From positions 1-64,000 of the forward strand of contig JAEPON010000014.1 of NCBI GenBank assembly GCA_017642895.1: 64,000 nucleotides of DNA, in the 5' to 3' direction. The first letter of the stretch is position 1. The number at the start of each line of letters is the position of its first letter. Of this stretch, positions 1-64,000 are shown in pieces. This stretch comes from Roseitalea sp. GTDB taxonomy: Bacteria; Pseudomonadota; Alphaproteobacteria; Rhizobiales; Rhizobiaceae. The position numbers and the translations under genes are program-made. Under the pieces are notes generated by a model. It saw nothing but the letters and a program-made list of their open reading frames with translations, searched no databases and was not told the DNA's origin.

Positions 1-153
1 CGGCGTGTGGCCAATATCGTGCGCCACGGGCGCAACATGCGCATCGGCAAAGGCACGCACCTCGGCACGCACACCCCGCACATCCTCCGGCTCAAGCCGG
101 TTGTCATAAAGGCGATCAGACAAGCGTTCGGGAAAGGGCATTATCTGCTCCAT
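1..153 (-). CDS. Acyl-CoA dehydrogenase, N-terminal part (runs off the left edge)
   Basis: Only 51 N-terminal codons are inside the window, starting at an ATG whose complement is at 151-153. The residues include VRAEVRAFADAHVAP, which resembles the first helices of acyl-CoA dehydrogenase N-terminal domains. A family call is reasonable but the substrate cannot be inferred. A second in-frame ATG lies four codons further in. It follows glutaryl-CoA dehydrogenase by 35 bases on the same strand, so the two are probably co-transcribed as two FAD-dependent desaturases of one degradation route. The active site is outside the window. Confidence 0.6.
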   Translation of the reverse strand, partial: MEQIMPFPERLSDRLYDNRLEPEDVRGVRAEVRAFADAHVAPVAHDIGHTP

Positions 154-188
154 TCAGGCAATTTTTGAAACGTTGTACCGGCGCCGGT

Positions 189-1418
189 TCAAGCGAAGGC
201 CTGCAGTCCGGTGATCGCGCGTCCCAGGATCAGGGCGTGCACGTCGTGTGTGCCCTCATAGGTGTTGACAGTTTCCAGATTGGTGGCGTGGCGCATGACA
301 TGGAACTCCTCCGAGATTCCGTTGCCGCCATGCATGTCGCGGGCTTGGCGGGCAATGTCGAGCGCCTTGCCGCAATTGTTGCGCTTGATCAGGCTGATCG
401 CCTCGGGCCCGAGGATGCCCTCCTCGAGCAGGCGTCCGGCGCGCAAGGACGCTTGCAGGCCGAGCGCGATCTCGGTCTCCATGTCGGCAAGTTTCTTCTG
501 AAACAGCTGAGTCTGCGCCAGCGGCTTGCCGAACTGCTTTCGATCAAGCCCATATTGACGCGCCCGGTGAAGACAGTCTTCAGCCGCGCCCATTGCGCCC
601 CACGAGATGCCGTAACGGGCCCGGTTGAGGCAGCCGAACGGACCTTTCAGCCCCTCGACATGGGGCAACAGGTTCTCTTCGGGCACAAGGACTTTGTCCA
701 TGACGATCTCGCCGGTGATCGAGGCGCGCAGGCTGAGCTTGCCGCCGATCTTCGGCGCCGACAGTCCTGCCATGCCCCTGTCCAGAACGAACCCCTTTAT
801 CTTGCCGTCATGGGCTTTGGACTTGGCCCAGACGACGAACACATCAGCGATCGGCGCGTTGGAGATCCAGGTCTTGGTGCCGGTCAGTTCATAGCCGCCA
901 TCCACCGGTTCAGCGCGCGTTTTCATGCCGCCGGGATCCGAGCCCGCATCGGGTTCCGTCAGGCCGAAACAGCCGACATACTCGCCTGATGCCAACTTCG
1001 GCAGATATTTCTGGCGATGGTCCTCGCTGCCATAGGCATAAATCGGATACATAACCAAGGACGACTGGACACTCATCATCGAGCGATAGCCCGAGTCGAC
1101 GCGCTCGATCTCGCGAGCGATCAGGCCATAGGCGACGTAGCTTGCCTCAACCCCGCCATAGGCTTCCGGTGTCGTGCAGCCGAGCAGGCCCAGTTCGCCC
1201 ATCTCGTTGAAGATTTCACGATCGGTGCGTTCCTCCGCATAGGCCGTCATGACGCGCGGCAGCAATTGGTCTTGCGCATAGGATCGCGCGGTGTCGCCGA
1301 TCATGCGCTCCTCATCGGTGAGCTGCGCGGCCAGGTGCAGTGGATCTTCCCAATCAAAGCGTCCGATATCGGGGCGCGATTTCGGTGCGAGTTCGCGGCT
1401 TGTCTGCATTGCGTCCAT
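189..1418 (-). CDS. gcdH: Glutaryl-CoA dehydrogenase
   Basis: FAD flavoprotein of 409 residues, the usual family length. It oxidatively decarboxylates glutaryl-CoA to crotonyl-CoA and passes electrons to ETF. Visible family marks are [15 protein letters not shown] around 109-123 (its Arg112 matches the substrate carboxylate-binding Arg of characterised enzymes), the FAD-binding stretch [15 protein letters not shown] at 150-164, and the C-terminal [17 protein letters not shown] at 385-401 with the catalytic base at Glu388. These blocks are close to the human and bacterial GcdH sequence, so the specific call is well supported. It lies downstream of ribB and upstream of a second acyl-CoA dehydrogenase on the same strand. 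It may serve the end of the catabolic routes in this block. Confidence 0.9.
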
Positions 1419-1506
1419 GTCCGTTACTCAAATCCTCGTCACATCTTCAAATTGTTGCGGCGGTGATCACGACCGACGCGGTGCGCCGCGCGGGAACCGG
1501 ATGGTT

Positions 1507-2157
1507 TCAACCGGCGCGGGCCGCGTGCGCGGTGCGGTCCTGGTCATGGACCAGACGATGGGCGATCAGATCGGCGATCGATATGATCGCCAAGCCATGA
1601 CGGCGCGCAAAAAACAACAATTCGGGCACGCGCATCATCTTGCCATCGTCGCGCATCACCTCGGCCAGCAGACCGACCGGTGTGCACCCGGCCAGGCGGC
1701 AAAGATCCACCGTGGCTTCGGTGTGACCGTCACGTTCCAGGACCCCGCCACGGCGCGCCCGCAACGGCAGCACATGCCCGGGCCGGCAAAGGTCGCCCGG
1801 TCGTGTGCCGCTGTCGGCAAGAATGTTGATTGTGCGTGCCCGGTCGGCGCCGGAAACACCGGTGCTGATCCCGTCCGCAGCATCGACCGTGACCGTGTAT
1901 GCAGTCGCGCGAGGGTCCTGATTGTCGGCAACCATGGGCGGCAGGTTCATCGCATCGGCGCGATCGTGATCCATGGCAACGCAAACGATGCCGCTGGTGT
2001 GACGTATGACAAAGCCTAGCCAATCCGCTGTCGCGTGCTCGGCGGCCATGATCAGGTCGCCCTCGTTTTCCCGGTCGATATCATCGATCACGATGACCGG
2101 TTTGCCTTTGGCGATCTCCTCAAGCGCGGTGGTGATCGTGTTCAAACCGGCCAACAT
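1507..2157 (-). CDS. ribB: 3,4-dihydroxy-2-butanone 4-phosphate synthase (stand-alone)
   Basis: Converts ribulose 5-phosphate to 3,4-dihydroxy-2-butanone 4-phosphate plus formate in riboflavin synthesis. The 216 residues correspond to the RibB domain alone, with no GTP cyclohydrolase II half. Diagnostic motifs are DRENEGD at 28-34 (metal and phosphate site), RPGHV at 125-129 and GHTEATVDL at 144-152. The ATG is preceded by GAGGAG at good spacing, and a promoter-like pair lies upstream at 2200-2228. It sits between a GMC flavoprotein and glutaryl-CoA dehydrogenase, which suggests extra flavin supply for this catabolic block. I saw no FMN riboswitch in the short leader. Confidence 0.93.
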   Translation of the reverse strand: MLAGLNTITTALEEIAKGKPVIVIDDIDRENEGDLIMAAEHATADWLGFVIRHTSGIVCVAMDHDRADAMNLPPMVADNQDPRATAYTVTVDAADGISTGVSGADRARTINILADSGTRPGDLCRPGHVLPLRARRGGVLERDGHTEATVDLCRLAGCTPVGLLAEVMRDDGKMMRVPELLFFARRHGLAIISIADLIAHRLVHDQDRTAHAARAG

Positions 2158-2199
2158 GGCGCGCTCCTCGTGAATGTTCTGTAATACGGAATTAATCTC

Positions 2200-2228
2200 T
2201 TTTTACAGACATATTCTCTGCCTGTCAA
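2200..2228 (-). promoter_or_regulatory. Candidate sigma-70-type promoter for ribB
   Basis: On the minus strand a perfect TTGACA (complement of 2223-2228) is followed after 17 bases by TAAAAA (complement of 2200-2205), four of six matches to TATAAT. The predicted start would give a leader of about 35 bases ending at the GAGGAG ribosome site. A 6-base inverted repeat, CTGTAA at 2179-2184 and TTACAG at 2203-2208, overlaps the -10 region and could bind a regulator. Pattern only. Confidence 0.5.
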
Positions 2229-2236
2229 GAACGCCA

Positions 2237-3841
2237 TCAACCGGCCTTTGTCAGGTCGGCAGCCTTCTCACCGATCATGATTGCCGCCGCATTGGTGTTG
2301 CCACCGACAATCGTCGGCATGATCGAGGCGTCAGCAACGCGCAGGCCACCAACCCCCTTGACCCGGAGCCGGTCGTCGACGACCGCATCGGGTTCAGGAC
2401 CCATCTTGCAGGTGCCGACCTGATGGTGGCAGGTCGACAGGTTTTGGCGGACAAAATCATCAACCTCGTCCTCGGTTTGAACGTCGGGGCCGGGAAGCAG
2501 TTCGACTTCGCGGTAGGGGTCGAAAGCCGGCTGCAGCGCCAGGGCTCTTGCCTGACGGAACGTGCGCCGGAAGAACGCGCGGTCATTGTCTTCGCTTAGG
2601 TAGTTTGCGTGGATGAGAGGGTTGTCCTGAGGGTCGGAACTGGCCAGGGCGATCGTGCCGCGGCTTTCGGGACGCAGAAGGCATGGGGCGAGCATGTATC
2701 CATCACGATCAAGCGGGCCGGCACGCCGCGCGAACGGCAGCCGAACTCGCCGCACGCCGAGACCTATGCCGAAATGCCATTGCGTGTCGGGAACCTCAAG
2801 CTCGGGACGTGACCGCGTGAAGGCGCCACCCTGCACGGGGAATTGGGAGAAAGGGCCGCTCTTCAGCATCATGGCCTGAAGCATGCCCAAGGCGGCGCGA
2901 TCCAGCCTGATCAATTGGTGGAGCGTGATCGGTTGCGAGCAGCCATACATGAAAGGAATCTGGACATGGTCCTGGAGATTGCGTCCGACGCCCGGCAGGT
3001 CGGCAGCGACGGTGACCCCGTGTGCGCGCAATTGCTCCGCCGGCCCGATCCCCGAAAGAAGCAGCAAGTGCGGCGAACCGATCACGCCGGCGGCAAGGAT
3101 GACCTCCCGTGCCGCCTCAAAACGCTGTGCCTTGCCTCTTGTCCGCGCGATCACGCCGACGGCGCGGCCATTTTCGATTTCGACGCCCGTTACATGAGCG
3201 TCCGTGACAACGCGCAGATTGGGCCGTTTTCGTGCAGGCCGCAGAAATGCCTCGGCCGTGCTTTGCCGGCGCCCGTTGGCCGAGGTGAAATCAAACCGTC
3301 CAAACCCCTCCTGTTGAGGGCCGTTAAAGTCGTCGGTTCCGGAAAAGCCGGCCTGCTCGCCGGCCCGTACAAAGGCTTCAAAGAGCGGATTGGGCATTGA
3401 GCCCCTGGTGATCTTGAGCGGGCCGGTCAGACCATGCAAATCGTCGTCGCGCTCCAGGTGCCCTTCCGATTTCTTGAAGTAGTGCAGCACCTCATCGAAG
3501 GACCATCCCCGGTTGCCGCGTTGCGCCCAGATGTCAAAGTCCGATGGGTGACCGCGAACGTAAACCTGACCGTTGATCGACGACGACCCGCCCAGCACTT
3601 TGCCGCGCGGCCAGAACAGGCTGCGCATGTCCAGTCCGGGTTCGCCCTGCGTGTTGTACTTCCAACCGAATGACCCCTTTCGGATGAGTTCGCCGCTTCC
3701 CGCAGGAACATGGATCATCGGCGACCAGTCCCGCCCGCCCGCCTCGATAAGCGTGACGCTGACTTTCGGGTCCTCGCTCAGGCGACTGGCGATCACCGCG
3801 CCCGAAGAACCGGCTCCCACAACGACATAGTCCACTGCCAT
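2237..3841 (-). CDS. GMC-family FAD oxidoreductase (choline/alcohol dehydrogenase type)
   Basis: GMC flavoprotein that probably oxidises an alcohol to an aldehyde. From the chosen start (MAVDYVVVGAGSSG) it is about 534 residues, normal for the family. It shows the FAD dinucleotide fold near the N-terminus, the GMC signature GKVLGGSSSINGQVYVRG, and the C-terminal CHHQVGTCKMG (active-site His) and GGNTNAAAIMIGEKAADL region. The open frame extends 12 codons upstream to 3877, but the residues before MAVDYV are not family-like. It is divergent to the aldehyde dehydrogenase at 3952, a natural alcohol-to-aldehyde-to-acid pair. No substrate can be assigned. Confidence 0.85.
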   Translation of the reverse strand: MAVDYVVVGAGSSGAVIASRLSEDPKVSVTLIEAGGRDWSPMIHVPAGSGELIRKGSFGWKYNTQGEPGLDMRSLFWPRGKVLGGSSSINGQVYVRGHPSDFDIWAQRGNRGWSFDEVLHYFKKSEGHLERDDDLHGLTGPLKITRGSMPNPLFEAFVRAGEQAGFSGTDDFNGPQQEGFGRFDFTSANGRRQSTAEAFLRPARKRPNLRVVTDAHVTGVEIENGRAVGVIARTRGKAQRFEAAREVILAAGVIGSPHLLLLSGIGPAEQLRAHGVTVAADLPGVGRNLQDHVQIPFMYGCSQPITLHQLIRLDRAALGMLQAMMLKSGPFSQFPVQGGAFTRSRPELEVPDTQWHFGIGLGVRRVRLPFARRAGPLDRDGYMLAPCLLRPESRGTIALASSDPQDNPLIHANYLSEDNDRAFFRRTFRQARALALQPAFDPYREVELLPGPDVQTEDEVDDFVRQNLSTCHHQVGTCKMGPEPDAVVDDRLRVKGVGGLRVADASIMPTIVGGNTNAAAIMIGEKAADLTKAG

Positions 3842-3900
3842 TCTCCAATTTCCCATCGTGCGGTCGCCATACAACAAAAATGACTTGCATTCTACACTAA

Positions 3901-3928
3901 ATGGGATTATTCCTATCTTTTAGAACAA
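3901..3928 (+). promoter_or_regulatory. Candidate operator in the GMC/ALDH divergent region
   Basis: The roughly 110-base region between the divergent GMC and aldehyde dehydrogenase genes holds ATGGGATTATTCC, an imperfect inverted repeat at 3901-3913, followed by TTTAGAACAA at 3919-3928, 24 bases before the dehydrogenase ATG. Similar elements occur upstream of the FMN reductase (9622-9648) and the hydrolase at 12248 (12212-12221). On the minus strand TAGAAT at 3889-3894 could be a -10 for the GMC gene. No -35 is convincing. Confidence 0.35.
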
Positions 3929-3951
3929 ACGCGAGGTGGGAGGAAACTTGC

Positions 3952-5451
3952 ATGTTCAGCAGTATCGTGCGCGAACGGGACCGCCTTGGCGTATCGGACC
4001 TGTCCAATTTCGTGAACGGTGATTGGGTCGCCGATTTCGACCAGCGGTTCGATCAGGTGCACCCCTCCACCAACCAGCCGGTGACCCGTGTGCCCGAAGC
4101 CGGGTCGCGCGGCGTGGACGCGGCGGTGGCCGCCGCAAGGCGGGCCTTCGATCAGGGCCCATGGCCGACCATGGCGGCCCGAGAGCGCAAAAAGATACTT
4201 CAGAAACTGGTCGACCGGATTTCCGACGCTTCAGAGGATCTGGGTTATCTGCAAACCCTCGACAACGGCATACCGATCAATTTCAGCCTGAACACACGCG
4301 TCTCGGCGGTCACGGCGGCAGACATATTCGACCACTACGCCGGCTGGATCGACAAGATCACCGGCGAGACCTATCCGCAATACACCGATACGCAGAACCT
4401 GCATTTCATGACCTATCGAGAGCCGGTCGGGGTGGTCGGAGCAATCATCCCCTGGAACGCTCCCCTGATGATGTTCGCACTCAAAGTCGCTCCTGCGCTG
4501 GCGACAGGCTGCACCGTCGTGCTTAAACCGTCGGAACTGGCAAACTTGGCGGCATCACGGCTTGCTCAAATCGTCGCCGAAAGCGATCTGCCGCCCGGCG
4601 TGTTCAATCTGGTCACGGGCGGTGCGGAAACCGGCGCCGCCATCGCCGATCATCCCGGCATTGACAAAATCACCTTTACCGGCAGCCCCTTTGTCGGCGA
4701 GAAAATCCTCTCCGTCGCCGGCAAGAACATGAAGCGTGTCACGCTCGAACTTGGCGGCAAGTCGGCCGCCCTCGTCTTCCCCGAAGCGCGTTCCATCGAA
4801 GTCGCGGCCAAGACGGTGATGGCGTTGAGTTCGACCTTCCTGTCCGGTCAGGTCTGTTCAACGCCGACGCGAGCCGTCGTGCACCGCTCTGTGCTCGACG
4901 AGTTCATCGCGCATGCACAGGCCCAGATTGCCAGCGTCAAATTCGGCGACCCGTTCGATACCGCAACCACCTCGGCACCGATCATCTCCGCCCGCCAGGT
5001 GGAGAGAATCATGGGCTACATCGACAAAGGCCAGCAACAGGGCGCCCGGCTCGTGTTTGGCGGCGACCGCCCAAACGGGCCACTTGCCGACGGGAACTGG
5101 ATCAACCCGACCTTGTTCGCTGATGTCGACAACAAAATGGACATCGCGCAGGAGGAGATCTTCGGCCCCGTTCTGTCCGTCATCCCCTTCGACACCGAAG
5201 AAGAGGCCTTGGCGATCGCCAATGACAGTCAATACGGCCTTTCAGGCGGCATCTGGACCGCCGATCTGACTCGCGCATTCCGCGTCGGCCGCGCCATGCG
5301 CACCGGTTCGGTCGGCATCAACGGCTACTCGGTCATGCCGAATTCGCCGGCCGGTGGCCTGAAGCGCTCAGGCATGGGGCGTGAGGGAGGCTGGTCGACG
5401 ATCGAGGCGTTCACCGAATTGAAGACGCTGATTTTGAATCTGGACGGTTGA
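3952..5451 (+). CDS. NAD(P)-dependent aldehyde dehydrogenase
   Basis: ALDH superfamily enzyme of about 499 residues, oxidising an aldehyde to its acid. It carries the nucleotide-binding segment GVVGAIIPWNAPL, the catalytic Glu motif LELGGKSAA, the catalytic Cys in SGQVCST, and the C-terminal EEIFGPVLSVIPF. The ATG at 3952 is chosen because GGGAGG lies seven bases upstream; the frame is open from 3901, but those residues are not ALDH-like. It is divergent to the GMC oxidoreductase and 104 bases upstream of a TRAP transporter on the same strand. The family is too broad to name a substrate. Confidence 0.9.
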   Translation: MFSSIVRERDRLGVSDLSNFVNGDWVADFDQRFDQVHPSTNQPVTRVPEAGSRGVDAAVAAARRAFDQGPWPTMAARERKKILQKLVDRISDASEDLGYLQTLDNGIPINFSLNTRVSAVTAADIFDHYAGWIDKITGETYPQYTDTQNLHFMTYREPVGVVGAIIPWNAPLMMFALKVAPALATGCTVVLKPSELANLAASRLAQIVAESDLPPGVFNLVTGGAETGAAIADHPGIDKITFTGSPFVGEKILSVAGKNMKRVTLELGGKSAALVFPEARSIEVAAKTVMALSSTFLSGQVCSTPTRAVVHRSVLDEFIAHAQAQIASVKFGDPFDTATTSAPIISARQVERIMGYIDKGQQQGARLVFGGDRPNGPLADGNWINPTLFADVDNKMDIAQEEIFGPVLSVIPFDTEEEALAIANDSQYGLSGGIWTADLTRAFRVGRAMRTGSVGINGYSVMPNSPAGGLKRSGMGREGGWSTIEAFTELKTLILNLDG

Positions 5452-5555
5452 GCGACGAACCGGGCGCGATCGAGCCCACAAGACACACCCACGCATCGGC
5501 AATCCGATCGATGCATTGCGACCAAATCGCATGAGACAATCGAGGAGGAGACCAC

Positions 5556-6656
5556 ATGAAACATTCCCTTGCCACCACAGCCCTTGCCTGTTCGCTGTCG
5601 CTGACCGCCTTTGGCGCGTCAGCCGACACAACGCTCGTCTACGGCTCATGGGCGCCATCCACCGACCCGTTCTCACGGGCTTTTCCAGCCTTTGCCGAAC
5701 AGGTCGCGGCGCAATCGGGTGGCGAGATCGCGTTCGAGACACATTTTGACAGTTCGGTCGTCCAGATGCGCACAGTTCTGTCGGCGATCGATGACGACCT
5801 CGTCGATGCCGGCTATATCGCCGGATCGGTCTATCAGGCCGAGTTGCCGATCGAATCGATTATCGCAAACTATTCGTCGATCGAGAGCAACCCCTGGGCG
5901 CTTTCAGCGGCGATGACGGAAGTGCTGACGCGAGACTGCGACGATTGCGCGACGCAGTATGACCGCTATGGCATTGTACCTCTGGCATATGGCGCAACGC
6001 CCCACTTCTATCTGATGTGTCGCGATGCCATCGAGGGATTCAGCGATCTGGAAGGCAAGTCGATCCGCGCCGCCAGCGGCAATCTGAGCTTCCCGCCCTT
6101 CATCGGCGCGGTGCCGGTGTCCACGCCGACGGTTGAGGTTTTCGAAGCCATGCAGCGCGGTCAGGTGGAATGCGCCATGGGCAGCATCTTCTGGCTGCAA
6201 TCCTACAGCCTGTGGGATGTGGTCGACTATGTGCTCGACATGCCGGTGGGACAGTACAACAACGGACTGATCCTGGCGTTCAACAAGGATCGTTGGGAGG
6301 ACTTGCCAGACGCCCACCGCGAGGCGATCAGCGCGTCTGTGCCGGCCTTCATCGCAGAGGCTGCGGCAACCGGCACGGCCATGGCCGAGGAGGTTCGTGC
6401 AGCGTCGATCGAGCGCGGTGTGGTCTGGGCCGAACCCTCGGCTGAAATGCGCGAGACGATGCAAGCCTGGTTCGCCTCCAAACGCGACGAAGTTGCGGAG
6501 TATGGCGTCGGTCTGGGTGTCGAGGCGACGCCGCAACTGCTCGAGCAGGTGGAAGCCAAGACGGCCGAGTGGAACGCGCGCGTCGATGCGCTGGGATCTG
6601 ACAAGGATGCGTTTCTTGCGGCACTGACCGAGGCGCTGGAGGCCAGCGCGAACTGA
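5556..6656 (+). CDS. dctP: TRAP transporter periplasmic solute-binding protein
   Basis: DctP-type (TRAP family 7) extracytoplasmic receptor of 366 residues that delivers an organic acid to the membrane subunits encoded next. It begins with a Sec signal peptide (positive MKH start, hydrophobic core, likely cleavage after GASA). It has the family features of an early VLSAIDDDLVDAGYI segment and the mid-protein DLEGKSIRA block. GAGGAGGAG precedes the ATG. DctQ and DctM follow, completing the system. The ligand is probably a carboxylate, since the locus oxidises aldehydes to acids, but this is inference from context. Confidence 0.88.
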   Translation: MKHSLATTALACSLSLTAFGASADTTLVYGSWAPSTDPFSRAFPAFAEQVAAQSGGEIAFETHFDSSVVQMRTVLSAIDDDLVDAGYIAGSVYQAELPIESIIANYSSIESNPWALSAAMTEVLTRDCDDCATQYDRYGIVPLAYGATPHFYLMCRDAIEGFSDLEGKSIRAASGNLSFPPFIGAVPVSTPTVEVFEAMQRGQVECAMGSIFWLQSYSLWDVVDYVLDMPVGQYNNGLILAFNKDRWEDLPDAHREAISASVPAFIAEAAATGTAMAEEVRAASIERGVVWAEPSAEMRETMQAWFASKRDEVAEYGVGLGVEATPQLLEQVEAKTAEWNARVDALGSDKDAFLAALTEALEASAN

Positions 6657-6667
6657 GCCTGATAACG

Positions 6668-6692
6668 GACCGGCCGTGCACACGGTGCGGTC
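6668..6692 (+). other. Intercistronic hairpin after dctP
   Basis: GACCG and CCGTG pair with CACGG and CGGTC across a two-base loop, giving an interrupted ten-pair stem 11 bases after the dctP stop. There is no T tract. Hairpins here commonly shield the 3' end of binding-protein mRNA and reduce downstream expression. The upstream GTG at 6676 falls inside it, which supports starting dctQ at 6721. Confidence 0.45.
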
Positions 6693-6720
6693 GGTCGCCA
6701 TCAATGCGCGGAGCCAAGCG

Positions 6721-7269
6721 GTGAGCATTCTCAAGAAGACTCTGGACCACATCTCGGAGATTGCGCTGTTCATGGCTGCCATCGTCGCCGGTTTGATGAT
6801 GATCCATGTGTCGGCCGACGTCATCGCCAAACGGCTCTTCAACGCGCCCATCATCGGCACGCTGGAAGCGGTCAGCCTCTATTACATGCTGGCGCTGGTT
6901 TTTCTTCCGCTCGGCGTCATCCAACGCGATCGCGGACACGTCTTCATCGAGCTGTTCACGCAGAATATCGGAGATCGCGCAAGACGTTTTCTCGATGCGA
7001 TCGCATTGCTGTTCATGCTCGTGCTCACAGTCCTTCTGGTCTGGAAGGGCACCGAAGTCGCCGTCGAAAAAACACAGGCCGGCGAACTGTCGCAGAACCT
7101 TGAACTGGCTTGGCAGGTATGGCCGGGCCGTTGGCTTCCTGTGATCGGTTTCACGCTGACCGCGATCTACGCGCTCATTTATCTGATTTCCGAGAGCCTG
7201 TTTCTCCTCTCTGGATCGGAAAACGAAGTCCCCGACAAGCATACTCCAGACGATGATGGGGGCTTCTGA
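6721..7269 (+). CDS. dctQ: TRAP transporter small permease subunit
   Basis: Four-helix DctQ-family membrane protein of about 182 residues. The GTG at 6721 is preferred because GGAG lies seven bases before it and the product then begins VSILKKTLDHISEIALFMAAIVAG, a normal DctQ N-terminus. The frame is open from another GTG at 6676. Hydrophobic segments are apparent at the start, around ALVFLPLGVIQRDRGHVFIE, at LLFMLVLTVLLVWKG and near the C-terminus. It partners DctM, which begins one base after its stop. Confidence 0.85.
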   Translation: MSILKKTLDHISEIALFMAAIVAGLMMIHVSADVIAKRLFNAPIIGTLEAVSLYYMLALVFLPLGVIQRDRGHVFIELFTQNIGDRARRFLDAIALLFMLVLTVLLVWKGTEVAVEKTQAGELSQNLELAWQVWPGRWLPVIGFTLTAIYALIYLISESLFLLSGSENEVPDKHTPDDDGGF

Positions 7270-7270
7270 C

Positions 7271-8578
7271 ATGTCGAGCCTTGAAATCGGCTTCGCCGGC
7301 ATCGTGGCGATGCTTGGCCTTCTGATTATCCGCATTCCCATCGGTGTGGCCCTGGCGATCACGTCAATCGGCGGCATCTGGCTCATTCGCGGCGAGCGGG
7401 CAGCCCTTGGCGCGCTTGGCTCCATACCATACGACTTCAGCGCATCCTGGACGCTGTCCGCCGTTCCCATGTTCCTTCTTATGGGAACGATCGCCCAGCG
7501 CTCAGGCATGGCGACCACGATCTTTCGCGCAGCCCGCGTGCTGATCGGGTTTGTGCCGGGCGGGCTGGCCATCGCGACCAACTTCGCCGCCGCCGGCTTT
7601 GCGGCGGTATCCGGTTCGACGCTCGCGACCACCGCCGCCATGGGCCGTCTGGCGCTGCCGGAGATGTTGAAGCACAATTACGATAAGGCGCTCGCCACCA
7701 GCGTTGTCGCCGCAGCGGGAACACTGGGCGGCCTGATCCCGCCGAGCGTCGCCTTTGTGATCTATGGCTGGTACGCAGAACAACCGGTCGGAAAGCTGCT
7801 GCTCGCCGGGATCATCCCCGGCCTGATAACGGCCGCCATCTACTGTGCCATGATCTACGCACGCGTACGGCGCAACCCCGCGCTTGCGCCGATGCCGGAC
7901 GAGCCGTTCTCGCGCGACGACAAGATACGCGCCATACTCGACGTGTGGCCGTTCCCCTTGATCATCGCCATGATCGTCATCGGGATTTACACCGGCCTGA
8001 CAACACCGACCGAAGCCGGCGCTTTTGCGGCTTTGCTGACGCTGCTTGTGGCCACCTTGCGCGGCCAGATGAGTGTGTCGGTGTTTCTGGAAAGCCTGAA
8101 AGACGCGGCGCGAACAACAGCTACACTGTTCTTCATCGTCATCGGCACGGTGCTGTTCACCAAGTTCCTGGCGCTTTCCGGAGTGCCGCGTTTCATTGCC
8201 GGCTACATCCAGGACGCCGCCGTTGATCCGCTGATCGTGATTTTGGCGATGACAGTGTTCTTTCTCATCCTGGGCATGTTTCTTGAAGGTATTGGCGTGA
8301 TGCTGGTCTCGCTGCCGATCCTTTTGCCAATCGCTTCGGCCGTCGGATTTGATCTCATCTGGTTCGGTGTCATCGTCGTCAAATTCGTTGAGATTGGTCT
8401 TCTGACGCCACCTGTTGGGATGAACGCATTCGTGGTCAAGTCAGTGGCTGGCGACCAGGTCAAGCTCGGGACCATCTTCAAGGGGCTGACGTGGTTCCTC
8501 GTCGCCGAGACGATCATCATGACCTTGCTGATCGCATTCCCCGGCCTGAGCCTGTTCCTGCCGAACTTGATGGACTGA
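7271..8578 (+). CDS. dctM: TRAP transporter large permease subunit
   Basis: DctM-family multi-spanning permease of 435 residues from the ATG at 7271, which immediately follows the dctQ stop. An in-frame ATG at 7253 overlapping dctQ is less likely. It is strongly hydrophobic throughout, with the family blocks AAAGTLGGLIPPSVAFVIYG, GLTTPTEAGAFAALLTL and LLTPPVGMNAFVVKSVAG. With DctP and DctQ it forms a Na+-coupled high-affinity importer, transcribed downstream of the aldehyde dehydrogenase. Confidence 0.92.
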   Translation: MSSLEIGFAGIVAMLGLLIIRIPIGVALAITSIGGIWLIRGERAALGALGSIPYDFSASWTLSAVPMFLLMGTIAQRSGMATTIFRAARVLIGFVPGGLAIATNFAAAGFAAVSGSTLATTAAMGRLALPEMLKHNYDKALATSVVAAAGTLGGLIPPSVAFVIYGWYAEQPVGKLLLAGIIPGLITAAIYCAMIYARVRRNPALAPMPDEPFSRDDKIRAILDVWPFPLIIAMIVIGIYTGLTTPTEAGAFAALLTLLVATLRGQMSVSVFLESLKDAARTTATLFFIVIGTVLFTKFLALSGVPRFIAGYIQDAAVDPLIVILAMTVFFLILGMFLEGIGVMLVSLPILLPIASAVGFDLIWFGVIVVKFVEIGLLTPPVGMNAFVVKSVAGDQVKLGTIFKGLTWFLVAETIIMTLLIAFPGLSLFLPNLMD

Positions 8579-8607
8579 CAAGCGGTGAGAGAGCAAGGAC
8601 CTGCTAC

Positions 8608-9498
8608 GTGACGATTCTGATCCTTGGTGCGACCGGCCGCGTTGGCGGCGCCACTTTGAACGCGCTCAAAACGGCGCCGGGAACCCGCGTGCGCGCGGCG
8701 GCGCGCTCCGAACAAGGCCGTGCAGCCTTGGCTGGACGTGCCGACGAGGTTGTGGCGTTCGATTACGATGATCCGAACAGCTATGACGTAGCGCTTGACG
8801 GCGTCGATCGGCTGTTCCTGTTGACCGGCTATAGCGTCGACATGCTGCATCAGAGCAAGCATCTGATTGATAGGGCGAAAGCCGCCGGCGTCAGCCATGT
8901 CGTCCATCTCGGCACCCATGCGCCCGATGACACCGTCTTCAAGCACCATTCCTGGCATCAGCTCGTCGAGCGCTACATCGAATGGCACGGCTTCGGCTTC
9001 ACCCATCTCAGGCCGGCCATGTTCATGGTGAACATTCTCGACTATGCGCGCGCCAACCGGGACCGGCCCGGCGTACTCGTGCACTATACCGCGGACGCAA
9101 AGGTTGCGTGGGTGGACACGGATGATATCGGCGAAGCCGCGGCCAACGTGCTGCGCGATCCGCTGCCCCATCGCGCACAGACCTATTTCCTGGATGCCGA
9201 AGCGCTTTCGATGGCGGAGGTGGCCGCGATCCTTTCAGACGAAACCGGAACGCCCTGGCGCTTCGAGCACCAGGACGCCGAGGTGCTGATGCCAAGGCTC
9301 CAGGCGGCAGGCCGCGAAATGACCTATGCAAGCTCCGGCGTCCGCTTCTTCAAGGCAGCGGCCGCCGGCAAGGCCACGGACATTGACCGGCTCCACAAAG
9401 ACCTTGCCCATCTGACCGGCCGCGAACCGACGCGCTGGCGCGACTATGTCCGGCGCAACCGTGATGCCTTCAGCGGCGATGGCCAGCGAGCGCTCTGA
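8608..9498 (+). CDS. NmrA-like NAD(P)-binding protein
   Basis: Atypical SDR of about 296 residues of the NmrA/NAD(P)H azoreductase-like group. The GTG at 8608 has AAGGA eight bases upstream and gives MTILILGATGRVGG, the expected dinucleotide-binding N-terminus. The frame is open further upstream, but only inside dctM. Members act as redox sensors or reduce quinones or azo compounds; which applies here is unknown. It follows dctM by 29 bases and is probably the last gene of the ALDH-TRAP transcript. Confidence 0.8.
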   Translation: MTILILGATGRVGGATLNALKTAPGTRVRAAARSEQGRAALAGRADEVVAFDYDDPNSYDVALDGVDRLFLLTGYSVDMLHQSKHLIDRAKAAGVSHVVHLGTHAPDDTVFKHHSWHQLVERYIEWHGFGFTHLRPAMFMVNILDYARANRDRPGVLVHYTADAKVAWVDTDDIGEAAANVLRDPLPHRAQTYFLDAEALSMAEVAAILSDETGTPWRFEHQDAEVLMPRLQAAGREMTYASSGVRFFKAAAAGKATDIDRLHKDLAHLTGREPTRWRDYVRRNRDAFSGDGQRAL

Positions 9499-9620
9499 AA
9501 CACCGGCCACAGATCCGGCGCCGATTGCAGGGATCAACTGGACAGGGATGAGCCGGCTGCCAACAAGCCGGCAATGCCGCTTTGTTTGAAGCTGCAATCG
9601 TGTGTCTTTTTGTTTTACTT

Positions 9621-9648
9621 TATGGGAAAGTTCCCGTATTGTGAACAA
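9621..9648 (+). promoter_or_regulatory. Candidate operator upstream of the FMN reductase
   Basis: GGGAA at 9624-9628 and TTCCC at 9631-9635 form a perfect inverted repeat with a two-base spacer, extending imperfectly to 9621-9638. TTGTGAACAA follows at 9639-9648, and GTTC at 9630-9633 with GAAC at 9643-9646 make a second dyad (GTTC-N9-GAAC). The AGGAG ribosome site begins six bases later, so a bound repressor would sit on or just after the transcription start. It resembles the element at 3901-3928. Confidence 0.4.
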
Positions 9649-9662
9649 AATAGGAGATCATT

Positions 9663-10337
9663 ATGGCGCGAATCGCAGAAATCGGGATGAAGCCCTTTAT
9701 CGTCGGCATTGGCGGCACGACGCGTCAGAATTCGAGTTCGGAAAAGGCGGTGCGATGTGCTCTGAACTACGCCGAGGACGGTGGCGCGGAGACGGCGATG
9801 TATGCCGGCCCGGACCTGATGTTCCCGATCTATGACCCGGCTCGCACGGAACGGACACCTGAGGAAGCCCGGTTTGTCGCCGATCTGCGCCGCGCCGACG
9901 GGATCATCCTTGCCTCACCGGGATATCACGGCTCGATCTCCGGCCATCTCAAGAACGCGCTCGACTATACCGAGGACATGAACCGGGATCCGAAGGCCTA
10001 TTTCAGCGCCCGTGCGGTCGGCTGTATCGGCATCGCGGCGGGGTGGCAGGCCGCCAACTCGACGCTTGCAACGCTCCGCAGCATCGTCCACGCGCTGCGC
10101 GGTTGGCCAACGCCGCTGGGGGTGACAATCAACTCCGCCGGGCCGCCGCTGTTCGATGATGACGCCAACTGTCTGGACGAGTCACTGGATGAGCGGTTGC
10201 GCTACATGGCCCGGCAAGTGGTCGTTTTTGCCGTGATGCGGTTCACCGCGCGCGCCGCCTATCCCGACTGGGAGCTTTGGCCGGAAACCGGCGAGTATTT
10301 CCCCAAGGTTAAACTGGAACTCGATCAGGACGCCTGA
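9663..10337 (+). CDS. NADPH-dependent FMN reductase family protein
   Basis: Flavodoxin-fold reductase of 224 residues. The N-terminal GIGGTTRQNSSSEKAVR is the FMN phosphate-binding loop, and ASPGYHGSISGHLKNALDY contains the family's flavin-ring contact motif. Such enzymes reduce free FMN for two-component monooxygenases. The luciferase-like monooxygenase at 13097 is the obvious partner, so this gene may supply its FMNH2. TAGGAG precedes the ATG and a strong terminator follows at 10366-10397, so it is probably transcribed alone. Confidence 0.85.
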   Translation: MARIAEIGMKPFIVGIGGTTRQNSSSEKAVRCALNYAEDGGAETAMYAGPDLMFPIYDPARTERTPEEARFVADLRRADGIILASPGYHGSISGHLKNALDYTEDMNRDPKAYFSARAVGCIGIAAGWQAANSTLATLRSIVHALRGWPTPLGVTINSAGPPLFDDDANCLDESLDERLRYMARQVVVFAVMRFTARAAYPDWELWPETGEYFPKVKLELDQDA

Positions 10338-10365
10338 CACCGCAACCGGATGCCACCTGGCCATG

Positions 10366-10397
10366 TGGGCGATGCCATCGTGCGTCGCCCATTTTTT
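10366..10397 (+). terminator. Rho-independent terminator after the FMN reductase
   Basis: TGGGCGATGC at 10366-10375 pairs with GCGTCGCCCA at 10382-10391 (one wobble) across a six-base loop, followed by six T residues. It lies 29 bases after the reductase stop in the convergent gap before the SDR gene on the other strand. Confidence 0.85.
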
Positions 10398-10460
10398 GAT
10401 GACGCCCCATGGCACCGATAGCACCGCCAGAGGTCAGCGGTGTCGGGAGGTTGTGCCGAT

Positions 10461-11243
10461 TCAGGTGCTTGTGCGCGGGACAGCGCCGATCTGCCTGTTC
10501 ACCGTGCCGGAAAAGCCGCCGTCGATCACCAGATTGTGGCCGGTCACATAGTCGGCGTCTTCACTCAGCAGCCAGTGGACGCCTTTGGCGATATCGGCCG
10601 GGGTGCCAATGCGGCCGTACGGCACGAGCGCTGCGCGCGCGGCGTGCTTTTCGGGATCGGCATAGGTCGCCTCGGTCAACGGGCTGCGAATGAAGCCGGG
10701 CGAGATCGTGTTGACCCGAATGCCGAACTGGCCCCACTCCTGAGCCAGTGTCTGGCCGAGCATGATCACGCCGCTTTTGGTCAGATTATAGAGCCCCATG
10801 CCATGCTGCGGCGCCATGCCGGAGACCGACGCCGTGGCGATGAAAGCGCCGTTTGACATCTGCAGATGCTCAAAGGACGCGCGCGCCAAAAGCCAGCATG
10901 CGCGCAGATTGACGGCGAACACCTGCTCCCAATCATCGAGCGTGACCTGATCGAGCCAGCCCGGGCCGGCAATGCCGGCATTGCTGACGACGCCGTCGAG
11001 ACGGCCAAACCGGTTGATCGCCTCTGCGACGAGACGCGCCGGCGTCTCCGGATCGACAAGATCGCCCAGGGCAACCGCGACATCGGCACTCTTGGCCCTC
11101 GCCGCATCGGCCGCTTCTTGCAGCGGCGCTCCATCGGCATGGTCACACATGACCAACGCCGTTTCTGCGTTGGCGATCTCCGCGCACATAGCCGCGCCGA
11201 TCCCGCCGCCGGCACCCGTGACCAGAATAACCCGCTTTTCCAT
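10461..11243 (-). CDS. SDR family oxidoreductase
   Basis: Classical short-chain dehydrogenase of 260 residues that interconverts an alcohol and a ketone with NAD(P). It has VILVTGAGGGIGAA (cofactor loop), VSNAGIAG, catalytic YNLTKSG (Tyr-x-x-x-Lys), and NTISPGFIRSPL. It lies 12 bases downstream of a second SDR on the same strand, so the two are likely co-expressed. That strand is divergent from the hydrolase and monooxygenase run at 12248. One of the pair may form the ketone substrate for the monooxygenase, which is inference. Confidence 0.88.
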   Translation of the reverse strand: MEKRVILVTGAGGGIGAAMCAEIANAETALVMCDHADGAPLQEAADAARAKSADVAVALGDLVDPETPARLVAEAINRFGRLDGVVSNAGIAGPGWLDQVTLDDWEQVFAVNLRACWLLARASFEHLQMSNGAFIATASVSGMAPQHGMGLYNLTKSGVIMLGQTLAQEWGQFGIRVNTISPGFIRSPLTEATYADPEKHAARAALVPYGRIGTPADIAKGVHWLLSEDADYVTGHNLVIDGGFSGTVNRQIGAVPRTST

Positions 11244-11255
11244 TCTTTCCCTCTC

Positions 11256-12074
11256 CTACCTATATCGATGGCCTTGCACGGAAACGCCACCGTCCACGGT
11301 CAAAACGGCACCTGTGACATAGCGCGCCTCATCGCTCGCCAGATAGACAGCCGCCCAGGCGATGTCGAAGCCGCTGCCTTCGATCCCGAGAGGCGAAGAC
11401 TTGCGCCGCAATGCTCGTTGTTCCTCGGTTTGGCGAGCCGCCGCCCGCGGCGTCATCAACGGACCAGGCGCGATGCCGTTGACCCGGATGCCCTGTGCCC
11501 CGTGGTCGATCGCCATCGCCGCCGTCAGCGTGTCCACGGCGCCTTTTGAGACCGAGTAGGGCGTCGCAGAATAGGGCCGGCGCGGCGAGATCGAGGAAAC
11601 ATTGATGATCGATCCGCCTCCGCCCTTGGCCATTTCCGGGACCGCGAACCGGGACATGTTCACCATTCCGAGCAGGTTGATGTCGAGGATCGCGCGCCAA
11701 TCGTCCGGCGTGGTCGTGGTCACATCGCCGCGTGTGACGATGCCGACATTGTTGTCCAGGATGTGCAGACCGCCGAATTGGCTCGACGCCGCCTGAACGG
11801 CCGCCTGCGCCGCATCTTCGGTCGTGATGTCGCCGACGACCACCGCCGCCTGGCCGCCTTCGTCCGCGATAATCTGGCGGGTTTGTTCGGCTGCCTCGCG
11901 GTCTGCGTCGAAAAGCACAACGGCTGCGCCCTCGCGCGCGAACAAGACAGCGGCCGCCTTGCCGGTTCCGTAGCCGGGGCCCGATGATCCCGCTCCCGTA
12001 ACGATCGCAACCTTGCCTTCCAGCCGACTAGCCGGACGGCGGCCCAGATCTTCATCCCAAAGCGCTGCGCTCAC
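11256..12074 (-). CDS. SDR family oxidoreductase
   Basis: Short-chain dehydrogenase of about 272 residues. The chosen GTG start (complement at 12072-12074) has AAGGGGGA eight bases upstream and gives VSAALWDEDLGRRPASRLEGKVAIVTG. The frame is open to 12209, but that would run through the divergent promoter region. The cofactor loop IVTGAGSSGPGYGTGKA is longer than usual. NNVGIV and YSVSKGAVDTL supply the NNAG-like and catalytic Tyr/Lys motifs. The first gene of a two-SDR operon; substrate unknown. Confidence 0.85.
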   Translation of the reverse strand: MSAALWDEDLGRRPASRLEGKVAIVTGAGSSGPGYGTGKAAAVLFAREGAAVVLFDADREAAEQTRQIIADEGGQAAVVVGDITTEDAAQAAVQAASSQFGGLHILDNNVGIVTRGDVTTTTPDDWRAILDINLLGMVNMSRFAVPEMAKGGGGSIINVSSISPRRPYSATPYSVSKGAVDTLTAAMAIDHGAQGIRVNGIAPGPLMTPRAAARQTEEQRALRRKSSPLGIEGSGFDIAWAAVYLASDEARYVTGAVLTVDGGVSVQGHRYR

Positions 12075-12165
12075 AAGCAGATTCCCCCTTGTTCGAACGG
12101 TTTCGTCTGACGGCCGCCGGGTCGTTCGAGCGGCCTCGACTGGCTTGAACCTCTCGATGAAAAGG

Positions 12166-12221
12166 CTTGACAGGTTTATCAATGATCTATAATTTGGTGT
12201 CAAGACCAATATTTAGAACAA
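12166..12221. promoter_or_regulatory. Divergent overlapping promoters with a TTGGT/ACCAA operator
   Basis: For the rightward genes, TTGACA (12167-12172) and TATAAT (12188-12193) are both perfect, with a short 15-base spacer. For the leftward SDR genes, TTGACA (complement of 12198-12203) and GATAAA (complement of 12175-12180) are 17 bases apart. Between them TTGGT (12194-12198) and ACCAA (12205-12209) form an inverted repeat with a six-base spacer. It covers the rightward start point and the leftward -35. TTTAGAACAA follows at 12212-12221. A single bound protein could control both directions. Confidence 0.6.
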
Positions 12222-12247
12222 TTATCGATGCGCAAGGGATGAAAGCC

Positions 12248-13072
12248 ATGCCTGACAATCTCTATGAAACACCCGACCCGCAAATCGATGTCGACGGCGT
12301 CAAGATTGACCTACGCGTGAAGGGCAGCGGGCGTCCGCTGTTGTTTTTGCAGGGTATTGAGAGCTGGATACGGGATGAAACGTTCAGCGACGAACTCGCC
12401 AAGCAGTTCAAAGTCTACCTTCCCCAGAACCCGGGATTTGGACATTCGGAGCTGCCGGACGATTTCTACAACATCGGCGATTTCGCCAACTTCTACCTGA
12501 CGATGCTGGACGAACTCGACCTGCGCGATGTCGTCGTTGTGGGCACGTCGTTCGGGGGCTGGATCGCGGCTGAGTTGGCGTCACGGTCGTGCGAGCGCCT
12601 CGGCGCCGTGGTGTTGGCGAACCCGTTTGGCATCCGCATTTCGGACGACCCGCTCAGGCGCGACATCAAGGACATCTACGCGATGTCGCAAGCCGAAGTT
12701 GCCGACCACTTCTACCACGATCCGGAGGCGAACCGGCGCGATGTGACACAGTTGCCTGACCACACGCTGGTCGCAATTGCCCGTTCGCGAGAAACGATGT
12801 GCCTGTTCGGCTGGGAGCCCTACATGCACAATCCTTCACTCAAGCGCTGGCTCAAGCGGATCAACGTGCCAACGCTGGTCCTGTGGGGTGAAGGCGACAA
12901 GCTGATGTCGACCGACTATGGCCGTGCGTACGCTGGCCTCATTCCCAATTCCACCTTCCGCACCATCGAAGAAGCCGGCCACTACCCGCATGTGGAACGG
13001 CCGGCCGATTTTGTGCGCCACATCATCGCGTTCGCCGACGAGCCAGCGGCGCAAATGCGCATCAGCGCCTGA
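12248..13072 (+). CDS. Alpha/beta hydrolase
   Basis: Alpha/beta-fold hydrolase of about 274 residues. The nucleophile elbow is VVGTSFGGW (Ser101 from the chosen start), WGEGDKLMS holds the likely acid residue, and EEAGHYPHVERP the catalytic His. I start at ATG 12248, nine bases after AAGGG; ATG 12239 is also in frame. It is the first gene after the divergent promoter and 24 bases upstream of the flavin monooxygenase. It may hydrolyse an ester or lactone made by that enzyme, or cleave a C-C bond of a diketone, as related hydrolases do. Confidence 0.85.
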   Translation: MPDNLYETPDPQIDVDGVKIDLRVKGSGRPLLFLQGIESWIRDETFSDELAKQFKVYLPQNPGFGHSELPDDFYNIGDFANFYLTMLDELDLRDVVVVGTSFGGWIAAELASRSCERLGAVVLANPFGIRISDDPLRRDIKDIYAMSQAEVADHFYHDPEANRRDVTQLPDHTLVAIARSRETMCLFGWEPYMHNPSLKRWLKRINVPTLVLWGEGDKLMSTDYGRAYAGLIPNSTFRTIEEAGHYPHVERPADFVRHIIAFADEPAAQMRISA

Positions 13073-13096
13073 TCCCGAACGCCGGAGGACAGACAC

Positions 13097-14305
13097 ATGG
13101 AAGTTTTTCACTTCACCGAGCAGGCCTATCCCGACGCGTGGAAACACGATCTGGACTCGCTTCGCAACACGATTCCGAGCAGCTATTGCGAACCCGAAAA
13201 AGCGCGTGAGATCTATCGCAACGCCCAGGACGGATGGCTGCTCTGCGACGAGTTGGGCATCAACATCGCTTTCAACGAGCATCACAGTTCGGCAACCTGC
13301 CTGTCCGCTTCTCCGGAAGTGACCATGTCGATCATGGCGCGGATGACGAACAATGTGCAGATCCTGCCGATCGGCTTTCAGATCGCCAACCGGCCGAACC
13401 TGGTCTTGCTGGCCGAACAGATCGCCATGGCCGACGTGATTTCGGGCGGGCGCATCCAGACGGGCTTCGTCAAGGGTGCGCCCTATGAGCTTTCGCCGGC
13501 CAATTCCAATCCCGGCCGCTATCTGGAGCGGTTCTGGGAAGGAGTCGACCTGATCACCAAGGCACTGTCGACCCATGACGGCCCGTTCAACTATGAAGGC
13601 AAGCACTACCATTATCGGCAGGTCAATGTCTGGCCGCGTGCTTGGCAAAACCCGCATCCGCCCGTCTGGATTCCGGCGCAAAGCCCCGGCAGCACGATCG
13701 AGATCGCCCGCAAGGGATACAATCTGGCCGTCTTCCTGGCCGGCCGGAACCTGAAGAAGCTGATGGACCTCTACAAGCAGGAAACGGTGGCCGCCGGCTT
13801 CCCTTCGCCGGGGCCGGAAAAGTTCGGCTATCTGTGCCTGTGCGCGGTCGCTGAGGACGAGGCGGAAGCCCACCGCCGTGCCTACGATATTCACGGCTAT
13901 CTGCGCACCACCGGCATCATTGCCGAGGCGTTCGTCAATCCGCCCGGCTACCAGTCGCCGGAAAACAACGCCAAATGGCTCCGCAAGGGCCAATTGCGCG
14001 GTCGCGCCGGCACGTTCTTCCCGGCGACGAAGAAAGACGGCACCGTCATCAACCAGGCCCAAGCTTCGATTGAGGACCTCGTCGATGCCAACATCTTCTT
14101 CGTCGGCACACCCGATCAGGTCTACGACCAGATCTGCGAGTTCAATGACCATGTCGGCGGCGTTGGCAATTTCGTGATGATGTTCGACGGCGGTGAACTG
14201 CCCCATGCCGACATGATCGACAGCATCCGGCTGTTTGGCGACAAGGTGCTGCCGCGCTTGAAGGACCGCTATCCGAACGCATCGGTCGTTCAGGCCGCCG
14301 AATAG
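13097..14305 (+). CDS. LLM-class flavin-dependent monooxygenase
   Basis: Bacterial luciferase-like enzyme of 402 residues. It has the family's N-terminal HFTEQAYPDAW, the core AEQIAMADVISGGRIQTGFVKGAPYE, the INIWPRP-like VNVWPRAWQNPHPPVW strand, and the late IFFVGTPDQVYDQI. These enzymes use reduced FMN supplied by a separate reductase to insert oxygen, including Baeyer-Villiger and ring-opening reactions. The FMN reductase at 9663 is a candidate partner. It is flanked on both sides by hydrolases, as expected if the product is an ester or lactone. A second LLM gene lies at 34250. Confidence 0.9.
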   Translation: MEVFHFTEQAYPDAWKHDLDSLRNTIPSSYCEPEKAREIYRNAQDGWLLCDELGINIAFNEHHSSATCLSASPEVTMSIMARMTNNVQILPIGFQIANRPNLVLLAEQIAMADVISGGRIQTGFVKGAPYELSPANSNPGRYLERFWEGVDLITKALSTHDGPFNYEGKHYHYRQVNVWPRAWQNPHPPVWIPAQSPGSTIEIARKGYNLAVFLAGRNLKKLMDLYKQETVAAGFPSPGPEKFGYLCLCAVAEDEAEAHRRAYDIHGYLRTTGIIAEAFVNPPGYQSPENNAKWLRKGQLRGRAGTFFPATKKDGTVINQAQASIEDLVDANIFFVGTPDQVYDQICEFNDHVGGVGNFVMMFDGGELPHADMIDSIRLFGDKVLPRLKDRYPNASVVQAAE

Positions 14306-14317
14306 CTGGAGCGCAAC

Positions 14318-15223
14318 ATGGCTTCCGAAGAACTCGACTGGGTCAAGCGCACCATCGCCGGCGATCGGGCGCGCGCCGGTGTGACAACCCACTTGTATGA
14401 CCCGGCAGCGGCCCGGGCCTCGGTCCCCGAGACCAACCTCCCCCTGCCGTCTGGCGTGATGATCTGGCAGGTGATCGCGAACGGCGTCACCTCCTATTGG
14501 GTCGAGACACCGGAAACGAAGAGTGACCGCGTGATCGTCTATTTTCACGGCGGTGGTTTTATTGCCGGCGGTTTCCACTCGCACCGTTCGCTGGTTTGCT
14601 GGTTGGCGCAGATCACGGGCGCTCGCATCCTGTTCGCCGAATATCGGCTTGCGCCAGAGCATCGGTTTCCGGCCGCCGTTGATGACTGCTTCAACGTCTA
14701 TCGATCAGCTTTGGCGGAAGACCCAGCCGAAATATTCGTCATGGGCGACAGCGCGGGCGGCGCGTTGGCTACGGCAGTTGCGCAATTGTGCCGTGACAAG
14801 GCTGTGCGCATGCCGGACGGCGCGATCATCGCATGTGGCATGATGAATCTCGACGAAGAATCGTCGCCCTTTCTGCAAGCGACACAACGAACGCGCGACG
14901 GCGTGCGCCTTTACGTGTCGCACCTCAAGGATCTGCGCAATCCGCTGGCGTCAGCAATGGAAGCCGATCTCCAAGACTTCCCCCCACTTCTGATACAGAC
15001 GGGGAGTGATGACTATTGTGCAGCCGACTGCGAGCGTTTCGCTCGCAAGGCAGAGCAGGCCGGCGTCGATGTCTGCTTCGAGAACTGGCCCGACATGGTT
15101 CATGTCTGGCATCGTTTCGCGCCCAAACTCCCCGAATCGCTACAAGCATTGGACCGTATTGCCGGCTGGCTCAACGAAACGCGAGTTGCAACGCATCAAC
15201 AGCCCGCTTTGGCCGGAGAATGA
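14318..15223 (+). CDS. Alpha/beta hydrolase, hormone-sensitive-lipase type
   Basis: HSL-family esterase of 301 residues. YFHGGGFIAGGF (HGGG at 77-80) forms the oxyanion hole, MGDSAGGALA holds the nucleophile Ser145, and MVHVWHRF near the end carries the likely catalytic His. It starts 13 bases after the monooxygenase stop, so the two are co-transcribed. Such enzymes cleave small carboxylic esters, consistent with hydrolysing an ester made by the upstream monooxygenase. Confidence 0.88.
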   Translation: MASEELDWVKRTIAGDRARAGVTTHLYDPAAARASVPETNLPLPSGVMIWQVIANGVTSYWVETPETKSDRVIVYFHGGGFIAGGFHSHRSLVCWLAQITGARILFAEYRLAPEHRFPAAVDDCFNVYRSALAEDPAEIFVMGDSAGGALATAVAQLCRDKAVRMPDGAIIACGMMNLDEESSPFLQATQRTRDGVRLYVSHLKDLRNPLASAMEADLQDFPPLLIQTGSDDYCAADCERFARKAEQAGVDVCFENWPDMVHVWHRFAPKLPESLQALDRIAGWLNETRVATHQQPALAGE

Positions 15224-15319
15224 GTCGGTCCCGCCAGTGCCGATGATCGGCAGCTTGGCGACCGCCGGACACCGCTTGGAGCACGCAGACGCCCCGCCGC
15301 CCTGGAAAGGTACAAACCA

Positions 15320-16336
15320 GTGGACACTGAAAGATCGATCCCGCGGACAATGCGCGGCATGGCTGTTGTCGACGGTCCGGACGGTCCGACGCTGGAACTG
15401 ATCGACGCGCCGGTGCCGCAACCCTCCGACACACAAATGTTGGTGCGGGTGGCCGCGGCCGGCCTTAATCGGGCCGACTTGCGCCGCACGCAAGCTCATT
15501 TCAAGGTCAAAGGGCCGGTGATCGCCGGCCTTGAAGTCGCGGGCACTGTCGTTTCGGCAGGCAAGGCGGTGACCGGGTTTGCTGTTGGTGACCGCATCGC
15601 CGCGATGGCGGCGGGCGGATATGCCGATTACGCGGTTGCTGAGGACGTCTCCGCATTCAAGGTTCCGGGTTCGGTTTCCGGCGCGCAAGCCGCTGCGCTC
15701 GCCACCTGGTACATGACCGCTCATGACGCGCTCGTCACCGAAGGCGGATTCAAACCGGGCGCGTCGGTCCTCGTCACGGCCGCTGCTTCCGGGATCGGGA
15801 TCGCCACCGCGCAGGTCGCGCGCGCACTGGGCGCCGGCAAGTTGATCGCCGCTGTCCGCCGGCCAAAGAACGACCCGGATTTTCTCGCTTTGGGATGGGA
15901 TGCCGTGATCGACGGCGATGGCGGGGCGCTGCGTTCGGGCGTAGCCGAGGCGACCAATGATCGTGGTGTCGACATCATCATCGACATGGTCGGTGCGGGG
16001 GTGCTGGACGCGCTGCTTGATGCGGCAGCGCTGGGCGGAACGATCGTATCGGTTGGACGGATGGGTGGGTTTCACGAAACGATCGATCTCGACAAGCTGG
16101 CCCTGAAGCGGATCAAGCTGACCGGTGTCACCTTCCGCACCCGCGACCGGGCGCTCAAGGGAAAGGTGCGCGACGCCATGATCAATGATCTCTGGCCCCA
16201 TCTTGAAAGTGGCGCCATCAGCCCCCCCGTCGCCAAAGTGCTGCCCCTGGAGAGGGCACTTGACGCGCAGGAACTGATGGCTGCGAACCGCCATTTCGGC
16301 AAGATCGTGCTTTCAACCACCGATGGCCCGTCATGA
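15320..16336 (+). CDS. MDR-superfamily NAD(P)-dependent oxidoreductase (quinone reductase type)
   Basis: Medium-chain dehydrogenase/reductase of about 338 residues without the structural-zinc cysteine cluster, placing it with quinone oxidoreductases and enoyl reductases. The N-terminal GroES-like part shows GLNRADLRRTQ, and the cofactor loop is VLVTAAASGIGIATAQVARALGAGK. It starts at GTG 15320, with AAAGG nine bases upstream; an in-frame ATG at 15359 is an alternative. It overlaps the ligase gene by four bases. Likely role: reducing an enone or enoyl intermediate. Confidence 0.83.
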   Translation: MDTERSIPRTMRGMAVVDGPDGPTLELIDAPVPQPSDTQMLVRVAAAGLNRADLRRTQAHFKVKGPVIAGLEVAGTVVSAGKAVTGFAVGDRIAAMAAGGYADYAVAEDVSAFKVPGSVSGAQAAALATWYMTAHDALVTEGGFKPGASVLVTAAASGIGIATAQVARALGAGKLIAAVRRPKNDPDFLALGWDAVIDGDGGALRSGVAEATNDRGVDIIIDMVGAGVLDALLDAAALGGTIVSVGRMGGFHETIDLDKLALKRIKLTGVTFRTRDRALKGKVRDAMINDLWPHLESGAISPPVAKVLPLERALDAQELMAANRHFGKIVLSTTDGPS

Positions 16337-17862
16337 TGGCGCACCGGTTTCCGATCGAGTTCGTACGAGCCCTGGCATGGCGAACGCCGGAGGCGCCGGC
16401 GGCGACGAATGGGACGGACGTGTGGAGTTACAGTCGGCTTCTATCGGAAGTCGATGCCATGGCGGCCGCGCTGCAAGACATGGCGGGAACGACCCGGCCG
16501 CGCGTCGCCGTATGCGGCAACAACACGCTGGATCATGCGACAACCGTGCTTGCCGTGCACGCATCGGGCGGCGTTCTCATCCCGATCAATGCGCGAAGTT
16601 CGGACGCCGAAGTGGCCGCGCAGATCGGGCGTGTCGAACCACACCTCATATTCACCGAAAAGAAGACCGCCCACCTTTTTGAGACCTGCACCGAACCGCT
16701 CATCGCTGGTGCGCCGTTTCCCGAGGCCAGGACCACGGCCGCCGAACTGCGCCGTGCCTTCGCTGGCCAGACGCCGACATGGCCGGACGTGTCACCTGAT
16801 GACGTCAATGGAATCAAGTTCACCGGCGGCACCTCGGGCACACCCAAGGCGGTGGAGCAGAGTTTTCGCTGCGTCGTCACCCTGATCCGCACAATGATCG
16901 ACGTGTTTGGCTTCGATGCGGGAGATCGACATCTGTGCGTGGCTCCGATCAGCCATGGCGCCGGCACGTTCATGGTGCCGATCCTGGCCACGGGCGGTGT
17001 CAACCATCTGGTCGAGGATCCCAAGCCAGCCCACGTGCTCGACCTGCTGGAACGGGGTGCCGGCACCACGACATTCCTGCCCCCGACGCTGATCTATGCG
17101 ATCATGGATGCGGCTGGAGGCCGACGGCCTGACTTTGCGGGTTTGCGGCACCTGATTTATGGCGCAGCGCCCATGCCGCCCGAAAAGGTGATCGAGGCAC
17201 GCCGGTTTTTCAAAGGCAAGCTTGAAGCGGTCTACGGCCAGACGGAAATGCCGGTGGTCATGTCGGTGCTGACCGCCGACGACATGGCCGACGATGCCAA
17301 CATCGCGTCCGCCGGACGGATCACGCCTGACTGCACCGTCGAGATCATGGACCCGGACGGAGTGGTGTTGCCGCCCAATGCTGTCGGAGAGATCGTCGGC
17401 AAGGGCGATCTGATGATGAACGGCTATTACCGGATGCCCGAAGAGACGGCCATGACAATCGTCGATGGTTGGCTGCACACAGGGGACATCGGCTACATCG
17501 ACGATCGCGGATTTTTGTTCATCAAGGACCGGCTCCGCGACGTCATCATCTCGGGCGGTTTCAATGTCTATCCAATCGAGGTCGAGGACGCGCTGGTTCA
17601 GCATCCCTCGGTCCGCGAATGCGTCGTGTTCTCCGCTCCGGACGACAAATGGGGCGAACGTGTTGAGGCGGCGTTGGAGATCTATCCCCATCACCCCGCG
17701 ACCGAAGACGAGATCATCGCATTTGCCAAGACCCTCATCGGCTCGGTCAAGGCACCAAAGCGGGTCCACATCTCCCAATCCCTGCCGCGAAGCCCTGTCG
17801 GCAAGGTCGTCCGAACCGAGGCGCGCGCCTGGGCCTTGTCACGCGGCGAGGCCGAGGCATGA
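16333..17862 (+). CDS. AMP-binding acyl-CoA ligase
   Basis: Class I adenylate-forming enzyme of 509 residues that activates a carboxylic acid to its CoA thioester. It has the ATP P-loop FTGGTSGTPK near 163-172, the adenine motif VYGQTEMP, the hinge GWLHTGDIGYIDDRG, DRLRDVIISGGFNVYPIEVED, and the C-terminal catalytic Lys in SPVGKVVRTE. Start and stop overlap neighbouring genes by four bases, so it is translationally coupled. It presumably feeds the thiolase encoded next. Acid chain type cannot be inferred. Confidence 0.92.
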   Translation: MMAHRFPIEFVRALAWRTPEAPAATNGTDVWSYSRLLSEVDAMAAALQDMAGTTRPRVAVCGNNTLDHATTVLAVHASGGVLIPINARSSDAEVAAQIGRVEPHLIFTEKKTAHLFETCTEPLIAGAPFPEARTTAAELRRAFAGQTPTWPDVSPDDVNGIKFTGGTSGTPKAVEQSFRCVVTLIRTMIDVFGFDAGDRHLCVAPISHGAGTFMVPILATGGVNHLVEDPKPAHVLDLLERGAGTTTFLPPTLIYAIMDAAGGRRPDFAGLRHLIYGAAPMPPEKVIEARRFFKGKLEAVYGQTEMPVVMSVLTADDMADDANIASAGRITPDCTVEIMDPDGVVLPPNAVGEIVGKGDLMMNGYYRMPEETAMTIVDGWLHTGDIGYIDDRGFLFIKDRLRDVIISGGFNVYPIEVEDALVQHPSVRECVVFSAPDDKWGERVEAALEIYPHHPATEDEIIAFAKTLIGSVKAPKRVHISQSLPRSPVGKVVRTEARAWALSRGEAEA

Positions 17863-19103
17863 ACCGGCCCGCCATCACAGGCGTTGCCATGCTCAAGCTC
17901 GGCCGTTGGCCCGAGCGCACGGTAAAGGACATGGCCGAAGAGGTCTGCCGGGCCGCCTTGCGCGAGGCGAATGTGTCGCCTTCCGACGTACAGGCCGTCT
18001 GGTTCTCCAACACGCGTCAGGCGCTGATGGAGGGTCAGAACTCGATCCGTGCCCAGGCCGCCTTGCGCGACCTTGGCCTTGCCGGCGCGGCCATCACCAA
18101 TGTGGAAAACGCCTGTGCATCCTCGTCGACGGGACTTTGGAACGCGGTCAACGCACTCAAGGCGGGCGCATGCGACGTCGCGCTGGTGGTCGGCTCGGAG
18201 AAGATGACCTATCCCGACATCGACAAGGCGACCGTCTTCAAGACGTTCATGGGCGGCACGGATATCCACCGCATCGATGAGGCGCGCGCGATGTTCCGCA
18301 CGATGTCCGGCGGGCATGACACAGGCGAAACATCGGAGGGCGGCTCGCACACCTTCTTCATGGACATGTATGCCGCGTTGGCCAAGCACCATATGCGCCG
18401 GTTCGGCACAACGCAGGCGCAGATCGCGGCTGCCGCCGCCAAGAACCATGCCCACTCCGCACACAATCCGATGTCACAATACACCCATGCCATGACCGTC
18501 GAGGAGGTTCTGGCCGATCGCGCCATCACCTTTCCCCTTACGCGGTCCATGTGCGCTCCGGTCAGCGATGGCGCGGCAGCGATGGTGCTGGTCAGTGCGC
18601 GCTGGCTGAAAGCGAACCCGCGCGCCGGCGCGATCGCCGTGCGTGGTTGTGAGTTGCGTGCCGGCCAACCCAACCGGGACATGGACGACTACGAAAGCCA
18701 TGTCGGCGCTCTGGCCGCATATGCCGTCTACGAAAAGACGGCGATCGATCCAGCCGACATCGATCTGGCCGAAGTGCACGACGCCACCGCGTTCGGAGAA
18801 ATCCTGCAGATCGAGAATCTGGGCATCGCGCCACGCGGCGATGGCGGGCCTGTCACAGAAGCGGGCGAAACCACGCTCGGCGGTCGGTGTCCCGTCAATC
18901 CGTCTGGCGGCCTCGTCTCAAAGGGCCATCCGATCGCGGCAACGGGCATCATCCAGCTCCACGAACTGGTCACCCAGCTGCGCGGCATGGCGGGAGCGCG
19001 CCAGGTTCCGGGGGCACGCATCGCTGTGGCCGAGAATGGCGGCGGCTTCGTCGGCGTCGAGGATGCTGCATGCGTGACAACAATTCTCGAGGCGGCCCGC
19101 TGA
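17859..19103 (+). CDS. Thiolase-family protein (SCP2/lipid-transfer type)
   Basis: Thiolase-fold protein of 414 residues. The catalytic Cys lies in VENACASSS (Cys86), and the late GGLVSKGHPIAATGIIQ and ENGGGFVGVEDAACVTTIL contain the His and the second Cys-bearing strand. The pattern matches SCP-x-like thiolases, which are frequent in degradation of branched or cyclic substrates such as sterols, terpenoids and acetone-derived compounds. It follows the ligase with an ATGA overlap. Likely role: final C-C cleavage of a CoA ester. Confidence 0.85.
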   Translation: MNRPAITGVAMLKLGRWPERTVKDMAEEVCRAALREANVSPSDVQAVWFSNTRQALMEGQNSIRAQAALRDLGLAGAAITNVENACASSSTGLWNAVNALKAGACDVALVVGSEKMTYPDIDKATVFKTFMGGTDIHRIDEARAMFRTMSGGHDTGETSEGGSHTFFMDMYAALAKHHMRRFGTTQAQIAAAAAKNHAHSAHNPMSQYTHAMTVEEVLADRAITFPLTRSMCAPVSDGAAAMVLVSARWLKANPRAGAIAVRGCELRAGQPNRDMDDYESHVGALAAYAVYEKTAIDPADIDLAEVHDATAFGEILQIENLGIAPRGDGGPVTEAGETTLGGRCPVNPSGGLVSKGHPIAATGIIQLHELVTQLRGMAGARQVPGARIAVAENGGGFVGVEDAACVTTILEAAR

Positions 19104-19117
19104 CAATGGAGAACAGC

Positions 19118-19672
19118 ATGCAACGACTTTCCGGAGCGCCCGATCCGATGACCGACGAGCAGCAGCGTCTGCATGATGTCATCGCGTCGGGCCCGCGCGG
19201 ACGCGTCAGGGGTCCGCTGGCCATGTGGCTGCATTCACCCGCCCTTGCCGAGCGCGCGCAGTCTCTGGGCGAGCATCTGCGATTCAACAACGTCTTTCCG
19301 AAAAAGCTGTCGGAGATGGTGATCATCATGACTGCCGCGCATCACAGGTGCGATTTTGAATGGGTCGTCCACGAAGCCATCGCCCGCGACGTTGGTTTGC
19401 CCGACGCCCACATCGCGGCGATCAGAGCCGGCGAGCGTCCGAAGGACATGGCCGACGATCAGGCCGCGTTATACGACTTCGTCAATGGCCTTCTTGCCGA
19501 CAATCGCGTCACGGATGACGTCTATGCGTCGTTCACCGGCCAATTCGGCAATGTCGGCATTGTCGAAGCCACGGCCCTGATCGGCTACTATCAGATCGGC
19601 GCTCACCTGTTGAACGCCACCGAGTTCCGACCTGACGACGGAACGTCGGCATTCGGGCGCGACGCGGGCTAG
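19118..19672 (+). CDS. Carboxymuconolactone decarboxylase family protein
   Basis: Small all-helical protein of about 184 residues in the CMD/AhpD fold family. The core KLSEMVIIMTAAHHRCDFEWVVHEAIA matches the E...C..EW..H pattern of gamma-carboxymuconolactone decarboxylase-like proteins. It lacks the CxxC of peroxidase-type AhpD. I start at ATG 19118, with GGAG seven bases upstream; ATG 19106 is possible. It sits 14 bases after the thiolase and 3 bases before the MFS gene. Function unassigned; homologues are common in aromatic and alicyclic degradation operons. Confidence 0.8.
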   Translation: MQRLSGAPDPMTDEQQRLHDVIASGPRGRVRGPLAMWLHSPALAERAQSLGEHLRFNNVFPKKLSEMVIIMTAAHHRCDFEWVVHEAIARDVGLPDAHIAAIRAGERPKDMADDQAALYDFVNGLLADNRVTDDVYASFTGQFGNVGIVEATALIGYYQIGAHLLNATEFRPDDGTSAFGRDAG

Positions 19673-19675
19673 CCA

Positions 19676-21259
19676 ATGCCTTCAACACGGGCGCTGCCGG
19701 TCTGGCATCCGCTGACGCAGCGGCCGTTTCTGCGGCTTTATGCATGCTATGTGCTGTCCTTTCTGTCCGTCGCGATGCTGGACATCACCGTTGCCTGGGT
19801 CATCGCCGACAGCGGCGCGGCCGCGTCGCTGGTCGCTCTGGTTTCCACCGCCGCCACGCTTCCGATCGTCATTCTGATAACGCCTTTGGGGGCGCTCGCC
19901 GACATTGTCAGCCGGCGCGCCATTTTGTTCTATGCACAGGTGTGGTCCGTCATCGTGACACTGACCATGGCCGCGCTGACCGGCGCCGGCCTCGCCGCGC
20001 CGCATCTGCTCCTTGTGCTCTTGTCCCTGTTTGCCATATCAACGGCGGCGCGTCTGCCGGTGATCACGGCCCTGGCACCAAGCCGGGTGGATGCGGCCGA
20101 TGTGGGCAATGCAATGACGCTGCTCGGGGTCGCCAACAGCCTCAGCCGCATGATCGCGCCGCTGATGGCCATCGTGATCATCGCGCTATCCGGCAGCGCG
20201 GCGGTCTTTGTGACGGCTGCTGTTCTTTCTGCGCTGGCCTATCTGGCTGTCCGTGTGGGCGCGCCGCCAAGGCCAACGCGGCCGGAAGCCGCCGAGCGGT
20301 TTTCCTCGGCGATGCAAACAGCTCTGTCCTACACCATTCAGACTCCCGAGTTCCGGCGGTTGCTGTGGATTGGGCTGGCTTTCTTCTTCCTGTCCGCGGC
20401 CGCGTTCGCGCTCGGCCCCCTGCTTGGCAGTGTCCGCTATGGCCAGACATCACGTGTCTTCATGTCGGTCACGGCCGCGATGGGGGTCGGTGCGCTGATC
20501 GGCGGTGTGGTTTCGCCCTATCTGCGTCGGTTCGACCGCGTTTTGGGGCCCCAGCGGATCGCTGCAATTCTCATTGTGTCGGGTTCGGCTGCCCTTGTGT
20601 GTGCACCTGTTCTGCCTGTGTTTCTGGGCGGCGCGGTGCTTCACGGAATGGGGTGGGTCCTTGGCATCTCGAATCTGACCAGTGCCGCCCAGCAACTTCT
20701 TCCCGATTGGATCAGGGCACGCGGTATGGCGATCACACATATGGCGACCGTCTGCGGGGTCGCCCTGGGCGCGGCTGTCTGGGGAGCGGTTGCGGACGGT
20801 GTCGGAATTCCTGTGGCCTTGTCGGTCGCAGGCGGCCTGTTGCTTCTGATCGCGTTGGCACCCGGGCTGCTCGTTCTGCGCAGCATCGCCCAGGAGGAGG
20901 TCACGCTGCACCGCTATTGGCGCGAACCGGTGTTGGCCGAACCGGTGCCGGCCCGCCATGGGCCGACGATCATGAGTGTCGAATATCGGGTGCGTGCCGA
21001 CCGGGTCGATGACTTTCTTCAGATGCAGCGCGAGTCGCGGCGCCGACGATTGCGAACTGGCGCCATCGGCTGGTCGCTTTGGCGCGACCTGCAAGACCCG
21101 CTGAAGTACACCGAGCAGGTCGTCTTCGACAGTCTCGAACACCATCAGCTACACCGGGAACGCACGACCCGGGCAGACTATGTCGCGCGATCGGAGAAAC
21201 TCGCAACGCTCAGTGATCCCAACCCGAAAATTGTCTACACCATCAGCGAGGACATCTGA
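19676..21259 (+). CDS. MFS transporter with C-terminal monooxygenase-like domain
   Basis: Protein of 527 residues. The first roughly 420 form a 12-helix major-facilitator domain of the transmembrane-effector/EntS-like MFS_3 type, with RPFLRLYACYVLSFLSVAMLDITVAWVIADSG at the start. From TIMSVEYRVRADRVDDFLQMQ onward about 100 residues look like a soluble ferredoxin-like antibiotic-biosynthesis-monooxygenase (ABM) fold. Such tails occur in this MFS subgroup. It ends the degradative run, three bases after the previous gene, and probably moves substrate, intermediate or a toxic by-product. Confidence 0.82.
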   Translation: MPSTRALPVWHPLTQRPFLRLYACYVLSFLSVAMLDITVAWVIADSGAAASLVALVSTAATLPIVILITPLGALADIVSRRAILFYAQVWSVIVTLTMAALTGAGLAAPHLLLVLLSLFAISTAARLPVITALAPSRVDAADVGNAMTLLGVANSLSRMIAPLMAIVIIALSGSAAVFVTAAVLSALAYLAVRVGAPPRPTRPEAAERFSSAMQTALSYTIQTPEFRRLLWIGLAFFFLSAAAFALGPLLGSVRYGQTSRVFMSVTAAMGVGALIGGVVSPYLRRFDRVLGPQRIAAILIVSGSAALVCAPVLPVFLGGAVLHGMGWVLGISNLTSAAQQLLPDWIRARGMAITHMATVCGVALGAAVWGAVADGVGIPVALSVAGGLLLLIALAPGLLVLRSIAQEEVTLHRYWREPVLAEPVPARHGPTIMSVEYRVRADRVDDFLQMQRESRRRRLRTGAIGWSLWRDLQDPLKYTEQVVFDSLEHHQLHRERTTRADYVARSEKLATLSDPNPKIVYTISEDI

Positions 21260-21435
21260 GGCACGATGGTTCCGTCGCGGCCCGGAGCGCGTTCCGTCCC
21301 AAGCCCGCCGACCGCACTTGAGTGTTTCTGTTCAATCCCGTCCGCCTGGGCCGCCGCACAACGGGGACCGAACGCCTTGATGGTCCAGATATGGCGTTAT
21401 AAAGAACGGGAGCCGAATACGATTATGGGCGCGAC

Positions 21436-22230
21436 ATGACGGCAACAGGCGAATCCGACGGCAAGTCGATCAACAAGGCCACCAAGCGTGTGCTGGAAGT
21501 CTTGAACGAGTTTATCGGTGCGCCATCGCCGCTTGGCGCGTCAGAACTGTCCCGCCGCCTCAACATGACGCGGAACATGGTGCACCGTGCGCTTGTGACC
21601 CTCAATGAAGAGGGGCTTTTGTACAAGCATCAGGACACGGGACGGTACGTTCTCAGCTACAACCTTGCGACATTGCAGAACACATCCCGCCCCGCGCCGG
21701 ACCTGCGTCGTATTGCACGGCCATACTTGGAGGAGATCAGCGAACGCTTGGGCGAGACGGTGCAGCTGACCGTTCGCAGCCGCGATTTTCAAACCGTCAT
21801 CGATGGTATCGAGGGCCATGGGACGGTGGCTCTGCGTGTCAAGCTGGGTAATGTCTACCCGCTGCATCTGTCGGTGGGTTCGCGGGCGATTCTGGCCGCC
21901 TGTCCCGATGATGAGATCGATGACTACATCTCCCGAAACCAGCCTTTGAGGGGAATGACGCCAACGAGCATGACCGACCCGGAGGCACTGTGGGCCGAGG
22001 TTCGTCGCATTCGCGAGGAGGGTTTCGCCCGGTCCATGGGTGACTTCAATCCCACGACCGCCGGCTTCGCCTACGCCATTCTCGATTTCGACGCGCGACC
22101 GCATGGCGCGCTGGTCGTCGGCGGCCCAGCGCAACGGCTTGGCGAAGACTGGATCGACGAGGCACGGCAAACAGTCGAGCCGATTGTCAACCAGTTCCTG
22201 ACAATCGCAGCACTCTATGAGGCCAATTGA
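21436..22230 (+). CDS. IclR-family transcriptional regulator
   Basis: IclR regulator of 264 residues. An N-terminal winged helix (ASELSRRLNMTRNMVHRALVTLNEEGLL) is followed by the effector-binding domain with GRYVLSYNL, VGSRAILAAC and the late GFAYAILDFDARPHGALVVGG. The gene follows the catabolic run after a 176-base gap and directly precedes a second IclR gene. The gap has a weak promoter-like TTGATG (21377-21382) and TATAAA (21398-21403). Probably controls the surrounding block, perhaps at the GAACAA-containing leader sites. Confidence 0.9.
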   Translation: MTATGESDGKSINKATKRVLEVLNEFIGAPSPLGASELSRRLNMTRNMVHRALVTLNEEGLLYKHQDTGRYVLSYNLATLQNTSRPAPDLRRIARPYLEEISERLGETVQLTVRSRDFQTVIDGIEGHGTVALRVKLGNVYPLHLSVGSRAILAACPDDEIDDYISRNQPLRGMTPTSMTDPEALWAEVRRIREEGFARSMGDFNPTTAGFAYAILDFDARPHGALVVGGPAQRLGEDWIDEARQTVEPIVNQFLTIAALYEAN

Positions 22231-22231
22231 G

Positions 22232-23080
22232 ATGAAGGCACCGTCCGACAGCGGCACCAATTCCTCGACCAGGCACGTGTTGGAAGCGATGCAGATCATT
22301 GCCCAAAGCGTTGAGCCGCTCGGTCTTGCCGAAGTGGCCGAACGACTGGACCTTCCGCCGAGCACAGCCCATCGCGCGCTGATGACGTTGGAGGAATCGG
22401 GCTTTGCGCAACGCATTGCTCATGTTGCACGCTTCACGCCCGGTGACCGGCTGCACCATCTCATCCGCTCCATGGTGGCGCTGTTTCCGATCCGCAACGT
22501 CGCCTGCGGACCGTTCCGTGACTTGTCGGAGGAGCTCGATGTCACGGTGTCGCTAAACTGGCGCATAGGCTGGCACAGTCTTCGGCTCTACAGCATCGAG
22601 GGATCGCATGAAGCCTATCAGCTGCGTCGGATCGGCGAAGCGCGGCCGCTCCATGACGGGATCGGTCCAGTGGCGATCCTTGCCGCTTTGCCGGAGCAGG
22701 AGCGTGAGGCCTACGGGCGGTTTCGCCATGATCAGGCCAAGCCCTTCAAGCTTTCCGGCCTGGCACAGCAGGTCGCCGACATGACCGCGCAAGGCTATCT
22801 GACCCTTGGCCCGGCGGACGCGACGAGCCTGCACTGGATCTCGGCGCCGCTGCGCCGGCCCGATGGTAGCGTTGTGGCATCGATGAGCGTCGGCTTCGGC
22901 ATCACCGCCGGAGGGCGTCGGGACATGGAAGCCGATATCGAAACAGCCCTGGCGCGCATGTCGGATTTTCAGCAGCTCTTGGACAGTTCGACCGAACACA
23001 CCCGCTCCCCGTATGATGCGCTCGCGCCGCATGAATATCGGACGCACAGCAGCCCCTCCATTCGTCGTGCCGCTGAATAA
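22232..23080 (+). CDS. IclR-family transcriptional regulator (second copy)
   Basis: IclR-type regulator of about 282 residues with an N-terminal helix-turn-helix (GLAEVAERLDLPPSTAHRALMTLEESGF) and a divergent effector domain. ATG 22232 is chosen because GAGG lies nine bases upstream and overlaps the end of the first regulator; ATG 22217 is also in frame. It is not a simple duplicate, as the effector domains share little. Tandem regulators suggest response to two related effectors. It marks the right end of the intact catabolic block. Confidence 0.85.
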   Translation: MKAPSDSGTNSSTRHVLEAMQIIAQSVEPLGLAEVAERLDLPPSTAHRALMTLEESGFAQRIAHVARFTPGDRLHHLIRSMVALFPIRNVACGPFRDLSEELDVTVSLNWRIGWHSLRLYSIEGSHEAYQLRRIGEARPLHDGIGPVAILAALPEQEREAYGRFRHDQAKPFKLSGLAQQVADMTAQGYLTLGPADATSLHWISAPLRRPDGSVVASMSVGFGITAGGRRDMEADIETALARMSDFQQLLDSSTEHTRSPYDALAPHEYRTHSSPSIRRAAE

Positions 23081-23224
23081 AGTGACGTCTTTGGCCCAGT
23101 TGAGCACGTCGCGGCCAAACCGTGTCTGTTTCTCGATCTGTTTGGCCCATTCGCCGGCCCAACGCGGTCCTGCCGTTTTGCCGCGCGGGGCGATTGTGTC
23201 GAGACGGGCCATGCGGAAAATGTC

Positions 23225-23440
23225 CGATCCCAGATGCCCCGAAACACGGTACAGCCGGCCGAACGCGATCGGGATCGCGTTGTCCAGGGCCCGCAATTCG
23301 GTCGGTTCGTCGGCGTGCTGCGAAAAAAGCTCAGCGATGCGCAGCAGCACACGCGTCCGATCCCTGACTTTCATCCTGGGCCATGGCCCTTCATCGAAGG
23401 CCCGCCGCGCCGCCGCAACAGCCCGCCGAAAGGGCGGCAT
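23225..23440 (-). pseudogene. Aldehyde dehydrogenase N-terminal remnant
   Basis: On the minus strand the frame reads AVAAARRAFDEGPWPRM, then RTRVLLRIAELFSQHADEPTELRALDNAIPIAFG and SDIFRMARLD. This matches the first quarter of ALDH proteins up to the strand before the NAD-binding fold. No catalytic Glu or Cys segment follows. The open frame continues leftward under the IclR gene without ALDH similarity. A decayed fragment, with no sign of a start site. It resembles the intact ALDH at 3952 in this segment but is not a copy of it. Confidence 0.7.
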
Positions 23441-23469
23441 GAGATATTGTTTTATATCAATGACTTGCT

Positions 23470-23491
23470 TGGTTGCGAGGGCGCGCAACCA
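23470..23491. repeat. 22-bp palindrome, left copy
   Basis: TGGTTGCG at 23470-23477 and CGCAACCA at 23484-23491 form a perfect inverted repeat around AGGGCG. The same element, differing in one loop base, occurs at 26037-26058. The two enclose the LysR gene and the secreted hydrolase. Flanks outside the 22 bases show no further similarity. Confidence 0.75.
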
Positions 23492-23664
23492 TCGATATCA
23501 GCAGGGCCTCTTCCAAGCGGCGGCACAAGGAGCCAAGCTAATGCAAGAGATGGCTTCAAAGGCTGCCTTCGGCCAGGACAGGCCATTCGTCAGGTTTGCA
23601 GCGAATGGCCGGTTTGAGCCCTTATCTGCGAAATGTTGCGGGCTCATCCAATGGCTGCTTTGGC

Positions 23665-24561
23665 TCAAGCGAGAACCTGCCTTGCGGTATCAATGAATGC
23701 TCGAAGCTTTGGTGCGCGGCTTGCGCGTTGCGGAAAATAGAGCGACAAGCCGTCCTCCTCCAAAGACGCCTCAGGCAAGACTTCACGAAGCTGGCCCGTC
23801 CTTAGCATGTCGCGTGCCAGCGGCTCGAAGGTGTAGCAAATACCCATGCCTGCATTGGCTAGCACCAGCGCGCGCAGCATATCGTTCACGATTACCCGTC
23901 CGCGGGTTTCAACCTGCACATCGCTGTCCACGTCTCTAAGGTCCCAACGGTGGATGTTGCCCGCTGATGTCATTCGGTACTGAATGCACTGGTGTTGAGT
24001 GAGGTCGCGCAGTGTTTGTGGTGTACCATGCCGTTCAAGATATGTGGGTGCCGCCACAAGGATGATCCTGAAACGGGGTGCGAGCCGTACAACGACCATC
24101 TCTTCCGACACCATGCGGCCCAGTCTGATCCCCGCATCGAAGCGGTCCTCGATCACATCCGCCAGCCCGTCTTCAAAGAAGACTTCGACAGTCACATCCG
24201 GAAAACTCGTCGCCATCGCCTGAAGCACTGGCGTCAGCACCCAATCAAGCGCGATCCGTGGCGCATTGATCCGCAGCAGACCCGAGGCGCCGGTGATGTC
24301 CGACCGCGCGACGTCCCAGGCGGTGTTCATGCTTTGAACCGCGTTTTCGGCTAATTTCACAAACCGCGCGCCCGTTTCGGTCAGTGCCACCGAGCGTGTC
24401 GTGCGCGCAAACAGTGGCGCACCAAGGCGTTCCTCCACCATCTTCACCGCGTGGCTGACAGTTGAGGGGCTCATGCCCAACTCGGCTGCTGCCGCCGCAA
24501 AGCCGCCGCGCCGTGCAACCGCCAGAACGACAGGGATATGGGGAAAAAGATCACGATCCAT
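23665..24561 (-). CDS. LysR-family transcriptional regulator
   Basis: LysR regulator of 298 residues. The winged helix is VLAVARRGGFAAAAAELGMSPSTVSHAVKMVEERLGAPLFARTTRSVALTETG, followed by a periplasmic-binding-like effector domain. I start at MDRDLFPHIP (complement at 24559-24561); the frame is open to 24657, but that extends into the divergent hydrolase leader. It is divergent to the hydrolase at 24669, the classic arrangement in which a LysR protein controls its neighbour. Both lie within the palindrome-flanked islet. Confidence 0.9.
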   Translation of the reverse strand: MDRDLFPHIPVVLAVARRGGFAAAAAELGMSPSTVSHAVKMVEERLGAPLFARTTRSVALTETGARFVKLAENAVQSMNTAWDVARSDITGASGLLRINAPRIALDWVLTPVLQAMATSFPDVTVEVFFEDGLADVIEDRFDAGIRLGRMVSEEMVVVRLAPRFRIILVAAPTYLERHGTPQTLRDLTQHQCIQYRMTSAGNIHRWDLRDVDSDVQVETRGRVIVNDMLRALVLANAGMGICYTFEPLARDMLRTGQLREVLPEASLEEDGLSLYFPQRASRAPKLRAFIDTARQVLA

Positions 24562-24668
24562 TATTCGATGATATCGCATAATCTTTTCGAAACAAGCCGG
24601 ATTAACAAACCAATCGGCTGGCGCCAGATTGAGCCCATCAGACACATACGGCCTCAAGGAGACATTTC

Positions 24669-25673
24669 GTGAGCCTTTCGCAAACCACCCGCCTGAACCG
24701 CCGCAGCCTGCTGACTGGCACCGTTGCCAGCTTTGCCGCGCTGCCGGTTCTCTCCATCGCCACCCCCACCAACAGCCAAACCCAAGGAGTTCTCGCCATG
24801 GAAAAAGTCACCTTCACCATCGACGCCACACCGCTGGTTGGAAACGTCTATGCCACGTCCCGGACCGGCAAGCGGCCCGCCGTCGCCATTATCGGTCCGA
24901 TGACCTACCAGAAAGAACAGGCCCCCACTAAATATGCCAAACGCTTGGCCGCGTTGGGGTTCGTAACCCTGGCCTATGACAGCCGCTACCGCGGTGAGAG
25001 CGGCGGTGAACCCCGCGCTTGGGAGAATCCGTTTCACAAGGTCGAAGACCTCAAGGCGGCGGTTGCCTACCTGAAGTCCCGCGAGGATGTGGACACCGAT
25101 CAGGTGTCAATCCTTGCGATCTGTCAGGGGAGCTCCATCGCTTTCCGTGCGGCGGCCGAACTGGATGGCGTTCACGCACTTGCCACCATCGCAGGGCACT
25201 ATCGTGACCACGAAGGGGACATCGAATGGCTGACTGAAGAAGGTTATGCCGCGCGCATGGCACAGGGTCAGGCGGCCAAGGAGGTCTTCGAGACCACCGG
25301 CGAAGTACAATACATCAAGGGCGTCGATCAAACTGATATGAATGTCGGCATGCCCGGAGACTTCGTCTGGGAATGGTACCAGCCTTGGGCAGATCGTGGC
25401 CAATGGGAAAACCGCTATGCCGTGATGAGTGACGCAGACCTTCTGTCTTACGACTCCATTGGTGCGGCTAAAGCCCTGACCGCACCTTGGCTGATGATCC
25501 ACGGGGATTACAATTTCCTGCCCAATGCAGCCCGCCGCCACATGGCCGCTGTGCCATCCACCACGAAAACCAAAACGATCTGGGACGACACGCCGCATCT
25601 GGCCTACTACGACCAGCCCGACGCTATCGACCGGGCGACACACGAAGTCGCCGAGTGGTTCTGGAAGGCCTGA
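24669..25673 (+). CDS. Tat-exported alpha/beta hydrolase (dienelactone-hydrolase-like)
   Basis: Protein of 334 residues. Residues 9-30 (LNRRSLLTGTVASFAALPVL) form a twin-arginine signal, so export to the periplasm is likely. The alpha/beta hydrolase domain has SILAICQGSSIAFRAAAEL, where Cys142 occupies the nucleophile position (AICQG), as in dienelactone hydrolases. IHGDYNFLPNA and DTPHLAYYDQP hold candidate acid and His residues. The GTG start has AAGGAGA upstream. A perfect terminator follows. Divergent from the LysR gene, which probably controls it. Substrate unknown. Confidence 0.8.
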   Translation: MSLSQTTRLNRRSLLTGTVASFAALPVLSIATPTNSQTQGVLAMEKVTFTIDATPLVGNVYATSRTGKRPAVAIIGPMTYQKEQAPTKYAKRLAALGFVTLAYDSRYRGESGGEPRAWENPFHKVEDLKAAVAYLKSREDVDTDQVSILAICQGSSIAFRAAAELDGVHALATIAGHYRDHEGDIEWLTEEGYAARMAQGQAAKEVFETTGEVQYIKGVDQTDMNVGMPGDFVWEWYQPWADRGQWENRYAVMSDADLLSYDSIGAAKALTAPWLMIHGDYNFLPNAARRHMAAVPSTTKTKTIWDDTPHLAYYDQPDAIDRATHEVAEWFWKA

Positions 25674-25690
25674 TAATCTTTGAAAAACGA

Positions 25691-25720
25691 GAACGGCGCA
25701 AACGGTCTGCGCCGTTCTTT
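25691..25720 (+). terminator. Rho-independent terminator after the secreted hydrolase
   Basis: GAACGGCGCA at 25691-25700 pairs perfectly with TGCGCCGTTC at 25708-25717 across a seven-base loop and is followed by TTTCT. On the other strand an A-rich run (complement of 25681-25690) gives T residues too, so it may act in both directions. It is 17 bases after the hydrolase stop. Confidence 0.85.
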
Positions 25721-25910
25721 CTACTCGGCTTCCACCTAAGGAAAAAGCCTGTTGTGGTCGTTAGGGCTCACCAAAGCAGACTTTCGATTTATGGCAACCT
25801 ACAACCGCTTCATCCCCCTTTGATGCCATTGCCCGCCCTGTACCCGAACGACGGCTTCAGGTCGCCTCGATCGGATCGATATCCCTCCCTGTCTGGCCGT
25901 TGGATCTGGA

Positions 25911-25943
25911 TGCAGGTTGGTTGCAGGGTGATTTGAACCTGCA
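25911..25943. repeat. Inverted repeat in the junction region
   Basis: TGCAGGTT (25911-25918) and AACCTGCA (25936-25943) are perfect 8-base arms around 17 bases. The stretch 25918-25942 also resembles the complement of an initiator-tRNA T-arm and acceptor end, but with three bases missing and no tRNA body upstream. Possible remnant of an integration site, or simply a hairpin. The rest of 25721-26154 shows no gene I can support. Confidence 0.4.
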
Positions 25944-25971
25944 GGCCAAGTCTTTGATTCTTGGTCGACCG

Positions 25972-25995
25972 AAAAAGGCGGGCTCTTGGCCCGTC
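25972..25995 (-). terminator. Orphan minus-strand rho-independent terminator
   Basis: Read on the minus strand, GACGGGC and GCCCGCC (complements of 25989-25995 and 25977-25983) pair with one wobble across a five-base loop and are followed by TTTTT. No intact minus-strand gene ends nearby. The closest upstream element is the IS3 remnant at 26155-26352, so this may have belonged to a gene now lost. Confidence 0.6.
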
Positions 25996-26036
25996 TTGAG
26001 TAGGCTTTGATTTAATTGGATTATCTTGGCCAGAAA

Positions 26037-26058
26037 TGGTTGCGGGGGCGCGCAACCA
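26037..26058. repeat. 22-bp palindrome, right copy
   Basis: TGGTTGCG (26037-26044) and CGCAACCA (26051-26058) surround GGGGCG. Identical to the element at 23470-23491 except for one loop base. The left 13 bases (TGGTTGCGGGGGC) equal the complement of the 3' end of bacterial initiator tRNA (GCCCCCGCAACCA), which may be coincidence or may reflect an integrase target. Confidence 0.75.
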
Positions 26059-26154
26059 CGAAAAACGATCGTTCTTGTCCATGGCCATGCAGTTGAAAAC
26101 CGTGGCCCGGTGAATGGGATGGTAAGCATCGGCTTTCGTTTTGCGTCGGCCAAT

Positions 26155-26352
26155 GATCGATTGCCAGGTCCATACGAGCTTTGATGGTAAATCCGGCAGG
26201 GCGATGTTGCCGACGGCTGAATCCGCTCGTTGGCGGGTGTCGTCTTCCTGTCACAGGCTGACGGTCTTGCGCGCCGCGTCGCGCGATGAGGACGGCGCGT
26301 CGTTGAGCAACTCATCACGCAACCGGCCCGAAAAGCGCTCGATGAATGGGTT
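26155..26352 (-). pseudogene. IS3-family transposase C-terminal remnant
   Basis: The minus-strand frame reads NPFIERFSGRLRDELLND, then RDAARKTVSL, an in-frame TGA, and QEDDTRQRADSAVGNIALPDLP. This corresponds to the last third of IS3-family OrfB integrases (consensus around AFIESFNGRLRDECLN ... RPHSALG), including the final catalytic Glu in FIERF. No upstream DDE residues, OrfA or terminal inverted repeats are recognisable. It lies about 100 bases from the right-hand palindrome. A dead insertion sequence. The following 200 bases up to the MBL gene contain nothing I recognise. Confidence 0.7.
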
Positions 26353-26562
26353 TGCATGGGCCTACCCGGCCGATTTTCATGCTGTTCCCTGCGCGCAAAG
26401 ACCATCCAGACACCCCGCCCCGCGACAAGGGCTTTCCGGCGGCATCAAAATCGCTGCGGGCGGATTGCCGTCGGTGCCGGCCCGCCGAGATGAGATCGTT
26501 CGGATTCCATCGGGCTGTTGACACCGAAGAAGCGCAGTCAATCGGGATGCTCGTTGCGCGCC

Positions 26563-27456
26563 TCAACCAACCGATTGAAAGCGGTAGCCGTCGCCCTGTG
26601 GCACAACAAGTCCGGCGCACTCGCCGGGAAAGTGGTTGCAGAACATCACGGTCCCATGCGCCGCATAATCGGCGAGCTTGCGCCGCCGCACGGCGACGGC
26701 CTTGTCCGGGTCTGCACAGAAGATGGTCGCGCATTGCGGCGCGGCCATCTGAATGGGATGATGCATCAGATCGGCATTGAAGGTGGCCAGCGGAACGCCG
26801 TTCGGCCTGTATTCGAGCCCGATCATGCCGGGCGAATGGCCGGCCAGGTCGACGACATGCAGGCCCGGCGCAATCTCGTCGCCCGGCGCGACAGTCCCCA
26901 ACAGCCCGGCCTTTTGCACCGGCGCAACGCAGTCGGGGATCGAGGTCGACATGTATGGAAAGTCGGAATGGCGCTCGGTCCAGAAAGCCAGTTCCGGCGC
27001 GCTGGTGACATGCCGGGCGTCCGGAAAGGTTGGCTGCCAGACCCCGCCCACATTGCGTGTCAACCAGCCTGTGTGGTCCATATGCAGATGCGTCAGAAAC
27101 ACGGTGTCGATGTCCTGGGGCCGCATGCCGGCCAGGCCCAGATGGTTCAGCCAGTTCGACTTGCCCAGGTGCCAGTCTGGTCGCGCAGGGAAGTTACCGT
27201 CCTCGCCGACCGCGCAATCGACGAGGATGACGCGGCCGTCAAGCCGGATCAGGAACGATTGATAGGCAAGGATCATCCGCCCGTCGTCAGAAAGATAAGG
27301 CCGGACCCAGTCACCGGCGCGCTCAGCGATATCGTCCGGCGCATCGCGAAGGAGTTCTTCCGGCAATCTTGTCGGTCCGACCGAATCGACGAGCGCATCA
27401 ACGCGCATGGCGCCAACGGTTTTCGTCGTCATGCGGGGCAGCGGTACCAGAACCAT
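26563..27456 (-). CDS. MBL-fold metallo-hydrolase
   Basis: Metallo-beta-lactamase-fold hydrolase of 297 residues. The zinc motif THLHMDHTGW supplies His123, His125, Asp127 and His128. DLAGHSPGMIGLEY and FNADLMHHPIQ supply further ligands. The pattern fits the lactonase-like AHL-lactonase/parathion-hydrolase branch rather than beta-lactamases. CAGGGAG precedes the ATG. It stands between an IS3 remnant and a LysR fragment on the edge of the aromatic block. Possible lactone or ester hydrolysis; substrate unknown. Confidence 0.85.
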   Translation of the reverse strand: MVLVPLPRMTTKTVGAMRVDALVDSVGPTRLPEELLRDAPDDIAERAGDWVRPYLSDDGRMILAYQSFLIRLDGRVILVDCAVGEDGNFPARPDWHLGKSNWLNHLGLAGMRPQDIDTVFLTHLHMDHTGWLTRNVGGVWQPTFPDARHVTSAPELAFWTERHSDFPYMSTSIPDCVAPVQKAGLLGTVAPGDEIAPGLHVVDLAGHSPGMIGLEYRPNGVPLATFNADLMHHPIQMAAPQCATIFCADPDKAVAVRRRKLADYAAHGTVMFCNHFPGECAGLVVPQGDGYRFQSVG

Positions 27457-27550
27457 GACAGTCTCCCTGAGGTGGGAAGAACACTCTGCATGTCACAACA
27501 CCAAGTCCAATACCAATTGGCCTTGTCAGCAATACCTGTCGGGCATCATC

Positions 27551-27775
27551 TCAAACCGCTCCGGCATTGTCGGGGATGGCATCGCGCAGCAGCGCAAGTT
27601 CGGTACTGCCGGCATCGTCGGCACGGGTCGTCCGACTGATCGGCCCGACCGTGTCGGCGGTGTCGAGGGGCAGGAAGGCAAGCCGGCCGGCCCGCACCGC
27701 CGGAACGGTAACGCCGCGCGAGATCGGCCAGATCGCGTCGGACGCCAAAAGCAGCGGCTCTGGGACCGAAGCATC
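27551..27775 (-). pseudogene. LysR-type regulator C-terminal fragment
   Basis: The minus-strand residues VPEPLLLASDAIWPISRGV, then AGRLAFLPLDTADTVGPISRTTRADD, match the last 75 residues of PcaQ/GbpR-like LysR effector domains. Nothing LysR-like precedes them; the sequence upstream is the antisense of an nrtS-like gene. Truncated by insertion or deletion. It probably once regulated an aromatic operon here. Confidence 0.6.
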
Positions 27776-27814
27776 AGTTGTCTCGATCCGGTTGTCGTCA
27801 GGCGCGCCGCTTTG

Positions 27815-28069
27815 ATGTCGCTTGTGTTGGGCCGTCTGCTGGCGCCCATCAACCATGGCGATACGATCGTCGGCGGAACGATGACCGCCGGCGACTGGGC
27901 CAGGGTCGCGCTGACGTTTCTGGTCCCCTACACCGTGCCGACGATCTCGGCCGTGTTGGCGTTGCGCGAGCAGGAGCGATTGCACGACGATTGCAACGAT
28001 CCGGTGACCCGCGTCGAACAGGACCGTCCAGGCGTCCGGCACGACATCGTGTCTCCGAAGACCTTTTGA
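27815..28069 (+). CDS. nrtS: NrtS-like small membrane protein
   Basis: The frame after 27815 reads MSLVLGRLLAPINHGDTIVGG, then TMTAGDWARVALTFLVPYTVPTISAVLALREQ. This matches the two-helix NrtS family (nitrate/nitrite transport-related small membrane proteins), with the conserved INxGD and LTYxVPYxVxT blocks. The N-terminus is uncertain: family-like VVVRRAAL lies just before the ATG without a good start codon, so it may be slightly truncated. The C-terminal 28 residues do not look like the family. It is wedged between a LysR fragment and the FAD monooxygenase and may not be functional. Native role is unclear. Confidence 0.6.
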   Translation: MSLVLGRLLAPINHGDTIVGGTMTAGDWARVALTFLVPYTVPTISAVLALREQERLHDDCNDPVTRVEQDRPGVRHDIVSPKTF

Positions 28070-28138
28070 AGTTCCATGATTGCGGACGCCGAAACAGTGC
28101 GCCGCTCTGGGCGGGGATCGGAAGCAGGTACCGTCTTG

Positions 28139-29920
28139 CTACTCTGCGGCGACCTTGTGAGCCGTTGAGGTCGTCCTGCCGAGAATTTGGCCCATGGCAC
28201 CAACCAGTGTGTTGCTTGCATCACCGGAAACTGCCTGGGCCCTGAATGCGATGTGGAAGTCGGGGCGCACGAGCAGCGCTCCGCTGTCGCTCGTATCGCG
28301 GATCCTGGCGAAATCGCCATAGTGGTCCTCATGGGCCTGCCCCGGACCGATAATGTGCACGTCAACCTCCACGCCATGGGTTTCACGGACAGCCGCCGCC
28401 GCATCGCGCCACCCTTCCCCTCCCAGACCGGTCAGCAGGGTGAAGCGGCCCTTGCCGCACAGATCCTTGGTCGAGATGCGATGGCCATCGGCGCGATAGA
28501 CCCAGACATGAGGCACCGGAGCGCCGGGGCGCGTCGAGGCCTGGTGGTACAGTTCCTCATCCTCGAAGATTTCGGCCCCGGACTCGTCATCGACGATGGC
28601 CGGGCCGGCGTAGCGCTGGTTCATCTCGACACCATGGGCATTGTAGACATAGTCGGTGCCGGCGATCGCGGCGCGGAGCCGGGCGCGCTGATCCTCGGCT
28701 TCGGGAGTCGATTCCTTGCGACGCGCCATGTTGGCATACATCTCCTCGACGCTCTTGGCCTGTGGCAGGCCCAGAGCGACCGCGATCGGCGGAAAATCGC
28801 CGAGCGACTTGTTGGCCCGGCCGACAACCTGCCTGGCCACCGGAGCCCGTTCGGTTGTGTAGGTCTCCAGCAGGCTCTCGTCGGCCTGGCCGCGCAGAAC
28901 CATGGCGATCTTCCAGCACAGGTTGAAACTGTCCTGGATCGAGGTGTTGGAGCCCAATCCATTGGTTGGCGGATGACGATGGATCGCATCGCCCGCACAG
29001 AACACGCGACCTTTGTGCAGCCGGGTCGCGTACATGTCGTTGACGGTCCATGTCGATGTTGCCTCGATACTGACCGGCACCGCATCATCGCCGATCAGAT
29101 TGTGGACGATGCGAGTGGCGAAAGCATTGTCGAGGTCCGGCGGCCCCTGCTCGACATCATATCCCCAGATCGCGAGCCATTTGTTCCAGGGCCGCACCAT
29201 GCGCACGACACCGATGCCGAGCCCGCCAATGTCCGATCCCGGCTGGATCACCCAGTAGAGAACCGACGGACGATGGGCGACAAATCTCGTCAAATCGGCT
29301 TCGAACACCATGTTGATCGAGCCCGAAAGGCCCATCTTGCCCTCCAGCGGCAGGTCGAGATCGGCCAGAACCCGCGAGTTCGCACCGTCTGCGCCGATCA
29401 TGTATTTGGCACGCACCGAGATCTCGGCGCCGGTCAGCCGATCGCGCAACATCGCGGTGACGCCGGTTTCGTCCTGGACATGGCTCAGATATTCGGTGTC
29501 AAAGCGCACCTTGCCACCATTGAGCGCGGCGGATTTGACCAGGATCGGCTCCAACAGGTTTTGCGGAATGTCGCACATGGACGTCGGCGAGCACTCGTCA
29601 TAATCGGCCCGGCGCCGCACATTGGTGCCCCATGTGTTGATGCGGCCGAACTCCTCGCCTGCAAGGCTGGCGCAGATCGTATTCTCTCCCATCAGCTCGT
29701 TCGGCACCGCATATCGCTTGACATCGTCTTCAAGACCGAGATCGCGAACGACCTCCATGGTGCGCTGGTTGGTTATGTGGGCGCGCGGTGTCGGCGCCGT
29801 CCAACCATACTTGTTGACCAGAAGCGTCCTGACGCCATACCGGCTCAAAAGGGCGGCCGCAGATGCACCCGACGGTCCGGTGCCGACGACCAGAACTTCG
29901 GTTTCGATTTGATTGGTCAT
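28139..29920 (-). CDS. FAD-dependent aromatic hydroxylase (phenol/dichlorophenol monooxygenase type)
   Basis: Flavoprotein monooxygenase of 593 residues, the length of TfdB-type hydroxylases with a C-terminal thioredoxin-like domain. It has the dinucleotide fold VLVVGTGPSGASAAALLSRYGV, the central IGADGANSRVL, and the GD motif FCAGDAIHRHPPTNGLGSN contacting FAD ribose. It would use NAD(P)H and O2 to hydroxylate a phenol ortho to an existing hydroxyl, producing the substrate of the ring-cleavage dioxygenase encoded upstream on the same strand. Exact substrate (phenol, resorcinol, chlorophenol) is not decidable here. Confidence 0.88.
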   Translation of the reverse strand: MTNQIETEVLVVGTGPSGASAAALLSRYGVRTLLVNKYGWTAPTPRAHITNQRTMEVVRDLGLEDDVKRYAVPNELMGENTICASLAGEEFGRINTWGTNVRRRADYDECSPTSMCDIPQNLLEPILVKSAALNGGKVRFDTEYLSHVQDETGVTAMLRDRLTGAEISVRAKYMIGADGANSRVLADLDLPLEGKMGLSGSINMVFEADLTRFVAHRPSVLYWVIQPGSDIGGLGIGVVRMVRPWNKWLAIWGYDVEQGPPDLDNAFATRIVHNLIGDDAVPVSIEATSTWTVNDMYATRLHKGRVFCAGDAIHRHPPTNGLGSNTSIQDSFNLCWKIAMVLRGQADESLLETYTTERAPVARQVVGRANKSLGDFPPIAVALGLPQAKSVEEMYANMARRKESTPEAEDQRARLRAAIAGTDYVYNAHGVEMNQRYAGPAIVDDESGAEIFEDEELYHQASTRPGAPVPHVWVYRADGHRISTKDLCGKGRFTLLTGLGGEGWRDAAAAVRETHGVEVDVHIIGPGQAHEDHYGDFARIRDTSDSGALLVRPDFHIAFRAQAVSGDASNTLVGAMGQILGRTTSTAHKVAAE

Positions 29921-30016
29921 ACATTCCTCACGTGAGGCGCAGCCTGGCGCGCTTTTCCCGCCCGGTCGCTTCTCCGGCCGGCCATTGACGGATGTTCAGT
30001 TCGGAAGAACAGGGAA

Positions 30017-30042
30017 GGGAGAGCGCATCGCCGCGCCCTCCC
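30017..30042 (-). other. Intercistronic hairpin between dioxygenase and hydroxylase
   Basis: On the minus strand GGGAGGGCGC and GCGCTCTCCC pair with one wobble across a six-base loop, just after the dioxygenase stop. No T tract follows, so RNA processing or partial attenuation is more likely than full termination. The rest of the 128-base gap shows nothing specific. Confidence 0.5.
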
Positions 30043-30048
30043 CGGACT

Positions 30049-30828
30049 TCATTCTGCAGCCTGCATGACGGCCTGGGCCGGCTCGAGCCTGAAGTCGACT
30101 TCCATGACACGCACGCCGTCTTCATAGACCTCCGGCACCATGAAATCGGAGCCGCCGCCATTGCAGCAATCGTCCTCGATATAGTCGCCGCCTTCGAAAT
30201 AGGCCTGGCTGATCAGGTCGCGCTGGCCGTCGGCCTGGACCCAGTAGTGGATGTGGGCGGGGCGCCACGAATGACCGCCCATATATTCCTCCAACAGTTG
30301 CCCTGTCGGGCCTTTGTTGGGGATCTGATAAGGCGCCGGCAGGATCGAGTGGCATTCATAACGGCCGTTTGCATCCGTCGTGATCTTGCCACGATAGTAT
30401 TTCTTGTCGACTTCGCCGTGCCTTTCGATGCCCGAATAGCGGCCCTCGGGGGTGGAATGCCACACATCGATGACGGCGCCGGGCACCGGTTTTCCGGCGA
30501 TGTCGGTCACTTGGCCGCGCATGACCATCCGTGGCTGATCCTTGTCCTCGTCGCGGATCGCCAGTTCACCGCTGACATGCGGCGCGCCCTCGACAAAGTA
30601 GGGCCCTTGAATGGCCGCTTTGGAGCCCTTGCGTGTGCTGTTCTCAATATCGACGATCGTCGAGTTAAAGAACACATCGATCAGCAGCGGGATTTCGCCA
30701 GCCTGCTGGGTTTTGACCAAATGCATGAAACCGGCGCGATATTCCTGAAACGTTACGTCGTGCTTGCGCAAAACGTCGCGCACTGCCTCGACGATGTCCG
30801 TTGTGATGGTCGTCACTCGATCCGACAT
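30049..30828 (-). CDS. Intradiol ring-cleavage dioxygenase (hydroxyquinol/catechol 1,2-dioxygenase type)
   Basis: Non-haem Fe(III) dioxygenase of 259 residues. The ligands are visible as Tyr131 (EGRYSG), Tyr167 (PAPYQIP) and His192/His194 (RPAHIHYW), the Tyr-Tyr-His-His set of intradiol enzymes. An N-terminal helical dimerisation domain precedes the catalytic domain. Start MSDRVTT has GGGAGGTG upstream; the longer frame to 30894 overlaps the LysR end. It cleaves between the hydroxyls to give a muconate or maleylacetate. It lies between the LysR regulator and the FAD hydroxylase on one strand. It is shorter than typical hydroxyquinol dioxygenases (about 290), so the substrate is left open. Confidence 0.88.
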   Translation of the reverse strand: MSDRVTTITTDIVEAVRDVLRKHDVTFQEYRAGFMHLVKTQQAGEIPLLIDVFFNSTIVDIENSTRKGSKAAIQGPYFVEGAPHVSGELAIRDEDKDQPRMVMRGQVTDIAGKPVPGAVIDVWHSTPEGRYSGIERHGEVDKKYYRGKITTDANGRYECHSILPAPYQIPNKGPTGQLLEEYMGGHSWRPAHIHYWVQADGQRDLISQAYFEGGDYIEDDCCNGGGSDFMVPEVYEDGVRVMEVDFRLEPAQAVMQAAE

Positions 30829-30883
30829 GATCACCTCCCTGGTCGATCCAACTTCAGGGCCGATCGATAGACCGATCCAGGCA

Positions 30884-31822
30884 TTACGCTCCAATACTTT
30901 TCGACCGCCCCTGCGATGCGTTTTCGGTATCGACCACGGAAGGCGTCGACAGGCTTCTGAGAATCCTCAGAAACTCTTGGAGGACCGGTGCCCGGTTCTC
31001 GGCCGAAAAGATGCAGGAGGTGGGTGCGACGACCGGACAATCGCTGATCGGCAAATAGCTCAGCGTCGGAAAACGCAGGGCAGCAACGGACTCCGGAACG
31101 ATCGTGCAACGCCCCCCGCATGCCACCAGTGCCAAGGCGGATGTGGAATCGGCGGCCACGCTGTCGACCTGAAACTCGGTCCCCGACGATTGGAACAGAC
31201 CGACGATTTCGTCTGCAAAGCTCGGTCGGTCTCCGGAGGGGTACAAAACGACCGGCCAGCGCGCGAGATCGGCGATCGAGACGTCGCCGGATTGCGCCAG
31301 CGCCGCATCGTGCGGGATGGCTGCGTAAAGCGGTTCGGCTGACATGTGCTCGATGACGAGCCCGTCCGCCTGATTGTAATAGCGCCCGAAACCGACATGG
31401 ATGCGTCCTTCCCGCAAGGCGTGGACCTGCTCCGCCTTGCCCATCCGCACAAGCGAGACGTCGATTTCTGGCCTGGCCCGGGTGAACGCGCGCAGCGCGA
31501 ACGGTACGGCGCGATAAACGGTCGAGCCGAAAAATGCGACATCGAGCCGACCCAGTTCGCCCCGATCGGCTGCACGCGTACGCTCCACCGTGTTCTTTGA
31601 CTGTGCCAGCACCTTCTGTGCGCCGGCGTAGAACACCCGCCCTGCCTCTGTCAGTTCGACGCCCTTGGGCGTTCGAACGAGGAGTGCAGCGCCAAGCTCA
31701 TGTTCGAGAGCCTGAATTTGCCGGCTGATCGGCGGCTGGGAAACATGCAGGCGCAGCGCGGCACGCCCGATATTTGCCTCCTCTGCGACAGCCATGAAAT
31801 AGCGCAATTGCCTGAACTCCAT
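30884..31822 (-). CDS. LysR-family regulator of the aromatic operon (CatR/CbnR type)
   Basis: LysR regulator of 312 residues starting MEFRQLRYFMAVAEEANIGRAALRLHVSQPPISRQIQALEHELG, the N-terminus characteristic of CatR, ClcR and CbnR. It is divergent to the cycloisomerase at 31923 and upstream of the dioxygenase and hydroxylase on its own strand. Family members activate ring-cleavage genes in response to muconates. Candidate binding site at 31857-31876. The frame is open seven codons further upstream, but MEFRQL is the conserved start. Confidence 0.92.
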   Translation of the reverse strand: MEFRQLRYFMAVAEEANIGRAALRLHVSQPPISRQIQALEHELGAALLVRTPKGVELTEAGRVFYAGAQKVLAQSKNTVERTRAADRGELGRLDVAFFGSTVYRAVPFALRAFTRARPEIDVSLVRMGKAEQVHALREGRIHVGFGRYYNQADGLVIEHMSAEPLYAAIPHDAALAQSGDVSIADLARWPVVLYPSGDRPSFADEIVGLFQSSGTEFQVDSVAADSTSALALVACGGRCTIVPESVAALRFPTLSYLPISDCPVVAPTSCIFSAENRAPVLQEFLRILRSLSTPSVVDTENASQGRSKSIGA

Positions 31823-31856
31823 ATCTCGATACCCACTCCGCATGAAGATCTGCCGT

Positions 31857-31876
31857 TTTCGGTATTTTACCGTAAG
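31857..31876 (+). promoter_or_regulatory. Candidate LysR-type operator
   Basis: CGGTA (31860-31864) and TACCG (31868-31872) are perfect arms around TTT. They extend to TTTCGGTA and TACCGTAA with one mismatch, matching the T-N11-A pattern of LysR boxes. It lies in the 100-base gap between the divergent regulator and cycloisomerase, about 50 bases before the cycloisomerase ATG. Confidence 0.6.
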
Positions 31877-31922
31877 CAGAATCCCACGCTAGACAAGCTG
31901 CAGAGTTTCGAGAGGCCCGACC

Positions 31923-33074
31923 ATGAACCTGCATACCGCGCCAAGCCGGGCAAAAAACGCCCTGATCGAAGATGTTCGGTCGGATATTGTCGATCTGCCG
32001 TTCAAGCGCCTTCAACGCTTTGCCCGCCACCAAGCGCGGGTGCAAAGTGCGCTGTTGATCCGCATACGATCGTCGGACGGGTTGGAAGGCATTGGCGAAG
32101 CGGTCGTTCCCTGCGGCCCCTGGTGGTCGGGCGACAGCGTCGAGACCATGAAGATCATGCTGGATCGTTATCTGGCCCCGCAACTGACGGGACGGCCTGC
32201 CCATGACGTGGGACCGGTTCTGGCCGAGCTGGATCGCCATGTACGCAACAACAGCTTTGTGAAGGCCGGCATCGAGATGGCGCTGCTCGATCTTGTCGGC
32301 AAGCTGCACGACCTGCCGATCTGGGCGCTTTTGGGCGGGCGGTTCCGCGACCGGTGTCCGGTCGCATGGCCGGTCGCAAGCGGCGACATGCAACAGGATC
32401 TCGCCGAGATGGACGAGATGCTCGACGGCGAACTGGTGTCGGCATTCAAAGTGAAAATGGGTTCGGAATCGCTGCACAACGATGTCAGGCGCGTGGCGAA
32501 ACTGTCGGCTGCGCTTGATGGTCGTGCCAAAGTGCGGGTCGATCCCAATGAAGCCTGGTCTGAACTGGACGCCCTTCATGCAATGCCGCGCCTCGCCGAA
32601 GCGGGCATCGAACTGGTCGAGCAACCGGTTCGCCGCGACCATCTGGACGCGATGGCACGGATCGCCCGCTGCTCGCAAATCGCGGTGATGATCGATGAAG
32701 GGGCGCAATCGGCGTCGGACGTCGTCGATGTCATCGGACGTCAAGCTGCGCATATCATATCGCTCAAGCTGATGAAGGCCGGGGGGTTGCAGGCAAGCCG
32801 GCGGATGGCGGACATCGCGGAAGCGGGCGGCCTGTCGGTCTATATGGGCACGTTCCTTGAAACATCGATCGGCACAGCCGCCGGACTGCATCTGGGTGCC
32901 AGCCTTCCGCGACTGCCGCTGGGCGGCGAGCTTGTTGGCCCGCTGCTGCTGGCCGAGGACTTGGTCACCACGCCGATCCGGTATCGGCAGGGCGCGGCTT
33001 TTCTACCCGACGGGCCGGGACTCGGCGTGGTGTTGGACGAGGACAAGGTTGCGCGGTTCACGCGACGCGAATAA
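31923..33074 (+). CDS. Muconate-type cycloisomerase (enolase superfamily)
   Basis: Enolase-superfamily enzyme of 383 residues in the muconate lactonizing subgroup. It has the catalytic KxK (Lys176, Lys178 in AFKVKMG), metal ligands Asp207 (VRVDPNEAW), Glu233 (ELVEQP) and Asp258 (MIDEGA), and Lys282 (ISLKLMKAGG). It would convert a cis,cis-muconate from the intradiol dioxygenase into a muconolactone. MIDEGAQ replaces the more common ADES of CatB, so substrate may differ from plain muconate. Divergent to the LysR gene; the AraC gene follows by 13 bases. Confidence 0.85.
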   Translation: MNLHTAPSRAKNALIEDVRSDIVDLPFKRLQRFARHQARVQSALLIRIRSSDGLEGIGEAVVPCGPWWSGDSVETMKIMLDRYLAPQLTGRPAHDVGPVLAELDRHVRNNSFVKAGIEMALLDLVGKLHDLPIWALLGGRFRDRCPVAWPVASGDMQQDLAEMDEMLDGELVSAFKVKMGSESLHNDVRRVAKLSAALDGRAKVRVDPNEAWSELDALHAMPRLAEAGIELVEQPVRRDHLDAMARIARCSQIAVMIDEGAQSASDVVDVIGRQAAHIISLKLMKAGGLQASRRMADIAEAGGLSVYMGTFLETSIGTAAGLHLGASLPRLPLGGELVGPLLLAEDLVTTPIRYRQGAAFLPDGPGLGVVLDEDKVARFTRRE

Positions 33075-33087
33075 GCATGAAAGTGCC

Positions 33088-34047
33088 ATGGAAACCACCG
33101 TTTTGAGCACAGAGCGATTGGCGACCCGCGACCGGCTCGCATTCTGGCGTTCCGTGATCGACGATCACTATGTCAAGGTCGATCTCGATTTGCCGCGACG
33201 CAGCGGGTTCAGGGGCGAAGTGCGACATCGCCGGCTGGGACCGTTGGCCATGACGCGCTATCGCGCCAGCCCCAACAGCGCCGAACGGACGCGCCGGCAC
33301 ATCGCCCGCGATGGCTGCGACGACGTGTTCTGTTTTCTGCCGCTGACCGGCGAGATGATATTCGAACAGGCCGGCCGGAAGGCGCTGGCGCAGCCCGGAA
33401 CGCTGTGCTTGTTGCATGGCGGCCAACCCTTCACGCTCGCGCAGCCGGCCGATGTCGATGTCCGGGTGACGCGCCTGCCCAGCGGTCTGCTTGAAGCGCG
33501 CCTGCCCGACCTTGGCTGGGCGACCTGCCGCGCGGTTCGCACGACCACGGGCCTGCCCGGCCTGGCCGCCGCCTTCCTTGAAAAGGCCTCGCGCGAGGCA
33601 TCATCGGTTCCCGATGTGCCCGGCCTGCCCGCGACGCTTGCCCGGCAGGCCGCCGATCTGGTTGCGTTCAGCTTTTTGGTCGAACCCGACGACGGACTGC
33701 CCCATGACAGCGCCGTCAAGGCAGCCCTTTACCGACGGGCGGTCGATCATATCGACACCCACCTTCAAAACCCCGACCTGACACCCAAGACGGTTGCAGG
33801 GGGTATCGGCATCTCCCAGCGCTACCTTCAGGCAGTGTTTGCAGCCCGGGGCCAGACGCCCAGCGCGTTCATTCGGCAAAGACGCGTGAAAGCTGCCCGC
33901 CAGGTGCTGGAGAATCCGGCCTTCTTGGCGCTCAGCATCGCACAGATCGCCTACGCGCACGGATTTGCCTGTCCGGCGCATTTCTCCCGCGTCTTCAAGC
34001 AACATTGCGGCGCCTCGCCGAAATCCGTCCGCGCCGCCCTGCACTGA
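33088..34047 (+). CDS. AraC-family transcriptional regulator
   Basis: AraC/XylS-type regulator of 319 residues. The C-terminal DNA-binding domain spans about the last 100 residues, with the first helix-turn-helix LTPKTVAGGIGISQRYLQAVFAARGQTPSAFIRQRRVKAARQVL and the second IAQIAYAHGFACPAHFSRVFKQHCGASPKSVRA. The N-terminal region looks like the AraC-binding-like domain of aromatic-responsive members. It lies between the cycloisomerase and the second flavin monooxygenase module and probably activates the latter. Confidence 0.9.
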   Translation: METTVLSTERLATRDRLAFWRSVIDDHYVKVDLDLPRRSGFRGEVRHRRLGPLAMTRYRASPNSAERTRRHIARDGCDDVFCFLPLTGEMIFEQAGRKALAQPGTLCLLHGGQPFTLAQPADVDVRVTRLPSGLLEARLPDLGWATCRAVRTTTGLPGLAAAFLEKASREASSVPDVPGLPATLARQAADLVAFSFLVEPDDGLPHDSAVKAALYRRAVDHIDTHLQNPDLTPKTVAGGIGISQRYLQAVFAARGQTPSAFIRQRRVKAARQVLENPAFLALSIAQIAYAHGFACPAHFSRVFKQHCGASPKSVRAALH

Positions 34048-34146
34048 TCTTCCCAAGAACGCGCCGACCAGGCCGGCCGCTTTCCCGGAACCGACCTGGT
34101 CCCGGCGCCGTCGCACGAACGTCTGCGACCGGGCCGTTTGTCCACA

Positions 34147-34172
34147 CGCGTACCATCGCTTGCCGGTACGCG
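34147..34172. promoter_or_regulatory. Inverted repeat upstream of the second LLM gene
   Basis: CGCGTACC (34147-34154) and GGTACGCG (34165-34172) are perfect 8-base arms around ten bases, within the 202-base gap between the AraC gene and the monooxygenase. It could be an operator or a terminator without a T tract. AraC proteins usually bind direct repeats, so the owner is uncertain. No clear promoter hexamers were found in the gap. Confidence 0.4.
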
Positions 34173-34249
34173 CACACGCGGCGTTTTCGACTTCCACCGG
34201 CGCTGGCGCCCCGGCAAAGATCGGCCGACCAAAACGAAGGGAGGACATC

Positions 34250-35506
34250 GTGAAAGTCAATTACTTCCAGCTCGTTCCCTATCGCGCCTTTCCGGCGGAC
34301 TTCGAGCAGAACCACGGCGCGGCGGTGACGACGCCATATGATCTCGCCGATCCGTCCGAGATCCGCGCCAGCTATGCAGATGCGCTGGGCCAGTTCATGC
34401 ACGCTGCGCGCGCCGGCTTTGACGGGCTTGCCGTCACCGAGCACGGCCAGAGCGCTTATGACATGGTGCCCAATCCGTCTTTGATCTGCGCCGCGCTCGC
34501 CCATGCCACCGAAGCCGAGGGGCTGTCGCCGGCCATCTTTCCGCTCGGCCGCTCGCTGGGCAAGAGCCGTGAGCCGCTGCGTGTCGCCGAGGAGATGGCG
34601 ATGATCGATTGCATTTCCGGCGGGCGCCTGATTGCCGGCTTCCCGGTCGGTCTTGCCTATGATTCAAGCATGAACAACGGTGTACCGCCGGCCCAGGTGC
34701 GCGCGCGGTTCGACGAAAATCTCGAACTGATCCTGCGCGCATGGTCCGAGCCGGGCATCTTCCCCTGGAACGGCCGCTTCTCGCAGCATGCCACGGTCAA
34801 CATCTGGCCGCGCCCCCTGCAGACGCCGCCACCGGTCTGGATCACCGGCATCGGCAACCCCAACACAATGCGCTTCGTGCTGGAGCGCGCCTTCGGCTTC
34901 AACTATTTCAGTTGGTTCGGCACCAAGGTGACAGGGCACCGCATCTTCGACCGCTTCTATGAGATCGCCGACCAACTCGGCAAGACGCCCAACCCCTATC
35001 AGATGGGGTTCATGCAGACGATCGCCGTCGCCGAAACCGACGAAAAGGCCGAGCGCCTGTTTGCCGATCACGCCGAATATTTCTTCCGCAAGGCACTGGG
35101 CGCGATACCGATGAACCAATTGGCCCTGCCGGGCGGCATCGATATTCGCGGCCTGGAATTCATCATGCGCGATCCGAAGGATTTCGGCATTTACGAGAAG
35201 ATGCGCACGATCAGCTTCACCGAACTGGTCGAATCCGGCGCGCTGATCTGCGGCAGCCCGGCAACGGTGCGCGATCGGCTCAAGCAGACGCTTGGCGAAC
35301 TCAGGATCGGCAATCTGCACGCCATGCTGCAATTCGGCTCCATGCCGCGCGAGCTGGCCGAAGCCAACATCGATCTGTTCGCGACCGAGGTCATACCGAC
35401 GCTCAAGACATTGTGGGCCGATGAGCATGATCACCATTGGTGGCCGCAATCGCTGGGCGGATCGCCCCGCGTTGACAGCGCCCCGCAACTCAAGGAGGCC
35501 GTGTGA
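34250..35506 (+). CDS. LLM-class flavin-dependent monooxygenase (second copy)
   Basis: Luciferase-like enzyme of 418 residues. Core blocks are VAEEMAMIDCISGGRLIAGFPVGL, ATVNIWPRPLQTPPPVWITGIGNPNTM and GALICGSPATVRDRL. The GTG start has GGGAGG upstream; the frame is open into the AraC gene, but only out of that gene's frame. It is followed with a stop-start overlap by an alpha/beta hydrolase and then by a flavin reductase, so all components of a two-component monooxygenase plus product hydrolase are together. Related in architecture to the enzyme at 13097 but clearly divergent. Confidence 0.9.
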   Translation: MKVNYFQLVPYRAFPADFEQNHGAAVTTPYDLADPSEIRASYADALGQFMHAARAGFDGLAVTEHGQSAYDMVPNPSLICAALAHATEAEGLSPAIFPLGRSLGKSREPLRVAEEMAMIDCISGGRLIAGFPVGLAYDSSMNNGVPPAQVRARFDENLELILRAWSEPGIFPWNGRFSQHATVNIWPRPLQTPPPVWITGIGNPNTMRFVLERAFGFNYFSWFGTKVTGHRIFDRFYEIADQLGKTPNPYQMGFMQTIAVAETDEKAERLFADHAEYFFRKALGAIPMNQLALPGGIDIRGLEFIMRDPKDFGIYEKMRTISFTELVESGALICGSPATVRDRLKQTLGELRIGNLHAMLQFGSMPRELAEANIDLFATEVIPTLKTLWADEHDHHWWPQSLGGSPRVDSAPQLKEAV

Positions 35507-36336
35507 TGTTTTTCCCTGACCATGTGCGCACCGAGACCGTTTCCGTCTGGAACGGAAAGATCGATATCGTTTTCCGTGTCGCCGGCGACGGCCCGACCCT
35601 TGTCTATCTGCATCCCGCCGCCGGGTTGATGTGGACACCGTTTCTGGACGCGCTCGCCCGGCACCACACCGTCGTCGCTCCGCATTTTCCGGGCACGGCG
35701 CCCGACGATCCGCATGCGATCCACAGAATAGACGAACTGGGTGATCTGGTGCTGATCTACGAAGAGGCATTGCGGGCGATGAACTGTCATGACGCCGCGG
35801 TGATCGGTGAGAGCTTCGGCGGCATGCTGGCGTCCGAACTCGCAGCCACGTTTCCCGATCTCTTCAGCCAGGTGGCTCTGCTCGCGCCGGTCGGCCTGTG
35901 GCGCGAGGACCTGCCGGTGGCCAACTGGATCGCCGCCGCCAAGGAGGAGATGCCGGCGATGCTTTTCGCCGACCCGTCGGGTCCTGCGGCACAGGCCATG
36001 TTCACCCCGCCGGACGACCCCGAAATGGCGGTCAAGGGGATGGCCGGATTGGTTTGGTCGATCGGATGCACGGGCAAGTTCCTGTGGCCAATTCCCGAAA
36101 AGGGCCTCGCCAAGCGCCTTCATCGGGTCACGGCACCGGTGCTGATCATCTGGGGCGCCGAGGACCGGCTGATCCCGGCCGCCTATGCGGAGATTTTCGC
36201 AAACCATCTTGCCAAGGCACAGGTGGTGATCGTGCCGAACGCCGGCCATGTTCTGCCGGCCGAGGCGGGCGAAGCGGTGCTCGGCCATCTGACCGGTTTC
36301 CTCGCACCGCCCGAACACGCCCGTGGCGCCGCCTGA
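35506..36336 (+). CDS. Alpha/beta hydrolase
   Basis: Alpha/beta hydrolase of about 276 residues. The nucleophile elbow is VIGESFGGML (Ser103), the acid is in IIWGAEDRLIP, and the His in PNAGHVLPAEAG. ATG 35506 shares a base with the monooxygenase stop and has AAGGAGG eight bases upstream, so translation is coupled. The likely job is to hydrolyse the ester or lactone formed by the monooxygenase, but C-C bond hydrolases of the same fold are an alternative. Confidence 0.87.
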   Translation: MFFPDHVRTETVSVWNGKIDIVFRVAGDGPTLVYLHPAAGLMWTPFLDALARHHTVVAPHFPGTAPDDPHAIHRIDELGDLVLIYEEALRAMNCHDAAVIGESFGGMLASELAATFPDLFSQVALLAPVGLWREDLPVANWIAAAKEEMPAMLFADPSGPAAQAMFTPPDDPEMAVKGMAGLVWSIGCTGKFLWPIPEKGLAKRLHRVTAPVLIIWGAEDRLIPAAYAEIFANHLAKAQVVIVPNAGHVLPAEAGEAVLGHLTGFLAPPEHARGAA

Positions 36337-36389
36337 CCCCTCAGGCGCCGCCCGTGGCGAACCGGTGTCCAAGACAGGATGTCAAAAAA

Positions 36390-36941
36390 ATGAAGCAGAC
36401 CACGACAACCGACATGCCGTCGCGCGAATTGCGCAACGCGCTTGGCCTCTACACGACCGGAGTAGCGGTCGTTACCTGCGCGGGTCCGGGCGGCCATCGC
36501 TGCGGCGTGACCGTCAACTCGTTTGCGTCGGTGTCGCTGGACCCGCCGCTGGTGCTGTGGAGCCTGCAGCGCTCGTCACCCAGCCTTGAGACCTTCGAGC
36601 AGGCGGGACATTTCGCCGTGAACGTGCTGGCGCAGGATCAGCAGGACGTGTCGGACCGGTTCGCCCGTCCCGCCATCGACAAGTTCGACGGGCTGGTCTG
36701 TAGCGGCGGCCTGAACGGCGTTCCCTTGCTGCCGGCCTGCCTGGCCCGGTTCGAGTGCCGTACCGAAGCGTGTCACGAGGGCGGCGACCATGTGATTTTT
36801 GTCGGCCGCGTTCTGCGGTGGACGGCGACGCCCGGGGCGCCTCTGGTGTTCCACGGCGGGCGATACGACCGGCTGGTGGGTCATCGCGCAGCGCTCGATC
36901 GGTCGGCGAAGGCAACCGCGTGCGCGGCCTGTGCGGCGTGA
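36390..36941 (+). CDS. Flavin reductase (flavin reductase-like domain protein)
   Basis: Small flavin reductase of 183 residues in the HpaC/DIM6/NTAB family. It shows YTTGVAVVTC, CGVTVNSFASVSLDPPLVLWSL (flavin-binding core) and HFAVNVLAQDQ. It would supply reduced FMN or FAD to the LLM monooxygenase two genes upstream. The C-terminal tail after GHRAALDR is unusually rich in Ala and Cys, and the IS3 remnant starts soon after, so the end may have been altered. The start is ATG 36390; there is no strong Shine-Dalgarno sequence. Confidence 0.86.
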   Translation: MKQTTTTDMPSRELRNALGLYTTGVAVVTCAGPGGHRCGVTVNSFASVSLDPPLVLWSLQRSSPSLETFEQAGHFAVNVLAQDQQDVSDRFARPAIDKFDGLVCSGGLNGVPLLPACLARFECRTEACHEGGDHVIFVGRVLRWTATPGAPLVFHGGRYDRLVGHRAALDRSAKATACAACAA

Positions 36942-36999
36942 GACGCGCGGTTGGCGCGGCACCGCGGCCGGTCGAGAACCGGTGCGACGCATCGTCGAC

Positions 37000-37310
37000 A
37001 GGTGCGGTGCGGATTTGGTTCGGACATTCGGGCGCGTGTGCAGCCATCATGGATGTCCGACGACGATCCGGGTCGATCATGACAGCGAGTACATCTCGCG
37101 CGGTCTGATCTGTGGGTGTACCAGAAAGGTGGCACGCCCGACTCCTTCAGACCAGGACAGCCGACCGGCACGGATGTGGTTGAAGTGTTCGCCAACCAGC
37201 CACGAGCCGGGTGCTTCATGCGCGCCGGTTCATGTGCCTGGACGACGCACGATCATGACCGGAGGGGGCCGAAGCTCGCGATTGCGCCGGAGAGGCGTCG
37301 ACAACACCGA
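37000..37310 (+). pseudogene. IS3-family transposase remnant
   Basis: The plus strand reads GADLVRTFGRVCSHHGCPTTIRVDHDSEYISRGL, matching the core of IS3-family OrfB around its second catalytic Asp. A frameshift then leads to VYQKGGTPDSFRPGQPTGTDVVEVFAN, matching the segment that normally reads RPGKPTDNAFIEAFN. The Glu region is degraded and the end is lost. It is oriented opposite to the IS3 remnant at 26155. The rest of 36942-37437 has no recognisable gene. Confidence 0.7.
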
Positions 37311-37437
37311 TGATCGGCGTTCGCCTTCCGTCAGGCGGCGGCCGGCCAAATTCCCCGGCCGAAATTGCCAGTGGCTTGATAAATGCCGCGACTCATAGGA
37401 ACTGTCGTCATGAGTGACCGCGAAGGACACATTATGC

Positions 37438-38613
37438 ATGGCGCAAGTTGGCCGAACCATCCTCGATGAGATGATCGCGTTGCGGCGCGATCTGCATGCT
37501 CATCCCGAACTGGGTTTTGAAGAGTTTCGAACCTCATCAATCATTGCCGAAGCGCTGGCGGCTGAAGGGATAGCGGTCACGACAGGCATTGGTCGCACGG
37601 GCGTCGTAGGAACCTTGAAACGCGGGGCTTCGGGCCGTGCCATCATGTTGCGCGCAGACATGGATGCGCTGGCCATGCCCGAGACCGCCGAAGATCGGCC
37701 GTGGCGTTCGACGCAAAGCGGCAAGATGCATGCCTGCGGTCACGACGGCCATACCGCGATGCTGCTGGGGGCCGCGCAGCATTTGTCCAGAAACGGCCGC
37801 TTCAATGGCACGGCGCATTTTGTGTTTCAGCCGGCAGAGGAAGGACGCGGCGGCGCACAGGCTATGGTAGACGACGGCTTTTTTGCCCGCTTCCCTGTCG
37901 ATCGCGCCTTCGGTCTGCACAACATGCCGGGTCTTGCCGTCGATGAGATGGCAGTGGTCAACGGCCCGCAGCTTGCGTCTTCCGATCGGTTCCAGGTGAC
38001 GTTTTGCGGCAAAGGCACGCACGGTGCCAAACCCCATCTTGGCCGCGACCCGGTTGCGGCCGCCGGCCAGTTCCTGGCCGCAGTGCACACGATTGTGGCA
38101 CGGGAGCTTGATCCCCTCGAGCCAGGTGTCGTCAGCATCTGCGCGATGGAGGCGGGCGATTTCGCCGCCCTCAACGTGATCCCGGACTCGGCCAGGCTTG
38201 GTGGCACGGCCCGCGCCTATTCAACCTCCGCACGCGACAAGATTGAAGCATCGCTTCAACGTCTGGGTGAAGGGATTGCGGCATCCATGGGCATGACATC
38301 GGCCTTCGAATACCGGCGCGGCATGCCATCGGTGACCAACGATCCTGCTGCCACCCTTGGCGCCTATCAGGCAGCCGTCTCAGCGCTGGGCGATCACAAA
38401 GTGCGCGCTGAATTCCCACCTTCAACAGCCGGCGATGATTTCGCGATCTTCTCCGAGCAAGTGCCAAGTTGCTACGCCTGGCTCGGCAACGGTCCTGCCG
38501 GGGCCGATGCAATGCACCACAACACGAAATATGATTTCAATGACGGTGCGATGGCGACCGGCATCGCTTTTTGGACCACTCTCGTCGAGCGTGAGCTGCC
38601 GGTTGGATCCTAG
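37438..38613 (+). CDS. M20 family amidohydrolase (hippurate-hydrolase-like)
   Basis: Metal-dependent M20/M40 aminoacylase-type hydrolase of about 391 residues. ADMDALAMPE and HACGHDGHTAMLLGAA supply metal ligands, FQPAEEGRGGAQAMVDDG the catalytic Glu pair, and MHHNTKYDFND the C-terminal His block typical of N-acyl-amino-acid hydrolases. ATG 37438 has AAGGA upstream; a GTG at 37414 is also in frame. It may cleave an acyl amide, consistent with the nitrogen-compound theme of the next genes. Convergent with the nucleoside hydrolase. Confidence 0.87.
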   Translation: MAQVGRTILDEMIALRRDLHAHPELGFEEFRTSSIIAEALAAEGIAVTTGIGRTGVVGTLKRGASGRAIMLRADMDALAMPETAEDRPWRSTQSGKMHACGHDGHTAMLLGAAQHLSRNGRFNGTAHFVFQPAEEGRGGAQAMVDDGFFARFPVDRAFGLHNMPGLAVDEMAVVNGPQLASSDRFQVTFCGKGTHGAKPHLGRDPVAAAGQFLAAVHTIVARELDPLEPGVVSICAMEAGDFAALNVIPDSARLGGTARAYSTSARDKIEASLQRLGEGIAASMGMTSAFEYRRGMPSVTNDPAATLGAYQAAVSALGDHKVRAEFPPSTAGDDFAIFSEQVPSCYAWLGNGPAGADAMHHNTKYDFNDGAMATGIAFWTTLVERELPVGS

Positions 38614-38626
38614 GGACTGTTGAGTA

Positions 38627-39568
38627 TCAACGTCCCTGGTCGCGGTCTGGTTGGTTGCGGCTTCCCACAAGTACGTTCGACAATTGGGCCAGGGCCAGGC
38701 CCTCATCAACGCCCATGGCGACATCGACCGCATGTGTGCCGCTGACCAGAGCGCCGCTATCGCCGCCCGTCAGGCAGACGTCCAAATGGCGGCGCTCGAC
38801 CTTGAAGAGCTGCGGTACCGCGGCCAAGAGCATTACGCACGGATCGTGCAGGGGGCGGCTTTCCCTGCCGTCGGTGCCTTTGAAGTAAGCCTTGATCAGT
38901 TCACCGGCCTTCCGGGCCTCCGGCCGCGCGGCAGTCGCCAATTGGGTGGCATAGTCATGCGTGGCGCGCACCTGGCGTGTCACATCGAGCGGGACGATGG
39001 CGAGGGGCAGATCGGCCCCGAGCACCGTCTCCACGGCCTCCGGATCGGCAGCGAAGTTGAACTCCGACCGCGCGCTGACATTGCCATGGGTCTCCACCGC
39101 ACCGCCCATCGCGATGAGGCGCCGAATGCGCACCGCCTGCGACGGGTGGCGCTCGACAAGCGTCGCGACATTGGTCAGCGGCCCCAGCGCAAGCAGATCG
39201 ACAGTCTTGTCCGGAGCGTTTGCCAACTGTTCCGCCATCCAGTCAACGGCGCCGTCAAGCGCGGGGGCGGCCGCCTGGGGCAGTGGCACGCCCCCGACGC
39301 CATCGACACCATGAATGTGAGAGGCAACATCGAGCGCGGGCCGCTTCAAGGGCCTGCTGGCGCCCGCCACTACAGGAATGTCAGTCCGCCTGGCCAGCGC
39401 CAGCAATCGGCCGGCATTGCGTGTCGTGGCAGCGAGGCCGATATTGCCGGCGACTGTCGTCAGCCCGAGAACTTCAAATGCCGGCGACCGCAAAGCGTAG
39501 AGAATGGCGATTGCATCATCGAGCCCCGGATCGGTGTCGATAATGGCCTGAACCGATGCTTCTTGCAT
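38627..39568 (-). CDS. Inosine-uridine-type nucleoside hydrolase
   Basis: Nucleoside hydrolase of 313 residues that cleaves the N-glycosidic bond of ribonucleosides to base plus ribose. The signature IIDTDPGLDDAIAI (Ca2+ site) opens the protein; LALGPLTNVA, the MGG...NFAADPEA block and LHDPCVMLLA follow in family order. It is divergent to the adenine-deaminase-type gene at 39653, suggesting a base-release then deamination sequence. The substrate base cannot be fixed. Confidence 0.9.
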   Translation of the reverse strand: MQEASVQAIIDTDPGLDDAIAILYALRSPAFEVLGLTTVAGNIGLAATTRNAGRLLALARRTDIPVVAGASRPLKRPALDVASHIHGVDGVGGVPLPQAAAPALDGAVDWMAEQLANAPDKTVDLLALGPLTNVATLVERHPSQAVRIRRLIAMGGAVETHGNVSARSEFNFAADPEAVETVLGADLPLAIVPLDVTRQVRATHDYATQLATAARPEARKAGELIKAYFKGTDGRESRPLHDPCVMLLAAVPQLFKVERRHLDVCLTGGDSGALVSGTHAVDVAMGVDEGLALAQLSNVLVGSRNQPDRDQGR

Positions 39569-39652
39569 GATGTTTTCTTGCTCACCTCCGCCTATTGTTG
39601 GGCGGTCTTATTGTTCTGATTCCGCAATCCTGCAACCCGACGACGACGCATC

Positions 39653-41533
39653 ATGCACGATGAAAGCCCCCCTTCGCTGCCCGCCGATCTTACGCCCTCC
39701 GCCGTCGATGAGGGCACAATCCGCCGTGATCTTGTGCAGGTCGCGCTTGGCCGAAAGCCGGCTGACCGGGTGGTTCGAGTCGGGCGCCTGTTCGATGCGG
39801 CGAGCCGCACATGGCTTGAGGACCAAGAGGTGGTGGTCCGCGGCCGCCGGATCGCCTTTGTCGGGCCCGCGGGCCATTGGCAAGGTGGAGCCAGAGACCG
39901 GATCGAACGGCTCGATCTTGCTGCCGTGCCCGGTTTTGGCGAGGTGCACAAGCATATCGAGAGTTCCCACCTGACGCCTGAGCACGAGGCGGCGCTGGTT
40001 CTGCCGCGCGGCAACACATGGACATGCGAGGCAAGTCATGAATTCTCAAACGTCAACGGGGCCAAGAACCTTGGCTTCTGGCTGACGGCGCGACGTGCCG
40101 GATGCGCGCTCAAAGTGTTTCCATTGCCCGGCTCGGCTGTTCCACCCACCGGATATGAAGTGTCCGGCGGCCATTTTGACGCCGGGGATCAGGCTCGGTT
40201 TCTGGCTTCCAGCCTACAAGTTGCCGGGCTTGACGAGGTGATGGACTGGCCCGCCGTCACCAATGCTGACAATCGGTCCCATCGGCGCTTGTGGGGGATG
40301 ATCGAAGCCACTTTTGCCGCGCGCGGCGTCATTGAAGGCCATGGCGCAGGCTTGCGTGCGCTTGGCGACATCAATGCCTTTGCCGCCGCCGGCCTGGCCT
40401 CCGACCACGAGGCGTGGACCGCCGAGGAGGCCTGGGACAAGCTCACTCATGGCGTGTTTCTGGAGATCCGGCCGCACTCGATGCCGGAGATCATCGGTGG
40501 ATTGCTCGAGCGCGGCCTCAAGGACTGGAGCCAAGTGGCGTTTGCAACCGACGACAGGTCCGCGTCCGACACCCTGCAAATGGGTGCGACCGACCACAAT
40601 GTGCGGCTCGCCATACAAAGCGGGCTGTCGCCTGAAGTTGCCTTGCAATGCGTGACGATCAATCCGGCGCGGCACATGCGCCTGACGCCCTGGGTGGGTG
40701 CCATTGCGCCGGGGCGTTACGCCGATCTGGTGTTGCTGAACGATGTCGAGCGCATTGCGATCGCGGAAGTCTGGGCGGATGGGCGGCAGGTATCGGCCGG
40801 CACAAGCTACATCGATGCGGTGCAAGACATCGCCTGGCCCGACTGGGCAACGCAGACAGTCAAGCTCAACCGCACTTTCAAGGCTGACGATTTCGCCATC
40901 CCGGCCCCAGCCGGGCGGAAGACCGTACAGGCGGCGCTGCTGCGGCCCTTCCATTGGGACGATGACTTTATCGAGACCGAGCTGACCGTTGCCGGCGGCC
41001 AGGTGGAGCGGGATACCGCCCGCAACATCACGAAGTTCGCCGTGGTCGACCGACATACGGGCGAGAGCCGCGTGGGGCGCATGTTCTGGCTCGGCTGCGG
41101 GCCGGCGACGCCCGATACGGCCGTCGGCTGCACCGTCGCCCATGACAGCCACAACCTTTGGGTCGTTGGATCTTCCGATGCGGCGATGGCGCAAGTGGTC
41201 AATGCCATCCACGAGATGCAGGGCGGCTGGGTGCTAGCGAGCGGCGGCATCATCAAAGCGCGTGTGCGCTACGAAGTCGGCGGTCTGATGACGGCGCGCT
41301 CGGCGCAGGAACTCGATGCGGACATGAAGCACCTCCATGCGGAAGCCGAGAAGATCGACTGGCTCTATGAGCCAACCTTTTCGCCCCGCTGGTTCCCGGG
41401 GTTTCCGGAGCGGTTGCAGTTCGCGACGCTCACCTGCGCGCCTTGGCGATGGGTGCTGGTCGCACCCAATGAGGCAGCGCCGGAAGGCTTGGTCAACGTC
41501 ATGACCGGCGAGAGCCATCGCGTGGTTTGGTGA
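39653..41533 (+). CDS. ade: Adenine deaminase family amidohydrolase
   Basis: Amidohydrolase-superfamily enzyme of 626 residues with the Ade architecture: short N-terminal beta part, TIM barrel and long C-terminal domain. PGFGEVHKHIESSHLTPEHE carries the metal His99 and His101; GVIEGHGAGLRA, FATDDRSASDTLQMGATDHNVRLAI and VTINPARHMRL are family blocks. In adenine deaminases the first motif is DxHVHIESS, so the EVHK variant is worth noting. It probably deaminates adenine or a related aminopurine. Divergent to the nucleoside hydrolase. Confidence 0.85.
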   Translation: MHDESPPSLPADLTPSAVDEGTIRRDLVQVALGRKPADRVVRVGRLFDAASRTWLEDQEVVVRGRRIAFVGPAGHWQGGARDRIERLDLAAVPGFGEVHKHIESSHLTPEHEAALVLPRGNTWTCEASHEFSNVNGAKNLGFWLTARRAGCALKVFPLPGSAVPPTGYEVSGGHFDAGDQARFLASSLQVAGLDEVMDWPAVTNADNRSHRRLWGMIEATFAARGVIEGHGAGLRALGDINAFAAAGLASDHEAWTAEEAWDKLTHGVFLEIRPHSMPEIIGGLLERGLKDWSQVAFATDDRSASDTLQMGATDHNVRLAIQSGLSPEVALQCVTINPARHMRLTPWVGAIAPGRYADLVLLNDVERIAIAEVWADGRQVSAGTSYIDAVQDIAWPDWATQTVKLNRTFKADDFAIPAPAGRKTVQAALLRPFHWDDDFIETELTVAGGQVERDTARNITKFAVVDRHTGESRVGRMFWLGCGPATPDTAVGCTVAHDSHNLWVVGSSDAAMAQVVNAIHEMQGGWVLASGGIIKARVRYEVGGLMTARSAQELDADMKHLHAEAEKIDWLYEPTFSPRWFPGFPERLQFATLTCAPWRWVLVAPNEAAPEGLVNVMTGESHRVVW

Positions 41534-41536
41534 CCC

Positions 41537-42928
41537 TCAGCCGGCAGCCAGCCTGTCGAGGATGCGCAGCCAACTGCGGATGCCCTTGTGATAGCTCGTC
41601 AGGTCATACTTCTCATTCGGGCTGTGAACGCGATTGTCAAAGCGCGCAAAACCGACAAGCAGCGCGTCCATGCCCAGCTGTTGCTTGAACGCCGTCAGGA
41701 TCGGGATGGAGCCGCCCGTGCCGGCGCAGGCGGCTTCGGTCTCCCACTCCTCGCTCAACGCTTCGAGGGTTTTGCGCAGCATTTCACCGTCATGCGGCAG
41801 CACGGTCGCGGCGCTAGTGCCATGCTCGGCAAAAGCGATCGCGCAATCTTGCGGCAAACGTGCGTGCAAATGCGCGCGGAATGCCGCGCGAACCTTGTTG
41901 GGGTCTTGTCTGTCAACGAGCCGGAGGGAAACCTTGGCCCGCGCACTGGACGGGATGACGGTCTTGAACCCATCGCCCGAAAAGCCCCCAGCAATGCCGT
42001 GAATCTCAAAGGATGGGCGCGCCCAAACCTGCTCCAAAACGGACCGGTTGGCTTCGCCCGCGGGTTGGGACAAGCCCACGCCACCCAGAAACGCCGATTG
42101 GTCGAAGGGCAGGCGCGCCCACTGCGCGCGCACTGCCTCGGGCAGTTCGGCGACATCGTCGTAAAAGCCGTCAATGGCAATCGAGCCGTCGGGCGTGCGC
42201 AGGCTGGCCAACAGATCCGCCAGGACCTGCAGAGGGTTCCGGGCGGCATTGCCGAAAATGCCGGAATGCAAGTCACGGTCGGCGGCGGTGATCGTGATTT
42301 CCTCGCCGACGAGCCCGCGCATCACCGTCGTGACAGCAGGTGTCTGCCGATCCCACATGTCCGTGTCGCAGACGAGCACCATGTCCGCTTGCAGCTCATT
42401 GCGTGTCTTGGCAAGGAACGGCTCAAGGCTGGGCGAGGCGATTTCCTCTTCGCCCTCGAACAGCATCGAGACCTTGAGCGGCAGCGCGCCGTTCGCCGCC
42501 TTCCAAGCCCGGCAGGCCTCCACGAAGGTCAGAAGCTGACCTTTGTCATCGGATGCGCCGCGCCCGGTGATCCACGTCTCCCCGTCAGGCTGCAGGACAA
42601 GTGCCGGCTCGAAGGGCGGGCGCTCCCATGCCTCCAGCGGATCGACCGGCTGCACGTCATAGTGGCCGTAAAACAAGACGTGCGGTACGCCCTTTGGAGC
42701 GCCACGGTCATGGGCAACGACCATGGGATGGAGTTCTGTCGAGCGCACGCTTGCGTCAAACCCCAGCCCATCGAGCTCGTCCTTCAGCCACTGTGCCGCA
42801 CGCCGGCAGTCCTCGGCGTGGGTCGGGTCGGTGGAGATCGATGGAATCCTGATGAGTGCCATCAACCGTTCAAGGCTCGCATCCAACTGTTCATCGGCAA
42901 CGGCCAACGCCTTTTTGAGCGCTGTCAT
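41537..42928 (-). CDS. M20 family dipeptidase
   Basis: Zinc-dependent M20 peptidase of 463 residues, CNDP/succinyl-diaminopimelate desuccinylase-like. YGHYDVQPVD, GRGASDDKGQ, LFEGEEEIASPSLEPF and VCDTDMW are the metal and catalytic blocks in order; GGSIPI and the late HSPNEKYDLTSYHKGI are also family-typical. It starts with a four-base overlap on the upstream amidohydrolase, at the end of the ABC importer operon. It probably hydrolyses an imported peptide-like or N-acyl compound. Confidence 0.9.
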   Translation of the reverse strand: MTALKKALAVADEQLDASLERLMALIRIPSISTDPTHAEDCRRAAQWLKDELDGLGFDASVRSTELHPMVVAHDRGAPKGVPHVLFYGHYDVQPVDPLEAWERPPFEPALVLQPDGETWITGRGASDDKGQLLTFVEACRAWKAANGALPLKVSMLFEGEEEIASPSLEPFLAKTRNELQADMVLVCDTDMWDRQTPAVTTVMRGLVGEEITITAADRDLHSGIFGNAARNPLQVLADLLASLRTPDGSIAIDGFYDDVAELPEAVRAQWARLPFDQSAFLGGVGLSQPAGEANRSVLEQVWARPSFEIHGIAGGFSGDGFKTVIPSSARAKVSLRLVDRQDPNKVRAAFRAHLHARLPQDCAIAFAEHGTSAATVLPHDGEMLRKTLEALSEEWETEAACAGTGGSIPILTAFKQQLGMDALLVGFARFDNRVHSPNEKYDLTSYHKGIRSWLRILDRLAAG

Positions 42929-44250
42929 GACGTGCCTCCGTCGATGCGGGCCATCTCGGCTTTGAATTCGGTGGCGATCTGTCCGGCATCGCGCAGCACT
43001 TTTCTGCGCTCCAATGTGAGAACGTCGCGGTCGCGCATGAGCCAGCGACCCGCGACCATCACGTCGGTGACATCCTCCGGCTGCGCTGCAAAAACCAGCG
43101 TCGCATAGGGATCATAAACGGGCTGAAGGCGCGGTGTGTCGAGCGCGATGCGGATGATGTCGGCCTGCTTGCCCGGTTCGAGCGAACCGACCCGCAGGTC
43201 CATACCCAGCACGCGCGCGCCCTCGATGGTCGCCATGCGAATGATGTCGACAGCGGGCATCGGCTTGCGGCTGCCGCCGAGCAGTTTGGCGAACATCGAA
43301 ACCGGTCCGAACTGGGCGAAGAGATCGAGCGTGTTGCCGCTCATCGGCCCGTCGGTGGCGATACCCACCGGAATACCGGCGGCACGCATCGCGGCGACCG
43401 GGGCAATGCCACGCCCCGCCTTGGCGTTGGAGCGGGCGTTATGCGCGACCCGGACGCCGGCTTCCGCCAGGCGCCCGATCTCAGCCTCGTCAAGGTGCAG
43501 GCAGTGGGCGGCAATCAGACCGTCGATGAGAAGCTCTGCCCGATCCACCACTTCGACGGGTCGGCAGCCATGGGTGCGTTCGGCCCACGCCATCTCCGAT
43601 CCCATTTCGGCGAGATGGATCTGCACCGGCACCGCCGGGTGGTCCGTTGCCCATTGCGCGACCCGCTTCATAACCGCGATGTCGGTTGAATAGGGTGCAT
43701 GGGGGGCAATCGATGGCGTGATGCGCGGATGGTCGGCAAATGCGCCGACCAGCAGTTCGGTGAGCGCAAAGCCCTCGTCGATGCTGGCGTGATCGGGCGG
43801 ATCAAAGTCCGCGATGGTCTGGCCGACGACACCACGCAGCCCGGCCTCATCAAGGACATGACCCACTTCGGTCTCGTGATAATACATGTCCGCGACAGTG
43901 GTTACGCCCGCGCGGATCAGTTCCCAGCAGGCCAGCGCCGTGCCAACACGCACCATGCGCGGCGAGACGAACTTGCGCTCCATCGGCAGCACATAGCGGA
44001 ACAACCGGTCGTCCACATCCTCGCCGAGCCCCCGAAACAGCGTCATCGGCAGATGGGCGTGCGGGTTGACCATGCCCGGCATCACGATGTCGCCTTCGAC
44101 ATCCGTGATGTCGGCATCGATACTGCCCGGCCCCGGACCCGCGCCGGCCGAAACGATCCTGTCATCTTCGATCAGCACATGGCCGGCTTCGATCACCGGC
44201 ATGTCCGGTGTACAGGGCAGCAGCAGAGCGTTGCGGATGAGCGTTTTCAT
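42925..44250 (-). CDS. TRZ/ATZ/SAH-deaminase-type amidohydrolase
   Basis: Metal-dependent amidohydrolase of about 441 residues. MPGMVNPHAHLPMTLFRG gives the HxH motif, VQIHLAEMGSEM and AAHCLHLDE further metal His, and GIATDGPMSGNTLDLF the catalytic Asp. The family includes adenosylhomocysteine/methylthioadenosine deaminase, guanine deaminase and triazine hydrolases. Start MKTLIRNALL overlaps the ABC ATPase stop by four bases. Together with the nucleoside hydrolase and adenine deaminase it suggests purine-like chemistry. Confidence 0.87.
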   Translation of the reverse strand: MKTLIRNALLLPCTPDMPVIEAGHVLIEDDRIVSAGAGPGPGSIDADITDVEGDIVMPGMVNPHAHLPMTLFRGLGEDVDDRLFRYVLPMERKFVSPRMVRVGTALACWELIRAGVTTVADMYYHETEVGHVLDEAGLRGVVGQTIADFDPPDHASIDEGFALTELLVGAFADHPRITPSIAPHAPYSTDIAVMKRVAQWATDHPAVPVQIHLAEMGSEMAWAERTHGCRPVEVVDRAELLIDGLIAAHCLHLDEAEIGRLAEAGVRVAHNARSNAKAGRGIAPVAAMRAAGIPVGIATDGPMSGNTLDLFAQFGPVSMFAKLLGGSRKPMPAVDIIRMATIEGARVLGMDLRVGSLEPGKQADIIRIALDTPRLQPVYDPYATLVFAAQPEDVTDVMVAGRWLMRDRDVLTLERRKVLRDAGQIATEFKAEMARIDGGTS

Positions 44251-45317
44251 GGCGCCTCTTCCGCCGGCAGGATGCAACATTGCTCGAGCTCCGGAACAAG
44301 TCGCGCCGTGGCTCCAATGTCCAATGGCCGAGACAATGGCCCCGCCGCGACAAGATGGCCGGCGGGCGTTTCGGCCTGATAGTGATAGGCGCGGCCCAGA
44401 TAGGTGCGCAGGCCCAGCGTCGACGGGATCCCCTCGGCGTCGGCGTCGGGGCTGACACGCAGCCCGTCCGGGCGCGTCGCCAGCGTGAAGCGGTCGGGCA
44501 CCGCACCGAGTTGCTCCTGGTCAAGCACGACCGAGATACCACCATCGCCCTTGGCGTGCACGATCGACCCTTGCCGGGTCGCCGATGTGAGCGGGATCAG
44601 GTTTTCGAAGCCGACAAAGCGCGCAACGAAGGCGTTCGACGGACGCTGGTAGAGCACTTCCGGCGTATCGAACTGGCGGATACGCCCGGCATCCATGATG
44701 GCGACACGGTCGGAGATCGAAAACGCCTCTTCCTGATCGTGGGTGACGAACACCGAGGTCGTGCCGTTGGCGCGCTGCAACTGGCGAATTTCAACGCGCA
44801 TATCGACACGCAACTTCGCATCGAGGTTCGAAAGCGGCTCGTCAAACATCAAGAGCTGCGGTTCAATGACCAGCGCGCGGGCGAGCGCGACTCGCTGGCG
44901 CTGGCCGCCCGACAGTTCGCCCGGCAGGCGCTCGGCCAGATCGGCGAGACCGACGCGCTGCAACATGTCGTCAGCCTTTCGCGTCCGCTCCGCGCTGCCC
45001 ATGCCGCGCTGTTTGAGCCCGAACGCGACGTTGTCGAGCACGCTCAAATGCGGAAACAACGCATAGTTCTGGAACACCAGTCCGATGTTGCGGCGATGCG
45101 CCGGCAGGCGGGTCAGGTCGGTATCGCCGAGGCGGATCGCACCGGCTGTCGGCGCCAGAAAGCCAGCGGTCAGTCGCAAAGTCGTCGTCTTGCCGCAACC
45201 CGAGGCGCCAAGCAGTGACACCAGTTCGCCGGCGCCGACATCGAGCGAGAGGTCGTCGAGCACCTTGGTGGTGCCGTAGTGAGCGGTGAGATGTTCAAGA
45301 GAAAGAGGGGCGGCCAT
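44247..45317 (-). CDS. potA: ABC transporter ATPase (spermidine/putrescine type)
   Basis: PotA-like ATPase of 356 residues. Walker A is LLGASGCGKTTTLR, the signature LSGGQRQRVALARAL, Walker B LLMFDEPLSNLDA, and a C-terminal TOBE-type domain follows. It powers the PotB/PotC-like permeases encoded upstream on the same strand. Related ATPases serve iron, thiamine and phosphonate importers, so the symbol denotes family type, not proven polyamine transport. Confidence 0.85.
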   Translation of the reverse strand: MAAPLSLEHLTAHYGTTKVLDDLSLDVGAGELVSLLGASGCGKTTTLRLTAGFLAPTAGAIRLGDTDLTRLPAHRRNIGLVFQNYALFPHLSVLDNVAFGLKQRGMGSAERTRKADDMLQRVGLADLAERLPGELSGGQRQRVALARALVIEPQLLMFDEPLSNLDAKLRVDMRVEIRQLQRANGTTSVFVTHDQEEAFSISDRVAIMDAGRIRQFDTPEVLYQRPSNAFVARFVGFENLIPLTSATRQGSIVHAKGDGGISVVLDQEQLGAVPDRFTLATRPDGLRVSPDADAEGIPSTLGLRTYLGRAYHYQAETPAGHLVAAGPLSRPLDIGATARLVPELEQCCILPAEEAP

Positions 45318-45330
45318 GTCGATCCGGGAG

Positions 45331-46119
45331 CTATTTGGTCAGGAAGGTCAGGCCGAGCGTGCGCTCGACGACAGCCATGACGGCGACGGTAAGAAACATC
45401 AAGAGCACGGAGACCGATGCGATCACGGGATCAAAGAACTGCTCGACATGTGCGAGGATCTGGATCGGAAGCGTGGAAATTCCCGGCCCTGTGAGAAACA
45501 GGGCCACCGACACATCGTTGATCGAGGTGATGAAGGCCAGGATGAACGCGGCGATAACGCCCGACCGGACGTTCGGCAGAACCACGGTGAAGAACGTCTT
45601 CCAGGGCGGCGAACCGAGGCTGATCGCGGCCTCTTCAATGGAAAAGTCAAACGACGCCAGGCTGGCCGAGATAACGCGCACGCAATAGGGCAGGACCAGA
45701 AGCGTGTGGCCGATCAGCAGCGTCGAGAAGACCGGGAGACCAGCGCCGACCTGCACAGAACGCAAAAGCGAAAAGCCCAGCACGATCTCAGGCACCAGGA
45801 TCGGCAGAACGAACAGTGTCGATAGCCAGCCGGGCAGTTGAACGCGATAACGGTTGAGCGCATAGGCGGCGGGAATGCCGATGATCAGCGCGAAGCAGGT
45901 TGCCAGCGTTGCGACCTGAAAGCTGGTCACCATCGTACGGCGGAACGCGGCCATCTCAAAGATCCGCTCGAACCAGCGCAGCGACAGTCCCTGCGGCGGG
46001 AAGGTCAGAAACGTCGTGTCCGACAGGGAGGAGCCAATCACGATAATCAGCGGGCCCATCAGGAAGATGTAGACAAGAACGGCAAACGCGATAAGGCCGG
46101 GGTGAAGTCTGCCGGTCAT
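45331..46119 (-). CDS. potC: ABC transporter permease (PotC type)
   Basis: Permease of 262 residues with about six transmembrane helices. The EAA loop DFSIEEAAISLGSPPWKTFFTVVLPNVRSGVIAAFILAF contacts the ATPase. It overlaps the PotB-type gene by four bases and precedes the ATPase gene by 13. Second membrane half of the importer. Confidence 0.87.
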   Translation of the reverse strand: MTGRLHPGLIAFAVLVYIFLMGPLIIVIGSSLSDTTFLTFPPQGLSLRWFERIFEMAAFRRTMVTSFQVATLATCFALIIGIPAAYALNRYRVQLPGWLSTLFVLPILVPEIVLGFSLLRSVQVGAGLPVFSTLLIGHTLLVLPYCVRVISASLASFDFSIEEAAISLGSPPWKTFFTVVLPNVRSGVIAAFILAFITSINDVSVALFLTGPGISTLPIQILAHVEQFFDPVIASVSVLLMFLTVAVMAVVERTLGLTFLTK

Positions 46120-46943
46120 GTCGACATCGGATTGAGGCGTTTGGCGATGCGGGTCATGCCAAGAACGACGGCAAGGGTGACGACGACCATGATCGCCGCG
46201 ATCGTCGAAGCGCTGTCCCAGTCAAAGGCCACCATGGCCTGTTGATGCAAAAAGGTGCCCATGACCATGACGCTTTCGCCGCCGACCAGTTGCGGTGTGG
46301 CGTAGGCGGTGAAAGAGCCGGTGAAGACGAGAACAGCGCCGACGATCAGGCCCGGTACGGCCAGTGGGAAAATCACCTGCCGAAAGGTTTGAAATGGACT
46401 CGCACCAAGCGATGATGATGCCTGGATCAAATCGTCGGGAATGTTCTCGAGCACGCCGACCAGCGTCAGTATCATCAACGGCACGAACAGATAGACCATG
46501 GCGATGATCACGGCGCCTTGGGTGTAGAGCATCGGGAATGGTGCGCCCTCGACGCCCAACCAGACGAGCGCATTGTTGACCATGCCGTTGCGGCCCAAAA
46601 GGATCAGAAACGCAAAAGAGCGAACAACGACGCCTGTCAGAAGCGGAAACACAGCAGCGATAATCAGAACCGAACGCCAGCGCGCAGGCGCGCGCGAGAC
46701 GACATAGGCGGTCAGAAAACCGATCAGCAGCGAAAAAACGGTCGTTAGCAGAGCGATCTCGAGCGTCCGCCAAAGCACGGTGCGTCGAAAGCCACTGCCG
46801 AGAAAGGCCAGGTAGGAGCCCAAGGGGCCCGCATCCGTTGTAAAGGTCGCCCCGATTGTCGCGCCGACAGGCACAATCAGGCAGAGGACGACCAACGCCG
46901 TTGCGGGCGCCGACATCACCCAACCCATGAAGCGTTTGAGCAC
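46116..46943 (-). CDS. potB: ABC transporter permease (PotB type)
   Basis: Permease of 275 residues. The EAA-type loop IPDDLIQASSSLGASPFQTFRQVIFPLAVPGLIVGAVLVF and repeated hydrophobic helices place it as the PotB partner of the next gene. It begins at a GTG with AGGGGA upstream. A hairpin separates it from the binding-protein gene, which would favour higher binding-protein expression. Confidence 0.87.
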   Translation of the reverse strand: MLKRFMGWVMSAPATALVVLCLIVPVGATIGATFTTDAGPLGSYLAFLGSGFRRTVLWRTLEIALLTTVFSLLIGFLTAYVVSRAPARWRSVLIIAAVFPLLTGVVVRSFAFLILLGRNGMVNNALVWLGVEGAPFPMLYTQGAVIIAMVYLFVPLMILTLVGVLENIPDDLIQASSSLGASPFQTFRQVIFPLAVPGLIVGAVLVFTGSFTAYATPQLVGGESVMVMGTFLHQQAMVAFDWDSASTIAAIMVVVTLAVVLGMTRIAKRLNPMST

Positions 46944-46978
46944 CGGTTCCGGTCCCCTTGCTGGCCGCTGAATGCGTT

Positions 46979-47008
46979 GGCGCCCGGCCTTCTGGAAAGC
47001 CGGACGCC
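46979..47008 (-). other. Intercistronic hairpin between binding protein and permease genes
   Basis: GGCGCCCGGC (46979-46988) and GCCGGACGCC (46999-47008) pair with one mismatch across ten bases. It starts eight bases after the binding-protein stop. No T tract. Such stems typically stabilise the binding-protein message. Confidence 0.55.
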
Positions 47009-47015
47009 GGTTCGC

Positions 47016-48050
47016 TTATCCGCCGAACAATTCGTTCCAGCGGTTGATCCAGTCGACCTTGGCGGTGTTCATGCGCTCATAGTCGACACGCTTGAGGCTG
47101 CCCAGCATCTCTTCGCCATAGGTCCATTGCGCCGCCGCCTCCGGCGAGAGTTCGACTGCCGCATGGACCGGCGCATCGACACCGTTTTCCGCCAGCACCT
47201 TCTGCCGCTCTGGGTCGAGCACGAAATTGATGAACTCGTGCGCCAGCTCGACATTTTCCGCACCGGTCGGAATGTTGAGCGTGTTCAGCGTGGCGATGTC
47301 ACCATCGTCCAGATCCGCCCATACGATGGTCGGCACCGCATCTTGAAGCCGCCCCAACGCAAAATCCTGCGCCAGCGACACGGTTATCTCACCGGTCGAG
47401 AACAAATTGATCATCTCCGAGCCGGTGTTATAGTTTTTCAGGATATTGCCTCTGATCGCTTCAAGCTCTCCAAATGCCGGGTTGGCGTCCTCAAACGCAT
47501 CGGTGCCTGCCTTGTCGCCCGCGATCATGACGACCATGGGGCCGGCGGTCGTCGTGATACCCGGCAGCGAAACCGAACTGGCCAGATCTTCGCGCCACAG
47601 ATCCGACCACTGACTGATTGGCGGCTCCACTTTGGCGCTGTCGTAGACGATGCCGACACGACCGATCGTGTAGGCCGGACCATATTCGCCCTGCGGGGCC
47701 TGTGCCATCTCATGCAGACCGTCAATATTGGGCACTTTCGAGCGGTCAATGGGTTGGAACAGACCCTCTTCGATGCCCTGCTGTGAGAAGCTGTCGGTGA
47801 GGTAAATGACGTCGACCCCTTTGCCGCCGCGGATTTTGATCTTGTTCAGACGATCGGCATTGTTGCCCGTTTCGAAGACCAGTTCGCAGCTACATTGCTC
47901 CTGAAACGGCTGGACGATGAACTCGTCCAGTTTTTCGCCGTTGAAACCCCACCAGGAAACCGTCAGCGTCTCTGCCTGAGCACTGAGCGGCGATCCGACA
48001 AACGCCAAGGCAACTGCGCCAGCCAGCGCACACGTTTTCCGCAAAACCAT
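47016..48050 (-). CDS. potD: ABC transporter substrate-binding protein (PotD type)
   Basis: Periplasmic binding protein of about 344 residues. The chosen ATG has AAGGA eight bases upstream and yields a clean Sec signal, MVLRKTCALAGAVALAFVG, with cleavage after SAQA. The frame is open nine codons further upstream. The mature part starts ETLTVSWWGFNGEKLDEFI, typical of the spermidine/putrescine-binding fold. GVDVIYLTDSF and PYTIGRVGIVYDS-like AYTIGRVGIVYDSAK follow. The ligand is unknown; the coupled hydrolases suggest a nitrogen-rich compound rather than a polyamine. Confidence 0.85.
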   Translation of the reverse strand: MVLRKTCALAGAVALAFVGSPLSAQAETLTVSWWGFNGEKLDEFIVQPFQEQCSCELVFETGNNADRLNKIKIRGGKGVDVIYLTDSFSQQGIEEGLFQPIDRSKVPNIDGLHEMAQAPQGEYGPAYTIGRVGIVYDSAKVEPPISQWSDLWREDLASSVSLPGITTTAGPMVVMIAGDKAGTDAFEDANPAFGELEAIRGNILKNYNTGSEMINLFSTGEITVSLAQDFALGRLQDAVPTIVWADLDDGDIATLNTLNIPTGAENVELAHEFINFVLDPERQKVLAENGVDAPVHAAVELSPEAAAQWTYGEEMLGSLKRVDYERMNTAKVDWINRWNELFGG

Positions 48051-48122
48051 AAGCATAATCCTTGATTTGGACATCACCGCATAGCGCCCGTGAGGAACTG
48101 ACCGAGCCGGCGAAAGGGACGA

Positions 48123-48139
48123 TGGAAGCTAGTCTTCCA
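48123..48139. promoter_or_regulatory. Palindrome upstream of the ABC importer operon
   Basis: TGGAAG (48123-48128) and CTTCCA (48134-48139) are perfect arms around CTAGT, 73 bases upstream of the binding-protein start. The symmetry and spacing suit a dimeric regulator and resemble IclR-type TGGAA/TTCCA boxes. The remaining stretch 48140-48546 has open frames on both strands but nothing I recognise as a gene. Confidence 0.4.
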
Positions 48140-48546
48140 AAATCAGATGGACGGCGCAAGAGCACATCGCTGTCAGATGATTTCTGGGGTTGCCCAACTC
48201 GCATTTGAAGATCGCCCCGACCGAACTGCAAAAAGACGGCGCCAAAATGCCGAAGGATCGGCTCTTTTCGTATCGTGGTGACCAGCCATGTCGCCGGCCG
48301 CCATTGAGCCGTCCGGAAACGAAAAGCCTGGATGCGGGTCTCGGTCATTTCGCCCAGGCAGCACCAAAGCCCGTATGCGGATGCGGTTTCCAGTCGCCGA
48401 ACGAGATGAGCTACACTCCGGCCCTTGAAATCGAGCGATTTCAGGCGCCTTCCAGCGGACGCATCCGGAAACAGCAAGGCAACAAACGGCCTTGTGCGCC
48501 ACGAAAATGCGCGAAGGGCTGTCATGCAGATCTGATGCCGGCGGCC

Positions 48547-49674
48547 TCATGTGTCCATGAGCGCCGAAAGCACCATGTCCTCGTCGATGACGATGCCCAG
48601 CCCCGGCCCGTCCGGCAGGTGGACATCACCGTTTGTGTGCCAGATCGGCCGATCCACAAGATCCTTTTGGGCCGGGCCGTAGACGGGCTGCAATTCCAGC
48701 AGCGCGCATGCCTTGCAGGCAAAGCTCAGAGCCTGGCTGGCGGCGCCGACGATCGCGGTCGAAAAATTGTGCGCATTGGCCTGCCGGCGCGACAGGGCGC
48801 AGATCTCGGCCGCCTTGCGAAAGCCCGTGATGCCCTCGACGCGGCCCGGATCAAGGCCGACAACGTCAACCGTTCCGCTGTCGACGATCCGCTTGACACC
48901 ATCGGCGTTCCACTCGCGCTCGCCATAGGCGATCCGGATGCCGGTGGCCGCGCGAAGGGCAGCGTATCCCTTCGGATCGTCGTGACCGAGTGGCTCCTCA
49001 AGCCAGGCAACACCGCGCTCCTCGAACGCCTTCGCCCGGCGGATTGCGGTCGGCACGTCCCAGACGTTCCTGACGCCCAGATCGACCATCAGATCCTTGC
49101 CGGGCCCCATTGCGGCCATCACCGCGTCAACGAATTCGAGATCGCGCGCTTCATCGAAGCCGAGTCTTGCATCACCGGCCTTGCCGAAGCCGACCTTGGC
49201 GCCGTGCAGTCCCGTTTGGGTATGGCCGGCGATTTCGTCGGCCATTGCGCCAATATCGGCCTTTGTGCCGTGCAGACTGGCAATCGCCGGCAACCGGTCG
49301 CGCACCGGGCCGCCCAGGAGATCAAGGACCGATGCGTTCAGCCGCTTTCCTTTCAGGTCCCACAGGGCGATGTCGATGGCGGAAATGGCGATCGATGCGA
49401 TACCCGCGCCGGTTCCGTACCACCAGCTGTGTTCCTTCAGCTTCAGCCAGATGCGTTCGATGTGGAGCGGGCTCTCACCGACAACCAGCGGCGCAAACCC
49501 CTCGATGAGCTTTTGGGCGGCGCGCGTCGCTTCGGGGAAATAAGCGCATCCCTCGCCCCAGCCAAAAGCGCCGTCGCTGTCGGTGATCTTGACCAGGCAG
49601 ACGGAACGGAAACGGTTGTGGTCCGTCGGCTCTCGATACGAAACGGGGAACGCTTCGACCTTCGCAATCTTCAT
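48547..49674 (-). CDS. Enolase-superfamily sugar-acid dehydratase (mandelate racemase type)
   Basis: Enzyme of 375 residues. Lys160 (GAKVGFGK), metal ligands Asp198 (MVDLG), Glu226 (WLEEPL) and Glu252 (YGERE), and His302 (NAHNFSTAIVG) are in the mandelate-racemase-subgroup order used by aldonate dehydratases such as rhamnonate, galactonate and lyxonate dehydratase. It would dehydrate an aldonate to a 2-keto-3-deoxy acid. It is downstream of the SDR on the same strand, and the FAH-family hydrolase and rhamnose-type importer are divergent. Confidence 0.85.
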   Translation of the reverse strand: MKIAKVEAFPVSYREPTDHNRFRSVCLVKITDSDGAFGWGEGCAYFPEATRAAQKLIEGFAPLVVGESPLHIERIWLKLKEHSWWYGTGAGIASIAISAIDIALWDLKGKRLNASVLDLLGGPVRDRLPAIASLHGTKADIGAMADEIAGHTQTGLHGAKVGFGKAGDARLGFDEARDLEFVDAVMAAMGPGKDLMVDLGVRNVWDVPTAIRRAKAFEERGVAWLEEPLGHDDPKGYAALRAATGIRIAYGEREWNADGVKRIVDSGTVDVVGLDPGRVEGITGFRKAAEICALSRRQANAHNFSTAIVGAASQALSFACKACALLELQPVYGPAQKDLVDRPIWHTNGDVHLPDGPGLGIVIDEDMVLSALMDT

Positions 49675-49704
49675 CGTCTGCTCTCCGGCGCCATCAATGC
49701 CCGA

Positions 49705-50469
49705 TCAACCGTTCATCATCGCCCGAAAAAAGTCATCACGCACATCGAGCAAGACATCATCGAGCGCGCGCGCATCGGGTCCACACAACCATGCCATGAC
49801 GCTGGCGGGAACCTCGGGCCTGACGAGATCGGCCTTCGTGATCCGGCTGATCGGATTGAGCCCGGCGGTACGGATTTCCAACTGCATGGTGGTGTCGGTC
49901 GGCGGGATCCCGCAAAAGAAGAACTGGACGCCCTTCCCTTCAAGGTCCTTGGCAAACATGAGCGTCAACATGCGCGCCGCCGCCTTCGAACTGCAATAGG
50001 CGGCCCAACCTTCCATGGGTGTGGTGGCCGCCCCTGTCCCGGCATTGACGACGACGCCCCTTGCGGCAATCAGCATCGGCAGGGCAGCGCATGTCATGCG
50101 ATGCAGACCCAGCGTGTTCACCTCAAAGGCCGGCCGCAGGGACTCGGTGGCCAGCGCATCGACATGGCCGATCGGCGCAATCACGCCGGCATTGTTGACC
50201 AGTGCGTCAAGCGCGCCGGATTCGGTCCTTATGCGCGTCAGCGTGGTCGCAATGGCCGCCGGGTCGGTGACGTCCAGATCGATGATGGTGCATTTGCGCA
50301 AGCGTTCCCGGTCTTCGGGCGTGGCGGCGCCGACCACGCCGGCATAGACCCGCGCGCCCTTTTCGGCGAGCAGCCCGGCAAGCGCGGCACCAATGCCGCG
50401 CCCGGCACCCGTCACAAGCACGGTTCTGCCGGAAAGGTCGGGAACGGCGATCGGAGACAGGTCGAACAT
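49705..50469 (-). CDS. SDR family oxidoreductase
   Basis: Short-chain dehydrogenase of 254 residues with VLVTGAGRGIGAALAGLLAEKG, VNNAGVIAPIG and catalytic YCSSKAAA. In non-phosphorylative fucose/rhamnose routes an SDR oxidises the 2-keto-3-deoxy acid to a 2,4-diketo acid before an FAH-family hydrolase splits it; this gene and the one at 52376 fit those steps. The first gene of the minus-strand pair; its start lies 33 bases from the operator at 50502. Confidence 0.87.
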   Translation of the reverse strand: MFDLSPIAVPDLSGRTVLVTGAGRGIGAALAGLLAEKGARVYAGVVGAATPEDRERLRKCTIIDLDVTDPAAIATTLTRIRTESGALDALVNNAGVIAPIGHVDALATESLRPAFEVNTLGLHRMTCAALPMLIAARGVVVNAGTGAATTPMEGWAAYCSSKAAARMLTLMFAKDLEGKGVQFFFCGIPPTDTTMQLEIRTAGLNPISRITKADLVRPEVPASVMAWLCGPDARALDDVLLDVRDDFFRAMMNG

Positions 50470-50501
50470 TTTTGTTGATTTCCTCTCGCGTCATGTCAAA
50501 A

Positions 50502-50522
50502 TGGTCAGACCAATTAATTGGT
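50502..50522. promoter_or_regulatory. Candidate GntR/FadR-type operators in the divergent region
   Basis: TGGTCAGACCA (50502-50512) is a perfect palindrome of the TGGTC/GACCA type bound by FCD-domain GntR regulators. Overlapping it, ACCAATTAATTGGT (50509-50522) is a second perfect 14-base palindrome. Both lie between the SDR and the decarboxylase-family gene. A minus-strand TTGACA (complement of 50541-50546) with TACCAA 17 bases on would place the second palindrome on the -10. The GntR gene at 57969 is the natural candidate regulator. Confidence 0.65.
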
Positions 50523-50615
50523 AAAGTGACCTTGAAAGCTTGTCAAAGGCTTTCACGGTCGGATTTGGGAGATGGCGCAGCCGGGTTGAGCGCGCCAAGC
50601 CGGGAGGCATCAAGC

Positions 50616-51395
50616 GTGACGGACACACGCCACGGGATCAGGCGGCCCACAGTGGCCGACATCCAGGCGGGCGGCTTTTCAACGCCCTGGGATGCCCCGA
50701 TGGTGCCGTCCTTCCCGTTCAGCTTTCGCAATTGCGAGATCCTGACGCTCTACTGGCGTACCGATCCCGAAGCCATGGCGTTCCTGCTTCCGCCGCCGCT
50801 CGAGCCGCTTGGTGATGTTGTGTGCGTGCACATCTATCGGATGAACGACACGGACTGGCTGGGGCCCTATTCCGAGGCGAATGTCATGTTCGGTGCCCGG
50901 CTGCCGGGGAAGATCGAGGGCGCCTACTCGCCGTACCTAGTGCTGTCGTCGGACATCGGCGTCGCGCACGGACGGGAGGTGCACGGTCAGCCCAAGAAAC
51001 TTGGCGAGCCGGCTCTCGATGTCCGGGGCGACCTGATTGTCGGCCAGGTCCGCCGAAACGGGATTGACGTCATTGTCGGCACGACGCCGTACAAGCAGGC
51101 GCCCGCCGGTGCCAATGACCTCAAGCCGTATTTCGACTTTGCGACCAACCTCAATCTCAAAGCGATCGACCATATCGACGGGCGGCCGGCCATTCGGCAA
51201 CTCACCTCGCGCCGTCTGGCCGATGTGACGGTCCATGAGGCGTGGCGTGGCCCCTGCACGGTGGAACTGAGGGCCAACGCGCAACTGCCGGTGTTTCGTC
51301 TCCCGGTCCTTGAAATGCTCGAAGGCTTCTTCTGGCGGGCCGATTTCAATCTGGTGCCCGGCGATGTCGTCCACGACTATCTGGAGAAAGCCTGA
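50616..51395 (+). CDS. Acetoacetate decarboxylase family protein
   Basis: ADC-fold protein of about 259 residues. The expected Schiff-base lysine lies in VHGQPKKLGEP (Lys127 or Lys128), and LPPPLEPLGD and the HIYRMN strand fit the family. The GTG start has GGGAGG six bases upstream; the frame is open from 50472. Family members also catalyse aldol or dehydration steps, so decarboxylation is not certain. First gene of the plus-strand sugar operon, overlapping the next gene by one base. Confidence 0.83.
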   Translation: MTDTRHGIRRPTVADIQAGGFSTPWDAPMVPSFPFSFRNCEILTLYWRTDPEAMAFLLPPPLEPLGDVVCVHIYRMNDTDWLGPYSEANVMFGARLPGKIEGAYSPYLVLSSDIGVAHGREVHGQPKKLGEPALDVRGDLIVGQVRRNGIDVIVGTTPYKQAPAGANDLKPYFDFATNLNLKAIDHIDGRPAIRQLTSRRLADVTVHEAWRGPCTVELRANAQLPVFRLPVLEMLEGFFWRADFNLVPGDVVHDYLEKA

Positions 51396-52357
51396 TGAGC
51401 CGCAAGGTTGTTGTGACCGACTACACGTTCCCCGATTGCGCCAGGGAAGAAGCGGCGGCGCGCAATGCCGGCGCCGCCTTTGCCGCTCACCAGTGTCAAA
51501 CCGCCGACGATGTGGTGGATGCCGTTGCCGGGGCCGACGTGGTCGCGGTCCAGTTCGCGCCGTTCACGTCTCAGGCGGCCAAAGTCGTCGCACCGGGCGC
51601 GACCATCATCCGTTATGGCGTCGGGTATGACAATATCGACCTTGCAGCAGCGACGGCGGCCGGCCTCAAGGTCGGTTACGTCCCCGATTACTGCACGGAC
51701 GAGGTTGCCGATCACACGGCGGCAGCGGCGCTGACCCTGTTGCGAAAGCTGTTGCCGCTTCACAGCTCGGTGGCAAACGGCGAATGGGCGGCCGTCAGAC
51801 ATGCGCGTCCGCTGAAGCCCTTCAGCGAATCCGTGTTCGGATTTTACGGGTTCGGGTCCATCGGCCGCGCCGTGCATGCGCGACTGACGGGGTTCAATTT
51901 CCGGTTCATTGTCAACGATCCCGCGCTGGACACGGCCGAGGCGGCGCGGCTTGGCGTTGAAACCGTGAGCAGCGACGATCTTTTGGCACGCGCCGACATC
52001 ATCTCGCTGCACGCGCCGGCAACACCTGAAACGACCGGGTTTTTCGATGCCGGGCATCTTGCCGCGATGCAGCGCCATGCCATGCTGGTCAATTCGGCGC
52101 GGGGCCAGTTGGTCGTGGAAGACGATCTGGCGCAGGCGTTGCACAACGGAACGATCGCCGGGGCTGCGCTCGATGTTTTCGCCACCGAACCCTTGCCTGC
52201 CGATTCGCCGCTGCGCAACGCACCCAACATCCTGCTGACGCCGCACGCGGCCTGGTATTCCGAAGCAGCGATCGGCCGGCTACAGAAGCTCGTTGCCCAA
52301 GACATTGAACGCGCCCTTGGCGGGCAACCACCACGCAAGCCGGTTCCGGGCGTTTGA
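51395..52357 (+). CDS. D-2-hydroxyacid dehydrogenase (CtBP/SerA type)
   Basis: NAD-dependent D-isomer 2-hydroxyacid dehydrogenase of 320 residues. YGFGSIGRAVHARL is the Rossmann GxGxxG, LHAPATPETTGFFDAGHLAAM and NSARGQLVVEDDLAQAL hold the catalytic Arg/Glu surroundings, and LLTPHAAWYSE the catalytic His. It shares a base with the upstream stop. It could reduce a 2-keto acid product of the pathway or oxidise a hydroxyacid. Confidence 0.87.
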   Translation: MSRKVVVTDYTFPDCAREEAAARNAGAAFAAHQCQTADDVVDAVAGADVVAVQFAPFTSQAAKVVAPGATIIRYGVGYDNIDLAAATAAGLKVGYVPDYCTDEVADHTAAAALTLLRKLLPLHSSVANGEWAAVRHARPLKPFSESVFGFYGFGSIGRAVHARLTGFNFRFIVNDPALDTAEAARLGVETVSSDDLLARADIISLHAPATPETTGFFDAGHLAAMQRHAMLVNSARGQLVVEDDLAQALHNGTIAGAALDVFATEPLPADSPLRNAPNILLTPHAAWYSEAAIGRLQKLVAQDIERALGGQPPRKPVPGV

Positions 52358-52375
52358 ACAAGCAAGAGAGAAAAA

Positions 52376-53218
52376 ATGAAACTGTTGAGAGTGGGACAGC
52401 CGGGTGCCGAAAGACCGGCCATTCTGGACGACCGCGGACGGCCGCGCGATTTGTCGGGCGTGATCGATGACATTGCGGGCGATGTCCTGTCCGACGAGGG
52501 GCTGGCGCGACTGCGCGCCCTCGACCTTCAGGCTTTGCCGGAACTGCCCGATACGATGCGCATCGGGCCCTGCATATCCGGTGTCGGCAAGTTCATCTGT
52601 GTCGGGCTGAACTATTCCGATCATGCGGCCGAAACCGGGATGGCCATACCGGAGGAGCCGATCCTGTTCTTCAAGGCAACCAGCGCAGTGTGCGGTCCAA
52701 ACGATACGGTTCTGATCCCGCGCGGTTCGAAGAAAACCGATTGGGAGGTCGAGCTGGGCGTCGTGATCGGCAAAAGCGCCTCATATGTGCCGGAAGCCGA
52801 GGCCATGGATCATGTTGCCGGCTATTGCGTCATCAACGACATTTCCGAGCGCGCGTTCCAGCTTGAGCGCGGCGGCCAGTGGGTCAAGGGCAAATCGGCC
52901 GACACGTTCGGCCCGGTCGGGCCCTGGCTGGTCACGCGCGACGAGATCGAGGACCCGCAGGATCTGGCCATGTGGCTCGATGTCGATGGCCGACGTTTCC
53001 AGAACGGCAGCAGCAAGACCATGATCTTCGGCGTGCGCCATCTGGTTCACTACATTTCGCAGTTCATGTCCCTTCAGCCCGGCGACATCATCTCGACGGG
53101 GACACCGCCCGGTGTCGGCATGGGGCAAAAGCCGCAACTCTATCTCGAGCCGGGGCAGGAAATGCGGCTTGGCATTGCCGGGCTCGGCGAGCAGCGCCAA
53201 CGCGCCGCGCAGGCATGA
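52376..53218 (+). CDS. Fumarylacetoacetate hydrolase family protein
   Basis: FAH-family protein of 280 residues. The catalytic domain begins at [16 protein letters not shown]; metal ligands lie in [11 protein letters not shown] and the Asp of [11 protein letters not shown], and [15 protein letters not shown] is the family end motif. It is closely patterned on 2,4-diketo-3-deoxy-L-fuconate/rhamnonate hydrolases, which split the diketo acid to pyruvate plus lactate. That would match the dehydratase and SDR at the same locus. Reaction inferred from context. Confidence 0.87.
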
Positions 53219-53220
53219 AT

Positions 53221-53248
53221 TGGACGGGCGGCGACAGCCGCCCGTCCA
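53221..53248 (+). other. Strong intercistronic hairpin before the ABC importer
   Basis: TGGACGGGCGGC (53221-53232) pairs perfectly with GCCGCCCGTCCA (53237-53248) around GACA, three bases after the FAH stop. No T tract follows. A second small dyad, GAGACG and CGTCTC, lies at 53253-53270. These may uncouple importer expression from the enzyme genes. Confidence 0.65.
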
Positions 53249-53295
53249 TTCGGAGACGTTCGATCGTCTCAAACAACCCAAAGGGAGGAGATCCG

Positions 53296-54336
53296 ATGAA
53301 AAACGCACTACTGACCGCAACCACCGCGGCCTTTCTCGCCGGGACGGCGATCGTGGCAAGCGCCGACACCGTCACGCTGGAACCGGGGCAGGACACCAAC
53401 ATGGTTCTGCTGCCGAAATTCTTGGGCATTCTTGTCTTCGATCAAGCCAATGAAGGGGCGCAGGAGGCCCACGCCGAACTCCAAAATCCGGGCGAACTGC
53501 TGTTCCAGGGGCCGACACCGGAGAATTCCGTGGCCGGCCAGATCGAGATCATGACGACCTCGGCCACCCAGGGACAGGGCGCGGTGATGCTGTCCAACAA
53601 TGCGGGCGACCAGATCGCGCCGGCGGCGCAAGCCGCGCTGGATGGCGGCACCCGTGTCGTGACCTGGGACAGCCCGATCCCCTCCGGCGACGGTGAAGAC
53701 GTCTTCGTGGCACAGGTCGATTTCGGCTCGATCGGGATCGTCATGGCAGACATGGCCCACTCGATACTCGGTGGCGAGGGTAAGATGGCGGTGCTGTCGG
53801 CAACACCGGACGCGGCCAACCAGAATGCCTGGATCGCCAGCATGCAGGAGGCGCTCGAGGGCGACAAATATGCCGGCATCGAACTGGTGGACATCGTTTA
53901 TGGCGATGACCAGTCGGAGGTCAGCTACAACCGCGCGCTGGCGCTTTATGACCAGCACCCCGATCTGGGCGTGATCATGTCGCCAACCACCGTGGGCATC
54001 CAGGCCGCGGCCAAGGCCATGCAGGACGAAGGCTTGTGCGACGAGGTCAAGGTGTCCGGCCTTGGCCTGCCGTCGGAGATGGTGTCCTACACACTCAATG
54101 GCTGCGCGCCGGAGTTTGCTTTGTGGGATTTCCGCGATCTGGGCTATCTGACTTACTACACGGCCTATGGGCTTGCGACCGGGCAGCTCACCGGAGACAT
54201 TGGCGAGACCTTCACTGCCGGACGGATGGGCGACTACACGGTTGAAGAAGACCCGGGCCGGCCCGGCGCCAAGCGCATCCTGATGGGGCCGTTCACTGTT
54301 TATACGTCCGATAACGTTGAAGCGGCGGCCCAATAA
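53296..54336 (+). CDS. rhaS: Rhamnose-type ABC substrate-binding protein
   Basis: Sugar-binding periplasmic protein of 346 residues in the RhaS/LsrB group. Signal peptide [22 protein letters not shown], cleavage near [33 protein letters not shown] and [17 protein letters not shown] follow the family order. AAGGGAGGAG precedes the ATG. Followed by one two-domain ATPase and two permeases. Ligand probably L-rhamnose or another deoxy-sugar, supported by the mutarotase at 60576. Confidence 0.78.
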
Positions 54337-54392
54337 GCCATCGTGACAAGATGCGTCCCGGGCAAAGCCTGCCCGGGACGATGGAGGATTGG

Positions 54393-55901
54393 ATGACGGC
54401 TCCGGTTCTTGCGCTGCGCTCCGTGTCGAAACGCTTCGGCATGACGCGGGCGCTGGATGACATGTCGATCGATCTGCACGCCGGTGAGGTACACGCCATC
54501 GTCGGCGAGAACGGCGCCGGCAAGTCGACCATGATCAAGATCATGACCGGCATTCACCAACCTTCATCCGGTCACATCGAGGTCGGCGGGACGAGGACGG
54601 TGGTGGACGGACCGCACGCGGCACGCGATGCGGGCATAGCGGCCATGTATCAGGAGCCGATGGTGTTTCCTGATCTGGATGTTGCCGAAAACATCTTCAT
54701 CAGTTCCACGCGCGAGGGCGTGTTGCAGAACACACGCGATCTGCACAGGCGCGCTGATGCCTTGATCGCGCGCATCGGCATGCAGGTCGATGTTGACCGC
54801 ATCGCCAGCGGTCTGACGCTCGCCGAACAGCAGGCCGTCGAGATCGCGCGCGCGCTGAGCCAGGACGTCCGCGTACTCATCATGGACGAGCCAACCGCAT
54901 CGCTGTCGGCGCACGAGGCGGCGCAGTTGCGCGGCATTGCCGCAAAACTGGCCGCGCAAGGCGTGGCCGTCGTCTATATCTCGCACCGGCTGGAAGAGGT
55001 TTTCGAGATCGCCCACCGCGTTACGGTGATCCGCGACGGCCAACATATCTCGACGCAATCGATCGACGCGGTGACGCCGGAATCGATGATTGCGGACATG
55101 GTTGGCCGCGAGGTCGGCAACTATTTCGAAAAGACGCCGTCGACGGCAACCGACAATGTCATCCTTTCGGTTCGCGGCCTTGGTTTGGCCGGCGTCTTTC
55201 GCGACATCAGCTTCGACCTGAGGCGCGGCGAGATCCTCTGCATGGCCGGGCTGATTGGCGCCCGCCGCACCGACGTGGCTTTGTCCCTGTTCGGGATCAC
55301 GCCGGCCGATTCCGGCGAAATCGCCTACAAGGGCCAGCCGATCGACGTGAGGTCACCGGCCCAGGCGATCCGGGCCGGGATCGCCTATGTGTCCGAAGAC
55401 CGGCGCAAGCTGGGTTTGGCGATGCCGATGAGCGTGCGCTCGAACATTTCGCTGGCAACGCTTGGCCATTTCCTGTCGCCGGCCGGCTTTCTCGATCGCC
55501 GGCGCGAGCGCGAGACGGCCGAAGCCTATCGCGACCGGCTGAACATCAAGACACCCGATGTCGATGCTGCCGTCGACATGCTGTCCGGCGGCAACCAGCA
55601 GAAGGTCATGCTGGCCAATTGGATGGCGATGCAGCCCGACCTTTTGATCTTTGACGAGCCCACGCGCGGTATTGATGTCGGCGCCAAGGCCGAGGTGCAC
55701 GCGCTGATCCGCGAATTCGTCGCCCAGGACGGCGCGGCGCTCGTCATCTCGTCCGATCTTCCCGAAGTGCTGGCGATGGCCGACCGCATACTGGTGATGC
55801 GCGAAGGCGAACAAATGGCCATCATCGACCATGCCGACGCGACGCAGGAATACATCATGGCTCTTGCGACCGGTCAGGCCGCTTTGCAGAAGGCTTCGTG
55901 A
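54393..55901 (+). CDS. rhaT: Sugar ABC transporter ATPase, two ABC domains
   Basis: RbsA/RhaT-type ATPase of 502 residues with two tandem ABC domains. First Walker A is GENGAGKST (38-46), with Walker [13 protein letters not shown]. In the second half Walker A is degenerate ([11 protein letters not shown]), as is usual for these proteins, while the signature [15 protein letters not shown] and [14 protein letters not shown] are kept. ATG 54393 has GGAGG upstream. Overlaps the permease start. Confidence 0.85.
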
Positions 55902-56974
55902 TGACGGGACTTCTGACGCGGATGAGCCCCCAGACGCTGCGCATCGTTGCGCTTTTGGCGGTGCTGATGGCCGTTCTGCTGTTCTTCGCCACGCAGATCG
56001 ACAACTATCTCACCGGCCGGCTCTTCAATCGCATCTCCAGTTCGGTGGCCATCATGGCCCTGATCGCAACAGGTCAAACGCTCGTCATCCTGACCCGGAA
56101 CATTGATCTGTCCGTCGGATCGATCGTCGGGTTTGTGGCCTTTGCAACCGGATCGCTCATTGCGGCCCTGCCGGGTCTCCACCCGGTCGCGCTCGTGCTG
56201 TTCGCAATGGGTCTTGGCGGTCTTTTCGGCGCGGCCAACGGCCTTGTTGTCGCCTATGCCCGTATTCCGGCGATCATCGTGACGCTGGCGACGCTGGCGA
56301 TTTTCAGATCGTTGCTGGTGGAATTTTCCGACGGACGCTCAATCACGTCCAATACCCTGCCTGACTGGCTGGTCAGCTTTCCCAACACAACCGTCTTCTC
56401 GATCGGCGACTTTGATTTCCGTGCCGGATTTCTCGCCGCGTTCCTGGTAGTGATCATCGTCCATCTGGCGCTCAACAAGCTTCGGGCGGCGCGGCGTTTC
56501 TATGCCGTCGGCTCCAATCCGGAAGCCGCGGAAATGGCCGGCATCGACACCAAACGCACCGTGTTCACGGCGTTTGTTCTGTGCGGCATGCTGGCGGGGC
56601 TTGCCGGCTTCATGTTCCTGGCGCGCTTTGGAAACATCACGGTCGTCGCCGGGTTCGGGTTTGAGCTCAAGTCCATTGCCGCGGCCGTGCTTGGCGGCGT
56701 CAACATATTCGGCGGCTCGGGAACCGTGATCGGCGCGTTCATCGGTGCCGTGCTTGTCGATCTGATCGAGACGAGCCTCGTTCGCTGGCCGCTCGTCAGC
56801 GAATTCTGGCGTGAAGCCGTCCTGGGGACGTTGATTCTCCTTGCGGTAACGGCCGATGCGATCCTGATGCGCAGGCTCATCAAGCTCAGAACCGATCGCG
56901 AAGCGGCGCGCGATCATGAACGGGAACGCGCCGCAGAGCGCGACAGGGCGACACATGCGGAGGCAGGGTCATGA
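55901..56974 (+). CDS. rhaP: Sugar ABC transporter permease
   Basis: RbsC-type permease of about 357 residues. ILTRNIDLSVGSIVGFVAF is the hallmark near the second helix, with AVGSNPEAAEMAGIDTKR in the ATPase-contact loop. The last 25 residues after LIKLRTD are a highly charged Arg/Glu/Asp tail, unusual for the family and possibly a read-through extension. ATG 55901 shares a base with the ATPase stop. Next permease overlaps by four bases. Confidence 0.83.
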   Translation: MTGLLTRMSPQTLRIVALLAVLMAVLLFFATQIDNYLTGRLFNRISSSVAIMALIATGQTLVILTRNIDLSVGSIVGFVAFATGSLIAALPGLHPVALVLFAMGLGGLFGAANGLVVAYARIPAIIVTLATLAIFRSLLVEFSDGRSITSNTLPDWLVSFPNTTVFSIGDFDFRAGFLAAFLVVIIVHLALNKLRAARRFYAVGSNPEAAEMAGIDTKRTVFTAFVLCGMLAGLAGFMFLARFGNITVVAGFGFELKSIAAAVLGGVNIFGGSGTVIGAFIGAVLVDLIETSLVRWPLVSEFWREAVLGTLILLAVTADAILMRRLIKLRTDREAARDHERERAAERDRATHAEAGS

Positions 56975-57972
56975 CGGCGAGCAACCGGCCGGCATTCGTT
57001 TCGGGCACCGGCCTTTCGGGCTGGGAATTGTTCCTGATCGCCATGCTCGCGGTGATCGTGCTGGCCAATTCGGCCTTGTCGCCGCAATTTTTGTCGCTGA
57101 ACAACCAGATCAACCTGTTCCAGCTCTCGATTGAAAAGGTCATCGTCGCCCTGGTCATGACCTTCATCATCATCAACGCCGAAATCGACTTGTCCGTCGG
57201 CTCGATGATGGGCCTGGCCGCGTGTGCCTTCGGCTGGATGTTCCAAAGCGGCGTGCCCGCCTACGCCGCCATCATCATCGTGATCGGGATCGGCATTGCC
57301 GGCGGGACCGTGAACGCGTTCTTCATCACGCGCGTGGGACTGCCCTCGCTGGTCGTCACGCTTGGAACGCTGATCGCCTTTCGCGGACTGGCCCGCGTGC
57401 TTGTCGAGGATCGCGGCATCACCGACTTTCCCGAATGGTTCGACAGGCTCGGCCAACAGGGCCTGATCGGGCCCTTTCCGCTGTCGCTGATCCTGTTTGC
57501 CGCCCTGTTCGTCATTTGCTGGCTGCTGCTCCAGCGAACCGGCTTCGGGCGGAAGACCTATGTCATCGGAACCAACCGTGATGTGGCCGATTTCGCCGGC
57601 ATCGATTCAGGCGCGCACAAGGCCAGGCTGTTCATCGCATCCGGTGCCGTTTCGGCGCTCGCTGGCCTGTTCTATGCGGCACGCGTGGGCGCGGTGCGCG
57701 GTGACGTGGCCCTGGGTTTCGAACTCGACATCATCACCATCGTGCTTCTGGGCGGTGTCAGCATTTTCGGTGGCGTGGGAACCATGGCGGGGACACTGCT
57801 GGCCATCCTGATCGTCCTCAACCTCCGGAACGGCATGGCGCTGCTCAACATCACAGGCCACATCCAGACCGGCGTCATCGGCCTTCTTTTGATCGGCTCG
57901 GTGCTGGCGCCCCGCCTCAAGCTGTCGACCCTCTTGCCGATCATCTCAGGCCGCAAAGGAGACGCCCGATGA
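56971..57972 (+). CDS. rhaQ: Sugar ABC transporter permease
   Basis: Second RbsC-type permease, 333 residues. [23 protein letters not shown] and [24 protein letters not shown] are the matching family blocks. Together with its neighbour it forms the heterodimeric channel. Four-base overlaps on both sides tie it into the operon with the GntR regulator gene. Confidence 0.85.
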
Positions 57973-58706
57973 GTGGTTCGGTGGCAAAGCTCGATTTCGA
58001 AAAGCCGATCGTGCGTGAATCCGTCGCCGAGATGGTGGCGCACCGGATCCTTGAAATGGTCAAGTCGGGCGCGCTCAAACCCGGCGACCAACTGCCGCCC
58101 GAGCGCGATCTGGCGCAATCGCTTCACGTGTCGCGACCAAGCGTGCGCGAAGCGATACGCGGCCTGTCCATCCTCGGCGTCGTCAACGTGCGACAGGGCG
58201 GCGGCGCCTATATCAGCGCGCTGGATGCCGAAGCGCTGCTGGGACCGATCCAGTTCTTCATTTCGCTCGAAGAGCTCAACATTCGCGAACTTTACGACGC
58301 GCGCAGCCTGATCGAGAGCGATGTCGCGCGCCGGGCGGCCGAGCGCATCACCGATGAGGAGATCGTCACTCTTGAAGCCATCTACGACGAACAGATCGGC
58401 CTTCTCGATGACGCCATCGCGTTCCGCATGTCCGATTACCGGTTTCACGAAGCGATATGGAGCGCGGCGCGCAACGCCTTCCTCATGCGCATCGGCAAGA
58501 GCCTGAACGTATTGGGGCTGGAGTTCAGAAAACGGGCCTCTGAAACCCAGGGCGTGCTCCAGCGCAGCCTGGCCGACCACAGGGTCTTGCTGGATGCCCT
58601 GAAGGCCCGCGACCCGGATGCCGCGTCCGCGGCGGCATCCCGGCACATGAGCAATGTCTACCGGTCGACGATCCGGCAGAAAGACATCGATGGAGAACAG
58701 CAATGA
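57969..58706 (+). CDS. FadR/GntR-family transcriptional regulator (FCD domain)
   Basis: GntR regulator of 245 residues. The winged helix is [48 protein letters not shown], followed by an all-helical FCD ligand domain ([21 protein letters not shown], then [18 protein letters not shown] with metal-binding His). Such proteins bind TGGTC/GACCA-like operators, which occur at 50502-50522. Being inside the operon, it would autoregulate it. Confidence 0.9.
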
Positions 58707-59749
58707 CCGCACGCATTGGCGTGGTTGGCGTGGGTTGGTGGGCGACGTTCAATCACATTCCGACGATACAGGACATGACGGGCGCCAGCATCGTCGCCCT
58801 GTGCGATCTTGACCCGCAGCGCCTGAGCGTCGCCGGCGATCGGTTCGGCATTGCGAACCGCTATACGGACATCGACGAGATGCTCGCCCGCGAGCAGCTC
58901 GATGGCGTCATGGTCTCGACACCGCATGTGGCCCACACCAAGCCCGCCATTGCCGCGCTGCGTGCCGGATGCCATGTCCTTGTGGAAAAGCCGATGGCCA
59001 CATCCGCCTCCGATGGCCGGGCGATTGCCGCGGCCGCTCAAAAAGCCGCCAAGCAGGTGCTCGTGCCTTGCGGTATGAATTTCACCCCCTTCACCATTGC
59101 CGCGGCGCGGATGGTCCGGGACGGCCGCATCGGCACTGTCAGGCACGCGGTCTGCCAGATGGGCTCGGCTCTGGACGATCTGTTCGCCGGAGAGCCGATG
59201 CTTGAAACCAAAGATCATCTTTTTCGCCCGCCGGCGTCCACCTGGGCGGACCCGAAAAAGGCCGGTGGCTATGGGTGGGGCCAGATGTCCCACGCATTGG
59301 CATGGCTTTTCTACGTGTCCGACCTCAATGCGGAGAGCGTTTTCTGCATGGACGGCAAATCGAAAACCGGCGTCGATTTCTACGACGCTGCCGTGGCACG
59401 GGCCGGCAATGGGGCAACGATCGCGTTGTCCGGCTCCTCGACCGTGCCCAAACATGTGGGCATGCACATGGACATCCGCATTTACGGGACCGAAGGCTGC
59501 CTTTTGTTCGACAATGAACGCGCGCGGCTGGAACTGCGCCGGTTGGACGGTGCGGACGAGCTATTGGAGATCACGCAATCGGAAGCGGAATATGACGGCG
59601 CGTTGCCGGTCAGGGTGTTCGCCGACATCTGCATGGGCAAAGAGGTCGTCAACGCGGCCGACGGCGAAAACGGCGCGCGCGTGACGGAAACGCTGGACGC
59701 CCTTTACCGGTCGGCGGCCAGCGGACAATTGGAGGAGACGGGCCGATGA
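58703..59749 (+). CDS. Gfo/Idh/MocA family oxidoreductase
   Basis: NAD(P)-dependent sugar oxidoreductase of 348 residues. [19 protein letters not shown] is the Rossmann loop, [35 protein letters not shown] holds the catalytic EKP Lys. It could oxidise the sugar at C1 to the lactone, the first step missing elsewhere in the locus. Overlaps both neighbours by four bases. Confidence 0.86.
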
Positions 59750-60579
59750 CCGGGAACATGAGACTGTCGCTATCGTGCTGGTCGTTTCCCGCATTGACCC
59801 TTGAGGAAGTGGCGGGCGTTGGAAGAGCGCTGGGCATTGGAGCAATCGATGTCGGGCTGTTTTATGCCTCGGCGCTGGACAAGGCCGAGATCTTGTCCGA
59901 TCCGCTGGCCGCGGCCGAAAGGCTGAAGACGGTCGGGACCGACATTGCGAACTATTACCATCTCTTCGGCGAAGGGCTCGATGGCCGCAACCTGGCGCTT
60001 CCGGGCACGATCGATGCCAATGCACGGGATCTGGCGTCGGTGCTGACGTTTGCCGACGGGGCGGACATCCCGACCGTCTTCATTCTGCCCGGGGTGGTCA
60101 ATCCTGGCCAGTCGCGCGCCGACGCGGCGCGCGCGTCCATCGAAAGCCTGCGAGCGCTCCTTGATGTTGCAAACGATTATCGGGCGACGTTGTGCATTGA
60201 ACCGCATGTGCACTCGTTTTCCGAATCACCGGCTCTGGTGGAACGCCTGATCGACGAAACCGGAATCAGGCTGGCGCTCGATTATTCCCACTTTGCCTGC
60301 CTCGGCTACCGGCAGGAGGAGGTCGACCCGCTGGCCAAGCATGCCGCGCACGTTCATCTACGGCAGGCGCGCATGGGGGCGTTGCAGACAAAATTCGCCG
60401 AGGGCACGCTCAATTTCCCCGCCATGTTCGGAACGCTGCGGGATGCCGGCTATCGGGGCGCGTTGACGATCGAAAACGTCCATCAGGGCTATATGAACAC
60501 CCTCTTTGAGGACGTGATGACCGAGACGGTCGCCATGCGGGACTGTTACTTGAACTGGCTGAATGGAGATGCGGCATGA
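59746..60579 (+). CDS. Sugar phosphate isomerase/epimerase family TIM-barrel protein
   Basis: Xylose-isomerase-like TIM-barrel protein of 277 residues. CIEPHVHSF, LALDYSHFACLG and HVHLRQAR supply Glu, Asp and His typical of the AP-endonuclease/isomerase fold metal site, and ALTIENVHQGYM ends the barrel. Common in sugar catabolic operons as epimerase or isomerase. Substrate unknown. Confidence 0.8.
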   Translation: MTGNMRLSLSCWSFPALTLEEVAGVGRALGIGAIDVGLFYASALDKAEILSDPLAAAERLKTVGTDIANYYHLFGEGLDGRNLALPGTIDANARDLASVLTFADGADIPTVFILPGVVNPGQSRADAARASIESLRALLDVANDYRATLCIEPHVHSFSESPALVERLIDETGIRLALDYSHFACLGYRQEEVDPLAKHAAHVHLRQARMGALQTKFAEGTLNFPAMFGTLRDAGYRGALTIENVHQGYMNTLFEDVMTETVAMRDCYLNWLNGDAA

Positions 60580-60890
60580 GCGGTTATGCATGGGTCCTGG
60601 AAGTCCGTCCCGGATATGAGGAAGAATACAAGAAGCGCCATGACGAGATCTGGCCCGAAATGCTCGATGCCCTGCGATCGGCCGGCATCCGCAATTACAA
60701 TATCTTCCGCCATGGCCTTACGCTGTTCGGCTATTTCGAGACCGACGATCTGGAGGCCGCGAAAGCCAAACTGGCCGACGATCCGGTCAACAATCGCTGG
60801 GGAGAATGGATGGGCCCGATCATGAAGATCGAGGTCGATCCGCAGACCGCATTTCCGTTCCTCCTGCCAAAGCAGTTCTTCATGAAATAG
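60576..60890 (+). CDS. rhaM: L-rhamnose mutarotase
   Basis: Dimeric ferredoxin-like protein of 104 residues, the standard RhaM length. YEEEYKKRHDEIWPEMLDALRSAGIRNYNIF carries the catalytic His and Tyr region, and WGEWMGPIMKIEVDP the second half. It interconverts the anomers of L-rhamnose or a similar deoxy-sugar. It ends the plus-strand operon and is the best clue to the imported sugar. Confidence 0.88.
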   Translation: MSGYAWVLEVRPGYEEEYKKRHDEIWPEMLDALRSAGIRNYNIFRHGLTLFGYFETDDLEAAKAKLADDPVNNRWGEWMGPIMKIEVDPQTAFPFLLPKQFFMK

Positions 60891-60911
60891 CGGCGACGGG
60901 CATGGCCGGTT

Positions 60912-62900
60912 TTACACGTCACCCGCCTTGTCGCGCGCCGTGGCAAGGGCGCCTCTATCCGGTGCCGGCGCGCCGCTGGCTCCCTCGCTGGCGATCGCCC
61001 TCATCTGCTCGCCGAGTTCGGCCTGCCATGGCCCCATGATCTCGCGAATGCGCGCCAGATAGGCCTCGTTCTCGGTCGGTGGAATCGTCAGGTCGTAGAC
61101 ATCGGCGGCGGCGATCATCGCCCGGCGGTCCATGTCCTGGAACGCCTCGGTCATCGCGTCGGCATGTGCGCGGGCAAATCCCAGCGCCTCGAAGGCCGAG
61201 CGGCCCATGCGCAGCGAACTGTCATAGGTTTCCCGGATGATGTCGCGGCAGCCGGCGGCATAGAGGTGATAGACATGATCGCGGTCGATCGCACGGGCGA
61301 TCACGTGCACGTCGGGATAGTTCTTCATCACGTAAGTGACGACTTCGCTGATCTGCTCCTTGTCATCGATCGCGACCACCAGCAATTTCGCTTCGGCAAT
61401 GCCGGCGGCGGCCAGCAGATCCGGGCGGGTCGCATCTCCGAAATAGACCTGCGCGCCGAACTTGCTCATGTTTTCGATCTGGCGGGAGGAGAAATCGATC
61501 ACGGTGGGCGTGTAGCCCGCCGCGGTCAGCATGCGGTCGACAATCCCGCCGACCCGTCCGCGTCCAGCAATGATCACCGGACTCTTCCGGTCGATATCGT
61601 CATCCTCGCGTGCCTGCGCCTCGCCAAAACGCGGCGCGATCAGCCGGTCATAGGCAATGAAGAGTGCCGGCGTGAGAAGCATGGAGAGGGCAACGACCAG
61701 AAGGAGTTGGTCGGCCAAGGCTTCGGGTATCACCGCGTTCGCGACCGTGAACGACAGGAGCACAAAGCCGAACTCGCCGGCCTGCGCCAGTCCCAGCGCA
61801 AACAGCCAGCGATCGGCGCCGCCTATCTTGAAGACGATCGCAAGGGCCAAGAGCACGCCGACCTTCAGTGCCATCAGCCCGAGCGTCAGCGCCACCGTCA
61901 CGGCCAGATTGTCGAACAACAGCGTGAAATTGATGCCGGCGCCGACCGTGATGAAGAACAGGCCAAGCAGGAGGCCCTTGAACGGTTCGATATCGGCTTC
62001 CAGTTCGTGCCGGTATTCGCTGTTGGCAAGAACGACCCCGGCCAGGAACGTGCCAAGCGCCGGCGACAGGCCGACCAGCGACATCAAAAGCGCGATGCCG
62101 ACCACCATCATCAGGGCTGTCGCGGTGAACAGTTCACGCAGTTGCGCAACCGCGATGAAGCGGAAAAGCGGCCGGGTCAGAACGCTGCCGCCGACGACGA
62201 CAAATCCGATGGCGGCGAGCGTGACGAGCGCGGCCTGCCAGCCGGGAAGCCCCGCCACCAGGCTCATGCCCGATCCGTGATCGCCGCCGCCCTCTCCGTG
62301 ACCCCCATCGGCACCATGGCCGGCATCGGTGCCGTGCGCGGCGTCGGCGCCATGGCCGACGGCCTGTGTCGCCGTGTCCATGAGGTCCGGCATCGCCAGA
62401 AGCGGAATGAGGGCAAGCATCGGGATGACCGCAATGTCCTGGAACAACAGGACCGAAAAGCTCGATTCGCCGCCATCGCTCTTCATCAGCCCCTTTTCGT
62501 TGAGCGTCTGCAGGACGATGGCAGTTGAAGACAGGGCGAAGACGAGGCCAATGGCCAAGGCAATTGTCCATGGCTGACCAAGCAGCATGGAGACCGCCAT
62601 CACGGCCAGCGTCGTCAGGCCGACCTGACCGCCGCCAAGGCCCAGAAGCCGGCCGCGCATCGACCACAGGAGCTTTGGTTCAAGTTCCAGACCGACCAGA
62701 AACAGCATCATGACAACGCCGAACTCGGCGATGTGCTGGATGGCGATCACATCGACCTGGAGCAGCGCGAGCACCGGAGAAATGACGATGCCGGCAATCA
62801 GATAGCCAAGCACCGAGCCGAGCCCCAGACGCGATGCGACCGGCACGGCGGCGACACCGGCGACCAGAAAGATAAAGGTCAGCAAAAGCAGATCTGTCAC
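60912..62900 (-). CDS. CPA2-family cation/proton antiporter with RCK domain and His-rich loop
   Basis: KefB/KefC-like monovalent cation:proton antiporter of 662 residues. About a dozen helices are followed by a cytoplasmic TrkA-N (RCK) domain beginning PVIIAGRGRVGGIVDRML. ALSSTAIVLQTLNE and LLFQDIAVIPMLALIPLL are family blocks. A loop at residues 181-211 is a His/Gly/Asp-rich repeat absent from typical members. GTG start with GGGGGC upstream. It lies 121 bases downstream of dxs on the same strand, with nothing recognisable between. Confidence 0.88.
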   Translation of the reverse strand: MTDLLLLTFIFLVAGVAAVPVASRLGLGSVLGYLIAGIVISPVLALLQVDVIAIQHIAEFGVVMMLFLVGLELEPKLLWSMRGRLLGLGGGQVGLTTLAVMAVSMLLGQPWTIALAIGLVFALSSTAIVLQTLNEKGLMKSDGGESSFSVLLFQDIAVIPMLALIPLLAMPDLMDTATQAVGHGADAAHGTDAGHGADGGHGEGGGDHGSGMSLVAGLPGWQAALVTLAAIGFVVVGGSVLTRPLFRFIAVAQLRELFTATALMMVVGIALLMSLVGLSPALGTFLAGVVLANSEYRHELEADIEPFKGLLLGLFFITVGAGINFTLLFDNLAVTVALTLGLMALKVGVLLALAIVFKIGGADRWLFALGLAQAGEFGFVLLSFTVANAVIPEALADQLLLVVALSMLLTPALFIAYDRLIAPRFGEAQAREDDDIDRKSPVIIAGRGRVGGIVDRMLTAAGYTPTVIDFSSRQIENMSKFGAQVYFGDATRPDLLAAAGIAEAKLLVVAIDDKEQISEVVTYVMKNYPDVHVIARAIDRDHVYHLYAAGCRDIIRETYDSSLRMGRSAFEALGFARAHADAMTEAFQDMDRRAMIAAADVYDLTIPPTENEAYLARIREIMGPWQAELGEQMRAIASEGASGAPAPDRGALATARDKAGDV
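62283..62354 (-). repeat. In-frame 18-bp tandem repeat encoding HG-rich hexapeptides
   Basis: Four consecutive hexapeptides HGADAA, HGTDAG, HGADGG and HGEGGG place His183, His189, His195 and His201 exactly six residues apart, followed by DHGSG. The DNA repeats at 18-base spacing with third-position variation. Likely arose by slippage and is kept in frame. Confidence 0.7.
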
Positions 62901-63021
62901 GTGCGCCCCCGACAGCCATGCGTTTATTCAACGCGCTACTGTGGCAGGTCGCGGCGCCAATGGCCAGAAGGCTGTATCAGTGTCGGCCTTGAAGCGCAAA
63001 GCCGACCGAACGGGTATGGCG

Positions 63022-64000
63022 TCAGGCGATGATCGCGCCCGTGTGCTCTGTTTCCTGACGTCCCAACGCGCCGAACACCGCCTTGACGATGCCTTCGGCA
63101 TCAAGGCCCGACTGGGCGTACATGCGGTCGGGCGAGGCTTGATCGACAAACAGGTCCGGCAGGAACAAAGACCGGTATTTCAGGCCATTGTCGAGAAGTC
63201 CCGCCTCGAACAGATGCTGGCCGACGAACGATCCAAATCCGCCGATCGAGCCTTCCTCAACGGTGACGAGAAGCTCATGGTTGCGGGCAAGCCGGCCGAT
63301 CAGGTCCGTGTCGAGCGGTTTGGCAAAGCGCGCATCGGCGACCGTGGCCGGCAGGCCGAACGAATCGAGTTGTTCGGCTGCCAGAAGCGCTTCCTTGAGC
63401 CGCCCGCCCAGCGACAGGATAGCCACCTTGCCGCCCTCGCGCACGATCCGGCCGCGGCCGATCTCCAGAACCTCGCCACGCTCGGGCATCTCGACGCCGA
63501 CACCCTCGCCGCGCGGATAGCGGAAAGCGAGCGGCCCCTCATCATAGGCCGTCGCGGTCCGCACCATGTGCTTGAGTTCGGCCTCGTCGCCGGCCGCCAT
63601 GATCACCATGCCGGGCAGGCAGCCAAGGTAGGCAATGTCGAACGAACCGGCGTGTGTCTGGCCGTCTGCGCCGACAAAGCCCGCCCGGTCGATCGGAAAG
63701 CGGACGGGCAGTTTCTGGATCGCCACATCATGGACGACCTGGTCATAGGCGCGTTGCAGGAAGGTCGAATAGATCGCGCAGAACGGCTTCATGCCATCTG
63801 CGGCGAGCCCGCCGGCAAAGGTCACCGCATGCTGTTCGGCAATGCCGACATCGTAGGTGCGTCCGGGAAAGGCATCGCCGAAGATGTCGACGCCGGTGCC
63901 CGACGGCATGGCCGCGGTGATCGCGACGACCTTGTCGTCGGTTTCCGCCTCCTGGACGAGCGACTGGCCGAACACCTTGGTGTAGCTGGGCGCATTTGGC
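63022..64000 (-). CDS. dxs: 1-deoxy-D-xylulose-5-phosphate synthase, C-terminal part (runs off the right edge)
   Basis: Thiamine-diphosphate enzyme of the MEP isoprenoid route, condensing pyruvate with glyceraldehyde 3-phosphate. The visible 325 residues begin [15 protein letters not shown] and include [20 protein letters not shown] (catalytic Glu in the EQH motif), [18 protein letters not shown] and RYPRGEG, then the transketolase C-terminal domain. This is a core gene and probably marks the return to conserved chromosome. N-terminal half is outside the window. Confidence 0.93.

Follow-up and report, generated by a model that had tools for sequence, protein, structure and literature searches.

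The 64,000-nucleotide stretch of Roseitalea sp. DNA analysed here (the window) contains a gene cluster that probably acts on purines, and the chances are about even that it encodes a dedicated system by which purine nucleosides or bases, most probably N6-substituted ones, are taken up and broken down. To our knowledge, the bacterial recycling of hypermodified nucleosides from degraded RNA is largely open, and the cluster would supply concrete enzymes for this process. The reading would also correct the labels "polyamine transporter" and "adenine deaminase" in public records. The first-pass annotation of this DNA knew of no described pathway with this set of genes, and none appeared among the papers listed by literature searches.

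All genes of the set are present in the window and were assigned by Pfam and NCBIfam models, which confirmed the families proposed earlier, namely, an importer, a deaminase and an M20 gene beside a nucleoside hydrolase, an Ade-type deaminase and an M20 amidohydrolase. The minus-strand operon comprises the genes for a binding protein with PotD fold (SBP; 47016-48056, alternative GTG start at 48077; Pfam SBP_bac_6/8), a PotB-type permease (46116-46943; BPD_transp_1, PotB and PotH models below the curated cut-offs), a PotC-type permease (45331-46119; BPD_transp_1, PotC model below the cut-off), a PotA-type ATPase (44247-45317; ABC_tran and TOBE_2), an aminohydrolase of the TRZ/ATZ type (TRZ; 42925-44250; Amidohydro_1, 195 bits), and an M20 peptidase of the dipeptidase/carnosinase type (M20p; 41537-42928; PRK09104, 743 bits, above the cut-off). 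The genes potB and potC overlap by four bases (46116-46119), and the four-base overlaps by which the importer genes were said to run into the deaminase and the M20 gene are found at 44247-44250 (potA/TRZ) and 42925-42928 (TRZ/M20p). The plus strand carries the variant of the adenine deaminase family (ADEv; 39653-41533; Adenine_deam_C, 101 bits; motifs EVHKHIES and CEASHE) and an M20D amidohydrolase of the aminoacylase type (M20D; 37438-38613, alternative GTG start at 37414; TIGR01891, 337 bits, above the cut-off). The nucleoside hydrolase (NH; 38627-39568; IU_nuc_hydro, 256 bits, cut-off 34) is encoded on the minus strand. The initial description had all three of these genes facing the operon, which holds for ADEv and M20D, but not for NH, which lies on the strand of the importer and is divergent from ADEv.

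The importer shares its fold, its gene order and its permease and ATPase families with PotABCD polyamine importers, but unlike in these, the polyamine contacts are exchanged in the SBP of the window. The polyamine contacts D168, E171, W229, W255 and D257 of PotD align with I167, T170, Q230, T256 and N258 of the SBP, and these are kept in 26, 26, 26, 23 and 26 of 26 SBP rows, respectively. The NCBIfam equivalog cut-offs are missed by PotD (64 of 582 bits), PotA (317 of 482), PotB (149 of 348) and PotC (131 of 326). The best solved relative of the SBP is 4EDP of Clostridium perfringens (259 bits), followed by PotD-type chains with 66-71 bits. 4EDP is also the top Foldseek match of the SBP model (pLDDT 88.7), and the Foldseek alignments have 39% identity to 4EDP versus 22% to PotD (1POT); a literature search for 4EDP listed no publication under that name. 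The importer resembles a polyamine importer in appearance only, and the predicted pocket of its SBP is not PotD-like.

The motif EVHKHIES had been singled out at first reading as the sign of an unusual Ade variant, and it indeed marks a distinct branch of the family. It comprises residues 97-104 of ADEv (39941-39964) and retains the HxH metal ligands. The combination of HKH and ASHE is present in 20/20 ADEv rows and in 0/21 other Ade-family rows, which have HMH, HLH or HIH and DPHE or DSHE instead. In the tree, in which the row of locus L021 has a very long branch (L### denotes survey loci in genomes of relatives), a 100/100 branch separates all 20 chosen ADEv rows from all 21 other Ade-family rows. 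In addition to ASHE replacing DPHE, ADEv differs from other Ade proteins by at least three residues missing after R273 and by a C-terminal insertion. All six Ade metal ligands (H, H, E, H, H, D) are present, and H99, H101, E195, H230, H252 and D300/D301 are invariant in 35 rows; the positions were mapped through 3NQB onto the ligands named for YerA (PMC12133300). The closest solved protein, by sequence (181 bits) as well as by Foldseek, is Ade Atu4426 (PDB 3NQB), which has the amidohydrolase fold, the Adenine_deam_C domain and the metal ligands in common with ADEv, at 26% identity (Foldseek alignment); identity to Ade genes of relatives is about 28-36%. The ligand-free ADEv model is moderate (pLDDT 76.5), with low stretches close to the active-site motifs. 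With TIGR01178 (cut-off 472.5 bits) ADEv scores 294.5, and because the control, the Ade of L021, which is Atu4426-like by motif, also stays below with 363, this cut-off is uninformative for canonical Ade. The family relatives YerA and Bh0637 are reported to deaminate N6-methyladenine and not adenine (PMC12133300), so the family is known to include deaminases of N6-substituted adenine. ADEv could use plain adenine, yet the genome of the window contains a second Ade-family gene, 34% identical to ADEv.

The nearest solved relative of TRZ is the MTA/SAH deaminase 4F0R (241 bits), and TRZ misses the curated equivalog cut-offs, with 350 of 540 bits for the best model, PRK09045, and 212 of 779 bits for the MTA/SAH deaminase model. 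The nearest solved chains of NH are cytidine/uridine-specific and RihA enzymes; its best NCBIfam model is RihC (204 of 382 bits), and RihC, RihA and UriH are all below their cut-offs. Among solved proteins, M20p is closest to Sso-CP2, DUG1 and cytosolic non-specific dipeptidase, and M20D to YxeP and an IAA-amino acid hydrolase. Genes for M20 peptidases and for carbamoylases are widespread in nitrogen scavenging, which counts against the preferred reading.

The gene set is held together beyond chance, because its members recur near ADEv elsewhere and because SBP and ADEv co-occur even when they are unlinked. In an order-level sample of 397 genomes from 142 genera, ADEv is present in 32 genomes and in 16 of the 17 that contain this SBP (Fisher 7e-19, uncorrected for kinship); at the genus level, all nine SBP genera fall among the 13 ADEv genera. 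The two genes are far apart in 4 of the 16 genomes with both, and the 19-kb stretches around these four unlinked operons contain TRZ in 4/4, NH in 3/4, M20D in 2/4 and PRT in 2/4 cases. In a class-wide sample of 385 genomes, ADEv was found at E 1e-150 in one, that of the window itself.

The neighbourhoods of 132 ADEv genes were reduced to 65 non-redundant loci by removal of copies with at least 90% identity; 282 further relatives that had been found and 7 of 17 plasmid records are outside this survey. An importer is encoded nearby at 56/65 loci, namely, the SBP at 34, a PnrA/Bmp-type importer at 19, an NCS2 permease at 4, with SBP and Bmp jointly at one. At 22 of the 31 loci that do not have this SBP, either a PnrA/Bmp-type importer or an NCS2 permease is encoded. 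NH is present at 37/65 loci and guanine deaminase at 5/65, of which the L098 copy is above the family cut-off; single cases adjoining ADEv are a nucleoside 2-deoxyribosyltransferase (L141) and a PfkB kinase (L130). These neighbours, together with a phosphoribosyltransferase, are in line with the joint import and stripping of a nucleoside that had been suggested from the window alone. A search of the genome of the window with one phosphoribosyltransferase of the relatives, at E 1e-5 and run without a positive control, gave no match. A cytidine-deaminase-like gene within 3.5 kb forms a cluster of six members among the 65 loci (the L122 copy has 152.6 bits at a cut-off of 153), and L126 contains a cytosine deaminase (594 bits, above the cut-off). 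These neighbours and the pyrimidine-type nearest kin of NH count against the purine reading.

Some ADEv operons also encode N-carbamoyl-amino-acid hydrolases (12/132 ADEv genes), a minority that counts against the preferred reading. Carbamoylases at least 76% identical to that of L105 occur in 6/397 genomes, each of which also has ADEv, while the wider family does not follow ADEv genome-wide (13/110 genomes, p 0.10). M20D or M20p is found together with a carbamoylase at 0/132 ADEv genes (Fisher 0.04 in 65 loci), a weak exclusion involving few independent lineages. A mutual exclusion of NH and carbamoylase (0/65) turned out to be false; the value resulted from the choice of copies retained, and both are present in L131, L133, L134 and L138. 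An M20C-type enzyme adjoins the carbamoylase in L131 and L133 (family scan of the L133 copy). In the annotated tables of L105, L108, L109, L146 and L150 a hydantoinase is absent beside ADEv and carbamoylase, and of the L025 genes near ADEv that were considered as hydantoinase, the one scanned is a caprolactamase alpha (NCBIfam, 1242 bits, above the cut-off).

From these families a pathway can be proposed in which the Pot-like ABC importer would take up the compound, NH would strip the ribose, and TRZ would deaminate the nucleoside or the base. ADEv, using the two-metal chemistry of adenine deaminase, would cleave the C6-N bond to yield hypoxanthine and an amine or carbamoyl side chain. The M20 enzymes, and likewise the carbamoylases of some sister operons, would hydrolyse the attached or freed N-acyl or N-carbamoyl amino acid, and relatives may use a phosphoribosyltransferase to salvage the base. 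The M20D and M20p genes here, and the carbamoylases that a minority of the sister operons encode, make it plausible that the purine is acylated or otherwise modified. A tentative and rather doubtful version, read from the operon content only, is the catabolism of t6A, a hypermodified nucleoside of tRNA, and of ct6A, the hydantoin form of t6A. After uptake of the nucleoside and release of the base by NH, ADEv would cut C6-N6 to hypoxanthine and N-carbamoyl-threonine (or its hydantoin). The latter product would then be cleaved by an M20 enzyme, or by the D-type and M20C-type carbamoylases where sister operons encode these; there, a PLP enzyme with kinship to D-threonine aldolase and to D-threo-3-hydroxyaspartate dehydratase might take part. 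If this were true, one branch of D-carbamoylases would have been given a native role.

An ordinary scavenging of adenosine and adenine, with ADEv acting on adenine, TRZ on adenosine or MTA, NH on nucleosides and the M20 genes as passengers, would agree with the fact that Ade, NH, guanine deaminase and phosphoribosyltransferase are standard purine salvage families and that the metal site of ADEv is conserved. We nevertheless regard it as rather unlikely, because ADEv stands clearly apart as a clade of its own and has fixed changes near the base pocket, a second Ade-family gene adjoins ADEv or lies within the importer operon in L021, L115 and L154, and the M20 genes hold the same operon position across several genera. 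Polyamine import beside unrelated neighbours assembled by chance was rejected as extremely improbable: the PotABCD resemblance stays below the curated cut-offs, the five PotD contacts are replaced, and the SBP co-occurs with ADEv.

A ureide or hydantoin route, in which ADEv would be a cyclic-amide hydrolase that forms an N-carbamoyl compound in the breakdown of a purine or pyrimidine ring or of a hydantoin, and not of N6 chains, is clearly improbable. The nearest solved relative of ADEv by both sequence and fold is an adenine deaminase, its metal site is that of a deaminase, and NH and nucleoside-type importers recur, although ADEv is adjoined by a D-carbamoylase and by an enzyme of the M20C type (610 bits for the allantoate amidohydrolase subfamily), creatininase-family neighbours are found at 16/65 loci, and pyrimidine-type neighbours are present as well. 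The operon of L156, in which a D-hydantoinase lies beside the D-carbamoylase, would also favour this route. It resembles the operons with ADEv and carbamoylase in its Pot-like importer and its related D-carbamoylase (68% identity); it differs from them in the D-hydantoinase, and ADEv was not found in the L156 genome. The breakdown of cytokinins (N6-isopentenyl or zeatin nucleosides) by plant-associated bacteria is very unlikely. The N6 chemistry would fit, and ADEv occurs in Rhizobium, Microvirga and Agrobacterium, but it occurs also in Gemmobacter, Devosia and Qingshengfaniella, and the hydrolases for amino-acid amides and carbamoyl groups would be left unexplained. Among known systems, a further parallel is offered by N2,N2-dimethylguanine hydrolases, which are described as relatives of AtzB acting on a modified purine base (PMC13054789); their substrate is a different one.

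The minus-strand importer operon in the window comprises, in this order, the genes for a PotD-fold substrate-binding protein (SBP, 47016-48056), potB, potC, potA, a TRZ/ATZ-type aminohydrolase (TRZ), and an M20 dipeptidase-type enzyme (M20p), with families assigned by Pfam and NCBIfam. The gene coordinates yield 4-base overlaps at potB/potC, potA/TRZ, and TRZ/M20p, the latter two as claimed by the first-pass annotation. It also had a nucleoside hydrolase (NH), an Ade-type deaminase, and an M20 amidohydrolase facing the importer; this holds for the variant adenine deaminase (ADEv, 39653-41533, plus strand) and the M20D amidohydrolase on the opposite strand, but not for NH, which shares the importer strand. 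Genes for an AraC-type regulator, an LLM-class monooxygenase, an alpha/beta hydrolase, and a flavin reductase, all in one direction (33250-36941), form a separate flavin-monooxygenase group. The mandelate racemase/enolase-type dehydratase, SDR, acetoacetate decarboxylase-like, and 2-hydroxyacid dehydrogenase genes at 48547-52357 are absent among the recurrent neighbour clusters listed for ADEv loci.

ADEv matches the solved adenine deaminase 3NQB with 181 bits, and 3NQB is the first structural match of the predicted ADEv model. Mapped via 3NQB, the metal ligands given for YerA in PMC12133300 do not vary across 35 ADEv rows. In the tree, all 20 chosen ADEv rows are split from 21 other Ade-family rows by a 100/100 branch; ADEv rows are marked by HKH and ASHE, the others by HMH, HLH, or HIH and DPHE or DSHE. 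At least three residues that directly follow an Arg in the Ade of another genome (L021) are missing from ADEv, which also carries additional C-terminal sequence. The variant motif EVHKHIES, picked out by the first-pass annotation, is thus the signature of a separate clade that is altered near the base pocket, HKH occurring only in the ADEv rows of the tree. The Ade family includes enzymes reported to deaminate N6-methyladenine, not adenine (PMC12133300), whereas E. coli AdeC is described as inactive on N6-methyladenine (PMC13296781). At L115 (465-2270) and L154 (15505-17304), a second Ade-family gene of the DSHE type (601 and 599 aa) lies in or beside the importer operon.

ADEv loci were collected from named genomes. 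The query was an alignment of three ADEv proteins, and of the 362 relatives confirmed only the best 80 were retained, which biases the sample to window-like genes; Paracoccaceae were also among the matches. Further loci came from the relatives G018 and G023, from 10 of 17 plasmid records, and from 397 genomes of the order, in which 37 sites other than the window were taken as 36 stretches. Genes were called using a codon score, and their names come from BLAST matches to references. The resulting 132 ADEv genes (1 in the window + 81 + 2 + 10 + 38) count some genomes and one gene twice; removal of copies with at least 90% identity left 65 loci. ADEv was present in 1 of 385 genomes of the class, the window's own, and is rare outside its order in this sample.

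Neighbours were counted up to 10 kb from ADEv, as far as each stretch extends (132 genes, non-redundant loci in brackets). Importer types were SBP 86 (34), PnrA/Bmp, with Pfam domain Bmp, 27 (19), and NCS2 permease, with Pfam domain Xan_ur_permease, 9 (4). Enzymes were NH 54 (37), TRZ 47 (35), M20D 28 (17), creatininase 25 (16), phosphoribosyltransferase (PRT) 24 (16), and M20p 22 (12), and, more rarely, a CN-hydrolase of the D-carbamoylase kind 12 (7), a PLP enzyme 6 (5), and guanine deaminase 5 (5). Nine of the 65 loci had none of the three importer types, searched as SBP, Bmp/nupA, and NCS2; in one of them, L127, potA, potB, and potC are present and SBP lies just beyond the stretch end. The types are nearly exclusive, SBP and Bmp occurring together only in L146. 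PnrA/Bmp proteins are nucleoside-binding, and NCS2 permeases are nucleobase carriers. The importers swap for one another at ADEv, and their plainest common denominator is a nucleoside or nucleobase.

In the 397 genomes, SBP (E 1e-60) was found in 17 and ADEv (E 1e-150) in 32, with both in 16 (Fisher 7e-19, uncorrected for kinship); at genus level, all nine SBP genera fall within the 13 ADEv genera, of 142 (1.4e-11). The sole SBP genome without an ADEv match, G761, is an 89% complete assembly with a contig end about 470 bases past SBP. In four genomes (G645, G720, G771, G617) the SBP operon is on a different contig from ADEv or more than 300 kb away, and the 19-kb stretches around it contain TRZ (4/4), NH (3/4), M20D (2/4), and PRT (2/4). 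Among solved structures, SBP is closest to 4EDP, with 39% identity in the Foldseek alignment. The contact residues of PotD, which we take to be D168, E171, W229, W255, and D257, are all replaced in SBP, by I167, T170, Q230, T256, and N258, which are kept in 26, 26, 26, 23, and 26 of 26 SBP rows. C55 and C57 are likewise invariant in these 26 rows and possibly form a disulphide.

The carbamoylase of L105 matches 1FO6, an Agrobacterium enzyme, with 391 bits. In L105, L108, L109, L146, and L150 the carbamoylase is followed by a gene annotated as alanine racemase; the closest match of the L105 copy is D-threo-3-hydroxyaspartate dehydratase (179 bits), with D-threonine aldolase (118 bits) among its further matches, while the L146 copy reached no NCBIfam cut-off. 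An M20C-type enzyme lies 3' of ADEv in L131 and L133, the latter scoring 610 bits for an allantoate amidohydrolase subfamily. Carbamoylases at least 76% identical to that of L105 occur in 6 of 397 genomes, all six with ADEv. At 67-68% identity follow those of G467, G749, and G751, which lie in importer operons of genomes without ADEv. Among these importer operons with a D-carbamoylase, L156 (2566-12198) continues with a D-hydantoinase/dihydropyrimidinase (568 bits, over the cut-off), L158 (3009-11466) has a D-hydantoinase-like gene recognized by eye, and L157 (3219-10026) is a further example. From its position, we infer that ADEv stands in for the enzyme supplying N-carbamoyl amino acids. In the window itself, the last step, on the N-carbamoyl amino acid, would fall to M20D and M20p.

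The locus is a probable purine nucleoside or base system. Against a purine stand the nearest solved kin of NH, which are pyrimidine-type, a cytidine-deaminase-like gene (L122 copy scanned) that a small set of six loci carries close to ADEv, and a cytosine deaminase at L126. The chances that the base is N6-substituted appear even. The modified nucleoside t6A bears N6-carbamoyl-threonine. The natural hydantoin form of ct6A opens to t6A (PMC13244150). As the putative substrate, t6A or ct6A is a rather unlikely candidate. The wider carbamoylase family does not track ADEv (13 of 110 genomes, p 0.10), and the mutual exclusion of M20 enzymes and carbamoylases at ADEv loci is statistically weak.

Single loci carry additional genes. 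At L091 (8-2621), a PfkB kinase, an ADP-ribosylglycohydrolase (both by Pfam), and a creatininase-like gene (by eye) lie upstream of the Bmp importer and ADEv. At L079 (7351-11881), a creatininase-family gene is placed between two ADEv copies, with an NCS2 permease upstream, and at L141 a nucleoside 2-deoxyribosyltransferase gene (10869-11438) is located directly 3' of ADEv.
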